This document shows, piece by piece, positions 1 to 64,000 of a stretch of DNA of 64,000 nucleotides. The notes below the pieces were generated by a model. The model searched no databases. It worked only from the letters and a program-made list of their open reading frames with translations, and had not been told where the DNA came from. The stretch spans positions 868,001 to 932,000 of the forward strand of contig NZ_JAUFQE010000001.1 in the NCBI RefSeq assembly GCF_030409755.1, in the 5' to 3' direction. A program made the translations under genes and the position numbers. Source of the DNA: Vibrio lentus. Lineage in GTDB: Bacteria > Pseudomonadota > Gammaproteobacteria > Enterobacterales > Vibrionaceae. Every line of letters starts with the position of its first letter. Position 1 is the stretch's first letter.

Positions 1-526
1 TAGTACGTTGACCTTCCCATTTTTGGCACATGAAGTTGTCGAACTTGGTGGTATCCCTCTGCAAGAGTCCAACAAGAACCTCACCAACATCGCTAGCCAA
101 AAAATGGATATTGCTGATGTGACTCACTTAAGTGAAAGGCTCTACCCTTCGCTATCTGGCGGTGAAAAACAGCGTGTTCACTTGGCTCGAGTGCTAACCC
201 AGCTTCACTATTCTGGTGACCAATGCATCTTAATGCTTGATGAACCTACATCAGCACTGGATCTTGCCCACCAGCACAACACCTTAAAGATCGCGAGAGA
301 GTTAGCCGATAACCACAATGCCGCGGTTATCGTAGTTTTGCATGATCTCAACTTAGCCGCGCAGTATTCCGATCGATTAGTGGTATTGAAAGATGGCAAT
401 TTAGTGTGTGATGGCAACCCTTGGGATGCGCTTAAACCTTCGATGATTGAAGATGTGTACGGCTACAAAAGTATTGTAGAAAAGCACCCAACCATGAGCT
501 TCCCTCAAATTCACCCCGCCCAATAA
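1..526 (+). CDS. hutD: Hemin ABC transporter ATPase, HutD/HmuV type (5' partial)
   Basis: The reading frame is open to the left window edge, so only the C-terminal part (about 174 residues) is present. An ABC signature (LSGGEKQRVHLARVL), a Walker B/D-loop segment (ILMLDEPTSALD) and the H-loop (VVLHDLNLAAQYSD) are visible; the Walker A must lie upstream of the window. The spacing and the DGNLVCDGNPWDAL tail are typical of HmuV/HutD proteins, which energise heme import through an inner-membrane permease of the HutBCD system. A TTG at 8 could be mistaken for a start, but the frame continues upstream with residues that fit the family. The neighbour luxT is next to hutBCD in other vibrios, as I recall, which supports the call. 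A terminator follows at 587-612. Confidence 0.9.
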   Translation, partial: STLTFPFLAHEVVELGGIPLQESNKNLTNIASQKMDIADVTHLSERLYPSLSGGEKQRVHLARVLTQLHYSGDQCILMLDEPTSALDLAHQHNTLKIARELADNHNAAVIVVLHDLNLAAQYSDRLVVLKDGNLVCDGNPWDALKPSMIEDVYGYKSIVEKHPTMSFPQIHPAQ

Positions 527-586
527 GTTCGGTTTAGGATCTTCTCATTTTGAGTATTCGTTCCTAGTAACAATGACGTCATTCTA

Positions 587-612
587 AGCCTCGATCTGTT
601 CGAGGCTTTTTA
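587..612 (+). terminator. Rho-independent terminator after hutD
   Basis: GCCTCGA and TCGAGGC pair around a 5-nt loop and are followed by a T-rich run. It lies 60 nt after the hutD stop. Confidence 0.8.
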
Positions 613-892
613 TTGGCTCATAGCCCCTCTCTCGTCTTAAACTCAATTTTGTTAGTTACCACAGCAATAACTCCTAAAACGTCTCACCCTGAACGTTTGA
701 GGCTCTAGAAATCAACATTATCAATTGGTGTTACTTAGCTTTTCGCCTTGGAGTGAAAGTATAAGGCGTGAACGTAAGCATATAAAAAGAAAAGAAATAA
801 CTCCATTCAACACAAATGCAAAGATTGGTACAACGGTATACGTACGGCAGAAAAACGAAAAGAAGTGATAGGAGAAGTGAAATGACAGGCAC
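613..892. other. Intergenic stretch between hutD and luxT
   Basis: About 400 bases separate the hutD stop from the 3' end of luxT. Apart from the two terminators at its ends I find no gene. A 63-codon minus-strand frame (731-922) runs through the luxT terminator and has no family resemblance, so I regard it as spurious. Confidence 0.6.
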
Positions 893-915
893 AAAAAAAG
901 CTCCCTCAGGAGCTT
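893..915 (-). terminator. Rho-independent terminator of luxT
   Basis: On the minus strand AAGCTCC, a 4-nt loop and GGAGCTT are followed by seven T. It sits 18 nt past the luxT stop. Confidence 0.8.
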
Positions 916-932
916 CTTTCATTGTGTGTTGA

Positions 933-1394
933 TTATTGGCTCATACGAATCAATGATTTACCAATCAACCACTCTAGTTCTTTACCGCTAGTATCACCAA
1001 ATTGAGTTTCAGTTAGCTTGTAAAGACGATCAATACCGTTTGCCGCAAACTCATGTGCACTTTCAGCAGTAACGATATGATGGAAAAGTAAACGTAAGAT
1101 TGCTAGGAATTCAGCGTCTTCAAGTGCTGTAACCCAGCTAGCAGAGAATGCATCAAGACCATTTTCGAAATCAATGTGTTCCATGAACATCTTGAAGATT
1201 CGACCGTCTAGCGCTGCTGTAAAGTCTGTTTTCTTTGGAAAGTGGTGGCTTATACCTGTACGAGAAACGCCCGTTTGCTGACTCAACGTCGTGTATGACA
1301 TCTTGTCGTAACCCAATCTTAATAGCTGGTCTACAACGGCATCCATGATTTTCTGGATAGTGATTTCTGTATCTTCTTTACTACGCTTTGGCAT
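933..1394 (-). CDS. luxT: TetR-family regulator, LuxT/SwrT type
   Basis: A 153-residue TetR-type regulator. The N-terminal helix-turn-helix is at about residues 10-60 (TLSQQTGVSRTGISHHFPKKTDF), followed by a short all-helical effector domain. The length of exactly 153, the MPKRSKED start and the location beside hutD match LuxT (SwrT), which in Vibrio harveyi relatives tunes quorum sensing by repressing qrr1 and also affects swarming and siderophore genes. It stands alone on the minus strand with its own terminator. A Fur-like sequence lies about 55 nt upstream, so iron control is possible but not shown. The name rests on recalled synteny and length. Confidence 0.8.
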   Translation of the reverse strand: MPKRSKEDTEITIQKIMDAVVDQLLRLGYDKMSYTTLSQQTGVSRTGISHHFPKKTDFTAALDGRIFKMFMEHIDFENGLDAFSASWVTALEDAEFLAILRLLFHHIVTAESAHEFAANGIDRLYKLTETQFGDTSGKELEWLIGKSLIRMSQ

Positions 1395-1447
1395 ATTCAG
1401 GCTCTTCTCTTTGTAAATCCATCTAACTCAGTCAATTGAAGTCAGAA

Positions 1448-1462
1448 TGCAAATCGTTATCA
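1448..1462. promoter_or_regulatory. Possible Fur box upstream of luxT
   Basis: TGCAAATCGTTATCA matches the 7-1-7 Fur consensus (TGATAAT-N-ATTATCA) at 12 of 14 arm positions by eye or slightly fewer. It lies about 55 nt upstream of luxT, beside a heme uptake gene. Confidence 0.35.
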
Positions 1463-1925
1463 GCATTATGTGAGCAAGGTGTTTTATCGCAAGTATTTAT
1501 AACTACATTCACACAAATACTATGTACGAACAATTCGACAGTGACGCCTCTTTGGACGCTTAGTCTAATTATTCTTCGAATAACCACCTTACGATCCTAA
1601 GCCGGTAATTTTAAATAACGACTTAGAATATGAAATACCCAACGAAAAATTCATTGTATAAATACCTATCAAGCGATAGATAGTCTTATAAAATCATTCC
1701 TGACGCAACTAAGTGAATGATATTCTGACAAATTAATAACATTAATCTTCAGCAAAACATGATCAAGATCACATAGATATTTTGCGCCGCGAATGTTCAT
1801 ATTAATTTCACCTCTGTTCAAACAACATAGCATACCAGTGTAAATTAGTTCAAAGATTTTAATTTTTGTAGATACAGATCAAATTGCTCGTTAGAATAAC
1901 CTCAGATTTTGTAAGAGGATTATTT
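1463..1925. other. Intergenic regulatory stretch between luxT and the DUF406 gene
   Basis: About 530 bases lie between the divergent starts of luxT and the DUF406 gene. The sequence is AT-rich and presumably holds both promoters; TGATCAAGATCACA near 1760 resembles a weak CRP or FNR half-site pair. No coding potential is seen. Confidence 0.5.
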
Positions 1926-2225
1926 ATGAGCCAAGATGTTGGTAACAATGATGTATGTGAGGCTTGCGGCTGCGCAGGTGAGATCGGTTTCATCATTAAA
2001 GAAGGCGATGAGGTTGCTGAGGTAACTGTTTACGGTTGCTCTAAAGCCCTTATTGAAGCTGAGTTTGCTAAGTACGTTGAGTTAGCTAAGCAAGTGTCTA
2101 GCAATGTCGAGTTTGAAGCGTCAGAGATGACAGAAGAGAGCACGGAATTACATGCACGCTTTAAATTTGAAGTAAGTGCTGAGAAGATTATTTTCGAACT
2201 TAAGACTCGCTCTCTAGCGCGTTAA
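1926..2225 (+). CDS. YfcZ/YiiS-like DUF406 family protein
   Basis: A 99-residue acidic protein starting MSQDVGNND, with a CEACGCAGEIGF cysteine motif near the N-terminus and a predicted alpha/beta remainder. This pattern fits the DUF406 (YfcZ/YiiS) family, whose function is unknown. I chose ATG 1926 because AGAGGATT lies 6-8 nt upstream; the same frame opens at 1884 but that start has no ribosome site and adds an unconserved extension. It is a single gene with a strong terminator at 2251-2280. Confidence 0.75.
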   Translation: MSQDVGNNDVCEACGCAGEIGFIIKEGDEVAEVTVYGCSKALIEAEFAKYVELAKQVSSNVEFEASEMTEESTELHARFKFEVSAEKIIFELKTRSLAR

Positions 2226-2250
2226 TTTAAGCACTAATATTCATATCACT

Positions 2251-2280
2251 AAAAGACGAGTTTATTACTCGTCTTTTTTT
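2251..2280. terminator. Bidirectional terminator between convergent genes
   Basis: AAAAGACGAGT and CTCGTCTTTT form a stem around a 6-nt loop with T-runs on both strands. The minus-strand gene ends inside it: its last codons (KKDE, stop) are the terminator arm. Confidence 0.85.
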
Positions 2281-2564
2281 ATAATTTCAATCCACCCTAG
2301 TGCACTATTGGTCTCAAAATCATTTTCAGCCGCACACCGAATCAAAACACCTGAAACTTCAACGACAGCACCGAGACTATAAGCCTTATCATCATAATAA
2401 CAAACTCGTTGCTGTGAACCGCTCTGAGTGACGACGACAGCAGCCTTAGCCGGCGTGGATATTATTTTATTAGCATTCGCTGATACTGAACAAAACACAG
2501 AGGTTAAAATCACAAAACCTTTTAGAATTTGACGCTTTATTTTAATCACAGATTCACCTTTCAT
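2265..2564 (-). CDS. Small exported DUF1496-like (YnjH-type) protein
   Basis: A 99-residue protein with an N-terminal signal peptide (hydrophobic core ILKGFVILTSVFCSVSANA) and a mature domain containing QRVCYYDDKAYSLGAVVEVSGVLIRCAAE. The two-cysteine CYY..KAYS.GA..E..G..I.C pattern is that of the DUF1496/YnjH family, of unknown function and probably periplasmic. The start is either ATG 2564 or an in-frame GTG 15 nt downstream, which has a better placed AAAGGTGA; both keep the signal peptide. Its 3' end overlaps the shared terminator. Confidence 0.7.
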   Translation of the reverse strand: MKGESVIKIKRQILKGFVILTSVFCSVSANANKIISTPAKAAVVVTQSGSQQRVCYYDDKAYSLGAVVEVSGVLIRCAAENDFETNSALGWIEIIKKDE

Positions 2565-2665
2565 TGTGCTCTATACCTTTTTACCTACCAACAAATGAGT
2601 AAAACACTATGCGAGAATAGTTTTTTCATTATAGTGTTAACGTCTTTCGTAATAAGAAGCTTGTT

Positions 2666-3265
2666 ATGCTCCGAATAATTGCACTTATTATTGGTTCTTT
2701 AACCATAACAAATGTAGCCGCAGAACCACTCGATCAGTATCAAATATTGAACCATCTCGATAATTACGGAAACTTATATTTACGAAATAAACCTTACACG
2801 TCGCTTCCTACGGGTTTAGTGGTCGATGGCAACCTCAATATAGAAAATACTGCGATAACACGCCTACCCAAAGGGTTAGAAGTAAACGGCAGCCTTAAAG
2901 GCGGTAACAGTCAACTCGCCCGAGTTCCGTCGGGAATAAAAATAAAAGGTTATGCCGACTTGATTGGCAGCCAAATCACCAGTTGGCCGAGAGGCGTCAG
3001 AGTTGGAGGGTTTATTAACCTGACCGATACTCCGCTTCAAAGATTGCCTAACGGTTTTCGAGTGAAAGGCGACCTCAGTGTAATTCGCACTCCTTTGACA
3101 GAGCTCCCGAATGGGATAGTCATTGATGGAGACTTATATATAGGCGGTTCTGCGATTACTGCATTCCCCGATACGATGACAGTGAAAGGAAACATCTACC
3201 TCGGTGGTAACACGATTACCACGTGGCCAACCAATTTAGATCTTGGTGGCGCGGTTGCTCGCTAA
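2666..3265 (+). CDS. Exported solenoid protein with 20-residue LP.G..V.G repeats
   Basis: A 199-residue protein with a signal peptide (MLRIIALIIGSLTITNVAA) followed by about seven tandem 20-residue units of the form LPxGlxVxGxLxixxTxIT, ending in a partial unit. This is a leucine-rich-repeat-like beta solenoid; such repeats occur in scattered bacterial and phage proteins. No catalytic motif and no membrane anchor after the signal are seen, so it is probably periplasmic or secreted. The N-terminal LYLRNKPYTS segment looks like a degenerate first unit. The gene stands alone and ends before a hexanucleotide repeat and a terminator. Function unknown. Confidence 0.75.
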   Translation: MLRIIALIIGSLTITNVAAEPLDQYQILNHLDNYGNLYLRNKPYTSLPTGLVVDGNLNIENTAITRLPKGLEVNGSLKGGNSQLARVPSGIKIKGYADLIGSQITSWPRGVRVGGFINLTDTPLQRLPNGFRVKGDLSVIRTPLTELPNGIVIDGDLYIGGSAITAFPDTMTVKGNIYLGGNTITTWPTNLDLGGAVAR

Positions 3266-3307
3266 TCTTCATTTCGATTAATTGATTATTTGGTTGATTG
3301 TTTTTTT

Positions 3308-3339
3308 GGCTTTATGGCTTTGGCTTTGGCTTTGGCTTT
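3308..3339. repeat. Hexanucleotide GGCTTT tandem repeat
   Basis: Four contiguous GGCTTT units (3316-3339) plus a fifth separated by two bases (3308-3313). It is in the 3' untranslated region between the solenoid gene and the terminator, so changes in copy number would not affect a frame. Confidence 0.9.
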
Positions 3340-3366
3340 TAGAGAAAAACACAGACACGCAGATAC

Positions 3367-3393
3367 AAAAAAGGAGCCTAAGGCTCCTTTTTC
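3367..3393. terminator. Terminator between convergent genes
   Basis: AAGGAGCC, a 3-nt loop and GGCTCCTT are flanked by A- and T-runs, so it works for the plus-strand solenoid gene and the minus-strand acyltransferase. Confidence 0.8.
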
Positions 3394-3442
3394 AATTCAA
3401 TCTCTTGTTGGTTAGCAGCTATGCGCACTAACCAATAGCGAC

Positions 3443-4549
3443 CTAGCCAATGTTCTTCACTGGATTCGCATAGCTATCAATTAAGTACTGACGAGCACCT
3501 TTAGGCAGGCCTGATAATTTTTCTTCAAACTCTTTCTTAACGACTTCTGTAATAGACTCATCATCTTTTTCTGCAGCCAGCAGGTTCACAGGAAAAAGTT
3601 TGTAGTTGTCATGGATCTGGCGGTCGATTTCTTCAGCAAGCGCTTCTGGCGTTTCAAAATCTTGATCGATAACTTGACCGAAACCGACATGAACACGTCC
3701 TTTGTTACCGATGATACCTTGAATGATACTTTCGATATCTTCAAACTCACCTTTTTCGTAACTGCCGTTTACATCTTTTTCAAAAAGCTCTATTGCTTTC
3801 GCTGTATCACACGGATCGTTTTCGTATGAAATAGCCACAGGAACGATCTTCAATGATTTCACGTACTCTGGAAATGCGATTTTTTGCTTACGCCCTTCAA
3901 CATGGAACATCTTCAGAATTGCTGGCTCTGTGAAATCATTGCCGTCTTTTGCACGACCTTCTTTCTGAGCGATCCAAATAGAGTTACCTGTTTCTAGAGA
4001 GTGCTTAATGTACGAAGACAACTGCCCTAGCGCTTTCATCATTTCACGTGGCCCTTTTAGAGAACGTTTTACGATGAAGCTTTTGTTCAGACGCATCAAT
4101 TCAGTCGCACATGGCTTCTTCAGCAGATTGTCACCAATAGCAATGCGACAAGTCTGGTGGTTATTTTGATGCAGAGCGTAGTTAACAAGTGCAGGATCCA
4201 TAGCGATATCACGATGGTTAGAAACAAACAAATAAGCTTGATTCGCATCCAGTGACTCTACGCCAGTGTATGTAACACCATTAGTAGTCTTAGCTAGCGT
4301 GTCGCGTAAGTACTTTTTAACTTCAATCTGAATGGATTCAACGCTAGTCAGCTTGCTCCATTTCATTTTCAAGTAAACGCGTAAGATCGGGCTCATTAAT
4401 GCTTTAAACCAAGACGCATGGTTTGAAAAACGATAGTGCAGGATCGCACTGATAAATTCTTCATCATTAATAAGACGGTTTAGTGCCGCTGGGATTTCAT
4501 CATCGCCGTAAGGACGAATATCAACATATGGATCGGTCGGAGAGGTCAT
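3443..4549 (-). CDS. Glycerol-3-phosphate-acyltransferase-like (PlsC superfamily) protein
   Basis: A 368-residue cytosolic protein. The acyltransferase block I is visible as FVSNHRDIAMDPALVNYAL (catalytic HxxxxD written as HRDIAMD), followed by block II/III-like segments (FIVKRSLKGPREMM and IWIAQKEGRAKDG). It would transfer an acyl group to a glycerophosphate-type acceptor at the membrane; substrate cannot be read from sequence. No clear membrane helices are seen. It is monocistronic, with the terminator at 3367-3393 downstream. I recall this protein as conserved among vibrios and annotated only as an acyltransferase. Confidence 0.75.
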   Translation of the reverse strand: MTSPTDPYVDIRPYGDDEIPAALNRLINDEEFISAILHYRFSNHASWFKALMSPILRVYLKMKWSKLTSVESIQIEVKKYLRDTLAKTTNGVTYTGVESLDANQAYLFVSNHRDIAMDPALVNYALHQNNHQTCRIAIGDNLLKKPCATELMRLNKSFIVKRSLKGPREMMKALGQLSSYIKHSLETGNSIWIAQKEGRAKDGNDFTEPAILKMFHVEGRKQKIAFPEYVKSLKIVPVAISYENDPCDTAKAIELFEKDVNGSYEKGEFEDIESIIQGIIGNKGRVHVGFGQVIDQDFETPEALAEEIDRQIHDNYKLFPVNLLAAEKDDESITEVVKKEFEEKLSGLPKGARQYLIDSYANPVKNIG

Positions 4550-4724
4550 TTTTTAATTCATATAATAAATAGCTGGCTCATTCTACGCGTTGTTTTGACT
4601 TCTCGCAGCTACAGAACCCATACTTTTGACAAGGTCAGACCAGAAAGATTGAAAATCCCCTGTTATTGTTGGCATTCTTTAAGATTAGCGGTAATCTTGA
4701 CGTCCCAAAACTAAGGTACTATCT

Positions 4725-5351
4725 ATGAACTTCGCTATTGAATATACATCGGCTTACTTTTCACACTTGGTGATCACACCTCGCAAGAAAGTACTAAAAC
4801 ATAGCCTTGTATCGGTTCAGAGTGGTTTGGTTTTAATAAAGCTCGGTAAACAAGAGTACGCAGTTGAACCCGGTCAAAGTATTTGGGTTCCATATGACTG
4901 CTTAACTTCACTGACCTATTTCCCGAATACACAGGTTAATCGTGTCGATTTTTCGGTTCGCTTGACGGATTCGTTCCCAAGACAAGCGGGTTACATCACG
5001 CAAACCAACCTCTCTTCGGCGCTATTAGAAAAACTAGAGCAAACCAAAGCTCGTACCTCCAATGCCAATAATACGGAACAAGCGTTTAAAGATATGCTTT
5101 CTGTATTGAAGCAAGAAGTGTTCTCGTTTAAACCACTGCTTTGTGAAAGTGCTCTGTCTCAGCGATTCAATCAGTGGAACATTGATGATTCGAATCTGCC
5201 ACAAGAACACACCTTGGTGATGGTGATGCGCGAAGCGAAGAAACGCATGCAATCAGGTCAAAAACGTGCACTTGTGATTGATGATTTGTTCTCTGGTAAA
5301 GAAGAAGAGTTCGAACAGCTGTGCATGCTTGTTTTTGGTGAAGATTTATAG
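4725..5351 (+). CDS. Cupin-type (AraC N-terminal-like) protein without DNA-binding domain
   Basis: A 208-residue protein. The first about 90 residues resemble the AraC-type ligand-binding cupin (KHSLVSVQSGLVLIKLGKQEYAVEPGQSIWVPYDCLTSL), but no C-terminal pair of helix-turn-helices follows; instead there is a helical segment ending VIDDLFSGKEEEFEQLCMLVFGEDL. It may be a degenerate AraC regulator or a free-standing sensor. The gene is isolated on the plus strand and ends before a strong terminator. Function unknown. Confidence 0.6.
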   Translation: MNFAIEYTSAYFSHLVITPRKKVLKHSLVSVQSGLVLIKLGKQEYAVEPGQSIWVPYDCLTSLTYFPNTQVNRVDFSVRLTDSFPRQAGYITQTNLSSALLEKLEQTKARTSNANNTEQAFKDMLSVLKQEVFSFKPLLCESALSQRFNQWNIDDSNLPQEHTLVMVMREAKKRMQSGQKRALVIDDLFSGKEEEFEQLCMLVFGEDL

Positions 5352-5391
5352 CTTGGCGATAGCTGATATTTAAAGCAACAAACCAGATACT

Positions 5392-5427
5392 AAAAAGCCG
5401 CAAAAACTGAGTTTTTGCGGCTTTTTT
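5392..5427. terminator. Bidirectional terminator
   Basis: AAAGCCGCAAAAACT pairs with the matching AGTTTTTGCGGCTTT arm, with T-runs on both sides. It lies between the convergent cupin gene and the 5466 gene. Confidence 0.9.
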
Positions 5428-5465
5428 AATTCTTAGCATTTAGACGTAGATTAATGATTAGTAAC

Positions 5466-5954
5466 CTAGAATGGCAATTCAACCTGCATCATAAGGTCTG
5501 CGTCTCGAGAATCATGCCAACGGTAATCAAAGCGCATACGAGGTTGCCCTTCAACTTTCTCGCCAAAACCTATGCTCAACTGAAGACCATGATTCATCAA
5601 CCACTCTTCAGTCGACATATCATACTGCTCATCTTCAAGATCTTCTGGGAACCACATACCCAAACCAACATAGTTGGATTCAAGGCTCTGAGTTAACAGT
5701 GGCGTGTCTTTGCTTTGAAGAACCCAATCAGACCAATAGTCTGGAGCTTCAGGCTCTTCATCACTTAGCCCGCTGATTTCCATCATGCGTTGGCCAAAAG
5801 ACTCAATACTCGAAGAGAAGTCTAAGCAGCTGTTTTCATCATCAGAAGTCAACATGATCGAATCTAAACTAAAGAAATCACAATCAGCTTGAGCAGGCAT
5901 ACTGCATGCTGCAATGATCATCGTCGCTGGTATCGCGCGCTTTAGCATAGTCAT
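5466..5954 (-). CDS. Exported protein of unknown function
   Basis: A 162-residue protein with a cleavable signal peptide (LKRAIPATMIIAACSMPAQA) and an acidic mature part ending in alternating residues (MRFDYRWHDSRDADLMMQVELPF), which suggests a terminal beta strand of an outer-membrane or periplasmic protein. GAGG 4 nt upstream of ATG 5954 supports the start. It follows the NadD-like gene by 22 nt and so is probably cotranscribed with it. I do not recognise a family. Confidence 0.65.
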   Translation of the reverse strand: MTMLKRAIPATMIIAACSMPAQADCDFFSLDSIMLTSDDENSCLDFSSSIESFGQRMMEISGLSDEEPEAPDYWSDWVLQSKDTPLLTQSLESNYVGLGMWFPEDLEDEQYDMSTEEWLMNHGLQLSIGFGEKVEGQPRMRFDYRWHDSRDADLMMQVELPF

Positions 5955-5976
5955 CAGACCTCTTGAATTAGTGAAT

Positions 5977-6498
5977 TTACATTATTGTATACAGTCCACT
6001 GTCTTGCAATATCTTTGTAACTGACTTTGTACTCAGTTTTGCCACATTGCTCCCATTTTGCAAAGCATTGCGAATATCGGTGCTTCGAATTTTGATTTTT
6101 TCAGGGCAAGCCATCACAGACCATCGCTCGGTAATCTCATCTGATTTATAGAAAGAAGAAAACTTAAAGAAGTTGTCAGGTCCAATAACGAACGTGAGTT
6201 CCGCGTCACGATATAAATTTTGAAGCTCACTGAGCACTGCATAAGTGGTCACGCTTTCACCTGGGGTAAGCAAACTCTTTTCGATCAAAGAAAGCTCAAC
6301 TTGATCCAGTGAAAGATCGCTAATAAATGCGTTAACTAACTGACATCTCGTATCAAAGTCTAGCATCTCTTTTCCCCAAGCATGAGCAATGCTTGGAACG
6401 AGTAGAATTTTGTCGAAGTGAGCCAGTGAATCAATCACACTTTTATGACCTAAGCTCGGTGGATTAAACGCACTACCGAAAATGGCTATTTTTTCCAT
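5977..6498 (-). CDS. Nicotinate-nucleotide adenylyltransferase-like protein (NadD family)
   Basis: A 173-residue nucleotidyltransferase. The N-terminal IAIFGSAFNPPSLGHKSVID segment is the (H/S)xGH dinucleotide-binding motif of the NadD/CoaD fold, and KIKIRSTDIRNAL near the C-terminus is the ISSTxIR adenylyl-binding motif. It would join nicotinate (or nicotinamide) mononucleotide to ATP. It is shorter than canonical NadD (about 210) and is divergent from nadE, 109 nt away, so the two next-to-last and last steps of NAD synthesis sit side by side. A second, canonical nadD elsewhere in the genome is likely. Confidence 0.8.
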   Translation of the reverse strand: MEKIAIFGSAFNPPSLGHKSVIDSLAHFDKILLVPSIAHAWGKEMLDFDTRCQLVNAFISDLSLDQVELSLIEKSLLTPGESVTTYAVLSELQNLYRDAELTFVIGPDNFFKFSSFYKSDEITERWSVMACPEKIKIRSTDIRNALQNGSNVAKLSTKSVTKILQDSGLYTIM

Positions 6499-6607
6499 GG
6501 TTTATTGCTGCCTTCTCTTTCTAAGCTTGTGCAAAGAGGTTTTTAAATCAGATGATTTAGGTATGATAACACTAGATTTTTAATTTGCTTGCAGGAAAGG
6601 AATACGA

Positions 6608-7438
6608 ATGGAACAGTTAATTCGTGACGAAATGCGCGTACTACCTTCTATCGACCCTCACTTTGAAGTGACTCGTCGCGTGGATTTTATCAAAACTAAA
6701 CTTCAACAATCTGGATGTAAGTCTCTTATCCTAGGTATCAGCGGCGGTGTCGACTCAACGACATGTGGTCGCCTAGCGCAAATGGCCGTTAACAGCCTAA
6801 ATGAGACGTCTGGCAGCAACGATTATCAATTCATCGCAGTTCGTCTACCTTATGGCGAGCAAAAAGATGAAGACGAAGCACAGCTCGCTTTGTCTTTCAT
6901 CGAGCCTTCTCAATCAGTTTCAGTAAACATTAAAGCGGGTGTTGACGGGCTTCACGCAGCCTCTCACGTGGCTTTAGAAGGCACAGGCTTACTACCAACA
7001 GATTCTGCAAAAATCGACTTTGTGAAAGGCAATGTGAAAGCTCGTGCTCGCATGATCGCACAATACGAAATTGCTGGTTACGTTGGCGGTCTTGTGATTG
7101 GTACTGACCACTCAGCGGAAAACATCACTGGCTTCTACACTAAGCACGGTGACGGCGCATGTGATTTAGCACCACTGTTTGGTTTGAACAAACGCCAAGT
7201 TCGTGAGCTTGCAGCAATGCTGGGCGCTCCAGAGCAACTTGTTAAGAAAGTACCCACTGCTGATCTAGAAGAGCTTGATCCACAGAAAGCCGATGAAGCA
7301 GCCTTAAACCTTTCTTACGATCAGATTGATGATTTCCTTGAAGGCAAAGAAGTACCTCAAGACGTATCCGATCGCTTAGTTGGCATCTACAAAGCAACAC
7401 AACATAAGCGTCAACCAATCCCAACGATCTACGATTAA
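6608..7438 (+). CDS. nadE: Ammonia-dependent NAD+ synthetase
   Basis: A 276-residue protein, the usual length for the glutaminase-less NadE. The PP-loop SGGVDST is at residues 45-51 and the ATP/NaAD contacts [26 protein letters not shown] follow. It amidates deamido-NAD with ammonia and ATP in the cytosol. AGGAAAGG ends about 7 nt before ATG 6608. The gene is monocistronic with a strong terminator (7461-7499) and faces the NadD-like gene across a 109-nt divergent promoter region. Confidence 0.95.
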
Positions 7439-7460
7439 CTTTTAAATTAGTCTCAGAATC

Positions 7461-7499
7461 AAAAAGGCCGGAAGCTCATTTGCGAACTTCCGGCCTTTT
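7461..7499. terminator. Terminator after nadE
   Basis: AAGGCCGGAAG pairs with the matching CTTCCGGCCTT arm around an 11-nt loop, with A and T runs on either side; it can also serve the convergent MOSC gene. Confidence 0.9.
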
Positions 7500-7546
7500 C
7501 TATTTAGTGTTTTTTAATGCGTTTTTCTTAATGATCTAACGAGACG

Positions 7547-9418
7547 TTAATCAACAACTTCGATATCAGTTTGCGGAACACTGCAACACGCCAATATCTG
7601 ACCCATATTACGTTCATGCTCTTGCAGCGCTGGCACATCCGGTTGGTGAACTTGCCCAGACTCAAGGGTCACTTTACAAGCACCACAGAAACCCGCGCGA
7701 CAACTTGAAGCAATAGATACCCCCGCCGATTCCGCTTGCTCTAGCAAGGTTGATTGATTATTACCTTCGAACAGGTAGCCGTTCACACTTAACTGCAGTT
7801 GCTTCACAGCTTCCTCGGTCGACTGAGCTACACCAAACGCTTCTTGATGGTAATGCTGAGGGTTGAGTCCCATTTGAATCAGCAGTTTCTTTGCATTATC
7901 CATAAAGCCGTCAGGGCCACACACGAACGCTTGACGCTTGTGTAGCGCTTCAATTTTAGCGACATGCGACACGCTTAGACGCCCAGATAAACCATCCCAA
8001 TCTTTGGTTGGTTGGCTTAATGAATAAATCACACGAAGACCCGCGTGCTCACTGGCGATCTTATCAATCTCAACTTGATAAGGGATGTCTTCTTCACTGC
8101 TGCATTGATGGTAGAAAACCACATCATCAATTTGACCATGGTCGGCTAGGTAGCGAAGCATCGATAGCATTGGAGTAATGCCGCTGCCTGCAGACAAAAG
8201 CAGTAACGGGTGAGTTGGATTTGCTTCTAAGTAGAACGCACCATCTGGATTTTGAGCAACCAAAGTATCACCCACTTGGAAGTGATCATTTAACCAGTTA
8301 GAGATTTGACCATCGTCCACTCGCTTCACTGAAATCGCTAAACGACCCGCTCGTGAAGGGCTAGAAGATAACGTGTAACGACGAGAAACCTTCTCACCAT
8401 CGATCTCCATCTCAATCGGCAGATGTTGCCCAGGCTGATAACTTGGCAATGAATGGTTTTCTTTCGCAGGTTCTAACCAAAAGGTCGTGAAGTCACGAGC
8501 GATCTCTTCACGCTCAACACACGTTAAATGTAACGACTCAACCCAAGTGTCTTCATAGTGTTCTTTCTCTTTGGTTTCGAGTACTTCAACCACATCACCC
8601 GCTTTAACCAAACCTTCATTTTTAGCCACAAGATTCTGACCAAAGAAAACGCCACCACGCTCGTTAGCTCTGAATGTAGAGAAGGTATTAAGAGGCTCTT
8701 TTGTTGCTCTAAATTCGCCACGCTCAACATCAACTGTCGTTAGGATACAACGCTCACAAGGCTTCACCGCTTCGAACTCAACCTCACCAATTCGGATACG
8801 CTTCCAGCCATCTTCAGCAAAGGCTTCGGTATTTGAAACAACAAAGTTAGTGCGGAACTGATCCATCGAGTGAACTTCAGGGCTGCGGCGATTAAGCTCA
8901 TCTAGAGAGGCTTGGCTGATCACTAACATTGGGTAACCATCAGCGAAACTGACATTCTGACCGAGTTTTTCACGAACACGATTCGATTGCTCACCAGAGA
9001 ACAATAGCTCAACACGAACTCCGAGCACATCACTGAACCAATCATCGGCTTCATCATTGGTGGTGTAAGCAGTAAAACTGTCTTTCCAAACCGTTGCTGG
9101 TGCTTCTTGCATCTTGAAATTTGCATACTTTAGACGCAAAGGCTCTTTGCCTTCATAAGTGAAGATCAAACCGTCAGGCTGCAAGCTTGAAGATACCTTG
9201 ACCATTTTCGGATACTTACGCGCCGTGATCATTGAACCGTCAGCCAGTGCCAACATAAAACGTCTGTCGAAAGTAAGACCCTGTTTTTCGACCCAAGCAG
9301 AAGAGAGTGCGATCCCGCCCACTGATTTAACCGGAAACACATTAATTTGAGATAAGGAGGGCTGTTGACCTGAAGGCTCTTGCTCCAAAGCCTTTTGATC
9401 CAAAGGTGACTGCGACAT
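7547..9418 (-). CDS. MOSC (YcbX-type) / ferredoxin-NADP reductase-type fusion
   Basis: A 623-residue fusion. Residues about 20-265 are a MOSC N-terminal barrel plus MOSC domain (FPVKSVGGIAL, CERCILTTVD with the Mo-cofactor cysteine). Residues about 290-510 are an FAD/NAD oxidoreductase (RRYTLSSSPS FAD motif; LLSAGSGITPMLSMLRYL and FVCGPDGFMD nucleotide motifs). The last 90 residues are a plant-type 2Fe-2S ferredoxin (SSCRAGFCGACK, later CC). E. coli YcbX has MOSC plus 2Fe-2S only, and its electrons come from CysJ; here the reductase is built in, so it may be a self-sufficient N-hydroxylated-base reductase. I recall the same fusion beside pyrC in V. cholerae. GGAA lies 6 nt before ATG 9418. 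Confidence 0.85.
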   Translation of the reverse strand: MSQSPLDQKALEQEPSGQQPSLSQINVFPVKSVGGIALSSAWVEKQGLTFDRRFMLALADGSMITARKYPKMVKVSSSLQPDGLIFTYEGKEPLRLKYANFKMQEAPATVWKDSFTAYTTNDEADDWFSDVLGVRVELLFSGEQSNRVREKLGQNVSFADGYPMLVISQASLDELNRRSPEVHSMDQFRTNFVVSNTEAFAEDGWKRIRIGEVEFEAVKPCERCILTTVDVERGEFRATKEPLNTFSTFRANERGGVFFGQNLVAKNEGLVKAGDVVEVLETKEKEHYEDTWVESLHLTCVEREEIARDFTTFWLEPAKENHSLPSYQPGQHLPIEMEIDGEKVSRRYTLSSSPSRAGRLAISVKRVDDGQISNWLNDHFQVGDTLVAQNPDGAFYLEANPTHPLLLLSAGSGITPMLSMLRYLADHGQIDDVVFYHQCSSEEDIPYQVEIDKIASEHAGLRVIYSLSQPTKDWDGLSGRLSVSHVAKIEALHKRQAFVCGPDGFMDNAKKLLIQMGLNPQHYHQEAFGVAQSTEEAVKQLQLSVNGYLFEGNNQSTLLEQAESAGVSIASSCRAGFCGACKVTLESGQVHQPDVPALQEHERNMGQILACCSVPQTDIEVVD

Positions 9419-9451
9419 AACGATTCCAATGTTTTGTTGTTTGTCCCAATG

Positions 9452-9479
9452 CTAACAAATGGTTATAAATAGATAAACT
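9452..9479 (+). repeat. Left copy of 28-bp direct repeat bounding the accessory island
   Basis: The 28 bases starting CTAACAAATGGTTATAAATA are identical to 25941-25968. This copy lies 33 nt upstream of the MOSC gene start, and the other lies in the leader of the Pmp3 gene, so they flank all of the fimbria/lectin region. Confidence 0.9.
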
Positions 9480-9623
9480 AATGACGATGATGCCGGACAC
9501 ACTAATGCGCCTGTTCAGCTACCCAACAGCATCTATGTTTTCTGATTTTGAAAACCAACAAAATTTAACTTCAGCGCCAAGTCCCCTTCTTGCTCAATAA
9601 ACATAATGAACCCAACGCTATAT

Positions 9624-10403
9624 TTAAGGAGATGAGCAATATGCTGTATCTTGTTTCGACAGTTGATTTAATGAGCCCGGCTTACCTAAGTGATATCCTT
9701 GGAAGTAAGCTATGCCCTGAGACTTTGCGAAACGTAGATCTTCATGGTTTTCTATACCTTCTGATAACAATTCAATCTGATACTTTCGAGCTAAAAATCT
9801 CAGACGCTCCCAAAAGGTAGAATTATCGCTCCGATTTCTCATCAACGACCGGTCTACTTTCACGATGTTCGGTTTAACTACCTTAATCAAAGCTTCGCCA
9901 ATGTTATAACCACTGCCATAATCGTCTATCGCAATTTTAATCCCAAGGCCACGACATACTCCGAACTGGGATATCATCCTTTTTTCGTCGATCCCAACGG
10001 GGTATTGCTCATTCTCAGTAAGCTCAATCCATAAGGTTATACCTAACTTGTTGCATGCTTGCCAAATTGGGTAAATATCACGTAGAAAAGTGAAACTTAA
10101 AACGTGACCAGGCGATATATTAATAGTCAGAAAATCAATCATTTTCTTCTGAGACAATAGTTCTTCAGACACTCTTAACAAGAATTTTTGAGTAAACCAT
10201 GCAATTTTCTTAGAGTCTAATAGACAGCGGATTGACGATTCAACGTCATGCCCTTTTTCCCAACGTAATAAAACCTCAGCACCGACAGTTCCATTGCCAT
10301 TAGTTATCGGTTGAAAAACAGGATAAAACAATCCCTGATTAACATCGTCAATAAGTGCTTCGGCTTGCAAATTTTCAGACAACATACTCGTATTCATAAA
10401 CAA
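9624..10403 (-). CDS. EAL-domain cyclic-di-GMP phosphodiesterase
   Basis: A 259-residue stand-alone EAL domain with no sensor or GGDEF part. The catalytic signature is largely intact: EVL in place of EAL (GAEVLLRW), the Asn in INISP, Glu in ELTEN, the DDYGSGY metal site, the Lys in IVKVDRSLM, Glu in LLSEGIEN, and QGYHLGKP near the C-terminus. It should linearise c-di-GMP, and lowering c-di-GMP usually changes fimbria and biofilm expression. It is the first gene inside the left edge of the island, on the same strand as the fimbrial operon, and is AT-rich. It may be active, because EVL variants occur in the family. Confidence 0.85.
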   Translation of the reverse strand: MFMNTSMLSENLQAEALIDDVNQGLFYPVFQPITNGNGTVGAEVLLRWEKGHDVESSIRCLLDSKKIAWFTQKFLLRVSEELLSQKKMIDFLTINISPGHVLSFTFLRDIYPIWQACNKLGITLWIELTENEQYPVGIDEKRMISQFGVCRGLGIKIAIDDYGSGYNIGEALIKVVKPNIVKVDRSLMRNRSDNSTFWERLRFLARKYQIELLSEGIENHEDLRFAKSQGIAYFQGYHLGKPGSLNQLSKQDTAYCSSP

Positions 10404-10701
10404 ACCTCTTCTTGTGATTGATCGATACTACAGATCAATATTTAGCAAGGTTTAGCATGAACAAATCATATGTGGCTTTACATGCCTACTTCTTAACCGC
10501 GTAGAACAAACTGCATTAGTAGTTAAACGAACTCCTGTGCAGATACATAATACCGTTTAAAACAGGTGGAGCTACTTTTCAGAACTAAGATCTATTGGCT
10601 CCTTTGAGTCAGATACTTTTAGATATGTTACTAAAAAGACACCACAATCCATCTTGAATAGCTATACTTCAATAAAATCAAATTACACATAGGGATAATG
10701 A
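10404..10701. other. Divergent promoter stretch between the EAL gene and the first XRE gene
   Basis: 298 AT-rich bases between divergent starts. I see no gene and no clear operator; it should contain both promoters. Confidence 0.5.
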
Positions 10702-11658
10702 ATGTTTGGTGACTATTTAAAGGAATTAAGACTCTCGCTTGGCCTTACACAGAGTGAACTTGCTGCTAAGTTAAACCTTGCTGACGAAGAGTTTAGATCA
10801 CTCGACGTGGTAACCCTTAGTCGCTGGGAGAGAGGAAAAACTAAACCAACACTCGCAAAGTGCCTGAGGGTTTTACGTTGCTTGCAACTTGACTTAAGCG
10901 ATTTTTATGAATTAATACCAAATCCAAACGAATCAAAGCTATTAAATGAATTTTCTAGACTACGTTTTAATAACCAGCTGAGCAGGCTTTCATCGTCAAA
11001 TTACGAAACGGCGCAAAAGCCACAAGTATGTTTGATTACTGAGTTGCCACTTCTTCTGAAAGACGATGATAAAATACTATATAACCTTAAAGCGTTTTAC
11101 GAAACGGCAAGCTATATTCCCAAAGGGCTATTCGACATCAATTTATACGACTATCAGCAAAACAAACGAGCTATTTTCAAAAGGTTTACGACAAAAAGTG
11201 GGCAACTTATAGGCCATTCACTTAGTTTTATCTTTGAAAGTGAATATTTTGACAAGGCTATCCATTCCAAAAACTTCGACATCAACTTAACAAAGACTGT
11301 CAGCTATAAAAGTACAACTAAGCTAGCGGTTTGTAATTATAATCGTTACTCTTCTAGTTTCGAAGTGTTTCGGTGCATGTTAGTTTCTCAGTATATAAAT
11401 CTGATTCGCTATTCAAATGTGCAACGTTATTATTTCTTTAACGCATTACCTGAAAGTGGACAAATTTTAGAACAACTTGGATTCGTTAAGGTAGCATTTG
11501 ATACTGAGTCAGAGATAGGAGGTTTTAAATTGGGCAACCGGGCATTCGAACATTGTTTATATGAAATTGACACTGCGACACTTCTCTCTCACCCTGAAAT
11601 AATAACCCTTATAAAAACAACAAAGTGGAATAATCAGAACTTAAATCAAAGCAATTAG
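10702..11658 (+). CDS. XRE-type regulator with a C-terminal GNAT-like domain, copy 1
   Basis: A 318-residue protein. Residues 1-70 are an XRE (lambda Cro/CI-type) helix-turn-helix (LGLTQSELAAKLNL, then VTLSRWERGKTKPTLAKCLRVLR). The remaining about 200 residues form a domain shared with the next gene, including GQLIGHSLSF and a late segment GQILEQLGFVKV that recalls the L..lGF motif of GNAT acyltransferases. A regulator sensing or modifying a small acyl substrate is possible, but the enzyme call is inference. AGGG precedes ATG 10702. It lies 81-96 nt before its paralog on the same strand, between the EAL gene and the fimbrial operon, so it may control the island. Confidence 0.7.
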   Translation: MFGDYLKELRLSLGLTQSELAAKLNLADEEFRSLDVVTLSRWERGKTKPTLAKCLRVLRCLQLDLSDFYELIPNPNESKLLNEFSRLRFNNQLSRLSSSNYETAQKPQVCLITELPLLLKDDDKILYNLKAFYETASYIPKGLFDINLYDYQQNKRAIFKRFTTKSGQLIGHSLSFIFESEYFDKAIHSKNFDINLTKTVSYKSTTKLAVCNYNRYSSSFEVFRCMLVSQYINLIRYSNVQRYYFFNALPESGQILEQLGFVKVAFDTESEIGGFKLGNRAFEHCLYEIDTATLLSHPEIITLIKTTKWNNQNLNQSN

Positions 11659-11754
11659 GCATACCCAGAAAACGTACACACTGCAATGCCTACCAGATTA
11701 GAAATCCAGACATAATAATACTGCGCCTTATGCAAAATATTGGAGAAAGTAACT

Positions 11755-12765
11755 GTGTTTGGCGAGTACTTAAAAAAATATCGAATTGCGAATGAAATGA
11801 CACAAAGTCAAGCCGCGACAAAACTCAACTTAATCGGAGAGGATTTATCAAATATTGATACAGTGACACTCAGTCGATGGGAAAGAGGTACAACAAAACC
11901 AACTCTTAGTCGTAGTATTCGTGTTTTACGAGAATTTACGAACGACCTTGAGCCTTACCTATCTGAAATTAGTCATTTGCACCAACAAGAAATCGCTTCT
12001 AAAAATAGGGTCGATCATTTCGACATTTTGATGGAAGAAAAGTATCATAGCTTAAATAATTTGATCGCCAAGGCAAACTATCAGTCGTCATCGATGTCCG
12101 AACATAACGCTATTTGTGAATGTCCGATAGTAAACCCCAATGATAACGACACTGTAAACTCTGTTCTTCATTTTCATGAGCAAACATCTGCTGATTATAT
12201 GAAACATGGGCTCAGTAGAATTGATTTATTAAGTTATTGTAGTCAAAAACGTTTCATCGCTTATAAATATGTTGATAGCATAACTGGAAAGTTACTAGGA
12301 CATAATATAGGTACTATTTTCACACCCGAAGGGATAAGCTCTGAGATTGAAACACTAGACCAAAAATCAATAGATGAAATCGATTTAAGAAAAACCGTGC
12401 CTTATAATCAAAACCGTAAGTTAATCTATTTTGCAGCCAGTCAGCATTCATTGTACGAGCGACCTTTTCGCCTACAACTAAATCGCGAATTCAGATTTCT
12501 AGCAAACCACGCTAACATTACCGACTACTACGCAACAGTTGCAGTAAGTAGCTCAGCGGAAGTTCTTGAAAAAATGGGATTCTCTGTTGTTTCGTACGAG
12601 AAAAAATCAACAAACGGTGCAATAAAAGTTGGTAAACACTATTACTCAAAAGCCTTAATGCACATAAAAACAAGTCAGTTGTTTGCTCAACCTGAATTCT
12701 TGAGTTTACTTACTAGCTGTCAAAACTGCCCAAATCGATGCTCAGTTAGCTCTCAATGCTGCTAG
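11755..12765 (+). CDS. XRE-type regulator with a C-terminal GNAT-like domain, copy 2
   Basis: A 336-residue paralog of the preceding gene. I chose GTG 11755 because GGAGAAAG lies 7 nt upstream and the resulting start (MFGEYLKKYRI) aligns with MFGDYLKELRL of copy 1; an upstream TTG at 11740 overlaps the ribosome site. The helix-turn-helix is strongly conserved (VTLSRWERGTTKPTLSRSIRVLR), whereas the C-terminal domain is much more diverged (GKLLGHNIGTI, EVLEKMGFSVVS), so the two may bind related DNA but respond to different signals. The end carries a cysteine-rich tail (NCPNRCSVSSQCC) absent from copy 1. Confidence 0.7.
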   Translation: MFGEYLKKYRIANEMTQSQAATKLNLIGEDLSNIDTVTLSRWERGTTKPTLSRSIRVLREFTNDLEPYLSEISHLHQQEIASKNRVDHFDILMEEKYHSLNNLIAKANYQSSSMSEHNAICECPIVNPNDNDTVNSVLHFHEQTSADYMKHGLSRIDLLSYCSQKRFIAYKYVDSITGKLLGHNIGTIFTPEGISSEIETLDQKSIDEIDLRKTVPYNQNRKLIYFAASQHSLYERPFRLQLNREFRFLANHANITDYYATVAVSSSAEVLEKMGFSVVSYEKKSTNGAIKVGKHYYSKALMHIKTSQLFAQPEFLSLLTSCQNCPNRCSVSSQCC

Positions 12766-13027
12766 GCGGTCCCTTTCAGCACAAACCAACAGGAGTATCA
12801 GCCCATCAAAAGATAGCTCTGATGGATGAACTCCTGCTTGTTTTAACCTTTCAAAACACAACTCTACCGTTTTAACATTCGTGTTCGATATTATTGAACC
12901 AATATACCTCATCTCTTACTCTCTTACTCTCTTAAGTTATCAATACAAGTTATATATTAATTGACTAAGCGATTGAGTATTAAAGCAGATGGTCAAAAAT
13001 TAGAAGCTAATATGCTATGTTCGCTGA

Positions 13028-13291
13028 TTACATATCAACTTCACGAACAATTACATCATCTATTTCATTGTTTAATAATGTCACATGACTGCTATGAGTC
13101 ATGCCTCCTAAAGCTTGCGAATTTTTCATGTCATCCACATTCGTTAGACTCTTTTCAGAATATATTGCTCGTATATCTCCGCCGACTCTACCTGAAAAGG
13201 TAACATCATCGGTACTCAAAGAAGCATTAGCTAAGTTTGCAATAAATAAAAATGAACATAAAACGACCGATATATTAACAAACGACTTCAT
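13028..13291 (-). CDS. Small exported protein beside the fimbrial operon
   Basis: An 87-residue protein with a signal peptide (MKSFVNISVVLCSFLFIANLANA) and a short mature region beginning SLSTDDVTFSGRVGGD. GAGG 5 nt upstream fixes ATG 13291 over an in-frame GTG just before. The TFSG..G pattern faintly recalls the start of the mature pilin (ATFSGFVPG), so it could be a truncated or miniature fimbrial subunit, but the remainder does not align. It is on the same strand as the fimbrial operon but 540 nt past its last gene. Confidence 0.55.
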   Translation of the reverse strand: MKSFVNISVVLCSFLFIANLANASLSTDDVTFSGRVGGDIRAIYSEKSLTNVDDMKNSQALGGMTHSSHVTLLNNEIDDVIVREVDM

Positions 13292-13835
13292 AAACACCTC
13301 AAATGTAATTGGTTACATATGATAGTTTAGCTTATTCGCAGAAAAAAAGAAGTCAAATGCCTACCACCCACCCCTTCGTCCGTGAGTTAGATTTATAAAC
13401 GTTAATTTACAATGATTTTTTCAGCATGGTTCCATCCATAACCATCATAATAGCAACATAAATATGACCAAATACATTCATAAAAATTATACACATGTGT
13501 GACGTTAGCCATTTGATGGTAGTTAAACCTTAGGGAGAGACCGGAGAGTAAAGAGCTAATACATATCTTGCAGAACTTCATAATAGTTCAATGATTTTCA
13601 TATTAAGAAAATTTAAGTCTATCTATCTTCGTAATCTTTAATACCCTAACCTAAGATCTGGTATGTAAACAATGATTCTTGGCAACACTTGATTATTCAC
13701 ATCAACGTAAGCTATGCAAGATCATAGATGAAGAGTTAGACAGATTTAATCGAGTGCAAAAAAAAGCATCACCATACCTTATAAAAAATAGGTCTAGTAA
13801 TACTTTTAATATTTATCAAGTTATCGGTAAGAAGT
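13292..13835. other. Intergenic stretch downstream of the fimbrial operon
   Basis: 544 AT-rich bases. It contains the 10-bp palindrome ACACATGTGT (13491-13500) and presumably the promoter of the small exported gene. A 60-codon plus-strand frame (13679-13861) starts with TTG, has no ribosome site and runs into the LysM gene, so I do not call it. Confidence 0.5.
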
Positions 13836-14588
13836 TTATTCTAATACTTGACCAGGGATGATCAAATCAGGGTTTTCAATGTCATTGTTTTGAATAATAT
13901 CTTCTAAGTCAAAGCCATAGTCTCTACGTAATTGGTATAACCAATCCCCCTCTTTTACAACATAAGGTAAGCTTACTTTGTCTTCTACCTTTTCTTTTAG
14001 TTTTGTTTTTTTGTCAACATCTGTATCTACCCGACATTCATTTGTGTCAGGTTGTATTTGACATGCCCTACTTGAGTTAGTATTTAAAGAGTAAGGTCTG
14101 GTTTCAATGTCACCTGACGAGTTCCTTTCACTGCTATCAAAGAAGAAGTATGAAAAACCGACAACCACTTCTCTTTGATTCTGTCCGAAATCGTCATTCA
14201 AAACTTGGTTTAAAGCAACATTCATTCCAATGTTACTATTAATAGCGTACTCGGCAAGATATTCTATTGTTGGATATTTATCTTCTACTCCGAATCCTAC
14301 CTTTAAATCAAGTTTTTCTCCATCATGTATACTATAAAGTAAACCTAAATCAGGTATGTACTCCGAATTATCCAATAACTTGTAATGCTTGATACCTAAT
14401 TCCAATTGAAGTCGTTTATATTGGTAGAGAAAATAAATAGATTGAGAGTTCTCAAACATATCTCCATCAAAATTATACCCATAGTTTGCCCCTACCCCAA
14501 AAATATGAGCAGTTGGCTTCTCTGCAACCGCTGCACCGCTGGTTAGGAGTAGAAACATAAAACAAATATTATTAATTAGTCGGTTCAC
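13836..14588 (-). CDS. Outer-membrane-like protein with C-terminal LysM domain, last gene of the fimbrial operon
   Basis: A 250-residue protein. A signal peptide (ICFMFLLLTSGAAVAE) precedes about 130 residues of alternating polar/hydrophobic strands (IFGVGANYGYNFDG, REVVVGFSYFFFDS), typical of a small beta barrel. After a charged linker with two cysteines comes a LysM peptidoglycan-binding motif (YVVKEGDWLYQLRRDYGFDLEDIIQNND, ending IIPGQVL). It starts with GTG 14588 behind GAGG and overlaps the tip gene by 4 nt (GTGA), so translation is coupled. An outer-membrane protein anchored to the cell wall could brace the usher or stiffen the attachment point; this is inference. Confidence 0.7.
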   Translation of the reverse strand: MNRLINNICFMFLLLTSGAAVAEKPTAHIFGVGANYGYNFDGDMFENSQSIYFLYQYKRLQLELGIKHYKLLDNSEYIPDLGLLYSIHDGEKLDLKVGFGVEDKYPTIEYLAEYAINSNIGMNVALNQVLNDDFGQNQREVVVGFSYFFFDSSERNSSGDIETRPYSLNTNSSRACQIQPDTNECRVDTDVDKKTKLKEKVEDKVSLPYVVKEGDWLYQLRRDYGFDLEDIIQNNDIENPDLIIPGQVLE

Positions 14589-15712
14589 AGGTTCACCTCA
14601 TAAACAACATTAAACGATCCTTGGTAATTACCTGAACTGAGTGCATTTCCATCGACATCAAAACTAACGTCGTATGCTACATCAACTTTGTTACTTCCTT
14701 CCCCATTCACTGTAATCACTTCTGAATCAGGGAAAGATGTCGTATTAAGTATGCCGTCTTGAACTATCACCTTGTTAGGGCTCTCACAACCGACAGCACA
14801 AGTAATTGTGTAGGGTATCTTTTCTAGCGAGTTATCAATATTTGTAAGCTCATAGTCATCTGACGTAGGGCTAAACGTCATAATGACGCCTGTAGGTAAT
14901 GTCCCCAACAAGCTAACATCATACCTCGTTGTACCAGAGATCCTTTTTGTTGCAGTATCATACTGGGGTTCAATATTCCCATCTCCAAGTACCGTTAATG
15001 ATTCAAGGATCGCAGCTTGATAATCAATCGTGATAATTAACGTCTCCGGTACTCTGGTATAAGTCATCGTACCGGTTTGGCTTGTAAAAAAGTAAGTGGG
15101 TGAAAGGTTAATTGATGCCGTATAAGTTCCAGAACCAACAGGGGCTGCGAATACATCATTACTGATATTAGGCAAAGCGAAAACAGGTCGATAGAACTTA
15201 AACGGTTCGACTCGGCTTGATGCTACATAACCCATTCGTGACACGCACAAAGTCGATTCTTGTCCCACCTTTGCACTCGACCCACTTATATTTGTAGCTG
15301 CACACTCATTGGCAACTCCCATTCCCACATTTGACCCGTAGTCTTTTGATGTGAAATAACTAGCCGAGCTACCCAAATTGTACTCAACGCCTAACAACTC
15401 CAGGCTGGTGGTAAAACTTTCACCTGTAGAATGATTAACAAAGCTAACGTTATTAACGGGTTGGTTATCCATCGTTGCGGGATACCACTCTGCCGTTGGT
15501 TGCTCTTGCGCTATCGTCCATGCAGATGGAGATATAGCTTCACTACCGAAATAACTATTTGGCGCTGCATTGTTCCAAACCACAGAGTTGTTTGCTGTAA
15601 TCGTTCCGTATACATCTGCAGCATGGCTACTATCTAAAGCCGTGAATAATAGCGCTATACTAATTAGGCTATTTCTTTTTAATAGTGATATTTTTGTTAT
15701 AACTGTAATCAT
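14585..15712 (-). CDS. Probable fimbrial tip subunit/adhesin
   Basis: A 375-residue exported protein. After a signal peptide (SLISIALLFTALDSSHA) it is rich in Thr/Ser/Gly beta-strand sequence with pairs of cysteines (ANECAATNIS..TLCVSRMG; TCAVGCESP), and it ends in a fimbrial-subunit-like strand pattern (SGNYQGSFNVVYEVNL). Its position after the chaperone and its size, twice that of a pilin, match two-domain tip adhesins of alternate chaperone-usher systems. Its start overlaps the chaperone gene by 44 nt, with AAGG upstream. The family call rests on context more than on a motif. Confidence 0.65.
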   Translation of the reverse strand: MITVITKISLLKRNSLISIALLFTALDSSHAADVYGTITANNSVVWNNAAPNSYFGSEAISPSAWTIAQEQPTAEWYPATMDNQPVNNVSFVNHSTGESFTTSLELLGVEYNLGSSASYFTSKDYGSNVGMGVANECAATNISGSSAKVGQESTLCVSRMGYVASSRVEPFKFYRPVFALPNISNDVFAAPVGSGTYTASINLSPTYFFTSQTGTMTYTRVPETLIITIDYQAAILESLTVLGDGNIEPQYDTATKRISGTTRYDVSLLGTLPTGVIMTFSPTSDDYELTNIDNSLEKIPYTITCAVGCESPNKVIVQDGILNTTSFPDSEVITVNGEGSNKVDVAYDVSFDVDGNALSSGNYQGSFNVVYEVNL

Positions 15713-16373
15713 GGTTGGCTACCTTAACGGATAACGAATCGACATTTTGCAGGCCTTCTGATAATTTTATGGTTTTCTTTCGACCAGATAATATTGTATT
15801 AGTTTGTTTACATTTGTTACTAACAGAATTCGGTTTACAGTTATCAAACTGTATGTAGAAAAATGTGTTACCATTATTTTCCACATAAACTTCTGAACCG
15901 TTATATTTAACTTTGTAGTCAACATCAGCATTTTTTGCAGGTACAATATAATAAGGAGCATAACCATAATTAATACCAATTCTACTTTCTTTTTTATCTC
16001 CATCGATAACGCTAGGCATGAAAGTCACTTGATAAACTTTGTCCTTCTCTAAATCATCACAATTAACCTGACATAAATTCTTTACTGATACACGACGTCT
16101 TTCCCCCGGATTTAATATCAGTTTATTTGGTAATAGCGCAAGATCCCATAAAGGTAAATTATCTTTTGTTAGCTCTACCTTTTCTAACTCTCCGTTTTCC
16201 ACCTTTACTTGGCTAACGCTACCCTTTATATATTCAGGTTCAGTTTTTGAACTAGTCAGAGTAAAAACTCCATTACCATCTTCTCCAGCTATCAGAAGCA
16301 TTTTATCTATGCTGAATGCATGACTAAAAGAGCTCATCATTAATAGTATCGAAGTTAATATTACACGTTGCAT
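15669..16373 (-). CDS. Periplasmic fimbrial chaperone (alternate chaperone-usher type)
   Basis: A 234-residue protein with a signal peptide (MQRVILTSILLMMSSFSHA) and an N-terminal immunoglobulin-like domain in which VFTLTSS and LWDLALLPNKLILNPGERRRVSV match the G1 strand and the proline-glycine loop before it; the second domain contains VYVENNGNTFFYIQF. Such chaperones donate a strand to pilin subunits in the periplasm. I chose ATG 16373 because AGAGAAA lies 5 nt upstream, while the in-frame ATG at 16400 is inside the usher gene and would extend the signal. Two cysteine pairs (CQVNC; C..C) are unusual and may form disulfides. Confidence 0.75.
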   Translation of the reverse strand: MQRVILTSILLMMSSFSHAFSIDKMLLIAGEDGNGVFTLTSSKTEPEYIKGSVSQVKVENGELEKVELTKDNLPLWDLALLPNKLILNPGERRRVSVKNLCQVNCDDLEKDKVYQVTFMPSVIDGDKKESRIGINYGYAPYYIVPAKNADVDYKVKYNGSEVYVENNGNTFFYIQFDNCKPNSVSNKCKQTNTILSGRKKTIKLSEGLQNVDSLSVKVANHDYSYNKNITIKKK

Positions 16374-16386
16374 AATTTTCTCTATG

Positions 16387-19188
16387 TTAGTTATAAGCAT
16401 ATGGTGTCATCTCCATATGAACTGCATAATTAATTAGTTCATCGACATACAGTTTGTTTGCCGTAGTTAGTTGCTCTGGAGACTTAGCAAAAATATATAA
16501 ATAGTCTCCAAGTTTTTTATTTATAATGTCAACACCTGAGTCGTTAAGCTTGTTCTGATAGTTCAATACAATACTACTATCCTTGTATTGTCCCAAGTAG
16601 TAGTAATAAACGCCATCCACTAGAGCTATCTGATAACCTTCACTATTTTCTTCGAATGATGGCATACAGAAGTTATTACCTAAGTTCAAATTATTAACCG
16701 ATGATAGCTCCGGTATTACACATTGATTTTCCTTAGATATAATTTTGTAAGGTTGTTTATCTTTCACTTTAAATTGATACACACCTTCAACCAGTTTATC
16801 AGTAGAAACACAACCTCCACCGATACATTCAACCCCGTCGACCGGGTTTCCATTTATATCACTAAACGTCGATATAAATGATTTTAACTCTGACAACGAC
16901 GTGTCCAAACGAATAACGGTCCCAGGATAACTAGTAGCCGACGTATAAGACTCACCATTGTTATAAAAATCAGAAGCTTCCGTATCAAGCTTGAATTCAT
17001 ATTCATGGAATTCTTTTAACGGATATACTGTCAAAGCGTCTCCACTAACATAAGCGTTGCTTTGTTTTCCATTCTGCTCGGAGTTAACTACCGCCAAGAA
17101 CTTTCCGTCCGAAGATAACTCCCCTGTGTCATTATTTGAAATAAAATACGTAGATGATTTTTCACTCGTAAACTCTATTCCCTGAGATGTTACGATATTA
17201 CTTGTACCAATATATGCAGAAATACTTGTACTGCTACTTGAATTGACATAAGCATAGGAATTTGAGTCAATATACTTATTCTTATAATTCGCAGATAATG
17301 ATAAATCGGCACTGCTTTCGTCTTCAGTAGAATCTTGATAATAAAGACCCGCAGAACTTGATACATTTAAATTATTTCTGTTGATTAGACTACTGGTGAC
17401 TGTATCTCTATGCGATAGCGTAACATCACCACTATCATCTTTTTGTGCTTGTGTACTATGTGTATATGTATTTTTCTGACCTATTGGAATGATTATGGAG
17501 GCCATAACACCATAATTTATATCGCTCGATTCACTTGCTGATAACTCTAAGTTCACCTTTGAGTCCAGTGGTAATGATGATATCTGAACACCACTTCTTG
17601 CAGACCAGCTTTCTGATTCGTTGTTATAGCCATTACTAAAATCTTGATATTGGTTTTTTGTTAATATACCCGATATATATGATGATACATTCCTCGTTAA
17701 GTACTTGTTGTAGTTTACAGATAATGACATATAGTTCGAGTTACTGAATAAAAGGCGAGACAAACTGATATCACCAGTAATATTATCATTTTCACTATCG
17801 AACTTTGTGTAAGATACACTTAGGTTATAAATACCAACATCAAAGTTATAAAAACTAGAGCCATCGTCAAATAACCCTGTTACTGCAGATATCCTGGACA
17901 CTTCTCCTAAAGATAAATGACCACCAACATAATTATAATTGTCTTCCCCTGTAATAAACGAACCGGCACCCAGTGCGAAAAAATCCGTAACTTGATAGCT
18001 CAATTTCCCATTCGTGAACATTGGACTTTCATAATTATCATAAGCAAAGTTGATGGAGTTCTGGTCAAAATCGTCCTCTAGTCCCGTATTCGTCAGGTCT
18101 CTTGATAAATAACCGGCTGTAACATGATAATCTAGTTCTCCGGTTTTAATCGACGAAGAGTCTGTATTGACTATCAACCTATCTTCTGTATAAAACTCTT
18201 CACTGCCATCAAATATTCGAATTGTCGCAGTATAAGTCCCTAATGGTAGCTCGTTATAGTCAAAGTATTCTTGCCCTGCATCCACATTACGACTTAATAG
18301 AACACGGCCTCTATCATCATTGATTTCTAGTCGACCTGCCCTTGAAATGTTTAAATATACTCGTCTAGAAGTAGAAGATGATTTTTTTACTAGCTCTCTC
18401 GTCGATCCTATCGACAACATATAACCAGAAGTCTTACTACTATTTTCTAAAAACTGTGTACTATTCCAAGGACGTTCCTGGTATTTATACCCGACAGAAA
18501 AACGAGCGTTACCAGCAACATAGTTATATGATGAGTCATCTGAACTGAACCCATTGACATCACTAAAGTTTAGATCATTATGCAAATAGCCATACTTACC
18601 AAAACCTGCGTAGTTTTCATGTTGATAAGCATAAGTAGATGTATAATCAGCGTTGTCACTGTAAGAACCAGATAAATTTAGACCATGTGACATAATGACC
18701 GCATTTTGATCGATCTCTTCTTTTACAAATTCTAACTCAGGCTCTTCAATTATCTCTGTTAAGAATTGTGAATTGACATGAAGAATCAATGATTGGCTAT
18801 CTGGCACATAAACAAAGTCATATAAATCAGGTAGTAGACCACATTCACTTCGATAGCCTTTACAATCAAGGCTCGACTCAACCCCATTTACCAAAGTTGT
18901 TGCCATCGCATCGCTAACATCTTTCTCAATGCCAAGTTGATCCGCCAATCCTTGTGCTACAAGTTGTTTTTGTAAAATAGGGATTCTTACTTCATCACCT
19001 GAGGCAAAAGCTTCAGAATAAAATGATTTATTGTTATCCGCGGAAAGAATTAGCTGCATTCTTATCAGCTTCTCTTCAAACATGTCTTCAAAGCCTTCGG
19101 GAACATTTGCGAAGGATTTTGAACTATATACAATAACTGAAGAGAATATGATTAGTAAATTTAAACCAAACCAAAGTCTAATAAACAT
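16387..19188 (-). CDS. Outer-membrane fimbrial usher, TcfC/CS1-like
   Basis: A 933-residue protein with a signal peptide and a long strand-rich barrel. A TcfC-like E-set segment is visible (VYLNISRAGRLEINDDRGRVLLS, then YFDYNELPLGTYTATIRIFDG), which is diagnostic of ushers of the CS1/CFA/I (alternate) class. The C-terminal about 250 residues contain four cysteines (VECIGGGC, NQC, NNFC) in a plug or CTD-like domain. It threads chaperone-pilin complexes through the outer membrane. It overlaps the preceding minor-pilin stop by one to three bases (TAATG). The length is slightly above the 850-900 usual for the class. Confidence 0.8.
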   Translation of the reverse strand: MFIRLWFGLNLLIIFSSVIVYSSKSFANVPEGFEDMFEEKLIRMQLILSADNNKSFYSEAFASGDEVRIPILQKQLVAQGLADQLGIEKDVSDAMATTLVNGVESSLDCKGYRSECGLLPDLYDFVYVPDSQSLILHVNSQFLTEIIEEPELEFVKEEIDQNAVIMSHGLNLSGSYSDNADYTSTYAYQHENYAGFGKYGYLHNDLNFSDVNGFSSDDSSYNYVAGNARFSVGYKYQERPWNSTQFLENSSKTSGYMLSIGSTRELVKKSSSTSRRVYLNISRAGRLEINDDRGRVLLSRNVDAGQEYFDYNELPLGTYTATIRIFDGSEEFYTEDRLIVNTDSSSIKTGELDYHVTAGYLSRDLTNTGLEDDFDQNSINFAYDNYESPMFTNGKLSYQVTDFFALGAGSFITGEDNYNYVGGHLSLGEVSRISAVTGLFDDGSSFYNFDVGIYNLSVSYTKFDSENDNITGDISLSRLLFSNSNYMSLSVNYNKYLTRNVSSYISGILTKNQYQDFSNGYNNESESWSARSGVQISSLPLDSKVNLELSASESSDINYGVMASIIIPIGQKNTYTHSTQAQKDDSGDVTLSHRDTVTSSLINRNNLNVSSSAGLYYQDSTEDESSADLSLSANYKNKYIDSNSYAYVNSSSSTSISAYIGTSNIVTSQGIEFTSEKSSTYFISNNDTGELSSDGKFLAVVNSEQNGKQSNAYVSGDALTVYPLKEFHEYEFKLDTEASDFYNNGESYTSATSYPGTVIRLDTSLSELKSFISTFSDINGNPVDGVECIGGGCVSTDKLVEGVYQFKVKDKQPYKIISKENQCVIPELSSVNNLNLGNNFCMPSFEENSEGYQIALVDGVYYYYLGQYKDSSIVLNYQNKLNDSGVDIINKKLGDYLYIFAKSPEQLTTANKLYVDELINYAVHMEMTPYAYN

Positions 19189-19715
19189 TATAGCTGCAGC
19201 TCCACATTAAACGTAATACGACCATTACAATCTAATGGCTCATCACTCGGTATGTTTTTATTTGTTACTAATTCAAATTCATTGGTAGAGTTTTCATACC
19301 CAGTATTTTTAATATTATTAAATTCAAAATTTGGTATATCTAAAATATCAGAGTAATGCTTTTTATCGATATAGAGATCGACAAAGTCATCATACAGAGT
19401 CTCACCGCTATCATTGAAAACACATTTAGAAGTGAACTCTGATATGTTATAACTGTATTCAAAAGAATCCCCAGAGCTTGTTGGTATATTCGTTCTAACA
19501 TAAGAAAAAAACCGTCCATTTTGAAACGTTTCGTTCTCACGATCATACTTCAATACAATAAACTCATTAGATAGTTCTAGATTGATCGAATAGTCATATA
19601 AATTCGCTCTATTTATTTGTGTGCTTACTGGAAATAAATAACTTTCATAGCCAAAGCTATTGAAGCTAAAAATAAGAAGTGTTAATAAAAAGAGATAATT
19701 TATATATATATTCAT
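19188..19715 (-). CDS. Probable minor fimbrial subunit
   Basis: A 175-residue exported protein (MNIYINYLFLLTLLIFSFNSFG) with two cysteines in the mature part (SKCVF, LDCNGRITF) and a C-terminal strand GRITFNVELQL resembling the end of the major pilin. I chose ATG 19715, which has GAGG 9 nt upstream; an in-frame TTG at 19730 overlaps that site. It sits between the major pilin and the usher. A subunit role is inferred from position, size and the terminal strand. Confidence 0.6.
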   Translation of the reverse strand: MNIYINYLFLLTLLIFSFNSFGYESYLFPVSTQINRANLYDYSINLELSNEFIVLKYDRENETFQNGRFFSYVRTNIPTSSGDSFEYSYNISEFTSKCVFNDSGETLYDDFVDLYIDKKHYSDILDIPNFEFNNIKNTGYENSTNEFELVTNKNIPSDEPLDCNGRITFNVELQL

Positions 19716-19779
19716 TTTCAATAACCTCAAAAAAATAAGGCACTTAACTTAAGTGCCTAAAGAACAATAATATTTTTTC

Positions 19780-20310
19780 TTATGGCAAAGTTGCAATCAT
19801 ATCAACGTTAACAATAATTTCTGTACCAGCAATATCATCTGGAGTTGAGTGTGCAATATCGTTAGCAACATACAGTTGAATAGTTTCGCCTGAGGCAAGT
19901 TGAGTAGCAGATTGTACCTGTGCTTGATCAAGTTCCATGGTAGATACTTGGTCGCCTACTTTGATACTTGGTAGAATTTCAGCCATAGCTGCAGGAAGCA
20001 CATTCACTTGTGATACAGTCCAGTTTGCTGAGGTTAAAGCACCAACCGTCGAACCATCGTAGGCATGAGCTTCTAAAACTACTGGTTTAGTCGTTTCGAA
20101 CGTACCGTCAGCGTTAACCTGCAATGTACCGATGTAAGATGCAGAATCTGTATTACCGCCCGCACCAGTCACTAAGATCTCACCGTTTGCTACAAAGCCT
20201 GGAACGAAACCGCTGAATGTTGCAGCACCCGTTGAAGTATCGCCAGTTGCGGCAAAAGCAGGGACAGCAGTAATAGCAGACAGTAAAGTAATGAGTGTTA
20301 GTTTTTTCAC
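19780..20310 (-). CDS. Major fimbrial subunit (pilin)
   Basis: A 176-residue protein with a classic signal peptide (MKKLTLITLLSAITAVPAFA) and a mature domain free of cysteine with pilin-like ends (ATFSGFVPG at the N-terminus, TEIIVNVDMIATLP at the C-terminus). It is rich in Ala, Thr, Val and Gly. It starts with GTG 20310; the ribosome site AAGG is separated from it by a run of nine A, an unusual arrangement that could allow slipped-strand control of translation. It is the promoter-proximal gene of the operon, as expected for the most abundant subunit. Confidence 0.7.
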   Translation of the reverse strand: MKKLTLITLLSAITAVPAFAATGDTSTGAATFSGFVPGFVANGEILVTGAGGNTDSASYIGTLQVNADGTFETTKPVVLEAHAYDGSTVGALTSANWTVSQVNVLPAAMAEILPSIKVGDQVSTMELDQAQVQSATQLASGETIQLYVANDIAHSTPDDIAGTEIIVNVDMIATLP

Positions 20311-20319
20311 TTTTTTTTT
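20311..20319 (-). repeat. A9 homopolymer between pilin ribosome site and GTG start
   Basis: Nine T on the plus strand (A9 on the coding strand) separate AAGG from GTG. A change of one or two bases would alter the SD-start spacing without touching the protein. Confidence 0.85.
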
Positions 20320-20344
20320 CCTTCGATATATTTATATGTATTGC

Positions 20345-20361
20345 GTTAGCCTCTCGCTAAC
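20345..20361. promoter_or_regulatory. Inverted repeat upstream of the fimbrial operon
   Basis: GTTAGC-CTCTC-GCTAAC, 35-51 nt upstream of the pilin start. A further GTTAGC half-site lies near 20396. It could be an operator for one of the XRE regulators; this is a guess from position. Confidence 0.4.
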
Positions 20362-20781
20362 CAGCCAACACATATTATCCAACGAACTAAGTTTGAGGTT
20401 AGCAAGTTGAAATAACCGAACAACTTATATGCCTAGTCGATGCATTTTTTATAAATTCATTTATTTAGCAAATGAACGATATAATCTAAACACAAGATTA
20501 GCCCTATGCTTAACCTTGTGACTAGCATCAGTTGTTTATATCTATCGAATTTTCTGTCATGCCTAGATATAAATCGAAGTATGATTAGAAATAGTAAGGA
20601 AAATGACTATTTAATAATTAACAAAAAGCGAGAACTGTAGATCGTAATTAGGAACGTTGTTATGTACGATTCAAGCATTGAATCATCATGGAATATAATG
20701 ATCGACGTATTTTTAAGTTAACACTGATAGCTCCGATAAGTGTATTCAAGAAAGTAACGGACTTGGTCCCCCCCTGTTGAT
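20362..20781. other. Long divergent regulatory stretch between fimbria and lectin genes
   Basis: Part of 823 non-coding bases between the pilin and lectin gene 1. It is strongly AT-rich and should hold both promoters. A C7 tract (20768-20774) lies immediately before the start of the duplicated segment at 20782. No coding potential seen. Confidence 0.5.
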
Positions 20782-22685
20782 CTTACATTGATATGAATAG
20801 ACTGTCCTTAATACACGAGGACGTATAAAAATCCGATTTTAGTTAAGCTTTTTATTCGACATAGATAATTTTCACTGGAATTTACCAGTAACGCCAATCG
20901 CCTTAAGTTTTGACTATCGAACACAATATTCATTCAACCTCATATTATTATTTTTGATTTGGACTATGCCATATGCTCCCTACCCAAAACTGAGCGCTAG
21001 GCATATTAACAACCTCCTTATGAGTGCGTGCTAATTTCAAGCCGTTTTGCCTTGTTACTATACGCAACCTAGATATAGAGACGGTAATGTCTAGGTTTTA
21101 TGCCCATAACATTCACTAATGAGTATTTAATACATGATGAGAATAAACACATATGCACCTTTTCATAAGTTATCCCTGTCAGTAGCAATATCATTAGCTC
21201 TGTTTGGGTGTGGTGCATCTAACGACGAAGCAACAACTAACTCCAAACCTGAATCTTCAACGTCAGGAGGGACTCTGTATTATGCTCAGGATATCATCCG
21301 TCAAAGCACTCCAACAGATACCTTTTTTGTTGACTTGTCGAATGGCATGGAATCATCTGATGATTCATCGGTTACATTAACGACAGTGACGCCTTTAAAT
21401 GATAACTATAATTGTGATGTCATATCCCAAAATGCCAATGGCTTCACTATTAGCGCTCAAAATGCAAAAGTGTGTGACTACCGCTATCGAGTTGGCGCTG
21501 TAGCATCTGCTGACATCATGGCGAGCTCTCATAGTAACTACGGAGAAACACCTATTAGCGCTACTTCAGCAACATCAGCAACATCAGCAACATCAGGGGA
21601 TGGTTTTGCTGAAGCAACGGTTCGTGCTGCTGTCGGCGAATCAACGGAGCAGCTTGTACCGATTTCTGGAATGACCTCTTCTTTCACATCAGTACCAATA
21701 GATATTACTAAAGAACTAGGCGACGCAGGCTACTCTCTAGACACAAGCACATATACGTTAGCAACATCGGTTACATTGCCCAATGGTGATACGACAAATT
21801 CAACTGCGATTGCAAACACATCAACTAATACGATTGATTACACCCCCGGGAATGGTATTCCAAGCGGCGTAGAACGGATCCTCTACACATACAGTGATGG
21901 GTCCAATGTGCTGGCTGGCAGTATTGATATCGCAGTCTCTACAGACACAAACAGTGCACCAGTAGCCGAATCTATCAGGAAAACCAGTTTTATAGACCCA
22001 GACTCTGGCGATGAGGTGTCTAAAGCCCCTTATGGCAAGGAGTTAAGATTCGATATAGGCGATCTTATAAGTGATCCTGATGGCGACACTCTTCATCTCG
22101 TTGACGTGCATAGCTTCGGTTCGACAATTGTGATTCCGAGCGATGCGAACAATGATGGTAATTTGTTCAATGATACAGAGTTTGATTTCACTAGCACCCA
22201 ACCAGGTGAGACCTCTATATCCTATGTTGTATCTGACGGTAAAGGAGATTATGCGACAGGGGTTATCCAAGGTTACGTCGGTAACCCGTATGAGCCAATA
22301 GTCTCAACAAGTATCTATCTACCACCGCTACTGTACGCAGATGCTCAAGATGCTTCGATTTCATCTACACCTCAAGTAGGTAACGGTACTACCGCTTTAA
22401 ATGGGATCAAAACGGCATCTCATGACTGGGACACCGCCAATTACTTATGTCTAGCAAAAAAAGCTCGATTACCAAGTACTAGCGAGCTTCAAAGACTATA
22501 TGATGATGGCAATACTAATGGCGATTTGTTTATTAACCATAATTGGCCAGTTGATATTAATTATTGGGCTTCTGACCAAGGAACTGGTGGTTCTAATTAT
22601 CACCGCTCCGTAAATATGTCTAATAAAGCTATTAATACGAATGATGCCAATTCGAGTATTCGTTATACTGCTTGTATCGATGAAA
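20782..22685 (+). repeat. Copy 1 of a large tandem duplication (leader plus lectin gene body)
   Basis: From CTTACATT at 20782 the sequence matches 23469 onward at a constant offset of 2687 bases through about 350 bases of leader and most of the coding region; after the serine/alanine/threonine repeat the offset is 18 smaller. Near-identity ends at about 22686, where the lectin-tip sequence begins. Confidence 0.9.
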
Positions 22686-23110
22686 CTCCTCCGGGGTATC
22701 CAGTTAAATACCTAGGTTACAACTCTGGGACTAAATACCTTTTTGATGTGCGTATCGACACATCTATTTATTTCCGTTGCGGTGCCGTTGTCGATGCGAT
22801 GTACCAACCGGGAGGAGCCCGTATCGGGGGTACTGGAGGGTCTGCAGCCTCTGTGGTTGTGAGAGACGTAGGTCAAATAGCAACTAAGTATGGATATTGG
22901 AGACATGGTAATGGTTACGACATGACTAATGTAAGAATGTGGGATCGAAGTGGCAAAAAAATACTCGATTGTGGTACTGGCTCATATAACGACGGAAATA
23001 CTCAATATTCTTCCAGCTATACCTTAGCCCCAAACGAAATATTAACTGGCTTTGAGGCTAGAGGAGACTCTTTCCTCAATGGGTTCGAACTTTGGATACA
23101 TGTACTTTAA
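21134..23110 (+). CDS. Surface lipoprotein with C-terminal jacalin-like lectin domain, copy 1
   Basis: A 658-residue lipoprotein. The lipobox LFGC puts the acylated cysteine at residue 26, with Gly at +2, so outer-membrane placement is expected. A Ser/Thr-rich region (including four SAT units) and an Ig-like stretch are followed by a cadherin-like module at about 270-390 (SFIDPDSGDEV, ISDPDGDTLHLVDV, ISYVVSDGKG). Next is an adhesion-type module (CLAKKARLPSTSELQRLY, YWASDQGTGG) and a final about 130-residue jacalin-like lectin domain (GGARIGGTGG, NVRMWDRSGKK, ILTGFEARGDSFLNGFELW). It probably binds glycans at the surface. It is almost identical to copy 2 up to residue about 518. Confidence 0.8.
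   Translation: MMRINTYAPFHKLSLSVAISLALFGCGASNDEATTNSKPESSTSGGTLYYAQDIIRQSTPTDTFFVDLSNGMESSDDSSVTLTTVTPLNDNYNCDVISQNANGFTISAQNAKVCDYRYRVGAVASADIMASSHSNYGETPISATSATSATSATSGDGFAEATVRAAVGESTEQLVPISGMTSSFTSVPIDITKELGDAGYSLDTSTYTLATSVTLPNGDTTNSTAIANTSTNTIDYTPGNGIPSGVERILYTYSDGSNVLAGSIDIAVSTDTNSAPVAESIRKTSFIDPDSGDEVSKAPYGKELRFDIGDLISDPDGDTLHLVDVHSFGSTIVIPSDANNDGNLFNDTEFDFTSTQPGETSISYVVSDGKGDYATGVIQGYVGNPYEPIVSTSIYLPPLLYADAQDASISSTPQVGNGTTALNGIKTASHDWDTANYLCLAKKARLPSTSELQRLYDDGNTNGDLFINHNWPVDINYWASDQGTGGSNYHRSVNMSNKAINTNDANSSIRYTACIDETPPGYPVKYLGYNSGTKYLFDVRIDTSIYFRCGAVVDAMYQPGGARIGGTGGSAASVVVRDVGQIATKYGYWRHGNGYDMTNVRMWDRSGKKILDCGTGSYNDGNTQYSSSYTLAPNEILTGFEARGDSFLNGFELWIHVL
21561..21599 (+). repeat. 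In-frame 9-nt tandem repeat in lectin gene 1
   Basis: TCAGCAACA-type units encode repeated Ser-Ala-Thr. Copy 1 has two more units than the equivalent place in copy 2 (near 24250), a difference of 18 nt or six residues. Confidence 0.85.
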
Positions 23111-23468
23111 TTTGTATCAATACCCTTCACTAAGGAAGCATGGATATTTCACGCTAAGCAAGCGGCTAATATCTTAGCGGAAGGTATGAAAGAACACATA
23201 ACAACGTCGATTAGCACAATCTAACATATATAGCCCCCCCCTTATCTAAGCAACACTGAGGGTGGTATTTATAGAATGGATATAAATCGATAAACTGGCA
23301 AGCATCAAACACCTGATATTAAGATAGTATATTGAGATAGTTATACGGCTGCTTTATATACATTAAAATAGTAATAAAGTAGCACTCTCATACGTTCATA
23401 ATTTAAACATGGTTATTGCATTTAACCCTCATCGTATATAATTAAAACATGGTCACGACCAGGTTGAA
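23111..23468. other. Spacer between lectin genes holding a decayed Pmp3-leader copy
   Basis: The segment from about 23275 to 23460 resembles 25948-26130 (for example ATAAA..GATAAACTGGCA, then CA..AAACAC.TGATA.TAAG), although with many differences, and it ends just before the duplicated leader restarts at 23469. It therefore looks like a duplication junction. A C8 tract lies at 23234-23241. No gene is present; the pmp3-type reading frame is not preserved. Confidence 0.7.
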
Positions 23469-25352
23469 CTTACATTAATATGAATAGACTGCCCTTAATA
23501 AACGAGGACGTATAAAAACCTGACTTTAGTGAATCTATTTATTCGACATAGATAATTTTTACTGGAATTTATCAGTAACACCAGTCGCCTTAAGTTTTGA
23601 CTATCGAACACGATATTCATTCAACCTCATATTATTATTTTTGATTTAGACTATGCCATATGCTCCCTACCCAAAACTGAGCGCTAGGCATATTAACAAC
23701 CTCCATATGAGTGCGTGCTAATTTCAAGCCATTTTGCCTTGTTACTATACGCAACCTAGATATAGAGACGGTAATGTCTAGGTTTTATGCCCATAACATT
23801 CACTAATGAGTATTTAATACATGATGAGAATAAACACATATGCACCTTTTCATAAGTTATCCCTATCAGTAGCAATATCATTAGCTCTGTTTGGGTGTGG
23901 TGCATCTAACGACGAAGCAACAACTAACTCCAAACCTGAATCTTCAACGTCAGGAGGGACTCTGTATTATGCTCAGGATATCATCCGTCAAAGCACTCCA
24001 ACAGATACCTTTTTTGTTAACTTGTCGAATGGCATGGAATCATCTGATGATTCATCGGTTACATTAACGACAGTGACGCCTTTAAATGATAACTATAATT
24101 GTGATGTCATATCCCAAAATGCCAATGGCTTTACTATTAGCGCTCAAAATGCAAAAGTGTGTGACTACCGCTATCGAGTTGGCGCTGTAGCATCTGCTAA
24201 CATCATGGCGAGCTCTCATAGTAACTACGGAAAAACACCTATTAGCGCTACTTCAGCAACATCGGGGGATGGTTTTGCTGAAGCAACGGTTCGTGCAGCT
24301 GTCGGCGAATCAACGGAGCAGCTTGTACCGATTTCTGGAGTGACCTCTTCTTTCACATCAGTACCAATAGATATTGCTAAAGAACTAGGCGACGCAGGGT
24401 ACTCTCTAGACACAAGCACATATACGTTAGCAACATCGGTTACATTGCCCAATGGTGATACGACAAATTCAACTGCGATTGCAAACACATCAACTAATAC
24501 GATTGATTACACCCCCGGGAATGGTATTCCAAGCGGCGTAGAACGGATCCTCTACACATACAGTGATGGGTCCAATGTGCTGGCTGGCAGTATTGATATC
24601 GCAGTCTCTACAGACACAAACAGAGCACCAGTAGCCGATTCTATCAGGAAAACCAGTTTTATAGACCCAGACTCTGGCGATGAGGTGCCTAAAGCCCCTT
24701 ATGGCAAGGAGTTAAGATTCGATATAGGCGATCTTATAAGTGATCCTGATGGCGACACTCTTCATCTCGTTGACGTGCATAGCTTCGGTTCGACAATTGT
24801 GATTCCGAACGATGCGAACAATGATGGTAACTCGCTCAATGATACAGAGTTTGATTTCACTAGCACCCAACCAGGTGAAACCTCTATATCCTATGTTGTA
24901 TCTGACGGTAAAGGGGGGTATGCAACTGGGGTTATCCAAGGTTACGTCGGTAACCCGTATGAACCAATAGTTTCAGTAGATATCTACCTACCACCGCTAC
25001 TGTACGCAGATACTCAAGATGCTTCGATTTCATCTACACCTCAAGTAGGTAACGGTACTACCGCTTTAAATGGGGTCAAAACGGCATCTCATGACTGGGA
25101 CACCGCCAATTACTTGTGCCTTGCCAAAGGAGCTCGATTACCAAGTACTAGCGAGCTTCAAAATCTATATGATGATGGCAATACTAATGGCGATTTGTTT
25201 ATTAACCATAATTGGCCAGTTGATATTAATTATTGGGCTTCTGACCAAGGAACTGGTGGATCTAATTATCACCGCTCCGTAAATATGTCTAATAAAGCTA
25301 TTAATACGAATGATGCCAAATCGAGTATTCGTTATACTGCTTGTATCGATGA
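23469..25352 (+). repeat. Copy 2 of the large tandem duplication
   Basis: Matches 20782-22685 with scattered substitutions and one 18-nt shortening. Divergence starts abruptly after the codons for DETPPGYPV. Confidence 0.9.
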
Positions 25353-25767
25353 AACACCTCCGGGATACCCTGTACAGTTTTGGGGCTATAATACTGGTAG
25401 TGATTATTTATTTGACACTCGTATTAACTCAGAGGTTGTGTTTAAGTGCGGTGGTATCGTCGATTCAATATCTCAAGTTGGAGGAGAGCATATTGGAGGG
25501 AGTGGAGGACATACTACATTCGTCATAAGTATGATCGACGTCAGAACAATAAAAACCACCTGGGGAAACACAAATTTTGGTAACACTATAGCTAGAATTG
25601 AGATGTGGGATGAAGGTAATACAAAATTAATGCAATGTGGCAACGGTGATATCTCAGGGTACTCTAGCGACTCATATACACTAAATTCTGCTGAAACATT
25701 GACTGGATTTAGAGCTTTGGGAGGCTCATACGTTAATGGGATTGAACTCTGGATCGATCATCTTTAA
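23821..25767 (+). CDS. Surface lipoprotein with C-terminal jacalin-like lectin domain, copy 2
   Basis: A 648-residue paralog of the 21134 gene with the same signal peptide, lipobox cysteine (26), Ig/cadherin-like and adhesion modules. Within about the first 510 residues only a few positions differ (for example D/N in FFV-LSNG, S/R in TN-APV). The last about 130 residues are clearly diverged but keep the jacalin-like pattern (GGEHIGGSGG, RIEMWDEGNTK, LTGFRALGGSYVNGIELW). Both have the same upstream leader, so they probably share regulation. The pattern suggests duplication followed by replacement or fast evolution of the sugar-binding end. Confidence 0.8.
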   Translation: MMRINTYAPFHKLSLSVAISLALFGCGASNDEATTNSKPESSTSGGTLYYAQDIIRQSTPTDTFFVNLSNGMESSDDSSVTLTTVTPLNDNYNCDVISQNANGFTISAQNAKVCDYRYRVGAVASANIMASSHSNYGKTPISATSATSGDGFAEATVRAAVGESTEQLVPISGVTSSFTSVPIDIAKELGDAGYSLDTSTYTLATSVTLPNGDTTNSTAIANTSTNTIDYTPGNGIPSGVERILYTYSDGSNVLAGSIDIAVSTDTNRAPVADSIRKTSFIDPDSGDEVPKAPYGKELRFDIGDLISDPDGDTLHLVDVHSFGSTIVIPNDANNDGNSLNDTEFDFTSTQPGETSISYVVSDGKGGYATGVIQGYVGNPYEPIVSVDIYLPPLLYADTQDASISSTPQVGNGTTALNGVKTASHDWDTANYLCLAKGARLPSTSELQNLYDDGNTNGDLFINHNWPVDINYWASDQGTGGSNYHRSVNMSNKAINTNDAKSSIRYTACIDETPPGYPVQFWGYNTGSDYLFDTRINSEVVFKCGGIVDSISQVGGEHIGGSGGHTTFVISMIDVRTIKTTWGNTNFGNTIARIEMWDEGNTKLMQCGNGDISGYSSDSYTLNSAETLTGFRALGGSYVNGIELWIDHL

Positions 25768-26125
25768 AGTTCCCTCAACGTTAATCTATTGTTCTTTTGA
25801 CGTCAATCTGCAGTTTTGTAGCTGATTTGACGCAAAGAATTAGAATATACTCTAGGGCGCCATCTACTTGCTAGTCGCCCTTTCCCGTTGACCACATTTC
25901 GGCTTAACGTCCCCTTTATCTATAGCCATTTCCCCCAGAACTAACAAATGGTTATAAATAGATAAACTGGCAGGCATTAAACACTTGATACTAAGCTAAT
26001 ATCTTGAGATGTTTAAGCGACTGTCTTCTATACATAAAGACAGCAATGCATTAACACTCTCCAGACGTTCTATAATATGAGCACGGTTACCGCATTGAAC
26101 TTTCATTGAATAAAAAGGATTTATC
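25768..26125. other. Intergenic stretch between lectin gene 2 and the Pmp3 gene
   Basis: Contains the right copy of the 28-bp repeat (25941-25968) and the leader of the Pmp3 gene. A palindromic AGGGCGCC..GTCGCCCT segment near 25854-25882 may act as a terminator for lectin gene 2, but it lacks a convincing T-run. Confidence 0.5.
25941..25968 (+). repeat. Right copy of 28-bp direct repeat bounding the accessory island
   Basis: Identical over 28 bases to 9452-9479 and in the same orientation. The bases after it (GGCAGGCATTAAACAC) belong to the Pmp3 leader and are not found after the left copy. Confidence 0.9.
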
Positions 26126-26284
26126 ATGAACAAACTCGTCATTATCATCTTATGTGTACTGCTTCCACCTGTTGGTGTGTTCTTCGCTCGCGGCGCCGGG
26201 AAAGATTTGGTGATTAATATCATTCTTACTTTCTTCTTCTGGGTTCCAGGAATGATCCATGGTCTGTGGGTAGCCACCCGCTAA
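26126..26284 (+). CDS. Pmp3/YqaE-family small membrane protein
   Basis: A 52-residue hydrophobic protein. It begins MNKLVIIILCVLLPPVGVFF, followed by a charged GAGKD turn and a second membrane segment (VINIILTFFFWVPGMIHGLW). The LLPPVGVF, GKD..INI and PG.IH.L sequence is the Pmp3 (YqaE/Snt) signature. Such two-helix proteolipids sit in the plasma membrane and are linked to salt and osmotic stress. AAGGAT lies 6 nt before ATG 26126. It is too short for most default gene callers. It marks the first core gene to the right of the island. Confidence 0.85.
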   Translation: MNKLVIIILCVLLPPVGVFFARGAGKDLVINIILTFFFWVPGMIHGLWVATR

Positions 26285-26393
26285 CCCTTATTTACAAATA
26301 GATACCGAATAAAATATCCATAAAAACAAGCTCCTAGCCCTGAAGAGTTAAAAATAGGATGAAATGAAAGTGCTTTTCCACTATCATCCTGTC

Positions 26394-26439
26394 GCCTAAA
26401 CGTAAGCGATTGCTTTCACAGATTTCGCTGAGTTTAGGC
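26394..26439 (+). promoter_or_regulatory. pyrC leader: PurR-like box inside a large inverted repeat
   Basis: ACGTAAGCGATTGCTT (26400-26415) matches the PurR consensus ACGCAAACGTTTGCGT at 12 of 16 positions. It overlaps the left arm of an imperfect inverted repeat (26394-26409 with 26425-26439, GCCTAAAC.. and ..GTTTAGGC). PurR controls pyrC in enteric bacteria; the hairpin could alternatively act in the mRNA. Confidence 0.5.
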
Positions 26440-26476
26440 TCCAACTACATAACACTTCAAATGGTGGGAGCCTTCA

Positions 26477-27505
26477 ATGACACAACTTACGATTACTCGT
26501 CCTGACGACTGGCACGTTCATCTACGCGATGGCGAAGTATTAAAAGATACAGTCCGCGATATCAGCCGCTACAATGGTCGAGCGTTAATCATGCCAAACA
26601 CCATCCCACCGGTAACCGATACCGAAATGGCTCTTGCTTACCGTGAACGCATCATGGCAGAGCAGCCAAGTGAACAGTTCCAGCCTCTAATGGCACTTTA
26701 CCTAACAGACAACACAACACCTGACGAAATTCGCAAAGCGAAAGAATCTGGCGCTGTTGTAGCGGCGAAGCTATACCCTGCTGGCGCGACGACAAACTCG
26801 GATTCAGGCGTAACTTCAGCTCAAAAGATTTACCACGTGTTAGAAGCGATGCAAGAAGTGGGTATGTTGCTGCTTGTACACGGTGAAGTAACGGCTCACG
26901 ATGTTGATATCTTTGACCGTGAAAAAGAGTTCCTAGACACAGTTCTAGCACCGATTGTTAACGATTTCCCTAACCTGAAGATCGTTCTAGAACACATCAC
27001 GACGGCAGATGCAGCGACTTTCGTTAAGAACGCTAACGAGAACGTAGCGGCAACCATCACAGCTCACCACTTGCTTTATAACCGCAACCACATGTTGGTT
27101 GGCGGCATTAAGCCACATTTCTACTGCCTACCTATCCTTAAGCGCAACACACACCAGTTAGCACTTATCGAAGCGGCAACAAGCGGTAGCAAGAAGTTCT
27201 TCTTGGGTACAGACTCTGCGCCACACGCAAAAGGTGCTAAAGAGTCAGCATGTGGTTGTGCAGGTTCTTACACAGCGCACGCTGCGGTTGAACTGTACGC
27301 TGAAGTATTCGATTTAGAAGGCAAGATTGAGAACCTAGAAGCGTTCGCGAGCCACAATGGCCCAGACTTTTACGGCATGCCACGTAATGCAGACACCATC
27401 ACTCTTGTTAAAGAAGAGTGGAATGTTGCTGAAACGATGCCTTTCGGTTCAGACATTGTTGTGCCAATCCGTGGCGGCGAGACGATTGCTTGGTCTGTAA
27501 AATAA
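26477..27505 (+). CDS. pyrC: Dihydroorotase
   Basis: A 342-residue class II dihydroorotase of normal length. The zinc-binding HVH (residues 13 and 15, in [10 protein letters not shown]), the carboxylated lysine in [13 protein letters not shown], the LLVHGE and EHITT histidines and the FLGTDSAPH aspartate are all present. It closes carbamoyl-aspartate to dihydroorotate in pyrimidine synthesis. GGTGGGAG precedes ATG 26477. It is monocistronic with a strong terminator, and a PurR-like box and a hairpin lie in its leader. Confidence 0.97.
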
Positions 27506-27542
27506 GCGCTTGGGCTGTTAAGTAAACGCCTTCCATTTAACG

Positions 27543-27582
27543 AAAAGGGTCACCATAATAATTATGGTGACCCTTTTTTTTT
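27543..27582. terminator. Terminator after pyrC
   Basis: AAGGGTCACCATA pairs with TATGGTGACCCTT around a short AT loop, followed by nine T. Confidence 0.9.
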
Positions 27583-27620
27583 CGATGAAAGACTGTCTTA
27601 TTATAAAAAATAATTAACGA

Positions 27621-28526
27621 TTACTTACCGCGTATTTTTCCAATCGCAGTCCAAACAGCAACGACAATCAATCCAGCTAAAACCCCAATCACACCATTTA
27701 ATAGCGTCGGTACCACCGCTGTCGCGATCGTATGTCCACTAAAATCCATAATAATAGGTTCAATTAAATGATGAATCGCGGGAACGTTGTGCACCACAAT
27801 ACCGCCACCAACCAAGAACATCGCAGCTGTACCGACCACAGCAAGCATCTTCATCAGCTTTGGTGTAAAGGCGACTAACCCATTACCCAATCTAGTTTTA
27901 ATGGTACTCCCATTCGATGTGCGCTGGAGATAGAAACCTAAATCATCCAACTTTACGATCCCTGCCACTAAGCCATAAACACCAATCGTCATCACAACGG
28001 CTATCAAACTCACGACAAGAATCTGAGTAAGGATACTTGTACCCGTTACGGTACCTAACGCAATCACAATGATTTCCGCAGATAATATGAAGTCGGTACG
28101 AATCGCGCCTGAGACCTTTCTCTTCTCATATTCCTCTATGGATTCGCCAGTACTCGTATCCTCTTCCTTCTCGCCATCTTGATGAGCATGAGGAAAGAGC
28201 TTCTCTAAGATTTTCTCCGCCCCTTCAAAACAAAGAAACAGACCACCAATCACGAGAAGTGGCATGATCAACCAAGGGATGAACGCACTGATCAATAATG
28301 CCGCCGGAACCAAAATCAGCTTATTTTTAAATGAGCCTTTTGCGACCGCCCATACCACTGGGATTTCTCTTTCAGCAGAAACACCGGATACCTGCTGAGC
28401 ATTAAGGGCTAAATCGTCACCCAATACGCCTGCGGTTTTTTTAGCTGCCACCTTAGACATCAGTGCGACATCATCCAACACGGTTGCAATGTCATCTAGC
28501 AGTGTTAATAAACTTGCTCCAGCCAT
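27621..28526 (-). CDS. DUF808 (YedI-like) inner-membrane protein
   Basis: A 301-residue protein starting [40 protein letters not shown], the signature of the DUF808/YedI family, with at least six hydrophobic segments (for example [32 protein letters not shown]). A charged cytosolic loop with [22 protein letters not shown] lies in the middle. Function is unknown; a transport or channel role has only been guessed for the family. It is monocistronic, divergent from the M14 gene. Confidence 0.85.
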
Positions 28527-28701
28527 TTTATTGTCTCTTTATAAAGGATTGAACCATCGATGAAATGTAACATCATCAATTCACTCATCAAAGTTATGAG
28601 TCTGTAAAAAATAAAGTCACAAGTTGTGTTTTCTATTGCTGTCTCTGTTAGACAGGAATAATCTGTCTTAATCTTTCACGAACATAAAAGAAAAAGTATA
28701 G

Positions 28702-29628
28702 ATGAAAAGTGAATCTACCTACCCAATTGGTAAGCCAGGACAAAAGTGGCAACAAGCAGAACGTGAAGCATGGTTTGCTCAAAGAACAGTTAAGCGTGAA
28801 TACCAACAAGAAGTTGTGCCAAAGATTAAAGCACTTGCAGACCGTTTTGATATCGAACAATACGGTGCACTGAGCTACGACCAAGCTCGCTTCCCACTTT
28901 TCGCAATTAAGAGCAAAAACTGGGATGAGTCAAAGCCGACCATTCTCGTTACAGGTGGCGTTCACGGTTACGAAACCAGTGGTGTGCATGGCGCTATCAA
29001 ATTTGCAGCGACCCAAGCAGAGAAATACACAGTGCACTTCAACATTGTAGTAGCACCTTGTGTAAGCCCTTGGGGTTACGAGGTGATCAACCGCTGGAAT
29101 CCAAATGCTGTTGATCCAAACCGCTCTTTCTATGACGGTACGCCAGCAGAAGAATCAGCAAACCTACTAGCTTTAGTGGCCTCTTTGCCAGAAGTATTGG
29201 TTCACGTTGACCTACATGAGACGACAGACTCTGATGAAACTGAATTCCGACCAGCACTCGCTGCTCGTGATGGTATTGAGTACATCGAAGGTATGATTCC
29301 AGATGGGTTCTACACGGTTGGCGATACAGAAAATCCGCAACCAGAATTCCAAGCGGCAATAATTGCTTCAGTAGAAAAAGTAACGCACATTGCGCCTGCG
29401 GATGACGAAGGCAAGATCATTGGTTCAGACGTCACTCAACACGGTGTGATCAACTACCCAATGAAGAAGCTTGGCTTATGTGGCGGCGTGACCGACTGTA
29501 AGTACGGAACAACCACAGAGGTTTACCCAGACAGCGACAAAGTGACTGACGAAGAGTGTAATGACGCTCAAGTTGCTGCTGTAGTCGGTGCTTTGGATTA
29601 CGTAATTCAACATGAATTGAACGCGTAA
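28702..29628 (+). CDS. M14-type zinc metallopeptidase/deacylase-like protein
   Basis: A 308-residue cytosolic protein (no signal). The zinc motif HxxE appears in VTGGVHGYETSG and the third ligand in VHVDLHET; NRWNPNAVDPNRSF is the substrate-binding arginine segment typical of M14 carboxypeptidase and succinylglutamate desuccinylase/aspartoacylase relatives. It probably removes an amino acid or acyl group from a small substrate. The ribosome site is weak (AAAAAGT). Ends before a bidirectional terminator. Confidence 0.75.
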   Translation: MKSESTYPIGKPGQKWQQAEREAWFAQRTVKREYQQEVVPKIKALADRFDIEQYGALSYDQARFPLFAIKSKNWDESKPTILVTGGVHGYETSGVHGAIKFAATQAEKYTVHFNIVVAPCVSPWGYEVINRWNPNAVDPNRSFYDGTPAEESANLLALVASLPEVLVHVDLHETTDSDETEFRPALAARDGIEYIEGMIPDGFYTVGDTENPQPEFQAAIIASVEKVTHIAPADDEGKIIGSDVTQHGVINYPMKKLGLCGGVTDCKYGTTTEVYPDSDKVTDEECNDAQVAAVVGALDYVIQHELNA

Positions 29629-29665
29629 GCTATTAGCTAATAGCTAATAGCTGCTCCCTAAAACT

Positions 29666-29708
29666 AAAAAGAGCCACAAGTGACGATTCACTTGTGGCTC
29701 TTTTTTTT
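29666..29708 (+). terminator. Terminator after the M14 gene
   Basis: AAAGAGCCACAAGTG pairs with CACTTGTGGCTCTTT around a 6-nt loop and is followed by a T-run. Confidence 0.9.
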
Positions 29709-29743
29709 GTCTTTTCTACTTGTCTTTGATTTCTTCTTGGGCA

Positions 29744-29780
29744 TAAAAAAGCTCCCTTGCACACAGTACAAGAGAGCTTT
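29744..29780 (-). terminator. Terminator of the BCCT transporter gene
   Basis: On the minus strand CAAAGCTCTCTTG and CAAGGGAGCTTTTTT form a hairpin with one mismatch and a T-run. Confidence 0.75.
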
Positions 29781-29838
29781 GAAATAACACTGAATAAGGA
29801 GTAATTAGCGAACTATATACTCCCCATACTCGATTACT

Positions 29839-31446
29839 TTATTTAGCGGTTTCACTAACGTTTTCTTGTCCTTTATCTACTTCAGTCAGTAGACCTTTCA
29901 ACAAGCTAAAACAGCCAATCAGAAGAATGATCGTAAACGGCAGTGCAGCAATGATCGTGATCGATTGCAGAGCTTGGATAGATTGAGTACCACCAATCCA
30001 CAACATCACCATCGCGATAGCACCTGAGATAACCGCCCAAACCACTTTCTGTTTCACTGGCACTTCTAGTTTACCACCCGCTGTCATGCCATCGATAACG
30101 ATGGAGCCTGAGTCTAGCGTTGTAACGAAGAACACAATGATCAGTGCGACTGCGAGAACTGACAGAATGCTACCGAACGAGTAAGCATCTAGCATGTAGA
30201 ACAAGCTTAGAGATACGTCTGTAATGCCTTGGTCGAGGCCAAGTTGTCCCACATGGTTAATTACTTGCTCGATAGCCACGCCACCGAAGATCGACATCCA
30301 AGCCGACGTTACCAATGTTGGGATAATCAGTACGCAAAGTAGGAACTCACGAACCGTACGGCCCTTAGAAATGCGCGCTACGAACATACCGAAGAATGGT
30401 GCATACGCAACCCACCATGCCCAGTAGAACACAGTCCAGCCATGCAGCCATGTTGTGTCTTCACGACCCGCACTTTGGCTCAAAGCTACGATGTTTTTCA
30501 CATAGCCCGTTGCCGCAGTCGCCACAGAATCAAGCACTGTCGTAAAGTTCAATACAGCGATAAGACCAAGGAATACGAACGCAATAACCATGTTCAGGTT
30601 ACTTAGGAACTTAACACCACCGTCCATGCCACGCATAACAGAGATGATCGCCAAGCCCATAATCAAAACGATAATAGATTGCTGAAGGTAGATGTTGTTT
30701 TCCAAGCCAAACACGTGGCTAATACCACTTGCTGCTTGCGCACCACCTAGGCCCAATGACGTCGCAAGGCCAAACAGAGTAACCAGTACCGTTAGTACGT
30801 CGATCACATCACCTGTTTTACCCCAAACTCGTTCACCCAGTATTGGGTAAAACACAGAACGCATTGATAGCGGTAAGCCTTTGTTGTAAACAAAGTACGC
30901 TAGACAAAGAGCCGTCATGCCATAAATAGCCCATGCATGAAAGCCCCAGTGGAATACGGTTGCACCTAGTGCCAGTTCACGGCCTGCTTCTGTAAAAGGT
31001 TCTGCATCTAATGGTGTGCCGAACCAGTTAGTGAAGAATGCCGTTGGCTCAGCAACACCCCAGAAAATAAGCCCGATACCCATACCGGCTGCGAATAACA
31101 TCGCAATCCAAGATGACATCGAATAGTCCGCCGTCGCGTCTTCGCCACCCAGGCGAATCTTACCTAACGGTGAAAATGCTAGAACAACAGCAAACGCTAG
31201 CATGATGTTAGCTCCCCACATAAACAGGAAGTCAAACTTTGATAAAACAGCACCCTTAATAGAATCAATAGCAGCTTTAGCGTCTGCTGGAGGAAGAGCA
31301 AGAAGAGTGATGATGAAGAGAAGAGATAAGCCTACTGAAGCTATGAAGACGGTGTTGTGGACATCCATGCCCCATTTACTGACGTTATCTTGACCAACTT
31401 GATAGTCAGTAGAATCGATACTGTATTTTTTTGATTTAAAACTCAT
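29839..31446 (-). CDS. BCCT-family osmolyte (betaine/choline/carnitine) transporter
   Basis: A 535-residue inner-membrane protein with about twelve hydrophobic segments. The family signatures are clear: MGIGLIFWGVAEPTAFFTNW and WTVFYWAWWVAYAPFFGMFVARISKGRTVREF (the Trp-rich substrate cage). Such carriers take up betaine-type osmolytes with Na+ or H+; the exact substrate cannot be assigned. Short N- and C-termini argue against a long osmosensory C-terminal domain. Monocistronic with its own terminator. Marine vibrios carry several BCCT paralogs, so a gene name would be unsafe. Confidence 0.88.
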   Translation of the reverse strand: MSFKSKKYSIDSTDYQVGQDNVSKWGMDVHNTVFIASVGLSLLFIITLLALPPADAKAAIDSIKGAVLSKFDFLFMWGANIMLAFAVVLAFSPLGKIRLGGEDATADYSMSSWIAMLFAAGMGIGLIFWGVAEPTAFFTNWFGTPLDAEPFTEAGRELALGATVFHWGFHAWAIYGMTALCLAYFVYNKGLPLSMRSVFYPILGERVWGKTGDVIDVLTVLVTLFGLATSLGLGGAQAASGISHVFGLENNIYLQQSIIVLIMGLAIISVMRGMDGGVKFLSNLNMVIAFVFLGLIAVLNFTTVLDSVATAATGYVKNIVALSQSAGREDTTWLHGWTVFYWAWWVAYAPFFGMFVARISKGRTVREFLLCVLIIPTLVTSAWMSIFGGVAIEQVINHVGQLGLDQGITDVSLSLFYMLDAYSFGSILSVLAVALIIVFFVTTLDSGSIVIDGMTAGGKLEVPVKQKVVWAVISGAIAMVMLWIGGTQSIQALQSITIIAALPFTIILLIGCFSLLKGLLTEVDKGQENVSETAK

Positions 31447-31941
31447 AAATTATGATGTTCACATATCCGAATCAACGAATATAAGGACGCTCTCCATATC
31501 CAATTACTACTTGATTGGCTCGCCGCACCACCTAAATAAAGGCGATAAAAATCACAATGGTTGGTGATAAATGGACTTACTGGCTCAATCCCAAGGCGCG
31601 TATTATAGCACAGGTCGAAGCATTTTGACTGAGTTTTAGCTCAATAGTTACCCAAGACACCGTTGATAGTGATAGTTAACCCAATAAAAACAGAATAAAA
31701 TAAACAGACAAAAACCTTAAAATACAATACGTTAAATTAAAATGACGCACCGTAAAATCTCATGCAAACTTTCTACAGATAATATTAACAACAGCCTGAT
31801 TTATTTATAGCTCTAATAAAAAAGCCCCGCTATAGGGGCGGGGAAATTACCAAAGGTAAAAGAGAAATCAGTATTCAAATGTCAGTGCTATGTCTTGCTG
31901 CGCTTCTTGCCACAGAGACTACACATTTCAAAGGCAGTACA
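31447..31941. other. Intergenic stretch upstream of the BCCT gene
   Basis: About 495 bases with no gene. It holds the BCCT promoter and, near 31817-31845, the terminator of the malate-synthase-like gene. Confidence 0.5.
31817..31845 (-). terminator. Terminator of the malate-synthase-like orphan gene
   Basis: On the minus strand CCCCG...CGGGG closes a loop of about nine bases and is followed by CTTTTTTATT. Confidence 0.7.
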
Positions 31942-32514
31942 TTAGATCGCGAAGCAAAAGCCTAGGTTGTAATCTTCGCCATTCTTTTCAGTGAACTCTT
32001 TATCTTCACTCGATGCGCTTGGTCGGCCGCTTTCATCACCCTTCACTAAGCTAACCCAGTGGCGAATACCAGAAGAGAGGTTCGCTTCAGTTTGACCAAA
32101 CGTGGTGCATGTCTCTAATTGAATGTCTTCGATGTTCACCAACTCTAAGTTGCCAGTGCCTTTACGAGCACCTATTGTCACTTCAACATGAGTTCCACTC
32201 TCGTCTCGAAATAGAATTGACGATGGTTTAGATTTATCACCCGCATAAGCGACAAAGTGCTTCGCTCTTTTCAGGCCGGTGTGCTCACCGTTTTTGAAGT
32301 AAACCTGAACATGTCGATAATCAATCTCGTAGCTCACTGCATCTTCGTGTGAACCCGCCTCTAGAGGGAATAGAGTATCAAGCAACTGTTTCGCCATTTT
32401 TTGTTTTTCGAGTTGCTTGTCTGCTTTCACCATTTCTACGGCAAAGACAGCTTCAGCAATAAATGTTGAATGGTTTCTGTGAAGTTCTGTTTTGTCTAGT
32501 GTCAGCATATTCAT
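31942..32514 (-). CDS. Orphan protein matching an internal segment of malate synthase G
   Basis: A 190-residue protein without signal or membrane segments. Residues about 74-160 align by eye with residues about 209-303 of the full malate synthase G in this window: NGE..., F(V/I).Y.GD.S.PSSIL, H(V/I)E(V/I).I, I.D(I/V).(L/V)E, and (R/N)W(V/L).L(V/M)KGD. That segment lies before the TIM-barrel residues that bind Mg2+ and glyoxylate, so the orphan cannot be a malate synthase itself. The N-terminal 70 residues are helical and unrelated. A regulatory or partner role is inference. It follows the twin-Cache gene by about 235 nt on the same strand and has its own terminator. Confidence 0.6.
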   Translation of the reverse strand: MNMLTLDKTELHRNHSTFIAEAVFAVEMVKADKQLEKQKMAKQLLDTLFPLEAGSHEDAVSYEIDYRHVQVYFKNGEHTGLKRAKHFVAYAGDKSKPSSILFRDESGTHVEVTIGARKGTGNLELVNIEDIQLETCTTFGQTEANLSSGIRHWVSLVKGDESGRPSASSEDKEFTEKNGEDYNLGFCFAI

Positions 32515-32749
32515 AATCTTTCCCTCTTACGGCTTTGAATTTCATGTAGGTCAAAAATCCTGATTGACCCTTTTCAAATGTGTTCTTTACTGTGTCGCTT
32601 CCATGTATTTCATACTACTTGTATTTTTTAAACAATTTCACAACAAAAATTTCACAGTGTGAATTTTACTAAATTGATTTTTTACACAAACCGGAATTTC
32701 CGCCCCCAGCCCTTTATCTAATTGGGCTGAGAGCTCATTAGACACACTT

Positions 32750-33670
32750 TTACGTGTTGTTTGATTTTGTGTAATAACCGACCCCAACCAACTTATTGTC
32801 AATCACTCGATAATAGGTGTGCTTGGTTTCGACTTTGCTCGACAGGGGATTTAGCCATCGATAGGTGTAAACACCACGGCCATTTTCTTTGGCGAGATTT
32901 AACATCTCAGTGAGAATTGGCTTATCGTCAGGGCTTAGAATTTCGTTATGTGAACGTCCAACAAGCTCAGGGGATACACCATGTGCAAGTAGCTTTCCGG
33001 AGCTCATATCCATCACAAATACATACAAGTCTCCTTCAACAAAGCTACCCTCAGCGTCATTGAATTCAGTCAAGCTCTCTTGTTCTGACTCCACTATCGC
33101 TGTCATGGCTCTCGCCAATAAATTCTTTGCCTCAGCAGCACTTGAACGTTCTGGGTAATAACCCACAGCGACGATCACATCGCCCACTCGTTCAAAGAAG
33201 GTGGTTTTCGGCTCCCCCATACGATCAGTCGGATTGGTCCAGTGATACTTAACTTCACCAAAACCGTTGTGTACTGCTTTAGTGATCATTTCACGGAAAA
33301 ATGGATTACCGTAAACGTCCTGAGTGTCTAAAACACTGTCGCCCACCAACACCATTGAAGATCCGCCACTGGCGAGGAATTGGCCATCAATCCCCAAAGC
33401 GAATACATACAACTCACCATCTATGTATTCAGCATCGCTCATGAAGTCTTGAACGCTTTCATCGCCTTCTTTTTGAACGTGCACTACAGCTTTCGCAAGC
33501 AGGGTTTTGGCTCTTCTTTCCGCGTCACTGACCACATGTGGCTCTGAAATATCGAGCACATTCACTGGCTCGTTTTCTTTGGCTGTTTCTGAATGTTCAG
33601 CACGCAATCCAATGCCACTGATCACTGCAAATACGGCACAACCAATAAGGATAACTCTTGATATATTCAT
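32750..33670 (-). CDS. Secreted twin-Cache-domain protein of the taurine TRAP operon
   Basis: A 306-residue protein: a signal sequence or N-terminal anchor (ISRVILIGCAVFAVISGIGL), then two tandem copies of about 115 residues of a single-Cache-like domain. Each copy runs LLA(K/R)A.....(E)...(V/L)..F.....(Y/F)..G(E/D)LYVF, ..LA.G.S..LVG.S, then F....G....KT.(Y/F)..(V).(D).(V).VGYY. No histidine kinase, methyl-accepting or cyclase part follows. AGGAG fixes ATG 33670; an upstream in-frame ATG lies inside tauM. It starts 11 nt after the permease gene, so it is cotranscribed and may sense the transported solute. Confidence 0.75.
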   Translation of the reverse strand: MNISRVILIGCAVFAVISGIGLRAEHSETAKENEPVNVLDISEPHVVSDAERRAKTLLAKAVVHVQKEGDESVQDFMSDAEYIDGELYVFALGIDGQFLASGGSSMVLVGDSVLDTQDVYGNPFFREMITKAVHNGFGEVKYHWTNPTDRMGEPKTTFFERVGDVIVAVGYYPERSSAAEAKNLLARAMTAIVESEQESLTEFNDAEGSFVEGDLYVFVMDMSSGKLLAHGVSPELVGRSHNEILSPDDKPILTEMLNLAKENGRGVYTYRWLNPLSSKVETKHTYYRVIDNKLVGVGYYTKSNNT

Positions 33671-33681
33671 AGTGACTTCTC

Positions 33682-35022
33682 CTAATAGCCCACTAAGGAC
33701 GGTAGCCAAAGCGTAATTTGCGGGAAGAAAGCGATAACGAACACGCCAATGACGGATGCAAGCACAAAGGGATGGATCTTCGCGGTGATCTGCTCGACCG
33801 TGGCTCCACCTATCCCCGAGGCGACAAAGATATTTTCACCGAGCGGCGGTGTAGCAAAACCTATCGATAACGTACACACCACCACAATGCCTACGTGGGT
33901 TGGATCTGCGCCTAACATGTACATGATTGGCAACAGCACTGGCACGATAATCATGATCGCGGCTAGCGTTTCCATGAACATACCGACGAAAAGCAATAGC
34001 ACAATAGTCAGTGCCCACACCATGTACATGTTGTCAGTGAAACCTAGCAATGACTCAGCCACCACGACCGGAATTTTTTGTTCGATTAACAAACGACCAA
34101 ATACCGTTGCCGCGAATAGAATCAGCAACACACGCCCAGTAATCCATGTAGTTGTCGATAATGACTTGATGGTGCTTTTGAACGATAACTCTCGGTGAAT
34201 AAACACACCCACAAACAGCGAATAGAAAATTGCCACAACCGCTGACTCTGTTGGTGTAAACATACCGCTATAAATACCTCCGAGAATCAAAAATGGAGCC
34301 AATATCGACCATATGCCACGGCGTAAAGCATGTCTTACTTCGCCAAATGACCAATTCTCAGACAGCCCTTTATAGCCTTCTCGCTTGGCAATGAAGTAGT
34401 TAGTGACAACGAGTGTAGATGCCATGATGAAGCCAGGAACAACGCCTGCAACAAACAATTTAGGAATAGATAAAGAAGCAAATTGCCCGTGTTGAGCGAT
34501 GGCTTCAGGCGGTGCCATTAATCCCATTGCTGAGATGCCGAAAATAACTAACGGTATGGATGGCGGAATGATGATCCCCAAGCCCCCTGATGCAGCCGTT
34601 ACTGCCGATGCGTAACTCTTATCGTAATCTCGCTTAACCATTGCAGGCACCATTAGCATGCCTACCGCTGCTGTGGTTGCAGGGCCTGAACCTGAGATAG
34701 CACCAAAAAACAAACACGCCATCACGGTTGCAGCGCCAAGGCCACCCGTCACGGGTCCGGCTAAGCTCTCTGCAATATCCACCAGACGTTTGGAGATACC
34801 CGCCGCCTCCATTAATGCGCCAGCAAGAACAAAGGCTGGCAGCGCCATTAACGGGAAGTTACCCACCGAAGTAAACGCGATTTGTACTAAAGCGATGGGA
34901 TTTTTGTCGAGCAACATATAGGCCGCCATTGAAGCGCCGGCCAGTGATACTGTGATTGGTGCACCCAGAATTAACAGGGTTAAGAAGCCACCAAATAAAA
35001 TTAGAGTTAAATAGGATTCCAT
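33682..35022 (-). CDS. tauM: TRAP transporter large permease (DctM type), TauM-like
   Basis: A 446-residue inner-membrane protein with about twelve hydrophobic segments and DctM-type motifs (FPLMALPAFVLAGALMEAAGIS, ISGSGPATTAAVGMLMVPAM, IIPPSIPLVIFGI, GLATPP-like IGFATPPLGENIFVASGI). It is the main channel of a tripartite ATP-independent periplasmic transporter driven by Na+. Order P-Q-M with the dehydrogenase genes upstream matches the tauXY-KLM arrangement I recall from Paracoccus, so taurine is the likely substrate; the gene itself only shows the family. Confidence 0.85.
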   Translation of the reverse strand: MESYLTLILFGGFLTLLILGAPITVSLAGASMAAYMLLDKNPIALVQIAFTSVGNFPLMALPAFVLAGALMEAAGISKRLVDIAESLAGPVTGGLGAATVMACLFFGAISGSGPATTAAVGMLMVPAMVKRDYDKSYASAVTAASGGLGIIIPPSIPLVIFGISAMGLMAPPEAIAQHGQFASLSIPKLFVAGVVPGFIMASTLVVTNYFIAKREGYKGLSENWSFGEVRHALRRGIWSILAPFLILGGIYSGMFTPTESAVVAIFYSLFVGVFIHRELSFKSTIKSLSTTTWITGRVLLILFAATVFGRLLIEQKIPVVVAESLLGFTDNMYMVWALTIVLLLFVGMFMETLAAIMIIVPVLLPIMYMLGADPTHVGIVVVCTLSIGFATPPLGENIFVASGIGGATVEQITAKIHPFVLASVIGVFVIAFFPQITLWLPSLVGY

Positions 35023-35059
35023 TATTACATCTCTCTATTACGGCTATTCTCTGTGACGA

Positions 35060-35602
35060 CTACTGTGATGACTTTTGTGCCGTCATTTTGCGCAGTTCTT
35101 TGACTTCAGGATCTTCGTTCTTAGCGCCCTTAAATAAGCGCTCGTAGTTGTTCCAGATAATGCGCAGCATCATTAGAGAAAATGCGATTGGCAAAATCAT
35201 ATAGAAGTATTTCATTGGGATGCCTGTCGTCTGAGACTTCCAGAACAAATTCATTTTGTTGAACACGAAATCGTAGCTGAGATAAACAAAGTAGCCGTTA
35301 AACAGCAGCCATAAGAAGTCAGCAATGGTTTCACAGACGGTCTGAACAATCGGGGGGAAGAACTTGAAGTGAAAACTGACTCGGTTATGCGCCGACATCT
35401 TGGCCGCAACAACAGCCCCTAGATAGGCAAACCAAACAAACATGTAAGTAGCGACTTCATCACCCCAAGGTATGGAGTAATCGAAAAGCTGACGAGTAAG
35501 GATTTGTGTGAACAGCAATAGGACAAAGCTTGCTAGCAACAAACAACATGTATATTCCTCAATGTTGTTAAGGTGCTTTTTTATTGTTTTAGCGACTGAC
35601 AT
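35060..35602 (-). CDS. tauL: TRAP transporter small permease (DctQ type), TauL-like
   Basis: A 180-residue protein with four hydrophobic segments (ECCLL..SFVLLLFTQILTR-like first helix, WGDEVATYMFVWFAYLGAVVAAK, which is the DctQ signature). GGAGGTTAT before ATG 35602 decides the start; an open frame extends 25 codons upstream without family resemblance. It joins the periplasmic binding protein to the large permease. Encoded 37 nt before tauM in the same operon. Confidence 0.85.
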   Translation of the reverse strand: MSVAKTIKKHLNNIEEYTCCLLLASFVLLLFTQILTRQLFDYSIPWGDEVATYMFVWFAYLGAVVAAKMSAHNRVSFHFKFFPPIVQTVCETIADFLWLLFNGYFVYLSYDFVFNKMNLFWKSQTTGIPMKYFYMILPIAFSLMMLRIIWNNYERLFKGAKNEDPEVKELRKMTAQKSSQ

Positions 35603-35765
35603 ATAACCTCCAATGTTGATTTCCACATGACAACCAGTCGCTCGCGGTACTAAAAGATCAGGTACTGGACAGATCAACGAGTAAAGCCATGTAAATGCCC
35701 TATCTAACCGTTCTATCGCGAGGTGATTAAGTAGCGAAGAGCAGCAGATAGGGCGAATCTAATCG

Positions 35766-36767
35766 TTACTTTCTACCTAGTAACTCAAGAACGTCGTCTA
35801 GCTTGTCTTTGCCTCCAATGCTTGAATAGAACTTAGGCCAAACTGACTTAGTGACTTTGCTGATCCACTCTTGCTCGTTGTCTGCTGGGTCAGTGAAGAC
35901 CATGCCTTTTGCTTGCAGTTCTTCACGGATCTTGTTTTCAGTATTTTCTAAGTATGCAAAGCTGTGCTCTGTCGCTTCCTGACCCGCTTCAAGAATGATC
36001 TTTTGCATTTCAGGCGTCTGTTGTTGGAAGACTGTTTCACTGACGATAAGCGGCTCAAGTGAGAAGATATAACGAAGGTTTGTGACGTACTTTTGTACTT
36101 CATTGAACTTCATCGCATGCACAGTGATGTATGGGTTGTCTTGTCCATCAACCACGCCTTGCTGTAGGCCAGTAAATGTTTCTGACCATGCCATTGGTGT
36201 TGGGTTTACGCCCCATGCTTGGTAAGAAGCAATCATGATTTCGTTACGAGGAACACGAATCACTAGTCCTTTTAGATCCGCTGGTGAAGCCACTGATTTT
36301 TTAGAGTTAGTCAGAACCCTAAAACCAGAATAAGCCCAGCCAACAATACGAACGCCAGCATCACGAATGGTGTTATCGACAAGGTCTTGACCCACTTGGC
36401 CTTGAGTTAATAGCACCGCTTCTTCTGCACTTTGAATGACATAAGGCATGGTCAATAGACCAACCGTTGGAGAGAAAGGCGTCACGTTGTTGATCGCCAA
36501 TACTGAGAAGTCGAGAAGGCCGATTGCCGCGTCGTTGACGGTGTCTTGCTCGTTGCCCAATTGACCATTCGGGAACAGGTCGATTTTGACTTTACCGTCT
36601 GTTTTTTGCTCCATCAATTCAGAAAATGATGTCGCTAATTCCCACTGAGTACCACCAGCAGCATCGCCGATAGCCATTTTAAAATTTGCTGCTGCCGCGG
36701 TATGAGATAGCATCGCTGTTGCTACAATTGTGACGCCAGCAATAATTTTATTTTTAATCAATTTCAT
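35766..36767 (-). CDS. tauK: TRAP periplasmic solute-binding protein (DctP type), TauK-like
   Basis: A 333-residue periplasmic protein with a signal peptide (IIAGVTIVATAMLSHTAAA) and the DctP fold markers: GDAAGGTQWELATSFSELMEQKTDGKVKIDLFPNGQLG near the start and the ligand-contact segments VIRVPRNEIMIASYQAWGVNPTPMAWSETFTGLQQGVVDGQDNP. The conserved arginine in VIRVPRNE would bind the acid group of the ligand. It captures solute (taurine by context) for the TauLM permease. Next gene upstream is the dehydrogenase. Confidence 0.85.
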   Translation of the reverse strand: MKLIKNKIIAGVTIVATAMLSHTAAAANFKMAIGDAAGGTQWELATSFSELMEQKTDGKVKIDLFPNGQLGNEQDTVNDAAIGLLDFSVLAINNVTPFSPTVGLLTMPYVIQSAEEAVLLTQGQVGQDLVDNTIRDAGVRIVGWAYSGFRVLTNSKKSVASPADLKGLVIRVPRNEIMIASYQAWGVNPTPMAWSETFTGLQQGVVDGQDNPYITVHAMKFNEVQKYVTNLRYIFSLEPLIVSETVFQQQTPEMQKIILEAGQEATEHSFAYLENTENKIREELQAKGMVFTDPADNEQEWISKVTKSVWPKFYSSIGGKDKLDDVLELLGRK

Positions 36768-36884
36768 AGTCTTAACCTTTCATATCATACAGACTTCCTG
36801 CCTGTACTTTGCTCACAAGGTGACCTGGTACAACTTTCCTGGTCGTAGTTCTATTTCCCTATTTTGGAAACAATGTTCGAGTAG

Positions 36885-38369
36885 CTAAAGCACTTCATCC
36901 TTTAACGAATACCACTGATAAAGGAACTGTTGCCCTACTCTTCGAAATGGTGCAAACATCTCAGATTCCACCACTTCCCTCACGTTGGGGAACGGAAGTT
37001 TTGATTCAAATATTGGCAAGTCAAGCTTATGACCTTCACCTGCGATCCACTGAGCGAGGCGCTTGCCTGCTTGAGCGGAGTACATCACACCATTGCCGCC
37101 ATACCCTAGTGCGTAGAATATGGATTGCTTTGGATTCGGCTGATAGATTCTTGGCATCATGTCGTGGCTAACATCCACCCACCCCCACCATGAATAATCG
37201 ATTTTGATCTGATCAAGAGAAGGGAATTTTCGGGTTAAATCCGCTCTCAACATGTCTTCGTATTTCTTTTCAGGTGCATTCTTGCCACTGATGGCACTGC
37301 GTGTACCGATCTGCACTCGGTTATCGGGTAACAAACGGTAGTAATGACGCAGGATTCTGGTATCAGTAATCACCTGATTGGTTTTGAAGTTACACGCGGC
37401 AATTTCGTCTTGAGTTAACGGACGTGTCACCATCGAGTTAGAAAGTACAGGTAATAGGCGATTCTTAAGCTCTGAATGCAAACCTTGGCTGGTGTACCCA
37501 CCGGTACAAACACCGACAGAACGGGCCTTCACCACACCACCTGGTGTTTTTAGGTAGTGCACACCGTTACGTGTTTCCCAACCCATCACAGGGCTTGCTG
37601 GGTGAACTTTTACGCCGAGTGCTCTCGCCTTTCTTAGATAACCAAACGCCAGTTTCCCTGCATGGATGCCAATACCTTCTGGCTCATGCATTGCGCCTGC
37701 CGCTTCTTGGTCACCAACGTAATCACGCTTTACGGTTTCCGCATCTAAGATCTGCGCATCGTAATCGAAGGTGTCACGCAGCAACTTGGCTTCTTTCTCG
37801 AGTGTTGCCATCACTTTTGGACGGTGAGCAACGTATAAGTGGCCACCCGGCTGCGGGTCACAATCAATGTCTTTAATCAGAGACTTAAAGGTGTTCATAC
37901 CATCGATGCATTCGCGGTGCATTTTTAGCGCGGTTTCCAGTCCCCAACGTTCAATCCACTGAGAACGCTTCAAACGTCCTGACGCACACTGAGCCTGACC
38001 ACCATTTCGGGTACTGCAGCCCCAACTCATGCGGTTAGCTTCAATCACAGTCGCTTTAATGCCGTACATTTCAGCAAGGTGTATCGCGGTACTTAGGCCT
38101 GTGTAGCCTGAACCGATTATCGCCACATCGACATCCATATCCGACGTAATTGGGCCATCATCTTCAGGTGGTGCGCCTGCGGTATCTACCCAATAAGTCG
38201 GGGCGTATTCCTTACCGTGACCTGGGCTCTTGTCTTTAAGTGGATCGTATTTTGGATCGTATCTTTCTTTTGCTTGGGTACTTTCTTGTGCTTGGGTGCT
38301 TTCTTGTGCTTGGGTGCTTGTCACCTTTGGCGGCACATCGGCTGCCGGTTGTTCCATTACTAAACTCAT
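36885..38369 (-). CDS. tauY: FAD-dependent amine oxidoreductase, probable taurine dehydrogenase large subunit
   Basis: A 494-residue DAO-family flavoprotein. The Rossmann motif VAIIGSGYTGLSTAIHLAE starts near residue 83, preceded by an unusual low-complexity leader; the mid-part shows the GGYTSQGLH segment, and the C-terminus the ALGYGGNGVMYSAQAGKRLAQ FAD clamp. It would oxidise the amine of taurine to sulfoacetaldehyde with release of ammonia. The call rests on its position between a small NTF2-like gene and the TRAP operon, as in tauXY-KLM, and on xsc nearby. A gamma-glutamylputrescine-oxidase-like role cannot be excluded from sequence alone. Confidence 0.72.
   Translation of the reverse strand: MSLVMEQPAADVPPKVTSTQAQESTQAQESTQAKERYDPKYDPLKDKSPGHGKEYAPTYWVDTAGAPPEDDGPITSDMDVDVAIIGSGYTGLSTAIHLAEMYGIKATVIEANRMSWGCSTRNGGQAQCASGRLKRSQWIERWGLETALKMHRECIDGMNTFKSLIKDIDCDPQPGGHLYVAHRPKVMATLEKEAKLLRDTFDYDAQILDAETVKRDYVGDQEAAGAMHEPEGIGIHAGKLAFGYLRKARALGVKVHPASPVMGWETRNGVHYLKTPGGVVKARSVGVCTGGYTSQGLHSELKNRLLPVLSNSMVTRPLTQDEIAACNFKTNQVITDTRILRHYYRLLPDNRVQIGTRSAISGKNAPEKKYEDMLRADLTRKFPSLDQIKIDYSWWGWVDVSHDMMPRIYQPNPKQSIFYALGYGGNGVMYSAQAGKRLAQWIAGEGHKLDLPIFESKLPFPNVREVVESEMFAPFRRVGQQFLYQWYSLKDEVL
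38262..38320 (-). repeat. 18-nt tandem repeat coding STQAQE in the tauY leader
   Basis: Three units encode STQAQE, STQAQE and STQAKE at about residues 18-35 of the flavoprotein. The two left units are almost identical at base level, so copy number may vary between strains. Confidence 0.85.
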
Positions 38370-38417
38370 AATTCGACTCTCCTAGTCATAACACGTGAAC
38401 GGGTTGTGGTTTCGTGT

Positions 38418-38855
38418 CTAGCTCTTGGGAGTGTTGTTAGGAGTCAAAAGAGGTCTTGTTTTACGGAAGGCATTTTTTACGCTGATTTTTCCATCTTTCA
38501 GGGTAAACACATCAACCATACGAGCTTCGATGACAGTGCCATCAGGGTTAGTCGCAGAGAACGTTGATTCGCTTACCGCGCGGTCGCCACACACAAAGTG
38601 GACAGGGTCGCTCCAGGCTGCATCTGGAAAGTTCTGCCAAACCAATTCAAAGCTATTGCGAACGGCTTCGTACCCTTCGATAGTGTTGCCAAGTTCGCCT
38701 TCTCCTGCCACGGTGTGGAAGACACAGTCTTCGGTCATAAACGACATTAGCGCTTCAATATCATGGTTATTCCATGCATCACTAAAAGACTGTAAAAAGG
38801 CGGTGTCGACTTGGTTTTCCAGCACGAATGTCGCTGCATTGGTTTGCATATTCAT
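38418..38855 (-). CDS. tauX: NTF2-like (SnoaL) protein, probable taurine dehydrogenase small subunit
   Basis: A 145-residue protein with the SnoaL/NTF2-like pattern FLQSFSDAWNNHDIEALMSFMTEDCVFHTVAGE, then TIEGYEAVRNSFELVW, and a C-terminal FTLKDGKISVKNAF strand pair. Small proteins of this type precede the tauY flavoprotein in Paracoccus-type taurine clusters, where they form the TauX subunit, as I recall. It is the first gene of the operon, 48 nt before tauY. AAAGGA lies 9 nt before ATG 38855; a second ATG two codons later is also possible. Confidence 0.7.
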   Translation of the reverse strand: MNMQTNAATFVLENQVDTAFLQSFSDAWNNHDIEALMSFMTEDCVFHTVAGEGELGNTIEGYEAVRNSFELVWQNFPDAAWSDPVHFVCGDRAVSESTFSATNPDGTVIEARMVDVFTLKDGKISVKNAFRKTRPLLTPNNTPKS

Positions 38856-39036
38856 ATTCCAGAATCCTTTATGTTTTCGTTATTGGTTTAAATTTCAGTA
38901 GCTTTGCGCCACTTTTTATTAGAGTGTTTAAACTAGATCTGTGAGAATTTAACAACTTGATAACAAGATTCGCCACTCTAACTTCGAGTTACTTTATAAA
39001 CAATCTTTAAGCTCACAGATTTCATCTTTTTATAAA

Positions 39037-39053
39037 TTAATTGGTGTTCTAAT
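39037..39053 (+). repeat. 17-bp repeat flanking the FRG gene (right-hand copy relative to its stop)
   Basis: TTAATTGGTGTTCTAAT; the same sequence with one change (A for G) is at 40151-40167 on the same strand. The two lie on either side of the FRG gene. It may instead be a regulatory motif of tauX. Confidence 0.75.
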
Positions 39054-39118
39054 TTTATTTATCTCGTAATCACTAGATTTATATGAGCTCTAAATAAAAT
39101 CAGTAGAAATATTAGACT

Positions 39119-39934
39119 TTAGTCGAAATCAAAATCTTGATGGTACTTTCGGCCATACTGCTCAAGCTGGCGATCATGAGTATTAACTTGTAATTCGATA
39201 TTACCCTCACCTTTATTCATTGCTTGATTACTATCTACATGGGCTTCATTTTTTAAATCAGCCAGTGTCTCTTCAATATATTCTGTCGGTTCATTTAAAA
39301 CATTCATGGATATTAATTCCTTTATCAGATTTACTTTCGCTGATGGAAGAATATGAACGGACACTAGACCGTTTGAATATTCTTTCTCATCGTACAAAGG
39401 CTGAATGGCATCATTGCCACCTTCCTTAAATGGGTGAATGGAATACCACTTATCTTTTCGTTGCTCTTGCTGATCACAATCAGCCACATTGAATATCTGA
39501 GTCTTATTGAAGTCACAGGGTGAGTTAAAAACACTAACCTTATGATAATCAATGGCTTTAATAATATTGATACAGTCTTTACTTTGGCTATGACATACAG
39601 ACCACAGCGCATTAATCAGGTTATCTGTCCACTCAAGTAAACGGGTTGGAAACCCCTGTTTCTTGGCTAAACACATCAATAACCAATCGTTTATTTCATG
39701 TGCACTCAACGAATGCCCGCCATAAACTCTCACGGTCGAGAGAAGCTCTTGTTCGACACGGCGAATATTCTTTCGATTTGAGCGACCTAAGCTTGGCATC
39801 AGGTTATTATTTTCATAATCACACACGTTATAAATCAAACCACGATGCCCACTACACTCAGCAATGAGTGAATCGATTATTTCATACAGCTCTTCAAGTG
39901 AGCTTATATAACGTTTATTTTTCACAACATTCAT
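39119..39934 (-). CDS. FRG-domain protein
   Basis: A 271-residue protein. The FRG core is seen at about residues 85-115 (KKQGFPTRLLEWTDNLINALWSVC; the family form is HGLPTRLLDWT), with an N-terminal FRG-type SLEELYEIIDSLI and RGLIYNV segment. FRG proteins are of unknown biochemical function and are frequent in mobile and defence-related loci. The gene is AT-rich, monocistronic, interrupts the tauX/xsc neighbourhood and is bracketed by a 17-bp repeat. I chose ATG 39934; a GTG four codons earlier is possible, and neither has a clear ribosome site. The tail is acidic and low in complexity. Confidence 0.75.
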   Translation of the reverse strand: MNVVKNKRYISSLEELYEIIDSLIAECSGHRGLIYNVCDYENNNLMPSLGRSNRKNIRRVEQELLSTVRVYGGHSLSAHEINDWLLMCLAKKQGFPTRLLEWTDNLINALWSVCHSQSKDCINIIKAIDYHKVSVFNSPCDFNKTQIFNVADCDQQEQRKDKWYSIHPFKEGGNDAIQPLYDEKEYSNGLVSVHILPSAKVNLIKELISMNVLNEPTEYIEETLADLKNEAHVDSNQAMNKGEGNIELQVNTHDRQLEQYGRKYHQDFDFD

Positions 39935-39946
39935 ACAATAAGTCAC

Positions 39947-40238
39947 TTAATTTATATTCGGTAAAGTTAAAGCATTAATAATCACGTTAATCAATGGTTA
40001 AATTAGTTTCGTTGTAATTATTGAAAAATGATAATAGGTATATATCTTCGTCAAAAATGACCATTTATGGATCCATTAGTTAAGGATCGAACAATAATAA
40101 TGAGTGACAAAATTTATATAGCTAGAACCACTTATGTACCGATGGAACATTTAATTAGTGTTCTAATGTTTAAGTAGAAATTATTGAACTAAGCGTTTAC
40201 GTTCTTCACTTAAGCACTTTGCCAATACCCGTTAATAT
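39947..40238. other. Intergenic stretch upstream of the FRG gene
   Basis: About 300 AT-rich bases with the second 17-bp repeat at 40151-40167 and no gene. Confidence 0.5.
40151..40167 (+). repeat. 17-bp repeat flanking the FRG gene (upstream copy)
   Basis: TTAATTAGTGTTCTAAT, one base different from 39037-39053 and in the same orientation. Confidence 0.75.
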
Positions 40239-40275
40239 TGTCCGACCACGCTCTTTATAATGCGGTGGCCGGACA
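40239..40275 (-). terminator. Hairpin after xsc
   Basis: TTGTCCGGCCACCGC pairs with GCGTGGTCGGACAA on the minus strand just past the xsc stop. The T-run is poor, so its efficiency as a terminator is uncertain. Confidence 0.6.
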
Positions 40276-40288
40276 AACTTCCTATGAC

Positions 40289-42100
40289 TTATACGTAATC
40301 TTTGTATTTATCTAGGAAACGAACCGGTGTTGATAGTGCATCTCGGCGGAACGGGTCGCCCAATTCCTGAGTACACATGATTTCAATGATGGTTGTTTTG
40401 CCTTCGTTCATCTGCATGTCGATGGCTTTTTGCAGGGTTGGACCTACATCTTCTAGCTTATCAACCGTGATACCTTCAGCGCCCATAGCTCTTGCGATTT
40501 CTGCAAAGCTTTGGTTTTCAAGTTCACCAGCAACAAAGCGTCGGTTGTAGAAGTCGACTTGGTTCTTCTTCTCAGCACCCCATTGACGGTTGTGGAATAC
40601 CACGGCTGTCACTGGAATGTTATGGCGAACACATGTCATGGTTTCCATTAGGCTCATGCCCCACGCACCATCGCCTGCATAAGAAATAGCGGGACGATGA
40701 GGTGCCGCCGCTTTCGCACCAATGATGGTCGGGAACGCATAACCACAGTTACCGAAACTCATTGCAGCAAAGAAGCTACGTGGTTTTTCAAAGCGTAAGT
40801 AGCTGTTTGCCACTGAGTTGATGTTACCGATGTCCGTCGAGACCATTACGTCTTCAGGCATCGCTTTTTCTAGCTCACGCAATACTTGGCGTGGGTGTAG
40901 ATATTCGCCACCAGAGAACGGAGTCTCGTGTGAGTTTTCTTCAATCATATCTAAGCTGAACGAGTCACGTTCGTGTGTCCACTCATCAAGCTCTTTTTCC
41001 CACAGTGCTTTCTCTGTTGCCACTGTATCTTGACGAGCGCCTTTGTTGTCATCACACAACAGTGCGCGGCCTTCCAATCTTTCAGATAGAGCAACCGCAG
41101 CTGCTTTCGCATCTCCACAGATACCAACCGAAATCTTCTTAACTAGGCCAAGCATCTTGTTGTCGGCATCAATCTGAATGATTTTCGCGTTCTTCGGCCA
41201 GTAGTCCATGCCATGTTGAGGCAAGGTACCAAATGGACCGAGACGTGTACCCAAAGCGATAACCACATCCGCTTGAGCCATCAACTTCATTGCCGCTTTC
41301 GAACCTTGGTAGCCTAAAGGACCACACCATAATGGGTGACTCGCAGGGAAAGAGTCATTGTGTAGATAGCTGTTCACTACGGGTGCGCCCAATCTTTCTG
41401 CCAGTGCCGCACACTCTTGAACTGCATCAGCCATTACCACACCGCCACCAGAAATGATGACTGGGAATTTCGCTTCAGCTATCAGGTCTGCTGCTTCATT
41501 CAGAGATTTCTCGCCACCTGGACCACGGTCTAAACGCGCGGGTTTAGGGATCTCGGTTTGAGTTTCGCCGTAGAAGTAGTCACGTGGAATATTCAGTTGA
41601 GTTGGACCCATTTCACTCATCGCGCGGTCAAAACATCGACCCGTGTATTCCGCCATACGGTCTGGGTGTGTTACGTGTCCTTGATACTTAGTAAACTCTT
41701 GGAACATTGGAAGTTGGTTACACTCTTGGAAACCACCTAAGCCCATTGTTTTAGTACCAGTCTCTGGCGTCACAATCACGACTGGGCTGTGTGCCCAGAA
41801 TGCAGCTGCAATCGCAGTTACACAGTTACTAATACCTGGGCCATTCTGCCCGATAACCACGCCATGGCGACCAGATACACGAGAGTAACCATCTGCCATG
41901 TGAGCAGCACCTTGCTCGTGTACCACTGGGACCAATCGAATGCCAGCAGGAGCAAAGATATCCATTGCGTCCATAAATGCTGACCCCATGATGCCGAACA
42001 TGTCGGTAACATCATTAGCAACCATAGTTTCAACGAACGCTTCTGATGGTGTCATTGTTACTGTGCCGGAAACAACCGTACGTTTTTCTTGCTCACTCAT
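40289..42100 (-). CDS. xsc: Sulfoacetaldehyde acetyltransferase
   Basis: A 603-residue ThDP enzyme of the acetolactate-synthase superfamily. The N-terminal FVETMVANDVTDMFGIMGSAFMDAMDIFAPAGIRLVPVVHEQGAAHMADGYSR segment includes the ThDP-activating glutamate and the Xsc-specific IMGSA; the C-terminal GDGAWGMSLMETMTCVRHNIPVTAVVFHNRQWGAEKKNQ region is the GDG-N Mg2+/ThDP motif. It splits sulfoacetaldehyde with phosphate into acetyl phosphate and sulfite. The partner genes pta and tauE lie 4-7 kb away and the taurine genes just beyond the FRG gene. GGAG precedes ATG 42100. Divergent from the cobS-like gene. Confidence 0.93.
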   Translation of the reverse strand: MSEQEKRTVVSGTVTMTPSEAFVETMVANDVTDMFGIMGSAFMDAMDIFAPAGIRLVPVVHEQGAAHMADGYSRVSGRHGVVIGQNGPGISNCVTAIAAAFWAHSPVVIVTPETGTKTMGLGGFQECNQLPMFQEFTKYQGHVTHPDRMAEYTGRCFDRAMSEMGPTQLNIPRDYFYGETQTEIPKPARLDRGPGGEKSLNEAADLIAEAKFPVIISGGGVVMADAVQECAALAERLGAPVVNSYLHNDSFPASHPLWCGPLGYQGSKAAMKLMAQADVVIALGTRLGPFGTLPQHGMDYWPKNAKIIQIDADNKMLGLVKKISVGICGDAKAAAVALSERLEGRALLCDDNKGARQDTVATEKALWEKELDEWTHERDSFSLDMIEENSHETPFSGGEYLHPRQVLRELEKAMPEDVMVSTDIGNINSVANSYLRFEKPRSFFAAMSFGNCGYAFPTIIGAKAAAPHRPAISYAGDGAWGMSLMETMTCVRHNIPVTAVVFHNRQWGAEKKNQVDFYNRRFVAGELENQSFAEIARAMGAEGITVDKLEDVGPTLQKAIDMQMNEGKTTIIEIMCTQELGDPFRRDALSTPVRFLDKYKDYV

Positions 42101-42140
42101 TCTTCCATTCTCCTTGAGTTAACCAAAATTTCATTTTTCG

Positions 42141-42231
42141 GAATGAATTGTCTCTTTTTCGAATTCATTTTCACCTTAGTAGTAGAATTTTTGCGCGTCA
42201 ACTTTTTATATTAAATTGGAACAATTCATTC
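42141..42231. promoter_or_regulatory. Inverted-repeat operator candidates upstream of xsc and cobS-like gene
   Basis: GAATGAATTGT (42141-42151) and its exact reverse complement ACAATTCATTC (42221-42231) frame the divergent promoter. The second overlaps the palindrome AATTG-GAA-CAATT (42214-42226). AATTGTTCCA, read on the minus strand here, recurs in the pta/iclR promoter, which suggests a binding site for the local IclR protein. Confidence 0.5.
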
Positions 42232-42362
42232 TAATTAATAAAACTGGATCACATTATTGGTAGTTTTTCGTACAAAAAGTGCCATTAACTTAAGAGGAGC
42301 TGTTAATAATCGATGTCATATCGCGATAGCAGCGACAAGTGATGAGCTATATAGAGGGAAAT

Positions 42363-43346
42363 ATGATGAAAGAGGCGGAATTGATACCAACGCAACCAGT
42401 AAGTGTGAGAGAACGCTTTGAGATCGACAGTAATCTAACCGTGATGGCATTTGAACATGCGGGCGAATATGTGCCGAAAGTCGATCCTAATTACTGTTTT
42501 GACCCCGAAGTGACGCTAGCTATATTAGCGGGGTTCACCTCCAATCGTCGCACACTGATTCAAGGCACACATGGGACGGGCAAGTCGTCTCACATTGAGC
42601 AAATCGCCGCGAGATTGAACTGGCCATGCTTGAGGATCAACCTAGACGGACACTTAAGTCGCTTGGATTTCATAGGTAAAGACAGCATCGTAATTAAAGA
42701 CGGAATGCAAATAACAGAGTTTAAAGAAGGCATTCTTCCGCAGAGCATTCAACAACCCATTGCACTGGTGTTAGATGAGTACGACGCTGGTCGCCCTGAC
42801 GTGATGTTTGTGATTCAACAACTATTAGAGCAAGACGGTAAATACACCTCTTTAGAACAAAACCGAGTGATCACGCCTCACCCTTCTTTCCGCCTGTTTG
42901 CTACCTGCAACACACTTGGCTTGGGTAACTTCTCAGGTTTGTATTCGGGCACTCAAGTGCTTAACCACAGTCAATTAGATAGATGGAACATCATCGCCAC
43001 GCTTAACTATTTAGATCCACAGCATGAAACTAAGATCGTGCTATCCAAGCTTCCAGAGCTGAATAATGAAAGTGGCCGACAACTGGTTGAGAAAATGATC
43101 GCCACCGCAGGGTTAACGCGTAACGGGTTTCGAGCTGGTGACCTTTCAACGGTGATGTCTCCGCGAACGGTGCTCACTTGGGCCGAAAACATCCAAATAT
43201 TCGACGATGTAGCCACCGCATTTAGGCTGTCATTCTTGAATCGCTGTGAAGACGAAGAAAAAGAACTGGTTAGCGAATATTATTTCCGTTGCTTTGGTGA
43301 AGATTTAGAAACGCCTACTCAAAACTATTCGCACTCGGAGTCGTAA
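42363..43346 (+). CDS. CobS-like AAA+ ATPase (MoxR class), partner of a CobT-like protein
   Basis: A 327-residue AAA+ protein. Walker A (QGTHGTGKSSHIEQIAARLNW), Walker B (LVLDEYDAGRPDVMFVIQQLLE), sensor I (RLFATCNTLGLGNFSGLYSGT) and the arginine segment HSQLDRW follow in order. The wording is that of CobS of cobaltochelatase rather than of generic MoxR. No cobN-type gene is in view, and aerobic B12 synthesis is not expected in a vibrio. GAGGGA fixes ATG 42363; an earlier in-frame ATG has no site. It is divergent from xsc and 3 nt upstream of the cobT-like gene, so a role in Xsc assembly or metal loading is possible but inferred. Confidence 0.85.
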   Translation: MMKEAELIPTQPVSVRERFEIDSNLTVMAFEHAGEYVPKVDPNYCFDPEVTLAILAGFTSNRRTLIQGTHGTGKSSHIEQIAARLNWPCLRINLDGHLSRLDFIGKDSIVIKDGMQITEFKEGILPQSIQQPIALVLDEYDAGRPDVMFVIQQLLEQDGKYTSLEQNRVITPHPSFRLFATCNTLGLGNFSGLYSGTQVLNHSQLDRWNIIATLNYLDPQHETKIVLSKLPELNNESGRQLVEKMIATAGLTRNGFRAGDLSTVMSPRTVLTWAENIQIFDDVATAFRLSFLNRCEDEEKELVSEYYFRCFGEDLETPTQNYSHSES

Positions 43347-43349
43347 ACC

Positions 43350-45068
43350 ATGGCCAATGTTTCTTCCCAGCAGAAAAAGATCCTCGATCTTGGGGTGTCT
43401 GTCGCCAGAGCGATCAGCGGTGAATTGAGTCTGAATTATCGGGGAGAACGTCTCTATAAAGGCAATAGCCCCTGTTATTACCAGTCCGCACATACTAACG
43501 ATCTCACCTTTGTTTCTCGCCACGAGTTGAAAAACAGCAAGCTTTCAATGCAAGGCAAGATCGATTCATCGGCACTGCGATTATTACTTTCAGACGCTGA
43601 TCTTCACTATTCATTACGACCGAAAAACGAAGTCGAACGTCTGTTATATGATTTCTGCGAGCAAGTACGAATTGAATCGCAAATCCCGTCTTATCTAAAA
43701 GGCGTGACCACCAGTATTCAGTTCAACTTTGCTTATTGGAGCGACCAATATCATCAGAATGGCTTCACCGAATCACGAATCGGCATGTTGCTGTTTACTC
43801 TGATGCAAGTCATCCACACCCGCTTAACTGGCGTTCCGGTGTCTGAACCCATTGCTGAAACCATCGAATCGACTCGCGCCAGCATCGTGCCTACTTTCGG
43901 GTACAGCCTGAAGCGCTTAAAGCAACATAGAACCGACCAACAACAGTTTGCTCACTGCGCTAAGGAGCTGACAGCCCTTGCACAAGAATTAATTATCCAA
44001 GAACAAGAAAGTGATAACTCGCCCACGCCTACGGTCGAAGAAGACATTAAGATCCTTGCGCAGCTTGCCTTGATTGTTGATGGTGACATTCAAGATGAAG
44101 ACGTCGATACCGACATCACAGGGAGTAGCAAGGTATTCGAACTCTCGGGTGCCAATTATCAGGTCTTTAATTCAGAATTTGATCAAGTTATCGCGGCAGA
44201 CAAACTCGTCAGGCGCGCTCTATTACTCGAACTGAGGCAGAAACTCACCGATGACATCATGGCGAGACAAGTCAACACTCGCCGTTTAGCCGCTATGCTC
44301 ACTCGCTTTGTTGCCACGCCACAAACGAACCGACGTCAGGATCATTTAGAAGAAGGTATTGTTAACGCCACTACCATCACCAAGCTCATCACCTCGCCAT
44401 TGGATCGCACTGTCTTTTATCAACCTGATATCGGCGCATCTCATCAATGTGCCATCACGTTTTTGATGGACTGCTCAGGTTCAATGCAGAAACACAGTCA
44501 CAAGCTAAGTCTACTGATGGATACAATTCTCAAATCCGTTGGACTGGCCAACATTCCATTTGAGATTATTGGCTTCACTACCAATAACTGGAACGGTGGC
44601 AAAGTCTATCGACAGTGGCTTAAACAAGGCCAACCGAAACACCCAGGCCGCTTAAACGAAGTTCGACATATTGTGTTTAAAGATTTTGATACCCATTGGA
44701 GACGCTCTCGCCTTGGCATTGCCAGCCTTCGTAAAGCAGACATCTTTAAAGAAGGGATTGATGGCGAAGCGGTGCAGTTCGCTAGTCAGCGGTTGCAGCA
44801 GAACAGTGCGCAAAGAAAGGTTTTGATCGTGTTCTCAGACGGCTGTCCGATGGATACCGCCACCAGCACCGCCAACGATCAGTTCTATTTAGATAACCAC
44901 CTCAAACAAGTGATTGAACGTGAGTCGACCAAAAACGGAATTGAGATTCATGGTGTGGGAATGGGCGTCGATTTAAGCCCGTACTACCGCAGTAACATCA
45001 CCTTAGATGTGCAGGAGAGTTGCTTATTTGGATTATCTAAGAGCGTATTTGAGATGCTAAAGCGTTAA
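43350..45068 (+). CDS. CobT-like protein with C-terminal VWA domain
   Basis: A 572-residue protein. The middle is acidic (EEDIKILAQL, DGDIQDEDVDTD) and the C-terminal 200 residues are a VWA domain with a MIDAS motif (FLMDCSGSMQ), followed by the CobT hallmarks GGKVYRQWLKQGQPKHPGRLNEVRHIVFK, WRRSRLGIASL and KEGIDGEAVQFASQRL. CobT forms a hexameric chaperone ring with CobS. It starts 3 nt after the cobS-like stop, so the two are translationally coupled. Its client here is not CobN; the neighbouring Xsc is the simplest candidate. Confidence 0.85.
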   Translation: MANVSSQQKKILDLGVSVARAISGELSLNYRGERLYKGNSPCYYQSAHTNDLTFVSRHELKNSKLSMQGKIDSSALRLLLSDADLHYSLRPKNEVERLLYDFCEQVRIESQIPSYLKGVTTSIQFNFAYWSDQYHQNGFTESRIGMLLFTLMQVIHTRLTGVPVSEPIAETIESTRASIVPTFGYSLKRLKQHRTDQQQFAHCAKELTALAQELIIQEQESDNSPTPTVEEDIKILAQLALIVDGDIQDEDVDTDITGSSKVFELSGANYQVFNSEFDQVIAADKLVRRALLLELRQKLTDDIMARQVNTRRLAAMLTRFVATPQTNRRQDHLEEGIVNATTITKLITSPLDRTVFYQPDIGASHQCAITFLMDCSGSMQKHSHKLSLLMDTILKSVGLANIPFEIIGFTTNNWNGGKVYRQWLKQGQPKHPGRLNEVRHIVFKDFDTHWRRSRLGIASLRKADIFKEGIDGEAVQFASQRLQQNSAQRKVLIVFSDGCPMDTATSTANDQFYLDNHLKQVIERESTKNGIEIHGVGMGVDLSPYYRSNITLDVQESCLFGLSKSVFEMLKR

Positions 45069-45146
45069 GGTTTTTGTTTAACGTTAAGCTTTTTGTTTGG
45101 AGATGTACGCAGTGACCAATAACGTTTCGGGGAGTTGTGAAGTATC

Positions 45147-45172
45147 GGCTAGCAAGCCGCTAGCCTTTTATC
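45147..45172 (+). terminator. Terminator after the cobT-like gene
   Basis: GGCTAGC, a short loop and GCTAGCC are followed by TTTTA. Confidence 0.7.
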
Positions 45173-45234
45173 AGAATGTTCTTAAGAGGTAGCAGCAACT
45201 AAAAGGCAGCGAGTAACTAAGAAATAACGAGCAA

Positions 45235-46008
45235 TTAAAAGACAGCAAGTAACGACCATGCAGAGACAGCCATCAAATACCCACCAATCAACATCAACAC
45301 AATGAACACCAACTTTCTGAGTTGGTCATTGGACAACGGCGGTGGGAAACGCCGAGCAAACATTGTGACAAGCGCCACCAGAGGAACAGCAATAGCGGAT
45401 AACCACAATATGCTCGCTTCCATGTCGCCTGCAGCGTAGACATTGACGGTACGGGACATTGACGTACAAGCGAACACCATCAGCAGTGTGCTTCGCACCA
45501 GATCGAGCGTAAAAGGCTGCCGATAGAGATGGTAAACAATCGGTGGGCCTGCCATACCGAATAACCCACCCGCGAGCCCAGAACTAAAACCAGATAACAA
45601 GAACGATACCGTTGCCGAACGGTCCTTTCTGGTTTTAGGTTTGAACATAAAGCTCAAACCTGCGAATAGCACCATCGCCCCCAATAGTCCTCGGAGAATA
45701 TTCGTGGCTGAATCGCTCAACTCGTCTAGCAAGAACACCCCCATCGATACGCCGGGGATAATACCGATGACCAACACCACCAGAATCTTGAGTTCACCAA
45801 GCAGTGGCTTACCCATCAACGCGACCAAGCAATTGAACAAGGTCACGATACTGACCACAGCGGCAATCACGGGTAAAGAAACCAAATTAAGGCTGACCGT
45901 TAAACCAATCACGATGATACCGAGGCCAAAACCCGTGACGGTTTGGAAGTAGGTACCCACCGCGATAGTGGCAAGAATGGCGAGTAAAACAGGTAACTCC
46001 ATTAGCAA
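45235..46008 (-). CDS. TauE/SafE-family sulfite exporter
   Basis: A 257-residue inner-membrane protein with about eight hydrophobic segments. The repeated TauE/SafE signature is visible (GTYFQTVTGFGLGIIVIG in the first half, FSSGLAGGLFGMAGPPIVYHLY in the second). In taurine degraders such proteins export the sulfite released by Xsc or its product. It follows pta by about 60 nt on the same strand and so is likely cotranscribed, which fits the pathway. Confidence 0.85.
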   Translation of the reverse strand: MLMELPVLLAILATIAVGTYFQTVTGFGLGIIVIGLTVSLNLVSLPVIAAVVSIVTLFNCLVALMGKPLLGELKILVVLVIGIIPGVSMGVFLLDELSDSATNILRGLLGAMVLFAGLSFMFKPKTRKDRSATVSFLLSGFSSGLAGGLFGMAGPPIVYHLYRQPFTLDLVRSTLLMVFACTSMSRTVNVYAAGDMEASILWLSAIAVPLVALVTMFARRFPPPLSNDQLRKLVFIVLMLIGGYLMAVSAWSLLAVF

Positions 46009-46067
46009 TCCTAACTAGGTTGTTTGGGGTTGATTTGAATGTGAATATCAGCTTCAGGCACTAGATT

Positions 46068-47141
46068 TTAGTATCTAAAATCAAAGGTCGATTCTTCTCT
46101 TCTTTCAGAATCAGCCGCCGCGTCAGTCGTTGAATTTGGTATTTTCCCTTGCTGCGCTTGTACGGCAGTCACCGCAATTACATTGAAGATATCTTCCGCG
46201 CTACACCCTCTGGATAAGTCATTGGCAGGCTGATTCAATCCTTGCAGTAACGGGCCAATCGCGACTGCGCCACCTAACCTTTCTGCGAGCTTATAGCCTA
46301 TGTTCCCCGCTTCTAAATTAGGGAAGATCAATACGTTAGATTGGCCTTTCACTTCTGAATCGGGCAGCTTTTTCGCGGCTATTTCAGTAACAATCGCGGC
46401 ATCGAGTTGAACGTCCTGATCGACAGCTATTCCGGGACAACGTTGTTTCACTAACTGAGCGGCATTACGAACCTTATCGACTGATTCGTGTTTCGCACTG
46501 CCGTTAGTAGAGAACGACAGCATTGCCACTTTAGGTTCTTCCATCAGTAGCGTTTGAGCACTGTTTGATGCCGCTACGGCAATCGAAGCCAGCTCGGTTT
46601 CATTGGGGTTAATCACCAAACCACAATCACTGAAAATCATGCCACCTTTAAGATTATGGAAAGGCTCGCACAACATCATCAGAAAGAAGCTAGACACCAA
46701 TTCACTGTCTGGTGCTGGCCCAATAATCTGCAGCGCCGCTCTTACTACATCAGACGTGGTGTAAACCGCGCCATTGACTGTGCCGTCAACCAGCCCTTCT
46801 CGTACCATCAAGTTGGCAAAAACCAGTGGGTCCTTGACCTTCTCCAATGCATCTTCATAAGTCATGCCTTTGGCTTTTCTTAGTTCATAGAGCCGTTCAG
46901 CCAACACAGCTTTGAGTGCTGATGTTTGTGGTGACACAATATGAATGCCGACGAGATTAATGTGGTTCAACTGCGCCGCTTCGATAATCGCCTTTTCATC
47001 GCCGATTAGAGTGATGTAAGCGAGCTGTTTATCTATCGCCAATCGCGCCGCTTTGAGTACACGAGGGTCTTCTGCTTCGCTTAAAACCACTCGCTTACGA
47101 TCTAAGTGAGCCTTATCAATAATCCGTTCAATCGCCTTCAT
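46068..47141 (-). CDS. pta: Phosphate acetyltransferase (short form)
   Basis: A 357-residue enzyme made only of the PTA_PTB catalytic domain (LSEAEDPRVLKAA near the start, GLVDGTVNGAVYTTSDVVRAALQIIG, then VLIFPNLEAGNIGYKLAERLGGAVAIGPLLQGLNQPANDLSRGC). The regulatory N-terminal half of housekeeping Pta is missing, as in taurine-linked Pta. It converts acetyl phosphate from Xsc to acetyl-CoA. I chose ATG 47141 with GGA 8 nt upstream; ATG 47153 has no ribosome site. Divergent from iclR. Confidence 0.92.
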   Translation of the reverse strand: MKAIERIIDKAHLDRKRVVLSEAEDPRVLKAARLAIDKQLAYITLIGDEKAIIEAAQLNHINLVGIHIVSPQTSALKAVLAERLYELRKAKGMTYEDALEKVKDPLVFANLMVREGLVDGTVNGAVYTTSDVVRAALQIIGPAPDSELVSSFFLMMLCEPFHNLKGGMIFSDCGLVINPNETELASIAVAASNSAQTLLMEEPKVAMLSFSTNGSAKHESVDKVRNAAQLVKQRCPGIAVDQDVQLDAAIVTEIAAKKLPDSEVKGQSNVLIFPNLEAGNIGYKLAERLGGAVAIGPLLQGLNQPANDLSRGCSAEDIFNVIAVTAVQAQQGKIPNSTTDAAADSERREESTFDFRY

Positions 47142-47162
47142 CTTAAATTCCATTTATTGAGA

Positions 47163-47202
47163 TTAATTGTTCCATAATTTATATTTATATTATTGAAATA
47201 AT
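47163..47202. promoter_or_regulatory. Operator candidates in the pta/iclR divergent promoter
   Basis: AATTGTTCCA (from 47165) is shared with the minus strand of the xsc promoter, and the palindrome ATTATT-GA-AATAAT is at 47189-47202. Both are suited to IclR-type dimers between the divergent starts. Confidence 0.45.
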
Positions 47203-47294
47203 AAAAAAGGTCAAATTTTATTCAGATAATTGAAGATTTTTAATTTGGTATGTACACTCTTATACATAGACATATCGCAAGGATGAATCACTGT

Positions 47295-48077
47295 ATGCAA
47301 ACAGAAACACCACAAGTTCAAGGAGATACGCCCACTCTCCGACTTTTTGCACTATTAGAGGTGATAGCGCAAAAAGATGAGTTTATTTCTCTTCAAGGGC
47401 TCGTCGAAGAAACCGGACTACCGAAACCAACTCTGCACCGCATGCTGCAACAATTAGAAGCTGCGGGCATTATTCAAAGAGATGGTGACGAAAAGCATTA
47501 CAGCTCTGGTATTCGACTCAGAAAGCTTGCTGAAAACCTGCTGTTCAATAGCACCATGCACAGCGCACGACGTACTATTCTTGAAAACCTTCGAGCAGAA
47601 GTCGGCGAGAGCTGCAACCTAACGGCACTGTCGAGCGGTGAAATCATCTATCTTGATCGCGCAGAAACCGAAGCCCCGCTTCGCTTCCATCTACAACCCG
47701 GCTCTCGCGTGCCCGTACATTGCTCAGCCACAGGCAAATTGTTTTTGGCGCACATGTCGAAATCACAACGCAGAAGACTGATCGAAAGTGTGCCCCTCAC
47801 TCAATACACAGTAAAAACCATCACCGACTATTCGACGCTAGAGAAAGACATCGAAGAAGCGAAGATCCAAGGTTTTGCTATTGATGATGAAGAATTCTTA
47901 CCCGGTTTAGTCTGTATCGCTGTATTGATACCGTCTTCTACTGGTCAATCCAATCTTGGCTTAGCAATACAAGCGCCAGTGATTCGCGTAAAACCAGACG
48001 AAGCGATCAAGTTTCTGCCAGCTCTTCAAAAAGCAGCAAAAGCGCTCGCTAAAATCGAGTCTGATAACTGGGGCTAG
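47295..48077 (+). CDS. IclR-family regulator of the taurine/acetate genes
   Basis: A 260-residue IclR protein: a winged helix at about residues 10-65 (SLQGLVEETGLPKPTLHRMLQQLEAAGIIQRDG) and a C-terminal effector domain (ESCNLTALSSGEIIYLDRAE, RFHLQPGSRVPVHCSATGKLFLA, GFAIDDEEFLPGLVCIAVLI). AAGGA lies upstream of ATG 47295; in-frame starts at 47250 and 47283 are less well placed. By position and shared motifs it probably controls pta-tauE, xsc and itself. The effector may be a taurine-pathway metabolite, which is inference. Confidence 0.85.
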   Translation: MQTETPQVQGDTPTLRLFALLEVIAQKDEFISLQGLVEETGLPKPTLHRMLQQLEAAGIIQRDGDEKHYSSGIRLRKLAENLLFNSTMHSARRTILENLRAEVGESCNLTALSSGEIIYLDRAETEAPLRFHLQPGSRVPVHCSATGKLFLAHMSKSQRRRLIESVPLTQYTVKTITDYSTLEKDIEEAKIQGFAIDDEEFLPGLVCIAVLIPSSTGQSNLGLAIQAPVIRVKPDEAIKFLPALQKAAKALAKIESDNWG

Positions 48078-48128
48078 TGAGCAGAACTATCTCAGAAAAT
48101 GACCAAGATTAGCGAATCAACATCAATG

Positions 48129-48160
48129 AACTTCGACCAATCAACATTTGGTCGAAGTCA
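48129..48160 (+). terminator. Hairpin after iclR
   Basis: ACTTCGACCA and TGGTCGAAGT form a perfect stem around about 8 bases; the T-run is weak, so read-through into the aldehyde dehydrogenase gene is possible. Confidence 0.6.
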
Positions 48161-48224
48161 TTTCAACACATGCCACCCCGCACATAAGCAACACGTCTAA
48201 AGTAATCACAACAAAGGAATCACG

Positions 48225-49652
48225 ATGCTAAACATTAAGAACCAGCACTTACTCTCTTTTATGGTGACAGAAGCGAACAACGCAGTTGCAGTCACAAACC
48301 CAGCAACGGGTGAGCTTATTGGCCACGCACCAATCTCATCTGAGGCAGAGTTAGAGAGCGCTATCGAACGTGCTCATGTTGCGCAGAAAGAGTGGGCAAA
48401 AATTCCCGCTAAATCCCGTGCTGCATTGCTAAGTGGTTGGCATCAACTGATCCTTGAAAACAAAGAAGATCTTGCTCGCCTAATGACCATTGAACAAGGT
48501 AAGCCGTTAGCAGAAGCAACGGGCGAAGTGGTGTATGGCGCGAGCTTTATTGAATGGTTTGCCGAAGAAGCCAAGCGCACCTATGGTGATTCTATTCCTA
48601 GCACCGCCGCTGGCAAACGCTTGGTGACCATCAAGCAACCTATCGGAGTCGCATGTGCCATTACGCCATGGAACTTTCCGATTGCGATGATCACTCGTAA
48701 GGCCGCTCCTGCCCTTGCTGCCGGCTGTAGTTTTATTGTGAAGCCCTCAGATGAAACGCCGCTTTCTGCATTTGCTGTGGTTGAATTGGCTTACCAAGCG
48801 GGCATTCCTAAAGATCTACTTCAAGTCGTACTTGGCGATAGCCCTGAACAGATTGGCGAGCTTTTCACATCACACCCACTGATCAAAAAGATCTCTTTTA
48901 CTGGTTCGACTCGAGTCGGCAGTATCTTGATGGCTCAAGCTGCGAAAGGCATTAAGCGCACCTCAATGGAACTGGGTGGCAATGCACCGTTTATCGTGTT
49001 TGACGATGCGGATATCGACGCTGCCGTTCAAGGCGCAATGGCTTCAAAATTCCGTAATGCAGGCCAAACCTGTGTTTGTGCGAACCGTTTCTACGTTCAT
49101 AGCAAGGTGCATGACGAGTTTGTAGCAAAATTCGACCAAGCCGTTCAGCAGCTTAAAATCGGTAACGGATTAGATGAAGGCGTCACTATTGGCCCGGTTA
49201 TCAGTGAAAGGGCGAAACAAAACATTCAAGGTTTGATTGACCGAGCGATTGAACAAGGTGCGCAGCCTGTAACCCCAACTCAAGCGCTTGACGGCTTGTT
49301 CATTCAACCTGTGGTTCTTAAAGATGTAAAACACAGCATGGACATCGTTCAACAAGAGATCTTCGGCCCAGTCGCACCTGTGATGAAATTCGAAACTGAT
49401 GAAGAACTTATCGAGATGGCCAACGATACCATTTATGGTTTGGCGTCTTACTTCTACAGCCAGAACATTCACCGCGTATGGCAGGTAGCAGAAGCGCTTG
49501 AATACGGCATGGTTGGCATTAATGACGGTATGATCTCAACCGAAGTCGCGCCTTTCGGTGGCGTGAAACAATCAGGTATTGGCCGTGAAGGTGCGAAAGA
49601 AGGCATCGATGAGTACATGGACATTAAGTATCTTTGCTTTGGCGGAAAATAA
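48225..49652 (+). CDS. gabD: NAD(P)-dependent aldehyde dehydrogenase, succinate-semialdehyde dehydrogenase-like
   Basis: A 475-residue aldehyde dehydrogenase with the catalytic pair intact (MELGGNAPFIVFDDADID with the glutamate, RNAGQTCVCANRFYV with the cysteine) and PWNFPIAMITRKAAPALAAGCSFIVKPSDETPLSA as the cofactor segment. The overall wording is GabD-like. Here, between the taurine regulator and the glyoxylate enzymes, it might instead act on sulfoacetaldehyde or a related semialdehyde. AAGGA lies 7 nt upstream of ATG 48225. Confidence 0.85.
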   Translation: MLNIKNQHLLSFMVTEANNAVAVTNPATGELIGHAPISSEAELESAIERAHVAQKEWAKIPAKSRAALLSGWHQLILENKEDLARLMTIEQGKPLAEATGEVVYGASFIEWFAEEAKRTYGDSIPSTAAGKRLVTIKQPIGVACAITPWNFPIAMITRKAAPALAAGCSFIVKPSDETPLSAFAVVELAYQAGIPKDLLQVVLGDSPEQIGELFTSHPLIKKISFTGSTRVGSILMAQAAKGIKRTSMELGGNAPFIVFDDADIDAAVQGAMASKFRNAGQTCVCANRFYVHSKVHDEFVAKFDQAVQQLKIGNGLDEGVTIGPVISERAKQNIQGLIDRAIEQGAQPVTPTQALDGLFIQPVVLKDVKHSMDIVQQEIFGPVAPVMKFETDEELIEMANDTIYGLASYFYSQNIHRVWQVAEALEYGMVGINDGMISTEVAPFGGVKQSGIGREGAKEGIDEYMDIKYLCFGGK

Positions 49653-49737
49653 GGTTGGTAGTAACTAGGTTTGGAAATAATTAAGTCTTAGTGAGCACTA
49701 ACCTGCCCCATTCTCTCCCCTTCCCTCTCTCAAAAAA

Positions 49738-49769
49738 ACCAAAAAAAAGCCGCGCTAAATTAGCGCGGC
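49738..49769 (-). terminator. Terminator of glcB, also serving the aldehyde dehydrogenase gene
   Basis: GCCGCGCTA, a 3-nt loop and TAGCGCGGC are followed on the minus strand by a long T-run. Confidence 0.85.
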
Positions 49770-49812
49770 ACCTTGGGCTCGGTTCAAATAAGGGTACTTC
49801 TTTTTTTATTAT

Positions 49813-51999
49813 TTATTGTGCGGTTCCTTTCAGCTTCAGTCGCATCGCATGCAACACTGGCTCGGTATAACCACTAGGTTGAGCACAGCCTTCGAATACC
49901 AGCTGACAAGCCGCTGAGAAAGCAATGCTATTTTCAAAATCTGGCGCCATGTTTTGGTAGCTTGGATCCCCAGAGTTTTGCTCATCAACCACAGCTGCCA
50001 TGCGCTTCATGGTTTTCATTACTTGGGCTTCCTCGCAAATACCATGACGTAGCCAGTTAGCGATGTGTTGGCTTGAAATACGTAGCGTTGCGCGGTCTTC
50101 CATTAGCCCTACATCGTTAATATCTGGCACTTTTGAACAACCGACTCCTTGGTCAATCCAACGCACTACGTAGCCAAGAATACCTTGTGTATTGTTATCC
50201 AATTCATTTTGGATATCTTGAGCAGTCAGCTTTTGATTGCCTAATAGCGGGATAGTCAGGATATCGTCGACGTTCGCTCTCACTCGCTCCCGAAGCTCTT
50301 TCTGACGACTTGGTACACTCACCTTGTGATAGTGCAAAGCATGCAGAGTCGCGGCAGTTGGAGAAGGAACCCAAGCGGTATTTGCACCTGCTTGTGGGTG
50401 ACCGATTTTCGCATCCATCATCTTGGCCATGTTGTCCGGCTCTGGCCACATGCCTTTACCGATCTGGGCTTTACCTTGCAGGCCACAAGCTAAGCCAAGA
50501 TCAACGTTTTGATCTTCGTAAGCGCCAATCCAAGTCATGGTTTTCAGCTGTGTTTTAGGAGCAAACGGACCCGCTTCCATACTGGTGTGAATTTCATCAC
50601 CGGTTCGATCTAGGAAGCCTGTGTTGATGAATACAACACGATCTTTAGCCGCGCGGATACATTCTTTAAGATTGACTGAAGTACGACGCTCTTCGTCCAT
50701 GATGCCGACTTTGATCGTGAATCGATCAAGGCCTAATGCATCTTCAATACGGCCAAACAGTTCATTGGTAAACGCCACTTCTTCAGGACCATGCATCTTA
50801 GGTTTAACAATATTGATGCTGTTCGCGGTCGAGTTTTGGTACGCGCTGTTGCCTTTTAAATCATGCATCGCGATTAGTGAAGTGATCATGCCATCCATAA
50901 TACCTTCAGGCACTTCATTGCCTTGAGCATCAATAATGGCAGGGTTGGTCATTAGATGGCCCACATTGCGGATAAACAACATGCTGCGGCCTTTCAGCGA
51001 GATCTCGCCTCCCGTCACGCTGGTGTATTGGCGATCTGGATTGAGGTTACGAACGATGGTCTTGCCATTTTTCTCTAGCGACTCTTGTAAGTCACCTTTC
51101 ATCAAGCCTAACCAGTTACGGTAAGCCAGTGCTTTGTCTTCACCATCAACCGCCGCTACCGAATCTTCGCAATCCATAATGGTAGTGAGAGCCGATTCCA
51201 CCAGCACATCTTTAATACCAGCCACATCAACGCTGCCAATTGGCGCGCTAGGGTCGATTTGAATTTCGATATGTAGGTTGTTGTGCTTAAGCAGAATGCT
51301 TGAAGGCGCACTTGCATCACCTTGGTAACCAATGAACTGGTTGCGATCGATTAGAGTGACTTCTTCGCCGTTGTCTAAGGTCGCTGTCAGTGTATTACCA
51401 ATGCTAACGTTGCTGATGCTGTATTTAGTCACGTCTTTATGGGAAACACCGTTTAACGGTGCAGCATCATCAAGGAAACCTCGAGCGTAGCTCACTACTT
51501 TAGCGCCACGAACCGGGTTAAAGCTTCCACCCTTTTCGGCACCATCACTTTCACTGATAACATCGGTTCCGTAGAGCGCATCGTATAAACTGCCCCAACG
51601 CGCATTCGCCGCGTTAAGTGCAAAACGTGCATTCATAATAGGCACAACGAGCTGGGGGCCCGCTTGTGTTGCAATTTCCGGCTCAACGCTTGCGGTGGTT
51701 ACTTGAAAATCTTCGCCCTCAGGGACTAAGTAGCCTATCTGTTGCAAGAACTGTTTGTACTCTGCCGCATCTAGGGTTTGGCCTACACGCTCTTGGTGCC
51801 AGACGTCAATTTGATGTTGAAGATCGTCGCGCTTAATAAGCAATGCGCGGTTCTTTGGAGCCAAATCTTCAAGGATGGTTGCAAAAGATTGCCAAAAGTC
51901 TTCAGCGACAATGCCTGTTCCAGGAATGACCTGATCATTAATTAATTGGTAGAGGGTGCTATCAATGTTCAAGCTTCCCTGTTGAATACGACTGCTCAT
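49813..51999 (-). CDS. glcB: Malate synthase G
   Basis: A 728-residue malate synthase of the G (single-chain, bacterial) class. The [29 protein letters not shown] segment, the [41 protein letters not shown] region and [12 protein letters not shown] are characteristic. It condenses glyoxylate with acetyl-CoA to malate. With isocitrate lyase next door it completes the glyoxylate bypass that assimilates the acetyl-CoA made by Xsc and Pta. A 190-residue orphan at 31942 repeats part of its residues 209-303. Confidence 0.96.
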
Positions 52000-52154
52000 A
52001 AAATCTCTCTCAAGCTAACTGATGGCTACTCAATATATTTACTTAACTGACTTAAATTTCAATAACTCATTTAAACTTACGCAACGGACATAAATTTAGC
52101 TAATTTATGCCAGTTATACTGGATATTCATATAAAAAATACCCTACAAACTGTG

Positions 52155-53108
52155 TTATTCCGTCACACCACTCTCTATTTCATTGGCGACACTTTTAATC
52201 AATCGGCGCATCCATTGGTGGTCAGGATTGGTTTGTAATAATGGACTCCAAGCCATTTTCACCTCAAAGGGTTCAATAGCAAATGGCGCAGGTTTGATCA
52301 ACAACCGAGGGTTGTTGCGCTGCAATTGTGCCGCTTTGGTTGGAATGGTCAGGATCAGGTTCTTCTGTTGAGCGAAGAGAATCGCCGACAGGTAGTGTCG
52401 TGTGAACACCGTGATATTACGCGTTTTGCCAATGCGCATTAGTGCTTCATCTATCCAACCAAGTTTTTGCGCTTCGCTTGGGTTAATCCCAACGCCGGTG
52501 CCCATACCCGTCTTACTTACCCAGATATGTTGCGCCTTTAGATAAGACAAAATATCGAAGTTGTCCGCTATCGGGTTATCACAACTAAATAGGCAAGAGA
52601 ACCCGTCGTGCCAAAGGCTCATCTGATGGAACGACTGTGGAATGTCGTCAAAACGGTTGATAATGATATCAACAGTGCCTTGTTCCACATCCTGATAACT
52701 CACGTCACTTGGCGTCATGATATCCAAGCGTATTTTCGGTGCTATCTCGCTCAACTTTTTCAATAGCGGCTGAATAATGGTCGACTCGGCATAGTCACTC
52801 GCCATGATACGAAACACACGCTCACTGTCTTCTGCATTAAACTCCGTGGTCGGTTGCAATGTCTTTTCTACATTCGCCAAGATGTTTCTAATCAATGGCT
52901 GCAGTTTATGTGCTCGCTCGGTCGGTATCATCCCTTCACTGGTTCTCACCAACAGCGGGTCTTCAAACAGATCGCGCAATCGACGCAGGCCATTACTCAT
53001 CGCTGGCTGAGTTATTCCTAACTGATTTGCTGCTCGTGTTACGTTTCTTTCACGTAGCAACATGTCTAAATACACAAGTAAATTAAGGTCTATACGAGCA
53101 ATATTCAT
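52155..53108 (-). CDS. LysR-type regulator of the glyoxylate genes
   Basis: A 317-residue LysR protein. The N-terminal winged helix is at residues about 5-62 (DLNLLVYLDMLLRERNVTRAANQLGITQPAMSNGLRRLRDLFEDPLLVRT). The effector domain follows, with the NodD/LinR-like wording of that subgroup (RIMASDYAESTIIQPLL). It lies between glcB, on the same strand, and aceA, which is divergent, so it is the natural regulator of both; acetate or glyoxylate as a signal is inference. Confidence 0.85.
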   Translation of the reverse strand: MNIARIDLNLLVYLDMLLRERNVTRAANQLGITQPAMSNGLRRLRDLFEDPLLVRTSEGMIPTERAHKLQPLIRNILANVEKTLQPTTEFNAEDSERVFRIMASDYAESTIIQPLLKKLSEIAPKIRLDIMTPSDVSYQDVEQGTVDIIINRFDDIPQSFHQMSLWHDGFSCLFSCDNPIADNFDILSYLKAQHIWVSKTGMGTGVGINPSEAQKLGWIDEALMRIGKTRNITVFTRHYLSAILFAQQKNLILTIPTKAAQLQRNNPRLLIKPAPFAIEPFEVKMAWSPLLQTNPDHQWMRRLIKSVANEIESGVTE

Positions 53109-53249
53109 AAGAAAAATACCGAATATAATAACTATAAATTAACAAAATTATCACATACATGGTTATTCTTTGTCCATGGTTAGATTTAATCCAAATCGAA
53201 TGACCTCGCCAAATTGGCCAACATGTCCACGTGAAACTAAGGAATAGTT
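53109..53249. promoter_or_regulatory. lysR/aceA divergent promoter region
   Basis: 141 AT-rich bases between the divergent starts. LysR half-site spacing cannot be fixed by eye; the short size implies overlapping promoters. Confidence 0.45.
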
Positions 53250-54848
53250 ATGTCGCAAATTACACAAGATATCGAAAAGATTGAAGTTGCAAAAAGCGCT
53301 GCTGGTGCTCCATGGGATGCAATCAACCCTGAATCTGCAGCTCGTATGCGAGCTCAAAACAAATTCAAAACAGGTCTGGATATTGCGCAATACACGGCAG
53401 ATATTATGCGTGCAGACATGGCGGCTTACGACGAAGACAGCTCTCAATACACTCAGTCTCTGGGTTGCTGGCACGGTTTCATCGGCCAACAAAAGCTGAT
53501 TTCTATTAAGAAGCACTTTGATGGCAAGACAGACCGTCGTTACCTATACCTTTCAGGTTGGATGGTAGCAGCACTTCGCTCTGACTTCGGTCCACTTCCA
53601 GACCAATCTATGCATGAAAAAACGTCAGTTGCTGGCCTAGTAGAAGAGCTATACACCTTCCTACGCCAAGCGGATGCTCGTGAACTAGGTGGCTTGTTCC
53701 GTCAGCTAGACGCAGCACGTGAAGCGGGTGATGTGAATCAACAAGACCTTATCCAAGACAAAATCGACAACCACGTAACACACGTAGTGCCAATCATTGC
53801 CGATATCGATGCAGGTTTCGGTAACGCAGAAGCGACTTACCTAATGGCTAAGCAGATGATTGAAGCGGGTGCATGTTGTCTACAAATCGAAAACCAAGTA
53901 GCCGATGAGAAGCAATGTGGTCACCAAGACGGCAAAGTAACGGTTCCTCATGCTGATTTCCACGCAAAACTTCGCGCACTTCGTTACGCTTTCCTTGAAC
54001 TAGGCATCGACAACGGCATCATTGTTGCTCGTACCGATTCACAAGGTGCTGGCCTAACAAAAGAAATTGCGGTAGTGAAAGAACCTGGCGACCAAGGTGA
54101 CATCTACAACTCATACCTAGACGTTGAAGAGATTGATGTTGCAGATATGGCTGAAGGTGATGTTTGCTTCAACCGTGACGGCAAGCTAGTTCGTCCTAAG
54201 CGTCTGCCTTCAGGCTTATACCAATTCCGCGAAGGTACTGGTGAAGACCGCTGTGTATTCGACTGTATTGAAGCAATCAACGCAGGTGCTGACCTTCTTT
54301 GGATTGAGACTGAGAAACCACACATCGGTCAAATCAAAGAGATGATGGACGGCGTACGTGAAGTACACCCTAATGCGAAACTGGTTTACAACAACTCTCC
54401 ATCATTCAACTGGACATTAAACTTCCGCCAACAAGCATACGATGCAATGGCAGCAGCAGGTAAAGATGTATCAGCTTACGACCGTGCAAGCCTAATGAGT
54501 GCGGAATACGATGAAACTGAACTGTCTGCAAGCGCTGACGAGAAGATTCGTACATTCCAAGCGGACGCATCTCGCGAAGCGGGTATCTTCCACCACTTGA
54601 TTACTCTGCCGACTTACCACACTGCAGCACTGTCTACTGACAACCTTGCAAAAGAATACTTCGGTGACCAAGGCATGTTGGGCTACGTTGCGAATGTTCA
54701 ACGTAAAGAGATTCGCCAAGGTATCGCATGTGTTAAACACCAAAACATGTCTGGTTCAGACATGGGTGATGACCACAAAGAATACTTTGCTGGTGAAAAT
54801 GCACTAAAAGCAGCGGGTGAAGCGAATACGTCTAATCAATTTGATTAA
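53250..54848 (+). CDS. aceA: Isocitrate lyase (long form)
   Basis: A 532-residue isocitrate lyase, the long form found in Pseudomonas and Vibrio (E. coli AceA has 434). The catalytic loop is DEKQCGHQDGK with the general-acid cysteine, and ADIDAGFGNAEATY carries the Mg2+ aspartates; the C-terminal KHQNMSGSDMGDDHKEYF closes the active site. It splits isocitrate to glyoxylate and succinate. AAGGAATA precedes ATG 53250. Confidence 0.96.
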   Translation: MSQITQDIEKIEVAKSAAGAPWDAINPESAARMRAQNKFKTGLDIAQYTADIMRADMAAYDEDSSQYTQSLGCWHGFIGQQKLISIKKHFDGKTDRRYLYLSGWMVAALRSDFGPLPDQSMHEKTSVAGLVEELYTFLRQADARELGGLFRQLDAAREAGDVNQQDLIQDKIDNHVTHVVPIIADIDAGFGNAEATYLMAKQMIEAGACCLQIENQVADEKQCGHQDGKVTVPHADFHAKLRALRYAFLELGIDNGIIVARTDSQGAGLTKEIAVVKEPGDQGDIYNSYLDVEEIDVADMAEGDVCFNRDGKLVRPKRLPSGLYQFREGTGEDRCVFDCIEAINAGADLLWIETEKPHIGQIKEMMDGVREVHPNAKLVYNNSPSFNWTLNFRQQAYDAMAAAGKDVSAYDRASLMSAEYDETELSASADEKIRTFQADASREAGIFHHLITLPTYHTAALSTDNLAKEYFGDQGMLGYVANVQRKEIRQGIACVKHQNMSGSDMGDDHKEYFAGENALKAAGEANTSNQFD

Positions 54849-54877
54849 TCGTTAACAGCGTTTCCCCTCTAGAATCT

Positions 54878-54920
54878 CCCCCTCCCTTTTCCCTGTTAGG
54901 TGTCGGGAGGGAGGAGGTTT
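54878..54920 (+). terminator. Possible terminator after aceA
   Basis: A C-rich CCCTCCC arm and a GGGAGGGAGG arm enclose a loop and are followed by TTTT. The pairing is imperfect. Confidence 0.45.
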
Positions 54921-55069
54921 TGGGATGAAGCTTGTACTGCCGGCTTCATCTCAAAGCCTCAGATTTGTGTTCCACACCACTGTGACCCCGAAAAATTCTG
55001 TTTAAACTGATCACATTCGCGTTTGTTGATTTTCCTATTTATTGATATGCCTATTTATTGAGAGTGCCT

Positions 55070-55663
55070 ATGACTTCAATACCGACACACCTACAAGATG
55101 CTAAAACACTGCTATCAGAAAATGGTTTCGCTACTGGTGATACTTGGTATCACGGCACATCTTCAGCCTTGCTAGCTTCAATCCAAGGCCAAGGGCTGAA
55201 ACGCTCAGGAGACAAAGCACTCAATGAAGCCGCTTCAAAAACCATGGCAACCATTGGCAATAACTACACAGAATCCGTTGAGCCCGTTTTCTTAACTCAG
55301 AGCAAAGAACTGGCCTACTACTGGGCTCAGCAAACCATTCGCGAACGCAGCACTCGTTTTGAAGGTGAAGAGCGCCCTATCGTGTTAGCAGTCAATCTAT
55401 CTGAAAAACAACAAGCCAAAGTAAGACCGGACGTTGGCGCAATGAGCCTATTAATGATGAGTGTTGGTGAGCAATTCATGGCTCACTTAACTGAGATCTA
55501 TCAAGAGAACAACATCGCAGGCCCAGACATCGAACTGCGCACTGCGGATCGTATGGACTATCTCAATAAGCTTGGAATGGCCTACATTGATGAAGACATC
55601 AGCCGTGCTTGTGTGCAAGAGCTTTATGAACCAGAGCTGTCAGAGCCGGAACTGACCAGTTAA
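55070..55663 (+). CDS. ADP-ribosyltransferase-fold-like protein, function unknown
   Basis: A 197-residue cytosolic protein. WYHGTSSALLASIQGQGLKRSGD at about residues 28-50 and VFLTQSKELAYYWAQQT at about 76-92 resemble the first-histidine and tyrosine blocks of the ART/PARP-like fold (H..T....I...GL; then FLT....A..YA). A candidate third residue is a glutamate near PDIELRT. GAGAG lies 7 nt before ATG 55070; the frame opens 4 codons earlier without a site. It stands alone and ends before a bidirectional terminator. The assignment is tentative. Confidence 0.6.
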   Translation: MTSIPTHLQDAKTLLSENGFATGDTWYHGTSSALLASIQGQGLKRSGDKALNEAASKTMATIGNNYTESVEPVFLTQSKELAYYWAQQTIRERSTRFEGEERPIVLAVNLSEKQQAKVRPDVGAMSLLMMSVGEQFMAHLTEIYQENNIAGPDIELRTADRMDYLNKLGMAYIDEDISRACVQELYEPELSEPELTS

Positions 55664-55694
55664 TCAGGTTCATTACGTCAGCACTATTCAGAAT

Positions 55695-55726
55695 AAAAAA
55701 GGGCTCCTAAGTAGGAGCCATTTTTA
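55695..55726. terminator. Bidirectional terminator
   Basis: GGCTCCT and AGGAGCC around a short AAGT loop, with A-runs and T-runs on the two sides. Confidence 0.85.
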
Positions 55727-55794
55727 AGTGTGACGTTATTTACATGCTCGTTAATCAATGGGTTAGTTGATCAATAGACAAGTAAATCAATGGA

Positions 55795-56196
55795 CTAGTT
55801 AATCAACGGACACAGACGACCTTGTTGTGCAGCTTGCGTCATTGTCATCTCACCCTGCAACGAACGATACACAATGGTGTTCCAAACTTCGCCATTATCC
55901 ATCTCAAAATCGATAGCATAATTCAAACCACTGACAACCTGAGTTCGAACGCTCAAGATTTTATCAAGCTTCGCAGCGGTATTCATTTGTCCCAGAACCA
56001 CATCTAAAGCTTGTTTTGCTTCTGGCGTGATATCACTTTGTGACCAACCACCTGTCAGGTTTTTTGTGTTACAGATCGGATTCGCTTTCTCTTGCGGTTG
56101 AGCGGGAACATCAGATTCCTGACTGCATCCAGCTAACGCAGCGACACTAAACACAGTTGCTAATCCAAGTAATGATGTTAATCGTACTTTTTTCAT
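55795..56196 (-). CDS. Cystatin-like lipoprotein
   Basis: A 133-residue lipoprotein: signal MKKVRLTSLLGLATVFSVAALA with the lipobox ALAGC, then a cystatin-like domain. GGWS at the start of the domain and QVVSGLNYAIDFEMDNGEVWNTIVY match the Gly and the QxVxG papain-contact loop of cystatins. It would be a periplasmic inhibitor of cysteine proteases, or a fold relative without that activity. It is on the same strand as the collagenase gene, 258 nt downstream of it, with a terminator between. Confidence 0.75.
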   Translation of the reverse strand: MKKVRLTSLLGLATVFSVAALAGCSQESDVPAQPQEKANPICNTKNLTGGWSQSDITPEAKQALDVVLGQMNTAAKLDKILSVRTQVVSGLNYAIDFEMDNGEVWNTIVYRSLQGEMTMTQAAQQGRLCPLIN

Positions 56197-56346
56197 GAAT
56201 CCTCTCTACATCGTTCATTCAGTCATTTACGAGAGATTACTCGTAATGATGTTTCATATGCAGGCAAGCTTAGACCTTAAATGTCATTACTTCATCAGAG
56301 ATTATGGTGTAACTACTCTATAAATACAGAGCACTGTCAGAAAAAC

Positions 56347-56373
56347 AAAGCCGGACACTGCTGCCCGGCTTTT
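56347..56373. terminator. Terminator of the collagenase gene
   Basis: AAAGCCGG and CCGGCTTT enclose a 10-nt loop, with T-runs on both strands. Confidence 0.85.
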
Positions 56374-56454
56374 TACCCGTCTATTCAATTGATATTTAGA
56401 TCATTTAGATTAGGTGGCGTTTTCGTTAGTGCTTTTTAATTGCTGCCTGTTTTG

Positions 56455-58914
56455 CTAGTGAAAGAACACCAACATCTCGACATCACCCCCTTGCTGTTCA
56501 GCACTGAGTAAGAAGTGCACATAGCCTTCTTCTGTTACAGGGATTTGCAGGTACTCATTGCTCCCACGGTAATTAGAGGCATAATCGTGTTGCCCTGAAG
56601 TAGGCCAGTATGAACGACTTGCAAATAGATCTACGTTGCCAGCATTCGACTGTCCACTCTCCGCATTATCACTCTTATCATTCAACCATACTCTTACCTC
56701 TTGCACGCCCTGTGGAACATAAACCGCCGCATAACGTCGTTGGTGCACGGTGAGTATTTGAGGCTGACCTGATTCAAGTATTATTGGCGTTAAATCATCC
56801 TGTTCTTGTGATGGCGGCGTTGGCGTTTCTGTCTCTAGTGATGCCAACAGTGTTACGTCATTGAAATCGGTGCGTCCTGCAATACTCATGTAGTAACGAC
56901 CCGGTTTGATGAAACCCGATGACTCTGGTTCAAACGTCACCATCTCATTACTTCCATTTCCGTATTGGCTGAATTCAAAATCATAGTAATGCGCTTCTTT
57001 GTTGTAGCTCATGTAAAGATCAGCGTCACCTTGGCTTTGGTCTATGGCATTACCTTCAATCGAAACCTCAAAATGCGTGGTGTTCTCTGGTACATCGACG
57101 TAGAACAACAGCTCGCTGTACGCCTCGCCGTTCAACACTACACCTTGGTTTGCTGCAAGCACTATGGCTTGGTCTGTTGGATTTGTAGGGTCAGTCGGTT
57201 CTGTGGGATCAGTAGGCTCTGTTGGTTCACTTGAAACGGTGTCTAGCCAACGCTCAAACTCACCATTGTATTGCTGGCCAAGCACTTTCACTTGTTGCGC
57301 CCATTCTGAAAATTTGCCAGCACGAGACAGTGCCAACAAGCTCTGCACTTCTTGAGGATGTTCTTCCATCATAAAGCGCACCGCCAAGTAGCCCCATCGA
57401 TAGATACGGTTGGAATCATGGGAGTAGGTGGTCGCAAGCACATCCGATAAACTCATCTTCCCGCTGCTAATCAAACCAACAGCGGCATCGTAACCTTGCT
57501 TGTAATGCATGAACTCAGCAAAACCTTCTAGCCACCATACAACGTAACCATGTGCCAAGTTGTCGCTAAAGGAGCCGTATTGGTTAAAGCGGGCATCGAG
57601 ATAGTGAGTATACTCATGCTCTAAATTGAGAATTGAAAGGTCATCGCCGTTAGCGTAACGGTAAGCGACGAAACGCGCCACGTTACCCACTTCTGCAGGG
57701 TTACCTTCTAAATACTGACCGCCGTTGTCGGTGGTGTTTCCAAACAAGAACGCAGAGTAATCGGTGTAGCTACCTTTACTGCCAAACACCGCGACTTCAA
57801 CTCGCTCGTTATTATCATCGGCGACAGGTTGTTGGCCTGTGTTCGCAACTTGATGGAAGTCCGCCTCTTTCGCCGCGAGTACATCACATGCTTCAATTGA
57901 TTGTGCTTGCGTTAAATCTTGAGAGCGAATAATCGCAGGCCCTTGGCACTCGTGACGATTGGGAAGTACACGCATTGCTAAATCACGCTTTGCTTGCTCT
58001 AGATCCAATCCATTCAAGCCGTCTGGCGCGTAATACCCCATCATCTCAACCGCCGCTAACCAAAGCTTGTCATGCTCACTGCCAAGTGGGTTTTGTACCA
58101 TCACTTGCTGCATAAAACGCAGCGCTTTGTCTTTCGTTAATTTATCCGGGCTTGCCAGCAAACGACCAGTTTCACGGACTGCGTTATAAACAAGAAAGCC
58201 TGCATCAGTATCTAAAGCCCACGTGTTATCACGGGCGAATGCTGCAAGCGTGTCGATATGCTGGGTATGGCTCGCCATGTAATCATAGAAGTCATCTCTA
58301 GCTGCGTGCCCTGCCATTGCTCGAAACAGATTGTTTAACCCGTCGACCCATTGTGAGTCTTGCGCCGTTTCTTGGTTGAAGTGACGTAATGCCGCAAGTT
58401 GCGCATCCATTGTCAGTGGCAATTGTTTAACGTTATCGACCATTAGCGTCAGGCTTTTCAATGCACCCACTTGCTCACGACCTTGATCTAACGCATTAGG
58501 GTTAGCTAAGAAAGCAATGGTCGACTGAGCAAACCGCTGGCTCAACGCTTCGCTGAAGTCTTTTGCTTGTGCGTTATAGCGAACGTAATAAGCGGCACGA
58601 ACAAACTCACCAAGGTTTTCAAGTTTACGGGCTTGTTCAGCTTCACCTCGGTAACGAGTTATTTCTAAGTTCAGCGCAGCTTGAATGCGGCTTAGGTTCG
58701 CTTCGCTATAGATATTATCTAGTGAATTATTCGATGCAGAGAACCAAGAACTGTAGCAACTGTTGTCTGCCGAAGAGACAGCGAGTGCAAGATTGGACGC
58801 CTGTTGAAGATCAAGCACCTCACACTGATTTTGAGCAAAAGAGAAACTGGACACACTGGCAAGCATACAAGCGATCGCCAAGCGATGACGTGGAAATAGA
58901 CGGAGATGAGACAT
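56455..58914 (-). CDS. Secreted M9-family collagenase
   Basis: An 819-residue protein with a signal peptide ([18 protein letters not shown]), a long helical activator domain, and a gluzincin catalytic domain with HEYTH at residues 433-437 and the glutamates of WWLEGFAEF (463/467). A threonine-proline linker ([12 protein letters not shown]...) then separates two PPC-type beta-sandwich domains ([15 protein letters not shown] and [14 protein letters not shown]) that would bind collagen or matrix. It is of the Vibrio M9A type and slightly shorter than VMC-type collagenases. It probably degrades host connective tissue. Confidence 0.9.
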
Positions 58915-59332
58915 ACTACACTCATTAGTTAATTATATATTTGAGCGCGCTGTTATATTCCTTAAAATCCACAAGGTTAATTGAGTTGCGTATGATTTAT
59001 GAGCTTGGTTCAAAAAATAAACACTCAGAACCAATTTATAAATTCAAAAAGACATTCTCAGATTAAATAAATTAACTTCCACATATGATTAAACCATATA
59101 AGTGATTGAGAGCACTCTAATTTAGGGAATCATTAATTAATTCGTACATGACTAACCCATATTGTTAAGGGTCAGCACAAGTAGTAGACTTGCGCTCGAT
59201 TATGCAACTTGTTTTTAAAAACAATAGACACAATTAGAGTTACGTTTGTTCATCAAAGTAACTTTATTTCAAATACTTACTATAAATCCGTGTCGAGTTG
59301 ACTGGTGCAAATCAAATAAAAATAATTATATA
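58915..59332. other. Intergenic stretch between collagenase and luxM
   Basis: About 420 AT-rich bases with no gene. It holds the divergent promoters; the luxM leader ends in the element annotated at 59333-59347. Confidence 0.5.
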
Positions 59333-59347
59333 AACCTAGGCTAGGTT
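59333..59347 (+). promoter_or_regulatory. SD-overlapping palindrome with Qrr-complementary seed in the luxM leader
   Basis: AACCTAG-G-CTAGGTT ends 6 nt before the luxM ATG and contains its AGG ribosome site. Within it GGCTAGGT (59339-59346) is the exact complement of ACCTAGCC, part of the conserved Qrr sRNA core as I recall it. Qrr sRNAs repress luxMN translation in V. harveyi. Confidence 0.55.
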
Positions 59348-59353
59348 CACACC

Positions 59354-60607
59354 ATGAAATTAACGTCGTCTTTAGACTCACTGTTGGCTAGCAGTCTGTC
59401 TATTGAAAAGAAACAACAAGCGCTGATCGAGCTCATGATCAACGCTTATCAGCCACAAGAACGTACCGCTCTTTTTCAAACCGTCACAGACTATCGTAGA
59501 CGACTATTGGAATCGTTCTTCCCAGAACACCAAAACAAAAGCCTCTCCGTTTTATTTGAACTGATGGACTATCGCGATCTTATTCAACGCTATCCAAGTT
59601 CCTTATCGAAAGAGATGGCACTGTTAGAAGCAGCCGCAGGCCAGTGTTACATGCATTGGTTAGACTTTTGGTGTGAATGTGAAATTGCAGCCATCAAAGC
59701 AAAATCTCCGTTGGATGTTAGCTCGCTCCCTTATATCGATCTGCCTATCAAAGACAGCGCTTACTATGCTGCAATCATTGAACGAATAGAAGATGATCCG
59801 CTTGTGGTGCAAACGCCCTGTCATCCTCAAGGAATGCCAATCAGTGATGCCATCGCTTTAAGTAACCTTGAGGTATTCATCAAAGGTGAGAAATGGTTTG
59901 AAATGCTGCCTTTACTGCACCTTTCGCAAACTGGTAAGCACTATATTCTACTTAAACACCCAACTGATGAAGTCTTTCCTACTCTGGTTTCTTCAGCGTT
60001 GATTCAAGGCTGGTCAAAGAATGACACATGGTTAAGCTATGCGTCGCCATTCAGTAATGAGCAATGGCAATACTGTTTGCCAAAGCATGGTTACGATGAA
60101 CTCGCTAGGTTGCAGCTTTTCACGCCATCGACACTGTCAAAATGTTATTCTCTCCCAGAATTCGATAATCAATTCCAGTTACAATTGTCTGATACGCAGT
60201 CTATTTGTGAAGTACTGCGTTTAACCGTCAGCGGTAACACCCAACAAAAGCTCTACTTCCTCTATCTTGCTCAAAAAGAGCTGATGAGTGTATTACATCA
60301 AGTTGGGTATAAGATCGGCTTCACCATTATCGAGCAACCTTTCATGCTTCAGTTTTATCAAGCCATTGACCCAAAAGCGTATTTCCACTCAGGATATTGC
60401 GAGCTAAACGATGATGGCACCACCATTTATCGTGGATTTTGGAATTTCGAATTAATGGTCAACGTATTCAACGATACCGATTTTCGCCACTACAAACGTG
60501 CAGTGCGTGAGATCAGAAAGCTAGGCTCAGCAGAACAAGCGAACTTAGTAAATAAAACAAGCTCGGTAGATAAACCAAGTTCGGTAAAAAAGGATGAACA
60601 TGTTTGA
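59354..60607 (+). CDS. luxM: N-acyl-homoserine lactone synthase, LuxM/AinS family
   Basis: A 417-residue protein. Residues about 280-390 carry the LuxM/AinS signature: [64 protein letters not shown], and [16 protein letters not shown]. It is unrelated to LuxI and makes an acyl-homoserine lactone from SAM and an acyl donor. The chain specificity cannot be read. It overlaps luxN by 8 bases (start of luxN inside its last codons), so signal and receptor are coexpressed. The C-terminal [18 protein letters not shown] is a low-complexity tail. Confidence 0.9.
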
Positions 60608-63236
60608 TTTCGGCTTAGAGGCAATCGTCTACGCCAAAGCAATAACACTGCTGGCAACGGTGGCCGTCGTCGTGATGTGGTTACTCTACTATTGCTACCG
60701 CCTTAAACTCAAGAATGAAGCGATCGCGGGCACACACCATGTCGCGTATATCGCCTACTCTGTCTGTATTGTTGCGTGGATCAGCAGTAATGCTTACTTC
60801 CATACCGACTTACTACCACAGCTCGGCGCTTCAACAGCTGTGTTGGCTGCAAAATTTGCCAACCTCGCCTCTTTCTTTGCGTTTGCCTTTGCGTATTACT
60901 TCTCGTGTCAGCTCGCCGCAGAGCAACGCAATGGCAAGGTGCATGTATGGCAACAAGCGATTTTCGTCACCCTAACCGTCTACTCCTTCTTTATTAATTT
61001 AAGCCCAGGGTTAACCGTTGAAGACGTTACTATTGTAGGACCAAGCCAATTCGTGATTGAGTTTGGACCACACACATCGTATTTCTTCATTGGCATGATT
61101 AGCTTTGTCGTCCTGACTCTCGTCAACCTAGTCGCAATGCGTGCTAACAGCAGCAAGCTTACACTCACCAAGACCAGCTACATGATTGCGGGTATCTTGG
61201 TGTTCATGCTGTCGACGGCAACGATTCACCTTGGTATGACCTTCTTTTTGCGCGATTTCTCACTCACTTGGCTACCACCCGCCTTGTCGATCAGTGAGAT
61301 GTTATTCGTTGGCTATGCCCTGCTGACTTCTCGCTTCTACAGCGTGAAATACCTTGCGTATATGAGCCTGAATGCTTTGTTAGTGTGCGCCATTTTAGTG
61401 ATACCTTTCGGCGCGATCTTTATCCCGTTAACTGACGACAACCAATGGTTAATCGCAATCCCCATCTGTGCACTTATTGGGGTGACTTGGCATGTACTCT
61501 ATAAACGTTTGGGTCGCTACGCCTCTTTCTTTGTCTACGGAAACAAGGAAACACCCGTCCAACAAATCCTTGCATTAGAGGAAGACTTCAAGCTATCAAT
61601 TGATGATGCAATGCGTCGTTTAGGTAGCCTACTGCAAATCCCAGAAGACAAGTTGCGCCTTGTTAACAGCAACTACAACGAGACCTTCTACGAAGACTAT
61701 CTTTCGACAAACAAGTCTGTTTTGGTGTTCGACGAACTGTCTGAAGAGTTAGATTACACCGCGCCAGCGAAAAGCTCGATCAAAGCGCTGTATGAAAAGA
61801 TGAGTTCGAACAACACTGCCTTGGTGATGCCTTTGTTTGGTCAAGGTAAGTCCGTTACGCACTTATTGGTGTCATCGCACAAGAGCAATGATCAGATGTT
61901 CTCTAACGAAGAGATCTCTGCATTACAGACCTTACTAACGCGTGTACAAAGCACGATTGAAGCAGATAGACGCATACGTCAAAGCCGTGCATTGGCTAAC
62001 TCAATCGCCCATGAAATGCGTAACCCGCTTGCTCAAGTACAATTGCACTTTGAAATCCTGAAGCAGCATATTGATAATCAAGCCCCAGCAAAACAGATCC
62101 TACTGGATATTGAAAACGGCCAAGCTGCGATTCAACGCGGTCGACAGCTGATTGATATCATCTTGCGAGAAGTCAGTGATAGCTCACCCGAGCACGGGCC
62201 AATTACCATGACCTCAATCCACAAGGCCGTGGATCAAGCTGTCAGCCACTATGGTTTCGAGAATGAGAAGATTATTGAGCGAATTCGTTTACCACAACAC
62301 GCTGATTTTGTGGCAAAACTGAATGAGACCTTATTCAACTTCGTTATTTTCAACCTAATCCGTAACGCGATCTACTACTTTGATTCCTATCCAGATAGCC
62401 AAATAGAGATCAGTACCACGACGGGTTCTTACGAGAACATCCTCGTTTTCCGAGATACCGGACCGGGCATCGATGAAACGATTGCTCATAAAATCTTCGA
62501 TGACTTCTTCTCTTACCAAAAAAGCGGTGGTAGTGGTTTAGGTTTAGGTTATTGCCAACGCGTAATGCGTTCATTTGGTGGTCGAGTTGAATGTAAATCT
62601 AAGCTTGGTGAGTTTACGGAATTCCATCTCTACTTCCCTGTCGTACCGAATGCACCGAAAGCAGATGCTCTGCGCACGCCTTATTTCAAAGATTGGAAAC
62701 ACAACCAACCAGCTGAAAATAAAGCCGAAACTGAAGCTGAAGCAAAACCAGAGAAGCAAGCACCAAGTGCTGATAACGATCCTGAAACTGAAATAGAAAA
62801 GACGCAAACAGCAAACCCACCAGTATCAAGTCATCTCGCACCCACCGTGCTGATCGTTGATGACAAAGAGGTACAACGCACCCTTGTTCAGATGTACTTG
62901 AACCGACTCGGTGTGAATAGCCTTCAAGCAAACAATGGTGAGAATGCGGTTGATCTGTTTAAAACGCATCAAGTCGACTTGATCTTGATGGATGTACAAA
63001 TGCCTGTCATGAACGGCTTTGACGCAAGCCAGATCATCAAGGCGCGATCGCCCAACACGCCGATCATTGCTTTGTCTGGTGAATCAGGACAACGTGAACT
63101 CGACATGATCAGTAAGTTGATGGATGGCCGCTTAGAGAAGCCAACCTCATTAAATGCGCTGCAAGACGTGCTTGATAATTGGTTGAAAAAAGGCACAACG
63201 TCTAATGCTTCTAAGGAAGCCGAAGGTGAAGAGTAA
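60600..63236 (+). CDS. luxN: LuxN/AinR-type hybrid sensor kinase
   Basis: An 878-residue membrane kinase. About seven to nine hydrophobic segments fill residues 1-310, followed by a GAF-like stretch, then the histidine kinase with the H-box [15 protein letters not shown], an N-box [10 protein letters not shown] and G-boxes DTGPGIDE and [11 protein letters not shown] long acidic linker (about residues 700-750) precedes a receiver domain with the [10 protein letters not shown] aspartate. It would switch from kinase to phosphatase when the LuxM lactone binds, acting through LuxU/LuxO on Qrr. I chose ATG 60600 since AAGGA lies 5 nt before it; ATG 60594 overlaps that site. Confidence 0.9.
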
Positions 63237-63265
63237 ACGGCTAACAAGTTAATCAACGACTGATT

Positions 63266-63303
63266 AAAATCCCCTCAAGAAAGGTTCTTGAGGGGATTTT
63301 TTT
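63266..63303. terminator. Bidirectional terminator after luxN
   Basis: AAATCCCCTCAAGAA pairs with TTCTTGAGGGGATTT, with T-runs on either side. It also suits the convergent gene that ends at 63330. Confidence 0.9.
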
Positions 63304-63329
63304 GGATATTTCAGGTATTCGAAGAAATA

Positions 63330-64000
63330 CTAAAGCTCTTTAATCTCGATCTGACGCAGCGTTTCCATGTACTCCAAAGTTTCTTTCACATCGACTGGCT
63401 CGTATAAGCGTAACACTCCCGCCCAGCCTTCTGACACTTCAAAATCATAAGCTTCACCGGATCCACAATTAAATGTCACTGACACCGTGCCATCACCGTT
63501 ATCACGCATGGACTCTCCCGACGCATAGAAATGCTCAGAATCAATCCAGCCGTCCGCACCATAAGTTGTCAAAGAGTAGTAACCTCCACGACCTTCAAAG
63601 TCCAAGTTTGGTGTTGGAATCGTCCATTCTTGGCAGGTCGTTTTGCCTTGTCCCGGAACACGCTCTAGATACTGCGCAGTGTCTGCTGGTAGTCCGGCAT
63701 AACCAAATGCCGTTACGTATTTGAAGTGGTGATCTTCTACGTCATTCAAAGTCGCACCAAACCCTTTTAGTCCTTCAATAGGCGCGCCATGTTTCATCAC
63801 GTTATTGATCAGTTTCAATCGATAGTTTTCAACGTCACTTGGGTTGTAGCCTTTGCCTTGATAAGGCTTGTTAGAATTGGCTTTGATAGAAAGTAGACTC
63901 TGACGACGCTTGGTATCTTCGATTGATTCAGCGATACGTGTTCTTGCTAGTACATGAACATGAGTACCAATCGTTAGATCATTGGCAGTCAGATTAAGCG
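63330..64000 (-). CDS. DUF1254/DUF1214-type protein (5' end beyond window)
   Basis: The frame is open to the right window edge, so at least 223 C-terminal residues are present. A TTG near 63818 is not the true start, since the sequence continues upstream with THVHVLARTRIAESIEDTKRRQ and similar. The end resembles DUF1214: GRGGYYSLTTYGADGWIDSEHFYASGESMRDNGDGTVSVTFNC. Proteins with DUF1254/DUF1214 are usually exported, of unknown function, and common in vibrios; the family call is tentative. Confidence 0.6.
   Translation of the reverse strand, partial: LNLTANDLTIGTHVHVLARTRIAESIEDTKRRQSLLSIKANSNKPYQGKGYNPSDVENYRLKLINNVMKHGAPIEGLKGFGATLNDVEDHHFKYVTAFGYAGLPADTAQYLERVPGQGKTTCQEWTIPTPNLDFEGRGGYYSLTTYGADGWIDSEHFYASGESMRDNGDGTVSVTFNCGSGEAYDFEVSEGWAGVLRLYEPVDVKETLEYMETLRQIEIKEL

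What the first reader, a model, noticed from the sequence alone, without database searches (positions are those of the whole stretch)
20782..25767. Tandem lectin lipoproteins with a constant body and a diversified sugar-binding end
Two 650-residue lipoproteins share a nearly identical leader, promoter region, signal peptide and first about 510 residues, then switch abruptly to clearly different jacalin-like lectin domains (after 22686 and 25353). Such an arrangement would let recombination between copies swap glycan specificity, similar in logic to cassette-based antigenic variation. The adjacent fimbrial operon suggests a combined attachment module.
Basis: partly seen in the sequence, partly recalled or inferred. 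Interest (0 to 1): 0.72.

Follow-up and report, generated by a model that had tools for sequence, protein, structure and literature searches.

The report
Pilus-linked adhesins with exchangeable lectin tips
Two neighbouring surface lipoproteins of a marine Vibrio share one stalk but carry different sugar-binding ends, and related Vibrio species show the same stalk with unrelated ends at the same gene position, so these bacteria appear to exchange the end that decides what they stick to.

Summary
Genes A (21134-23110) and B (23821-25767) encode lipoproteins whose leader and first ~520 residues are 96% identical in DNA (body dS 0.068). At ~22695/25364 they switch to beta-prism lectin tips ~46% identical (dS 1.84). 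The tips match solved beta-prisms of Vibrio hemolysins. The pattern is general. The family occurs in 50 of 329 Vibrionaceae genomes; 62 of 82 Vibrio members lie within 30 kb of a CS1-type pilus usher. Between several species or plasmids the body side stays 91-98% identical, one block including the tip is replaced, and homology resumes behind it at 77-97%. At one chromosomal locus two tip classes alternate among 11 species with the maximum number of changes on the body tree. A and B lie in a 16.5-kb island between 28-bp direct repeats beside pyrC. Glycan binding and surface display are inferred. Structure prediction gave no usable model.

The parts
9452..9479 (.). left 28-bp direct repeat of the island
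   Evidence: perfect copy at 25941-25968; only these 2 hits with up to 3 mismatches in the 5.9-Mb genome; one exact copy at the site in 11 of 13 relatives read
9624..10403 (-). EAL-domain protein
   Evidence: Pfam EAL 97 bits
10702..11658 (+). HTH regulator 1
   Evidence: Pfam HTH_3
11740..12765 (+). HTH regulator 2
   Evidence: Pfam HTH_3
13836..14588 (-). LysM protein at the end of the pilus operon
   Evidence: Pfam LysM; a LysM gene at the same place in plasmid pHLB
14585..15712 (-). probable pilus tip or minor subunit
   Evidence: no Pfam hit; position only, inferred
15669..16400 (-). probable pilus chaperone
   Evidence: no Pfam hit; position next to usher, inferred
16387..19188 (-). CS1-type usher
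   Evidence: Pfam CooC_C 67.2 bits, TcfC 42 bits
19188..19730 (-). pilus-operon protein, unknown
   Evidence: ORF, no Pfam hit
19780..20310 (-). probable major pilin
   Evidence: position only, no Pfam hit; inferred
20776..21133 (+). leader of A, shared with B
   Evidence: about 94-95% identical to 23463-23820
21134..22695 (+). A: constant body (lipobox, Ig-like, InvE_AD)
   Evidence: Pfam Big_9, InvE_AD; dS 0.068 to B
22696..23110 (+). A: beta-prism lectin tip
   Evidence: Pfam 30.5 bits; PDB profile match
23275..23441 (.). 3' flank of A, degenerate copy of the pyrC-side flank at 25941
   Evidence: 75-79% identical to that flank in 9 of 13 relatives read; direct alignment
23463..23820 (+). 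leader of B
23821..25364 (+). B: constant body
25365..25767 (+). B: beta-prism lectin tip
   Evidence: 46% identical to A tip; Pfam 22.7 bits, below cut-off
25941..25968 (.). right 28-bp direct repeat; pyrC follows at 26477

Best explanation
A and B belong to a Vibrionaceae family of lipoprotein adhesins that travels with a CS1-type (alpha, class 5) chaperone-usher pilus operon. A conserved N-terminal part (lipid anchor, Ig-like stalk, often an InvE_AD domain) carries an exchangeable C-terminal end, in the recognised cases a carbohydrate-binding domain. Shown: body and tip have separate histories; single replaced blocks include the tip and end within about 140 bp after the stop; near-identical bodies carry tips unrelated in sequence; one tip class sits on different bodies. 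Inferred: homologous recombination in the conserved body on one side and the conserved 3' flank or next gene on the other imports new tips from other strains, and tandem copies let one cell carry several specificities. In this genome A and B are a tandem duplicate whose bodies have stayed alike (recent duplication or gene conversion) while one tip was replaced or the tips diverged long ago. The tips are expected to bind different glycans and, with the pilus, to attach the cell to surfaces.
For: Own pair: body dS 0.068, tip dS 1.84; differences inside the body are clustered (P 0.0013). Similar tandem pairs in G139, G015 and G092. pHLB plasmid versus V. jasicida contig: 97.6% over 7.0 kb, one block replaced from codon ~349 (InvE_AD domain and tip) to 138 bp after the stop, then 96.9% over 5.0 kb; V. 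jasicida ends in a beta-prism, pHLB has no recognised tip domain. Single-block swaps at chromosomal loci. Eleven decoupled pairs: tip dN 0.26-0.99; four same-tip controls 0.02-0.08. Two tip classes in 11 species, 64-98% identical within and 25-34% between, 5 changes on the body tree, the maximum for 6 versus 5. Seven pairs share tips (67-75%) on bodies of 44-48%. Own second locus versus G203: flanks mostly 93-100%, tip region 61-84%. Usher linkage: 62 of 82 members, 41 of 51 ushers. Carbohydrate-binding tips: beta-prism, CBM96; Lcl_C/InvE_AD ends.
Against: No strain series of this species was available, so exchange in the window's own lineage is not seen directly. No close donor of tips A or B was found (tip A in plasmids; tip profile in 227 Vibrio genomes; tip B alone was not run against plasmids). 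At the orthologous V. crassostreae site the whole adhesin differs (body about 43% identical) and lies in the opposite orientation, so there the whole gene was replaced. Tandem copies in G120, G218, G024 and G047 are diverged along their whole length, and in G003 only residues ~350-500 are alike. Tip dS of the same-tip controls reaches 0.76 and overlaps the lowest decoupled pairs (0.45, 0.62); the separation is clear in dN. 20 of 82 Vibrio members have no usher within 30 kb on their contig. Surface exposure, expression with the pilus and glycan binding were not tested.
Confidence: 0.76

Rival explanations
1. Cassette-type antigenic variation inside one strain: A and B recombine with each other or with silent copies to switch the exposed lectin.
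For: 1.9 kb of 96% identity between A and B gives a recombination substrate; clustered differences suggest past conversion.
Against: No partial copy found in the genome with protein A, the beta-prism family or the tip profile (donors with unrelated tips and no body sequence would be missed); both genes have the same leader and are complete; only weak scattered inverted pairs, none at the boundary; crossing-over would keep the same tip set or lose one (inference).
Confidence: 0.1
2. Plain duplication followed by positive or relaxed selection on the tip, without recombination.
For: The tip is the likely ligand-binding part and dN is high there (0.51).
Against: Synonymous divergence jumps 27-fold at one point, and other pairs have unrelated tips between intact flanks; neither follows from point mutation.
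Confidence: 0.06
3. Old duplication whose bodies are kept alike by repeated gene conversion, while the tips of A and B are simply old and were never exchanged here. It overlaps with the best explanation and concerns A/B only.
For: The noncoding 3' flank of A is only about 76% like the flank behind B although the body is 97%; body differences are clustered.
Against: Tip dS (1.84) exceeds the flank divergence, and other genomes show real replacement of the tip at one locus.
Confidence: 0.2
4. Polymorphic toxin: the variable C-terminus is a toxin domain with a neighbouring immunity gene.
For: A constant N-terminus with a sharply switching C-terminus resembles that architecture (recalled); some tip classes have no recognised domain.
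Against: Recognised tips are lectin or carbohydrate-binding domains; in at least ten tandem arrays the next adhesin frame starts 2-18 bp after the stop, leaving no room for an immunity gene (ORF coordinates).
Confidence: 0.03

Closest known systems
RbmC/Bap1 beta-prism adhesins and the VCC lectin domain of Vibrio
   Same: Same beta-prism family (the PDB calls 5v6c and 6mlt 'Hemolysin-related protein', that they are RbmC and Bap1 is recalled). The Asp invariant in tips A, B and V. jasicida (residue 554 of A) aligns with Asp 34 of chain 5v6c, which I equate by arithmetic, using a recalled RbmC length, with D853, a key N-glycan-binding Asp (passages of PMC10102183).
   Different: RbmC/Bap1 are biofilm proteins with a beta-propeller that binds matrix polysaccharide (passages); here the prism ends a lipid-anchored Ig-stalk protein beside a pilus operon.
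PilV shufflon of IncI-type plasmids
   Same: Constant N-terminus, exchangeable C-terminal adhesin end, pilus context (abstract and passages of PMC9045228).
   Different: Shufflon ends are inverted in place by a recombinase from a local set; here no such array was seen and the variants lie in different genomes.
Allelic fimbrial adhesins such as FimH or PapG
   Same: Constant fimbrial operon with allelic variation of binding (FimH passages of PMC3373541; PapG recalled).
   Different: Those are pilin-type subunits of one fold (recalled); here a separate lipoprotein is varied and its ends can be unrelated in sequence.
CS1/CFA-I type (class 5, alpha) pili
   Same: Usher with CooC_C and TcfC domains.
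   Different: Linked lectin lipoproteins are not part of the CS1 operon as I recall it.
Polymorphic toxins (CDI, Rhs)
   Same: Logic of a constant carrier with exchanged C-terminus (recalled).
   Different: Recognised tips are carbohydrate-binding, and several arrays leave no room for immunity genes.

Membership tests
Beta-prism lectin, PF16458 | profile match to the family or to solved members | tested here: met
   A 30.5 bits over cut-off 25; B alone 22.7, below; three-tip profile to 4gx7 at 1.7e-10
Beta-prism lectin, PF16458 | beta-prism fold by structure prediction | tested here: inconclusive
Beta-prism lectin, PF16458 | glycan binding | not testable with these tools
   the Asp and a GGxGG loop are invariant in the three tips aligned; needs a binding assay
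CS1-type chaperone-usher pilus (adjacent operon) | CooC_C/TcfC-type usher | tested here: met
CS1-type chaperone-usher pilus (adjacent operon) | recognisable chaperone and pilin families | tested here: inconclusive
   no Pfam hit for the other operon proteins except LysM; no NCBIfam hit for those tested; roles by position
Bacterial lipoprotein | lipobox with conserved Cys | tested here: met
   LFGC; Cys26 invariant in the 12 family bodies aligned
Shufflon | array of invertible 3' ends between repeated inverted sites, with a recombinase | tested here: not met
   3 loci examined: 6, 2 and 1 inverted pairs, 75-88% complementary, none forming a repeated site at the tip boundary; recombinase judged only from ORF listings
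Cassette-based antigenic variation | expressed locus plus silent donor copies in the same genome | tested here: not met
   whole-genome searches with A, PF16458 and the tip profile find only A, B and matches inside other long open frames
Polymorphic toxin | toxin C-terminus with adjacent immunity gene | tested here: not met
   lectin/CBM tips where recognised; the next gene is a further adhesin in many arrays

The most novel reading that the evidence does not exclude
Vibrionaceae hold an open-ended system of polymorphic glycan-binding adhesins: one conserved lipoprotein carrier, tied to a pilus operon and sometimes on conjugative plasmids or islands, on which apparently unrelated carbohydrate-binding ends are exchanged across species by homologous recombination, with old tip alleles kept as trans-species polymorphisms by selection for host or surface choice.
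Probability: 0.5. Interest if true: 0.85.

Novelty: new variant of a known kind. Interest (0 to 1): 0.72.

Why it matters
Exchange of adhesin ends is known for allelic series and for shufflons. Here block replacement of the binding end on one carrier can be read directly from aligned genomes in several species and on conjugative plasmids, usually close to the same kind of pilus operon. It makes testable how vibrios change host or surface association, and it offers a natural collection of binding domains on one scaffold.

Tried and rejected
Structure prediction of full-length A with 4 rows gave mean pLDDT 48.9 and was not used for fold searches. Profiles of the two unknown tip classes found nothing in the PDB at E up to 1. 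Rfam found no family in 13000-29000. The terminator scan found one site, below the shuffled mean of 3.1, not used. Ten paper searches for the family, the plasmids or tip exchange in Vibrio showed no report of it in what was listed; some searches listed only the best part of 86, 1105 and 348 papers, and the library lacks most subscription papers. Diversity-generating retroelement: not searched with a reverse-transcriptase profile; disfavoured because tips differ by indels and near-saturated synonymous sites. Assembly artefact rejected: the copies differ in DNA and the genome is in 3 contigs.

Rows dropped before counts: the partial L086 protein (68 of 69 used), 20 of 103 pairs with the truncated L099 or the fused L100 protein; one second piece of the G042 gene; only the Vibrio rows plus one row, so the other two genera are not in the linkage count. 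In one search the fused G041 protein was cut to its first 799 residues and truncated G029 was left out. One search scored at most 4 candidates per genome, so copy numbers are lower bounds. The G003 pair was spoilt by overlapping flanks and not used. In one search only pieces of the window between 5000 and 36000 and longer than 150 bases were printed.
Full report
What is there. The window lies on a 1.95-Mb contig of a 5.9-Mb, 3-contig genome. Ten kilobases of its third contig are 100% identical to a Vibrio lentus plasmid record of nearly the same length, so the host is most likely V. lentus. Genes A and B are open tandem genes. From 20776/23463 to 22695/25364 they are 96% identical in DNA (1842 of 1920); in the next 60-base step identity falls from 57 to 34 of 60. 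dS is 0.068 in the body and 1.84 in the tip. The step in synonymous sites shows that the tips have a different history from the bodies, not just faster protein evolution. Differences within the body are clustered (longest identical run P 0.019, squared-run statistic P 0.0013), as patchy gene conversion would leave, though variable constraint could add to it.

Domains. The constant part has a lipobox, a Big_9 Ig-like domain and, at its end, an InvE_AD domain (plasmid annotation calls such proteins DUF823 adhesins). That InvE_AD is C-type-lectin-like is my reading: it overlaps Lcl_C matches and, weakly, Lectin_C (E 0.016-0.067 in three relatives). Tip A matches the Pfam beta-prism lectin over its cut-off, tip B below it. 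A profile of tips A, B and V. jasicida matches ten solved sequences at 1.7e-10 to 6.5e-9, all named as hemolysin (HlyA), cytolysin or hemolysin-related protein, and 29 of 227 Vibrio genomes including this one. One Asp and a GGxGG loop are invariant in the three tips. The equivalence of that Asp to D853 of RbmC, reported as the key N-glycan-binding residue (passages read in PMC10102183), rests on the alignment plus a recalled RbmC length. Fold prediction itself gave nothing usable.

The pattern elsewhere. With A as query, 26 of 227 Vibrio genomes including this one have members at E 1e-20. With a diverse body profile, 50 of 329 Vibrionaceae genomes in 3 of 13 genera do. Tandem copies in G139 (copies 2 and 3), G015 (two of three copies) and G092 (two of three) repeat the picture: 92-100% identity over the first 400-600 residues, then falling to 33-60%. 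Results that differ: in G139 copy 1 is a mosaic, unlike copies 2 and 3 in the middle; in G003 only residues ~350-500 of two otherwise diverged copies are alike (92-94%); G120, G218, G024 and G047 have copies diverged throughout.

Tip exchange between genomes. The pHLB plasmid of V. parahaemolyticus and a V. jasicida contig are 97.6% identical over 7.0 kb and 96.9% over 5.0 kb on either side of one replaced block, which runs from about codon 349 of the adhesin (so it includes the InvE_AD domain) to 138 bp after its stop. V. jasicida ends in a beta-prism; the pHLB end has no recognised domain and aligns at only 13-19%. Six plasmid records carry the pHLB form, so they add no further tip. At chromosomal loci single-block replacement is seen between G218 and G024 or G047 (from codon 563), G120 and G014 (codon 484), G003 and G139 (codon 484), and G073 and G079 (codon 477); left arms are 90.6-94.9% identical, and homology resumes 55-85 bp after the stop, at or just inside the next gene, at 77-91%. 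In G218 and G024 both tips are CBM96 domains, 42% alike, so exchange there stays within one family. In this genome's second locus (L049, near another usher) the sister genome G203 is mostly 93-100% identical outside and 61-84% inside the tip region. In one search the ten decoupled pairs other than A/B have body dS 0.03-0.27, tip dS 0.45 to saturated and tip dN 0.26-0.99; four same-tip controls have tip dS 0.11-0.76 and tip dN 0.02-0.08.

Reciprocal evidence. At one chromosomal locus 11 species fall into two tip classes (6 and 5 members; identity 64-98% within, 25-34% between), and these need 5 changes on the body tree, the largest number possible. Only 3 of 8 inner branches have full support, but the sister pairs G073/G079 and G003/G139, each with one tip of each class, are among them. 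Of 83 usable pairs, 48 have bodies at least 80% identical; 31 of these drop by 30 points or more in the last 130 residues and 17 drop less; 7 further pairs share a tip (67-75%) on bodies of 44-48%. Related pairs are not independent events.

Link with a pilus. In the window the divergent operon 13836-20310 has a CS1-type usher. On four of the plasmid types read the adhesin follows such an operon; beside the pMBL287 adhesins no usher is listed within the stretch read. In Vibrio genomes 62 of 82 members lie within 30 kb of a CooC_C usher and 41 of 51 ushers have a member within 30 kb. At genome level 23 of the 26 member genomes also have an usher, against 39 of 227 overall (hypergeometric P 4e-18, not corrected for relatedness).

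The island. A and B with the pilus operon, an EAL protein and two HTH regulators lie between two perfect 28-bp repeats at 9452 and 25941, found nowhere else in the genome at up to 3 mismatches. At the same pyrC site, G015 and G023 join the outer flanks directly, and in G204, G019, G183 and G213 the MOSC-domain gene lies next to pyrC; 11 of 13 relatives read have one exact copy of the repeat, G192 none within 5 mismatches, G042 one with 5. V. crassostreae (G042) has the pilus operon there at 89.5% identity but a single adhesin in the other orientation, with a body about 43% identical to A and an unrelated tip. G203 keeps only the EAL and first HTH part. Between A and B lies a degenerate copy of the right end with about 170 bp of pyrC-side flank, so the duplicated unit was about 2.67 kb and included that flank. 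As the flank copy is about 76% identical while the body is 97%, either the duplication is old and the bodies were homogenised, or the 3' end came in with a new tip.

How it most likely works. Shown: separate histories of tip and body, block replacement, tandem copies, pilus linkage. Inferred: lipid-anchored stalks display binding tips; recombination through body and 3' flank imports tips; tandem copies widen binding; pilus and lipoprotein act together in attachment. Not shown: surface exposure, ligand, expression. The closest functional parallel read is the PilV shufflon (PMC9045228, abstract and passages), which differs in mechanism. Ten paper searches showed no description of this family or its tip exchange in what they listed.

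Noticed in passing
window 9452-9479 and 25941-25968: Perfect 28-bp direct repeats bound a 16.5-kb island beside pyrC; no integrase recognised in the ORF listing; relatives mostly have one copy and no island.
   Followed up: yes
L119 (G203 pyrC site): A shorter form of the island with only the EAL and first HTH genes, without pilus and adhesins.
   Followed up: partly
L100:3956-8689: In G041 the two tandem adhesin genes form one open frame of 1577 residues, as if the stop between them was lost.
   Followed up: no
window 21559-21610: In-frame 9-bp repeat (Ser-Ala-Thr) in the body; A has two more units (6 residues) than B.
   Followed up: no
L052 (G000:C3:199651-200016): The large plasmid carries another beta-prism lectin protein in an open frame of 1456 residues; a V. 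crassostreae plasmid has a related gene.
   Followed up: no
L037 (G139:C1:3240000-3257000): Three tandem adhesins are mosaics: copy 1 differs from copies 2 and 3 in the middle (56-76%) but is alike again later (88-100%).
   Followed up: partly
L083, L088 and window 9624-10403: EAL-domain genes recur beside these pilus-adhesin modules.
   Followed up: no
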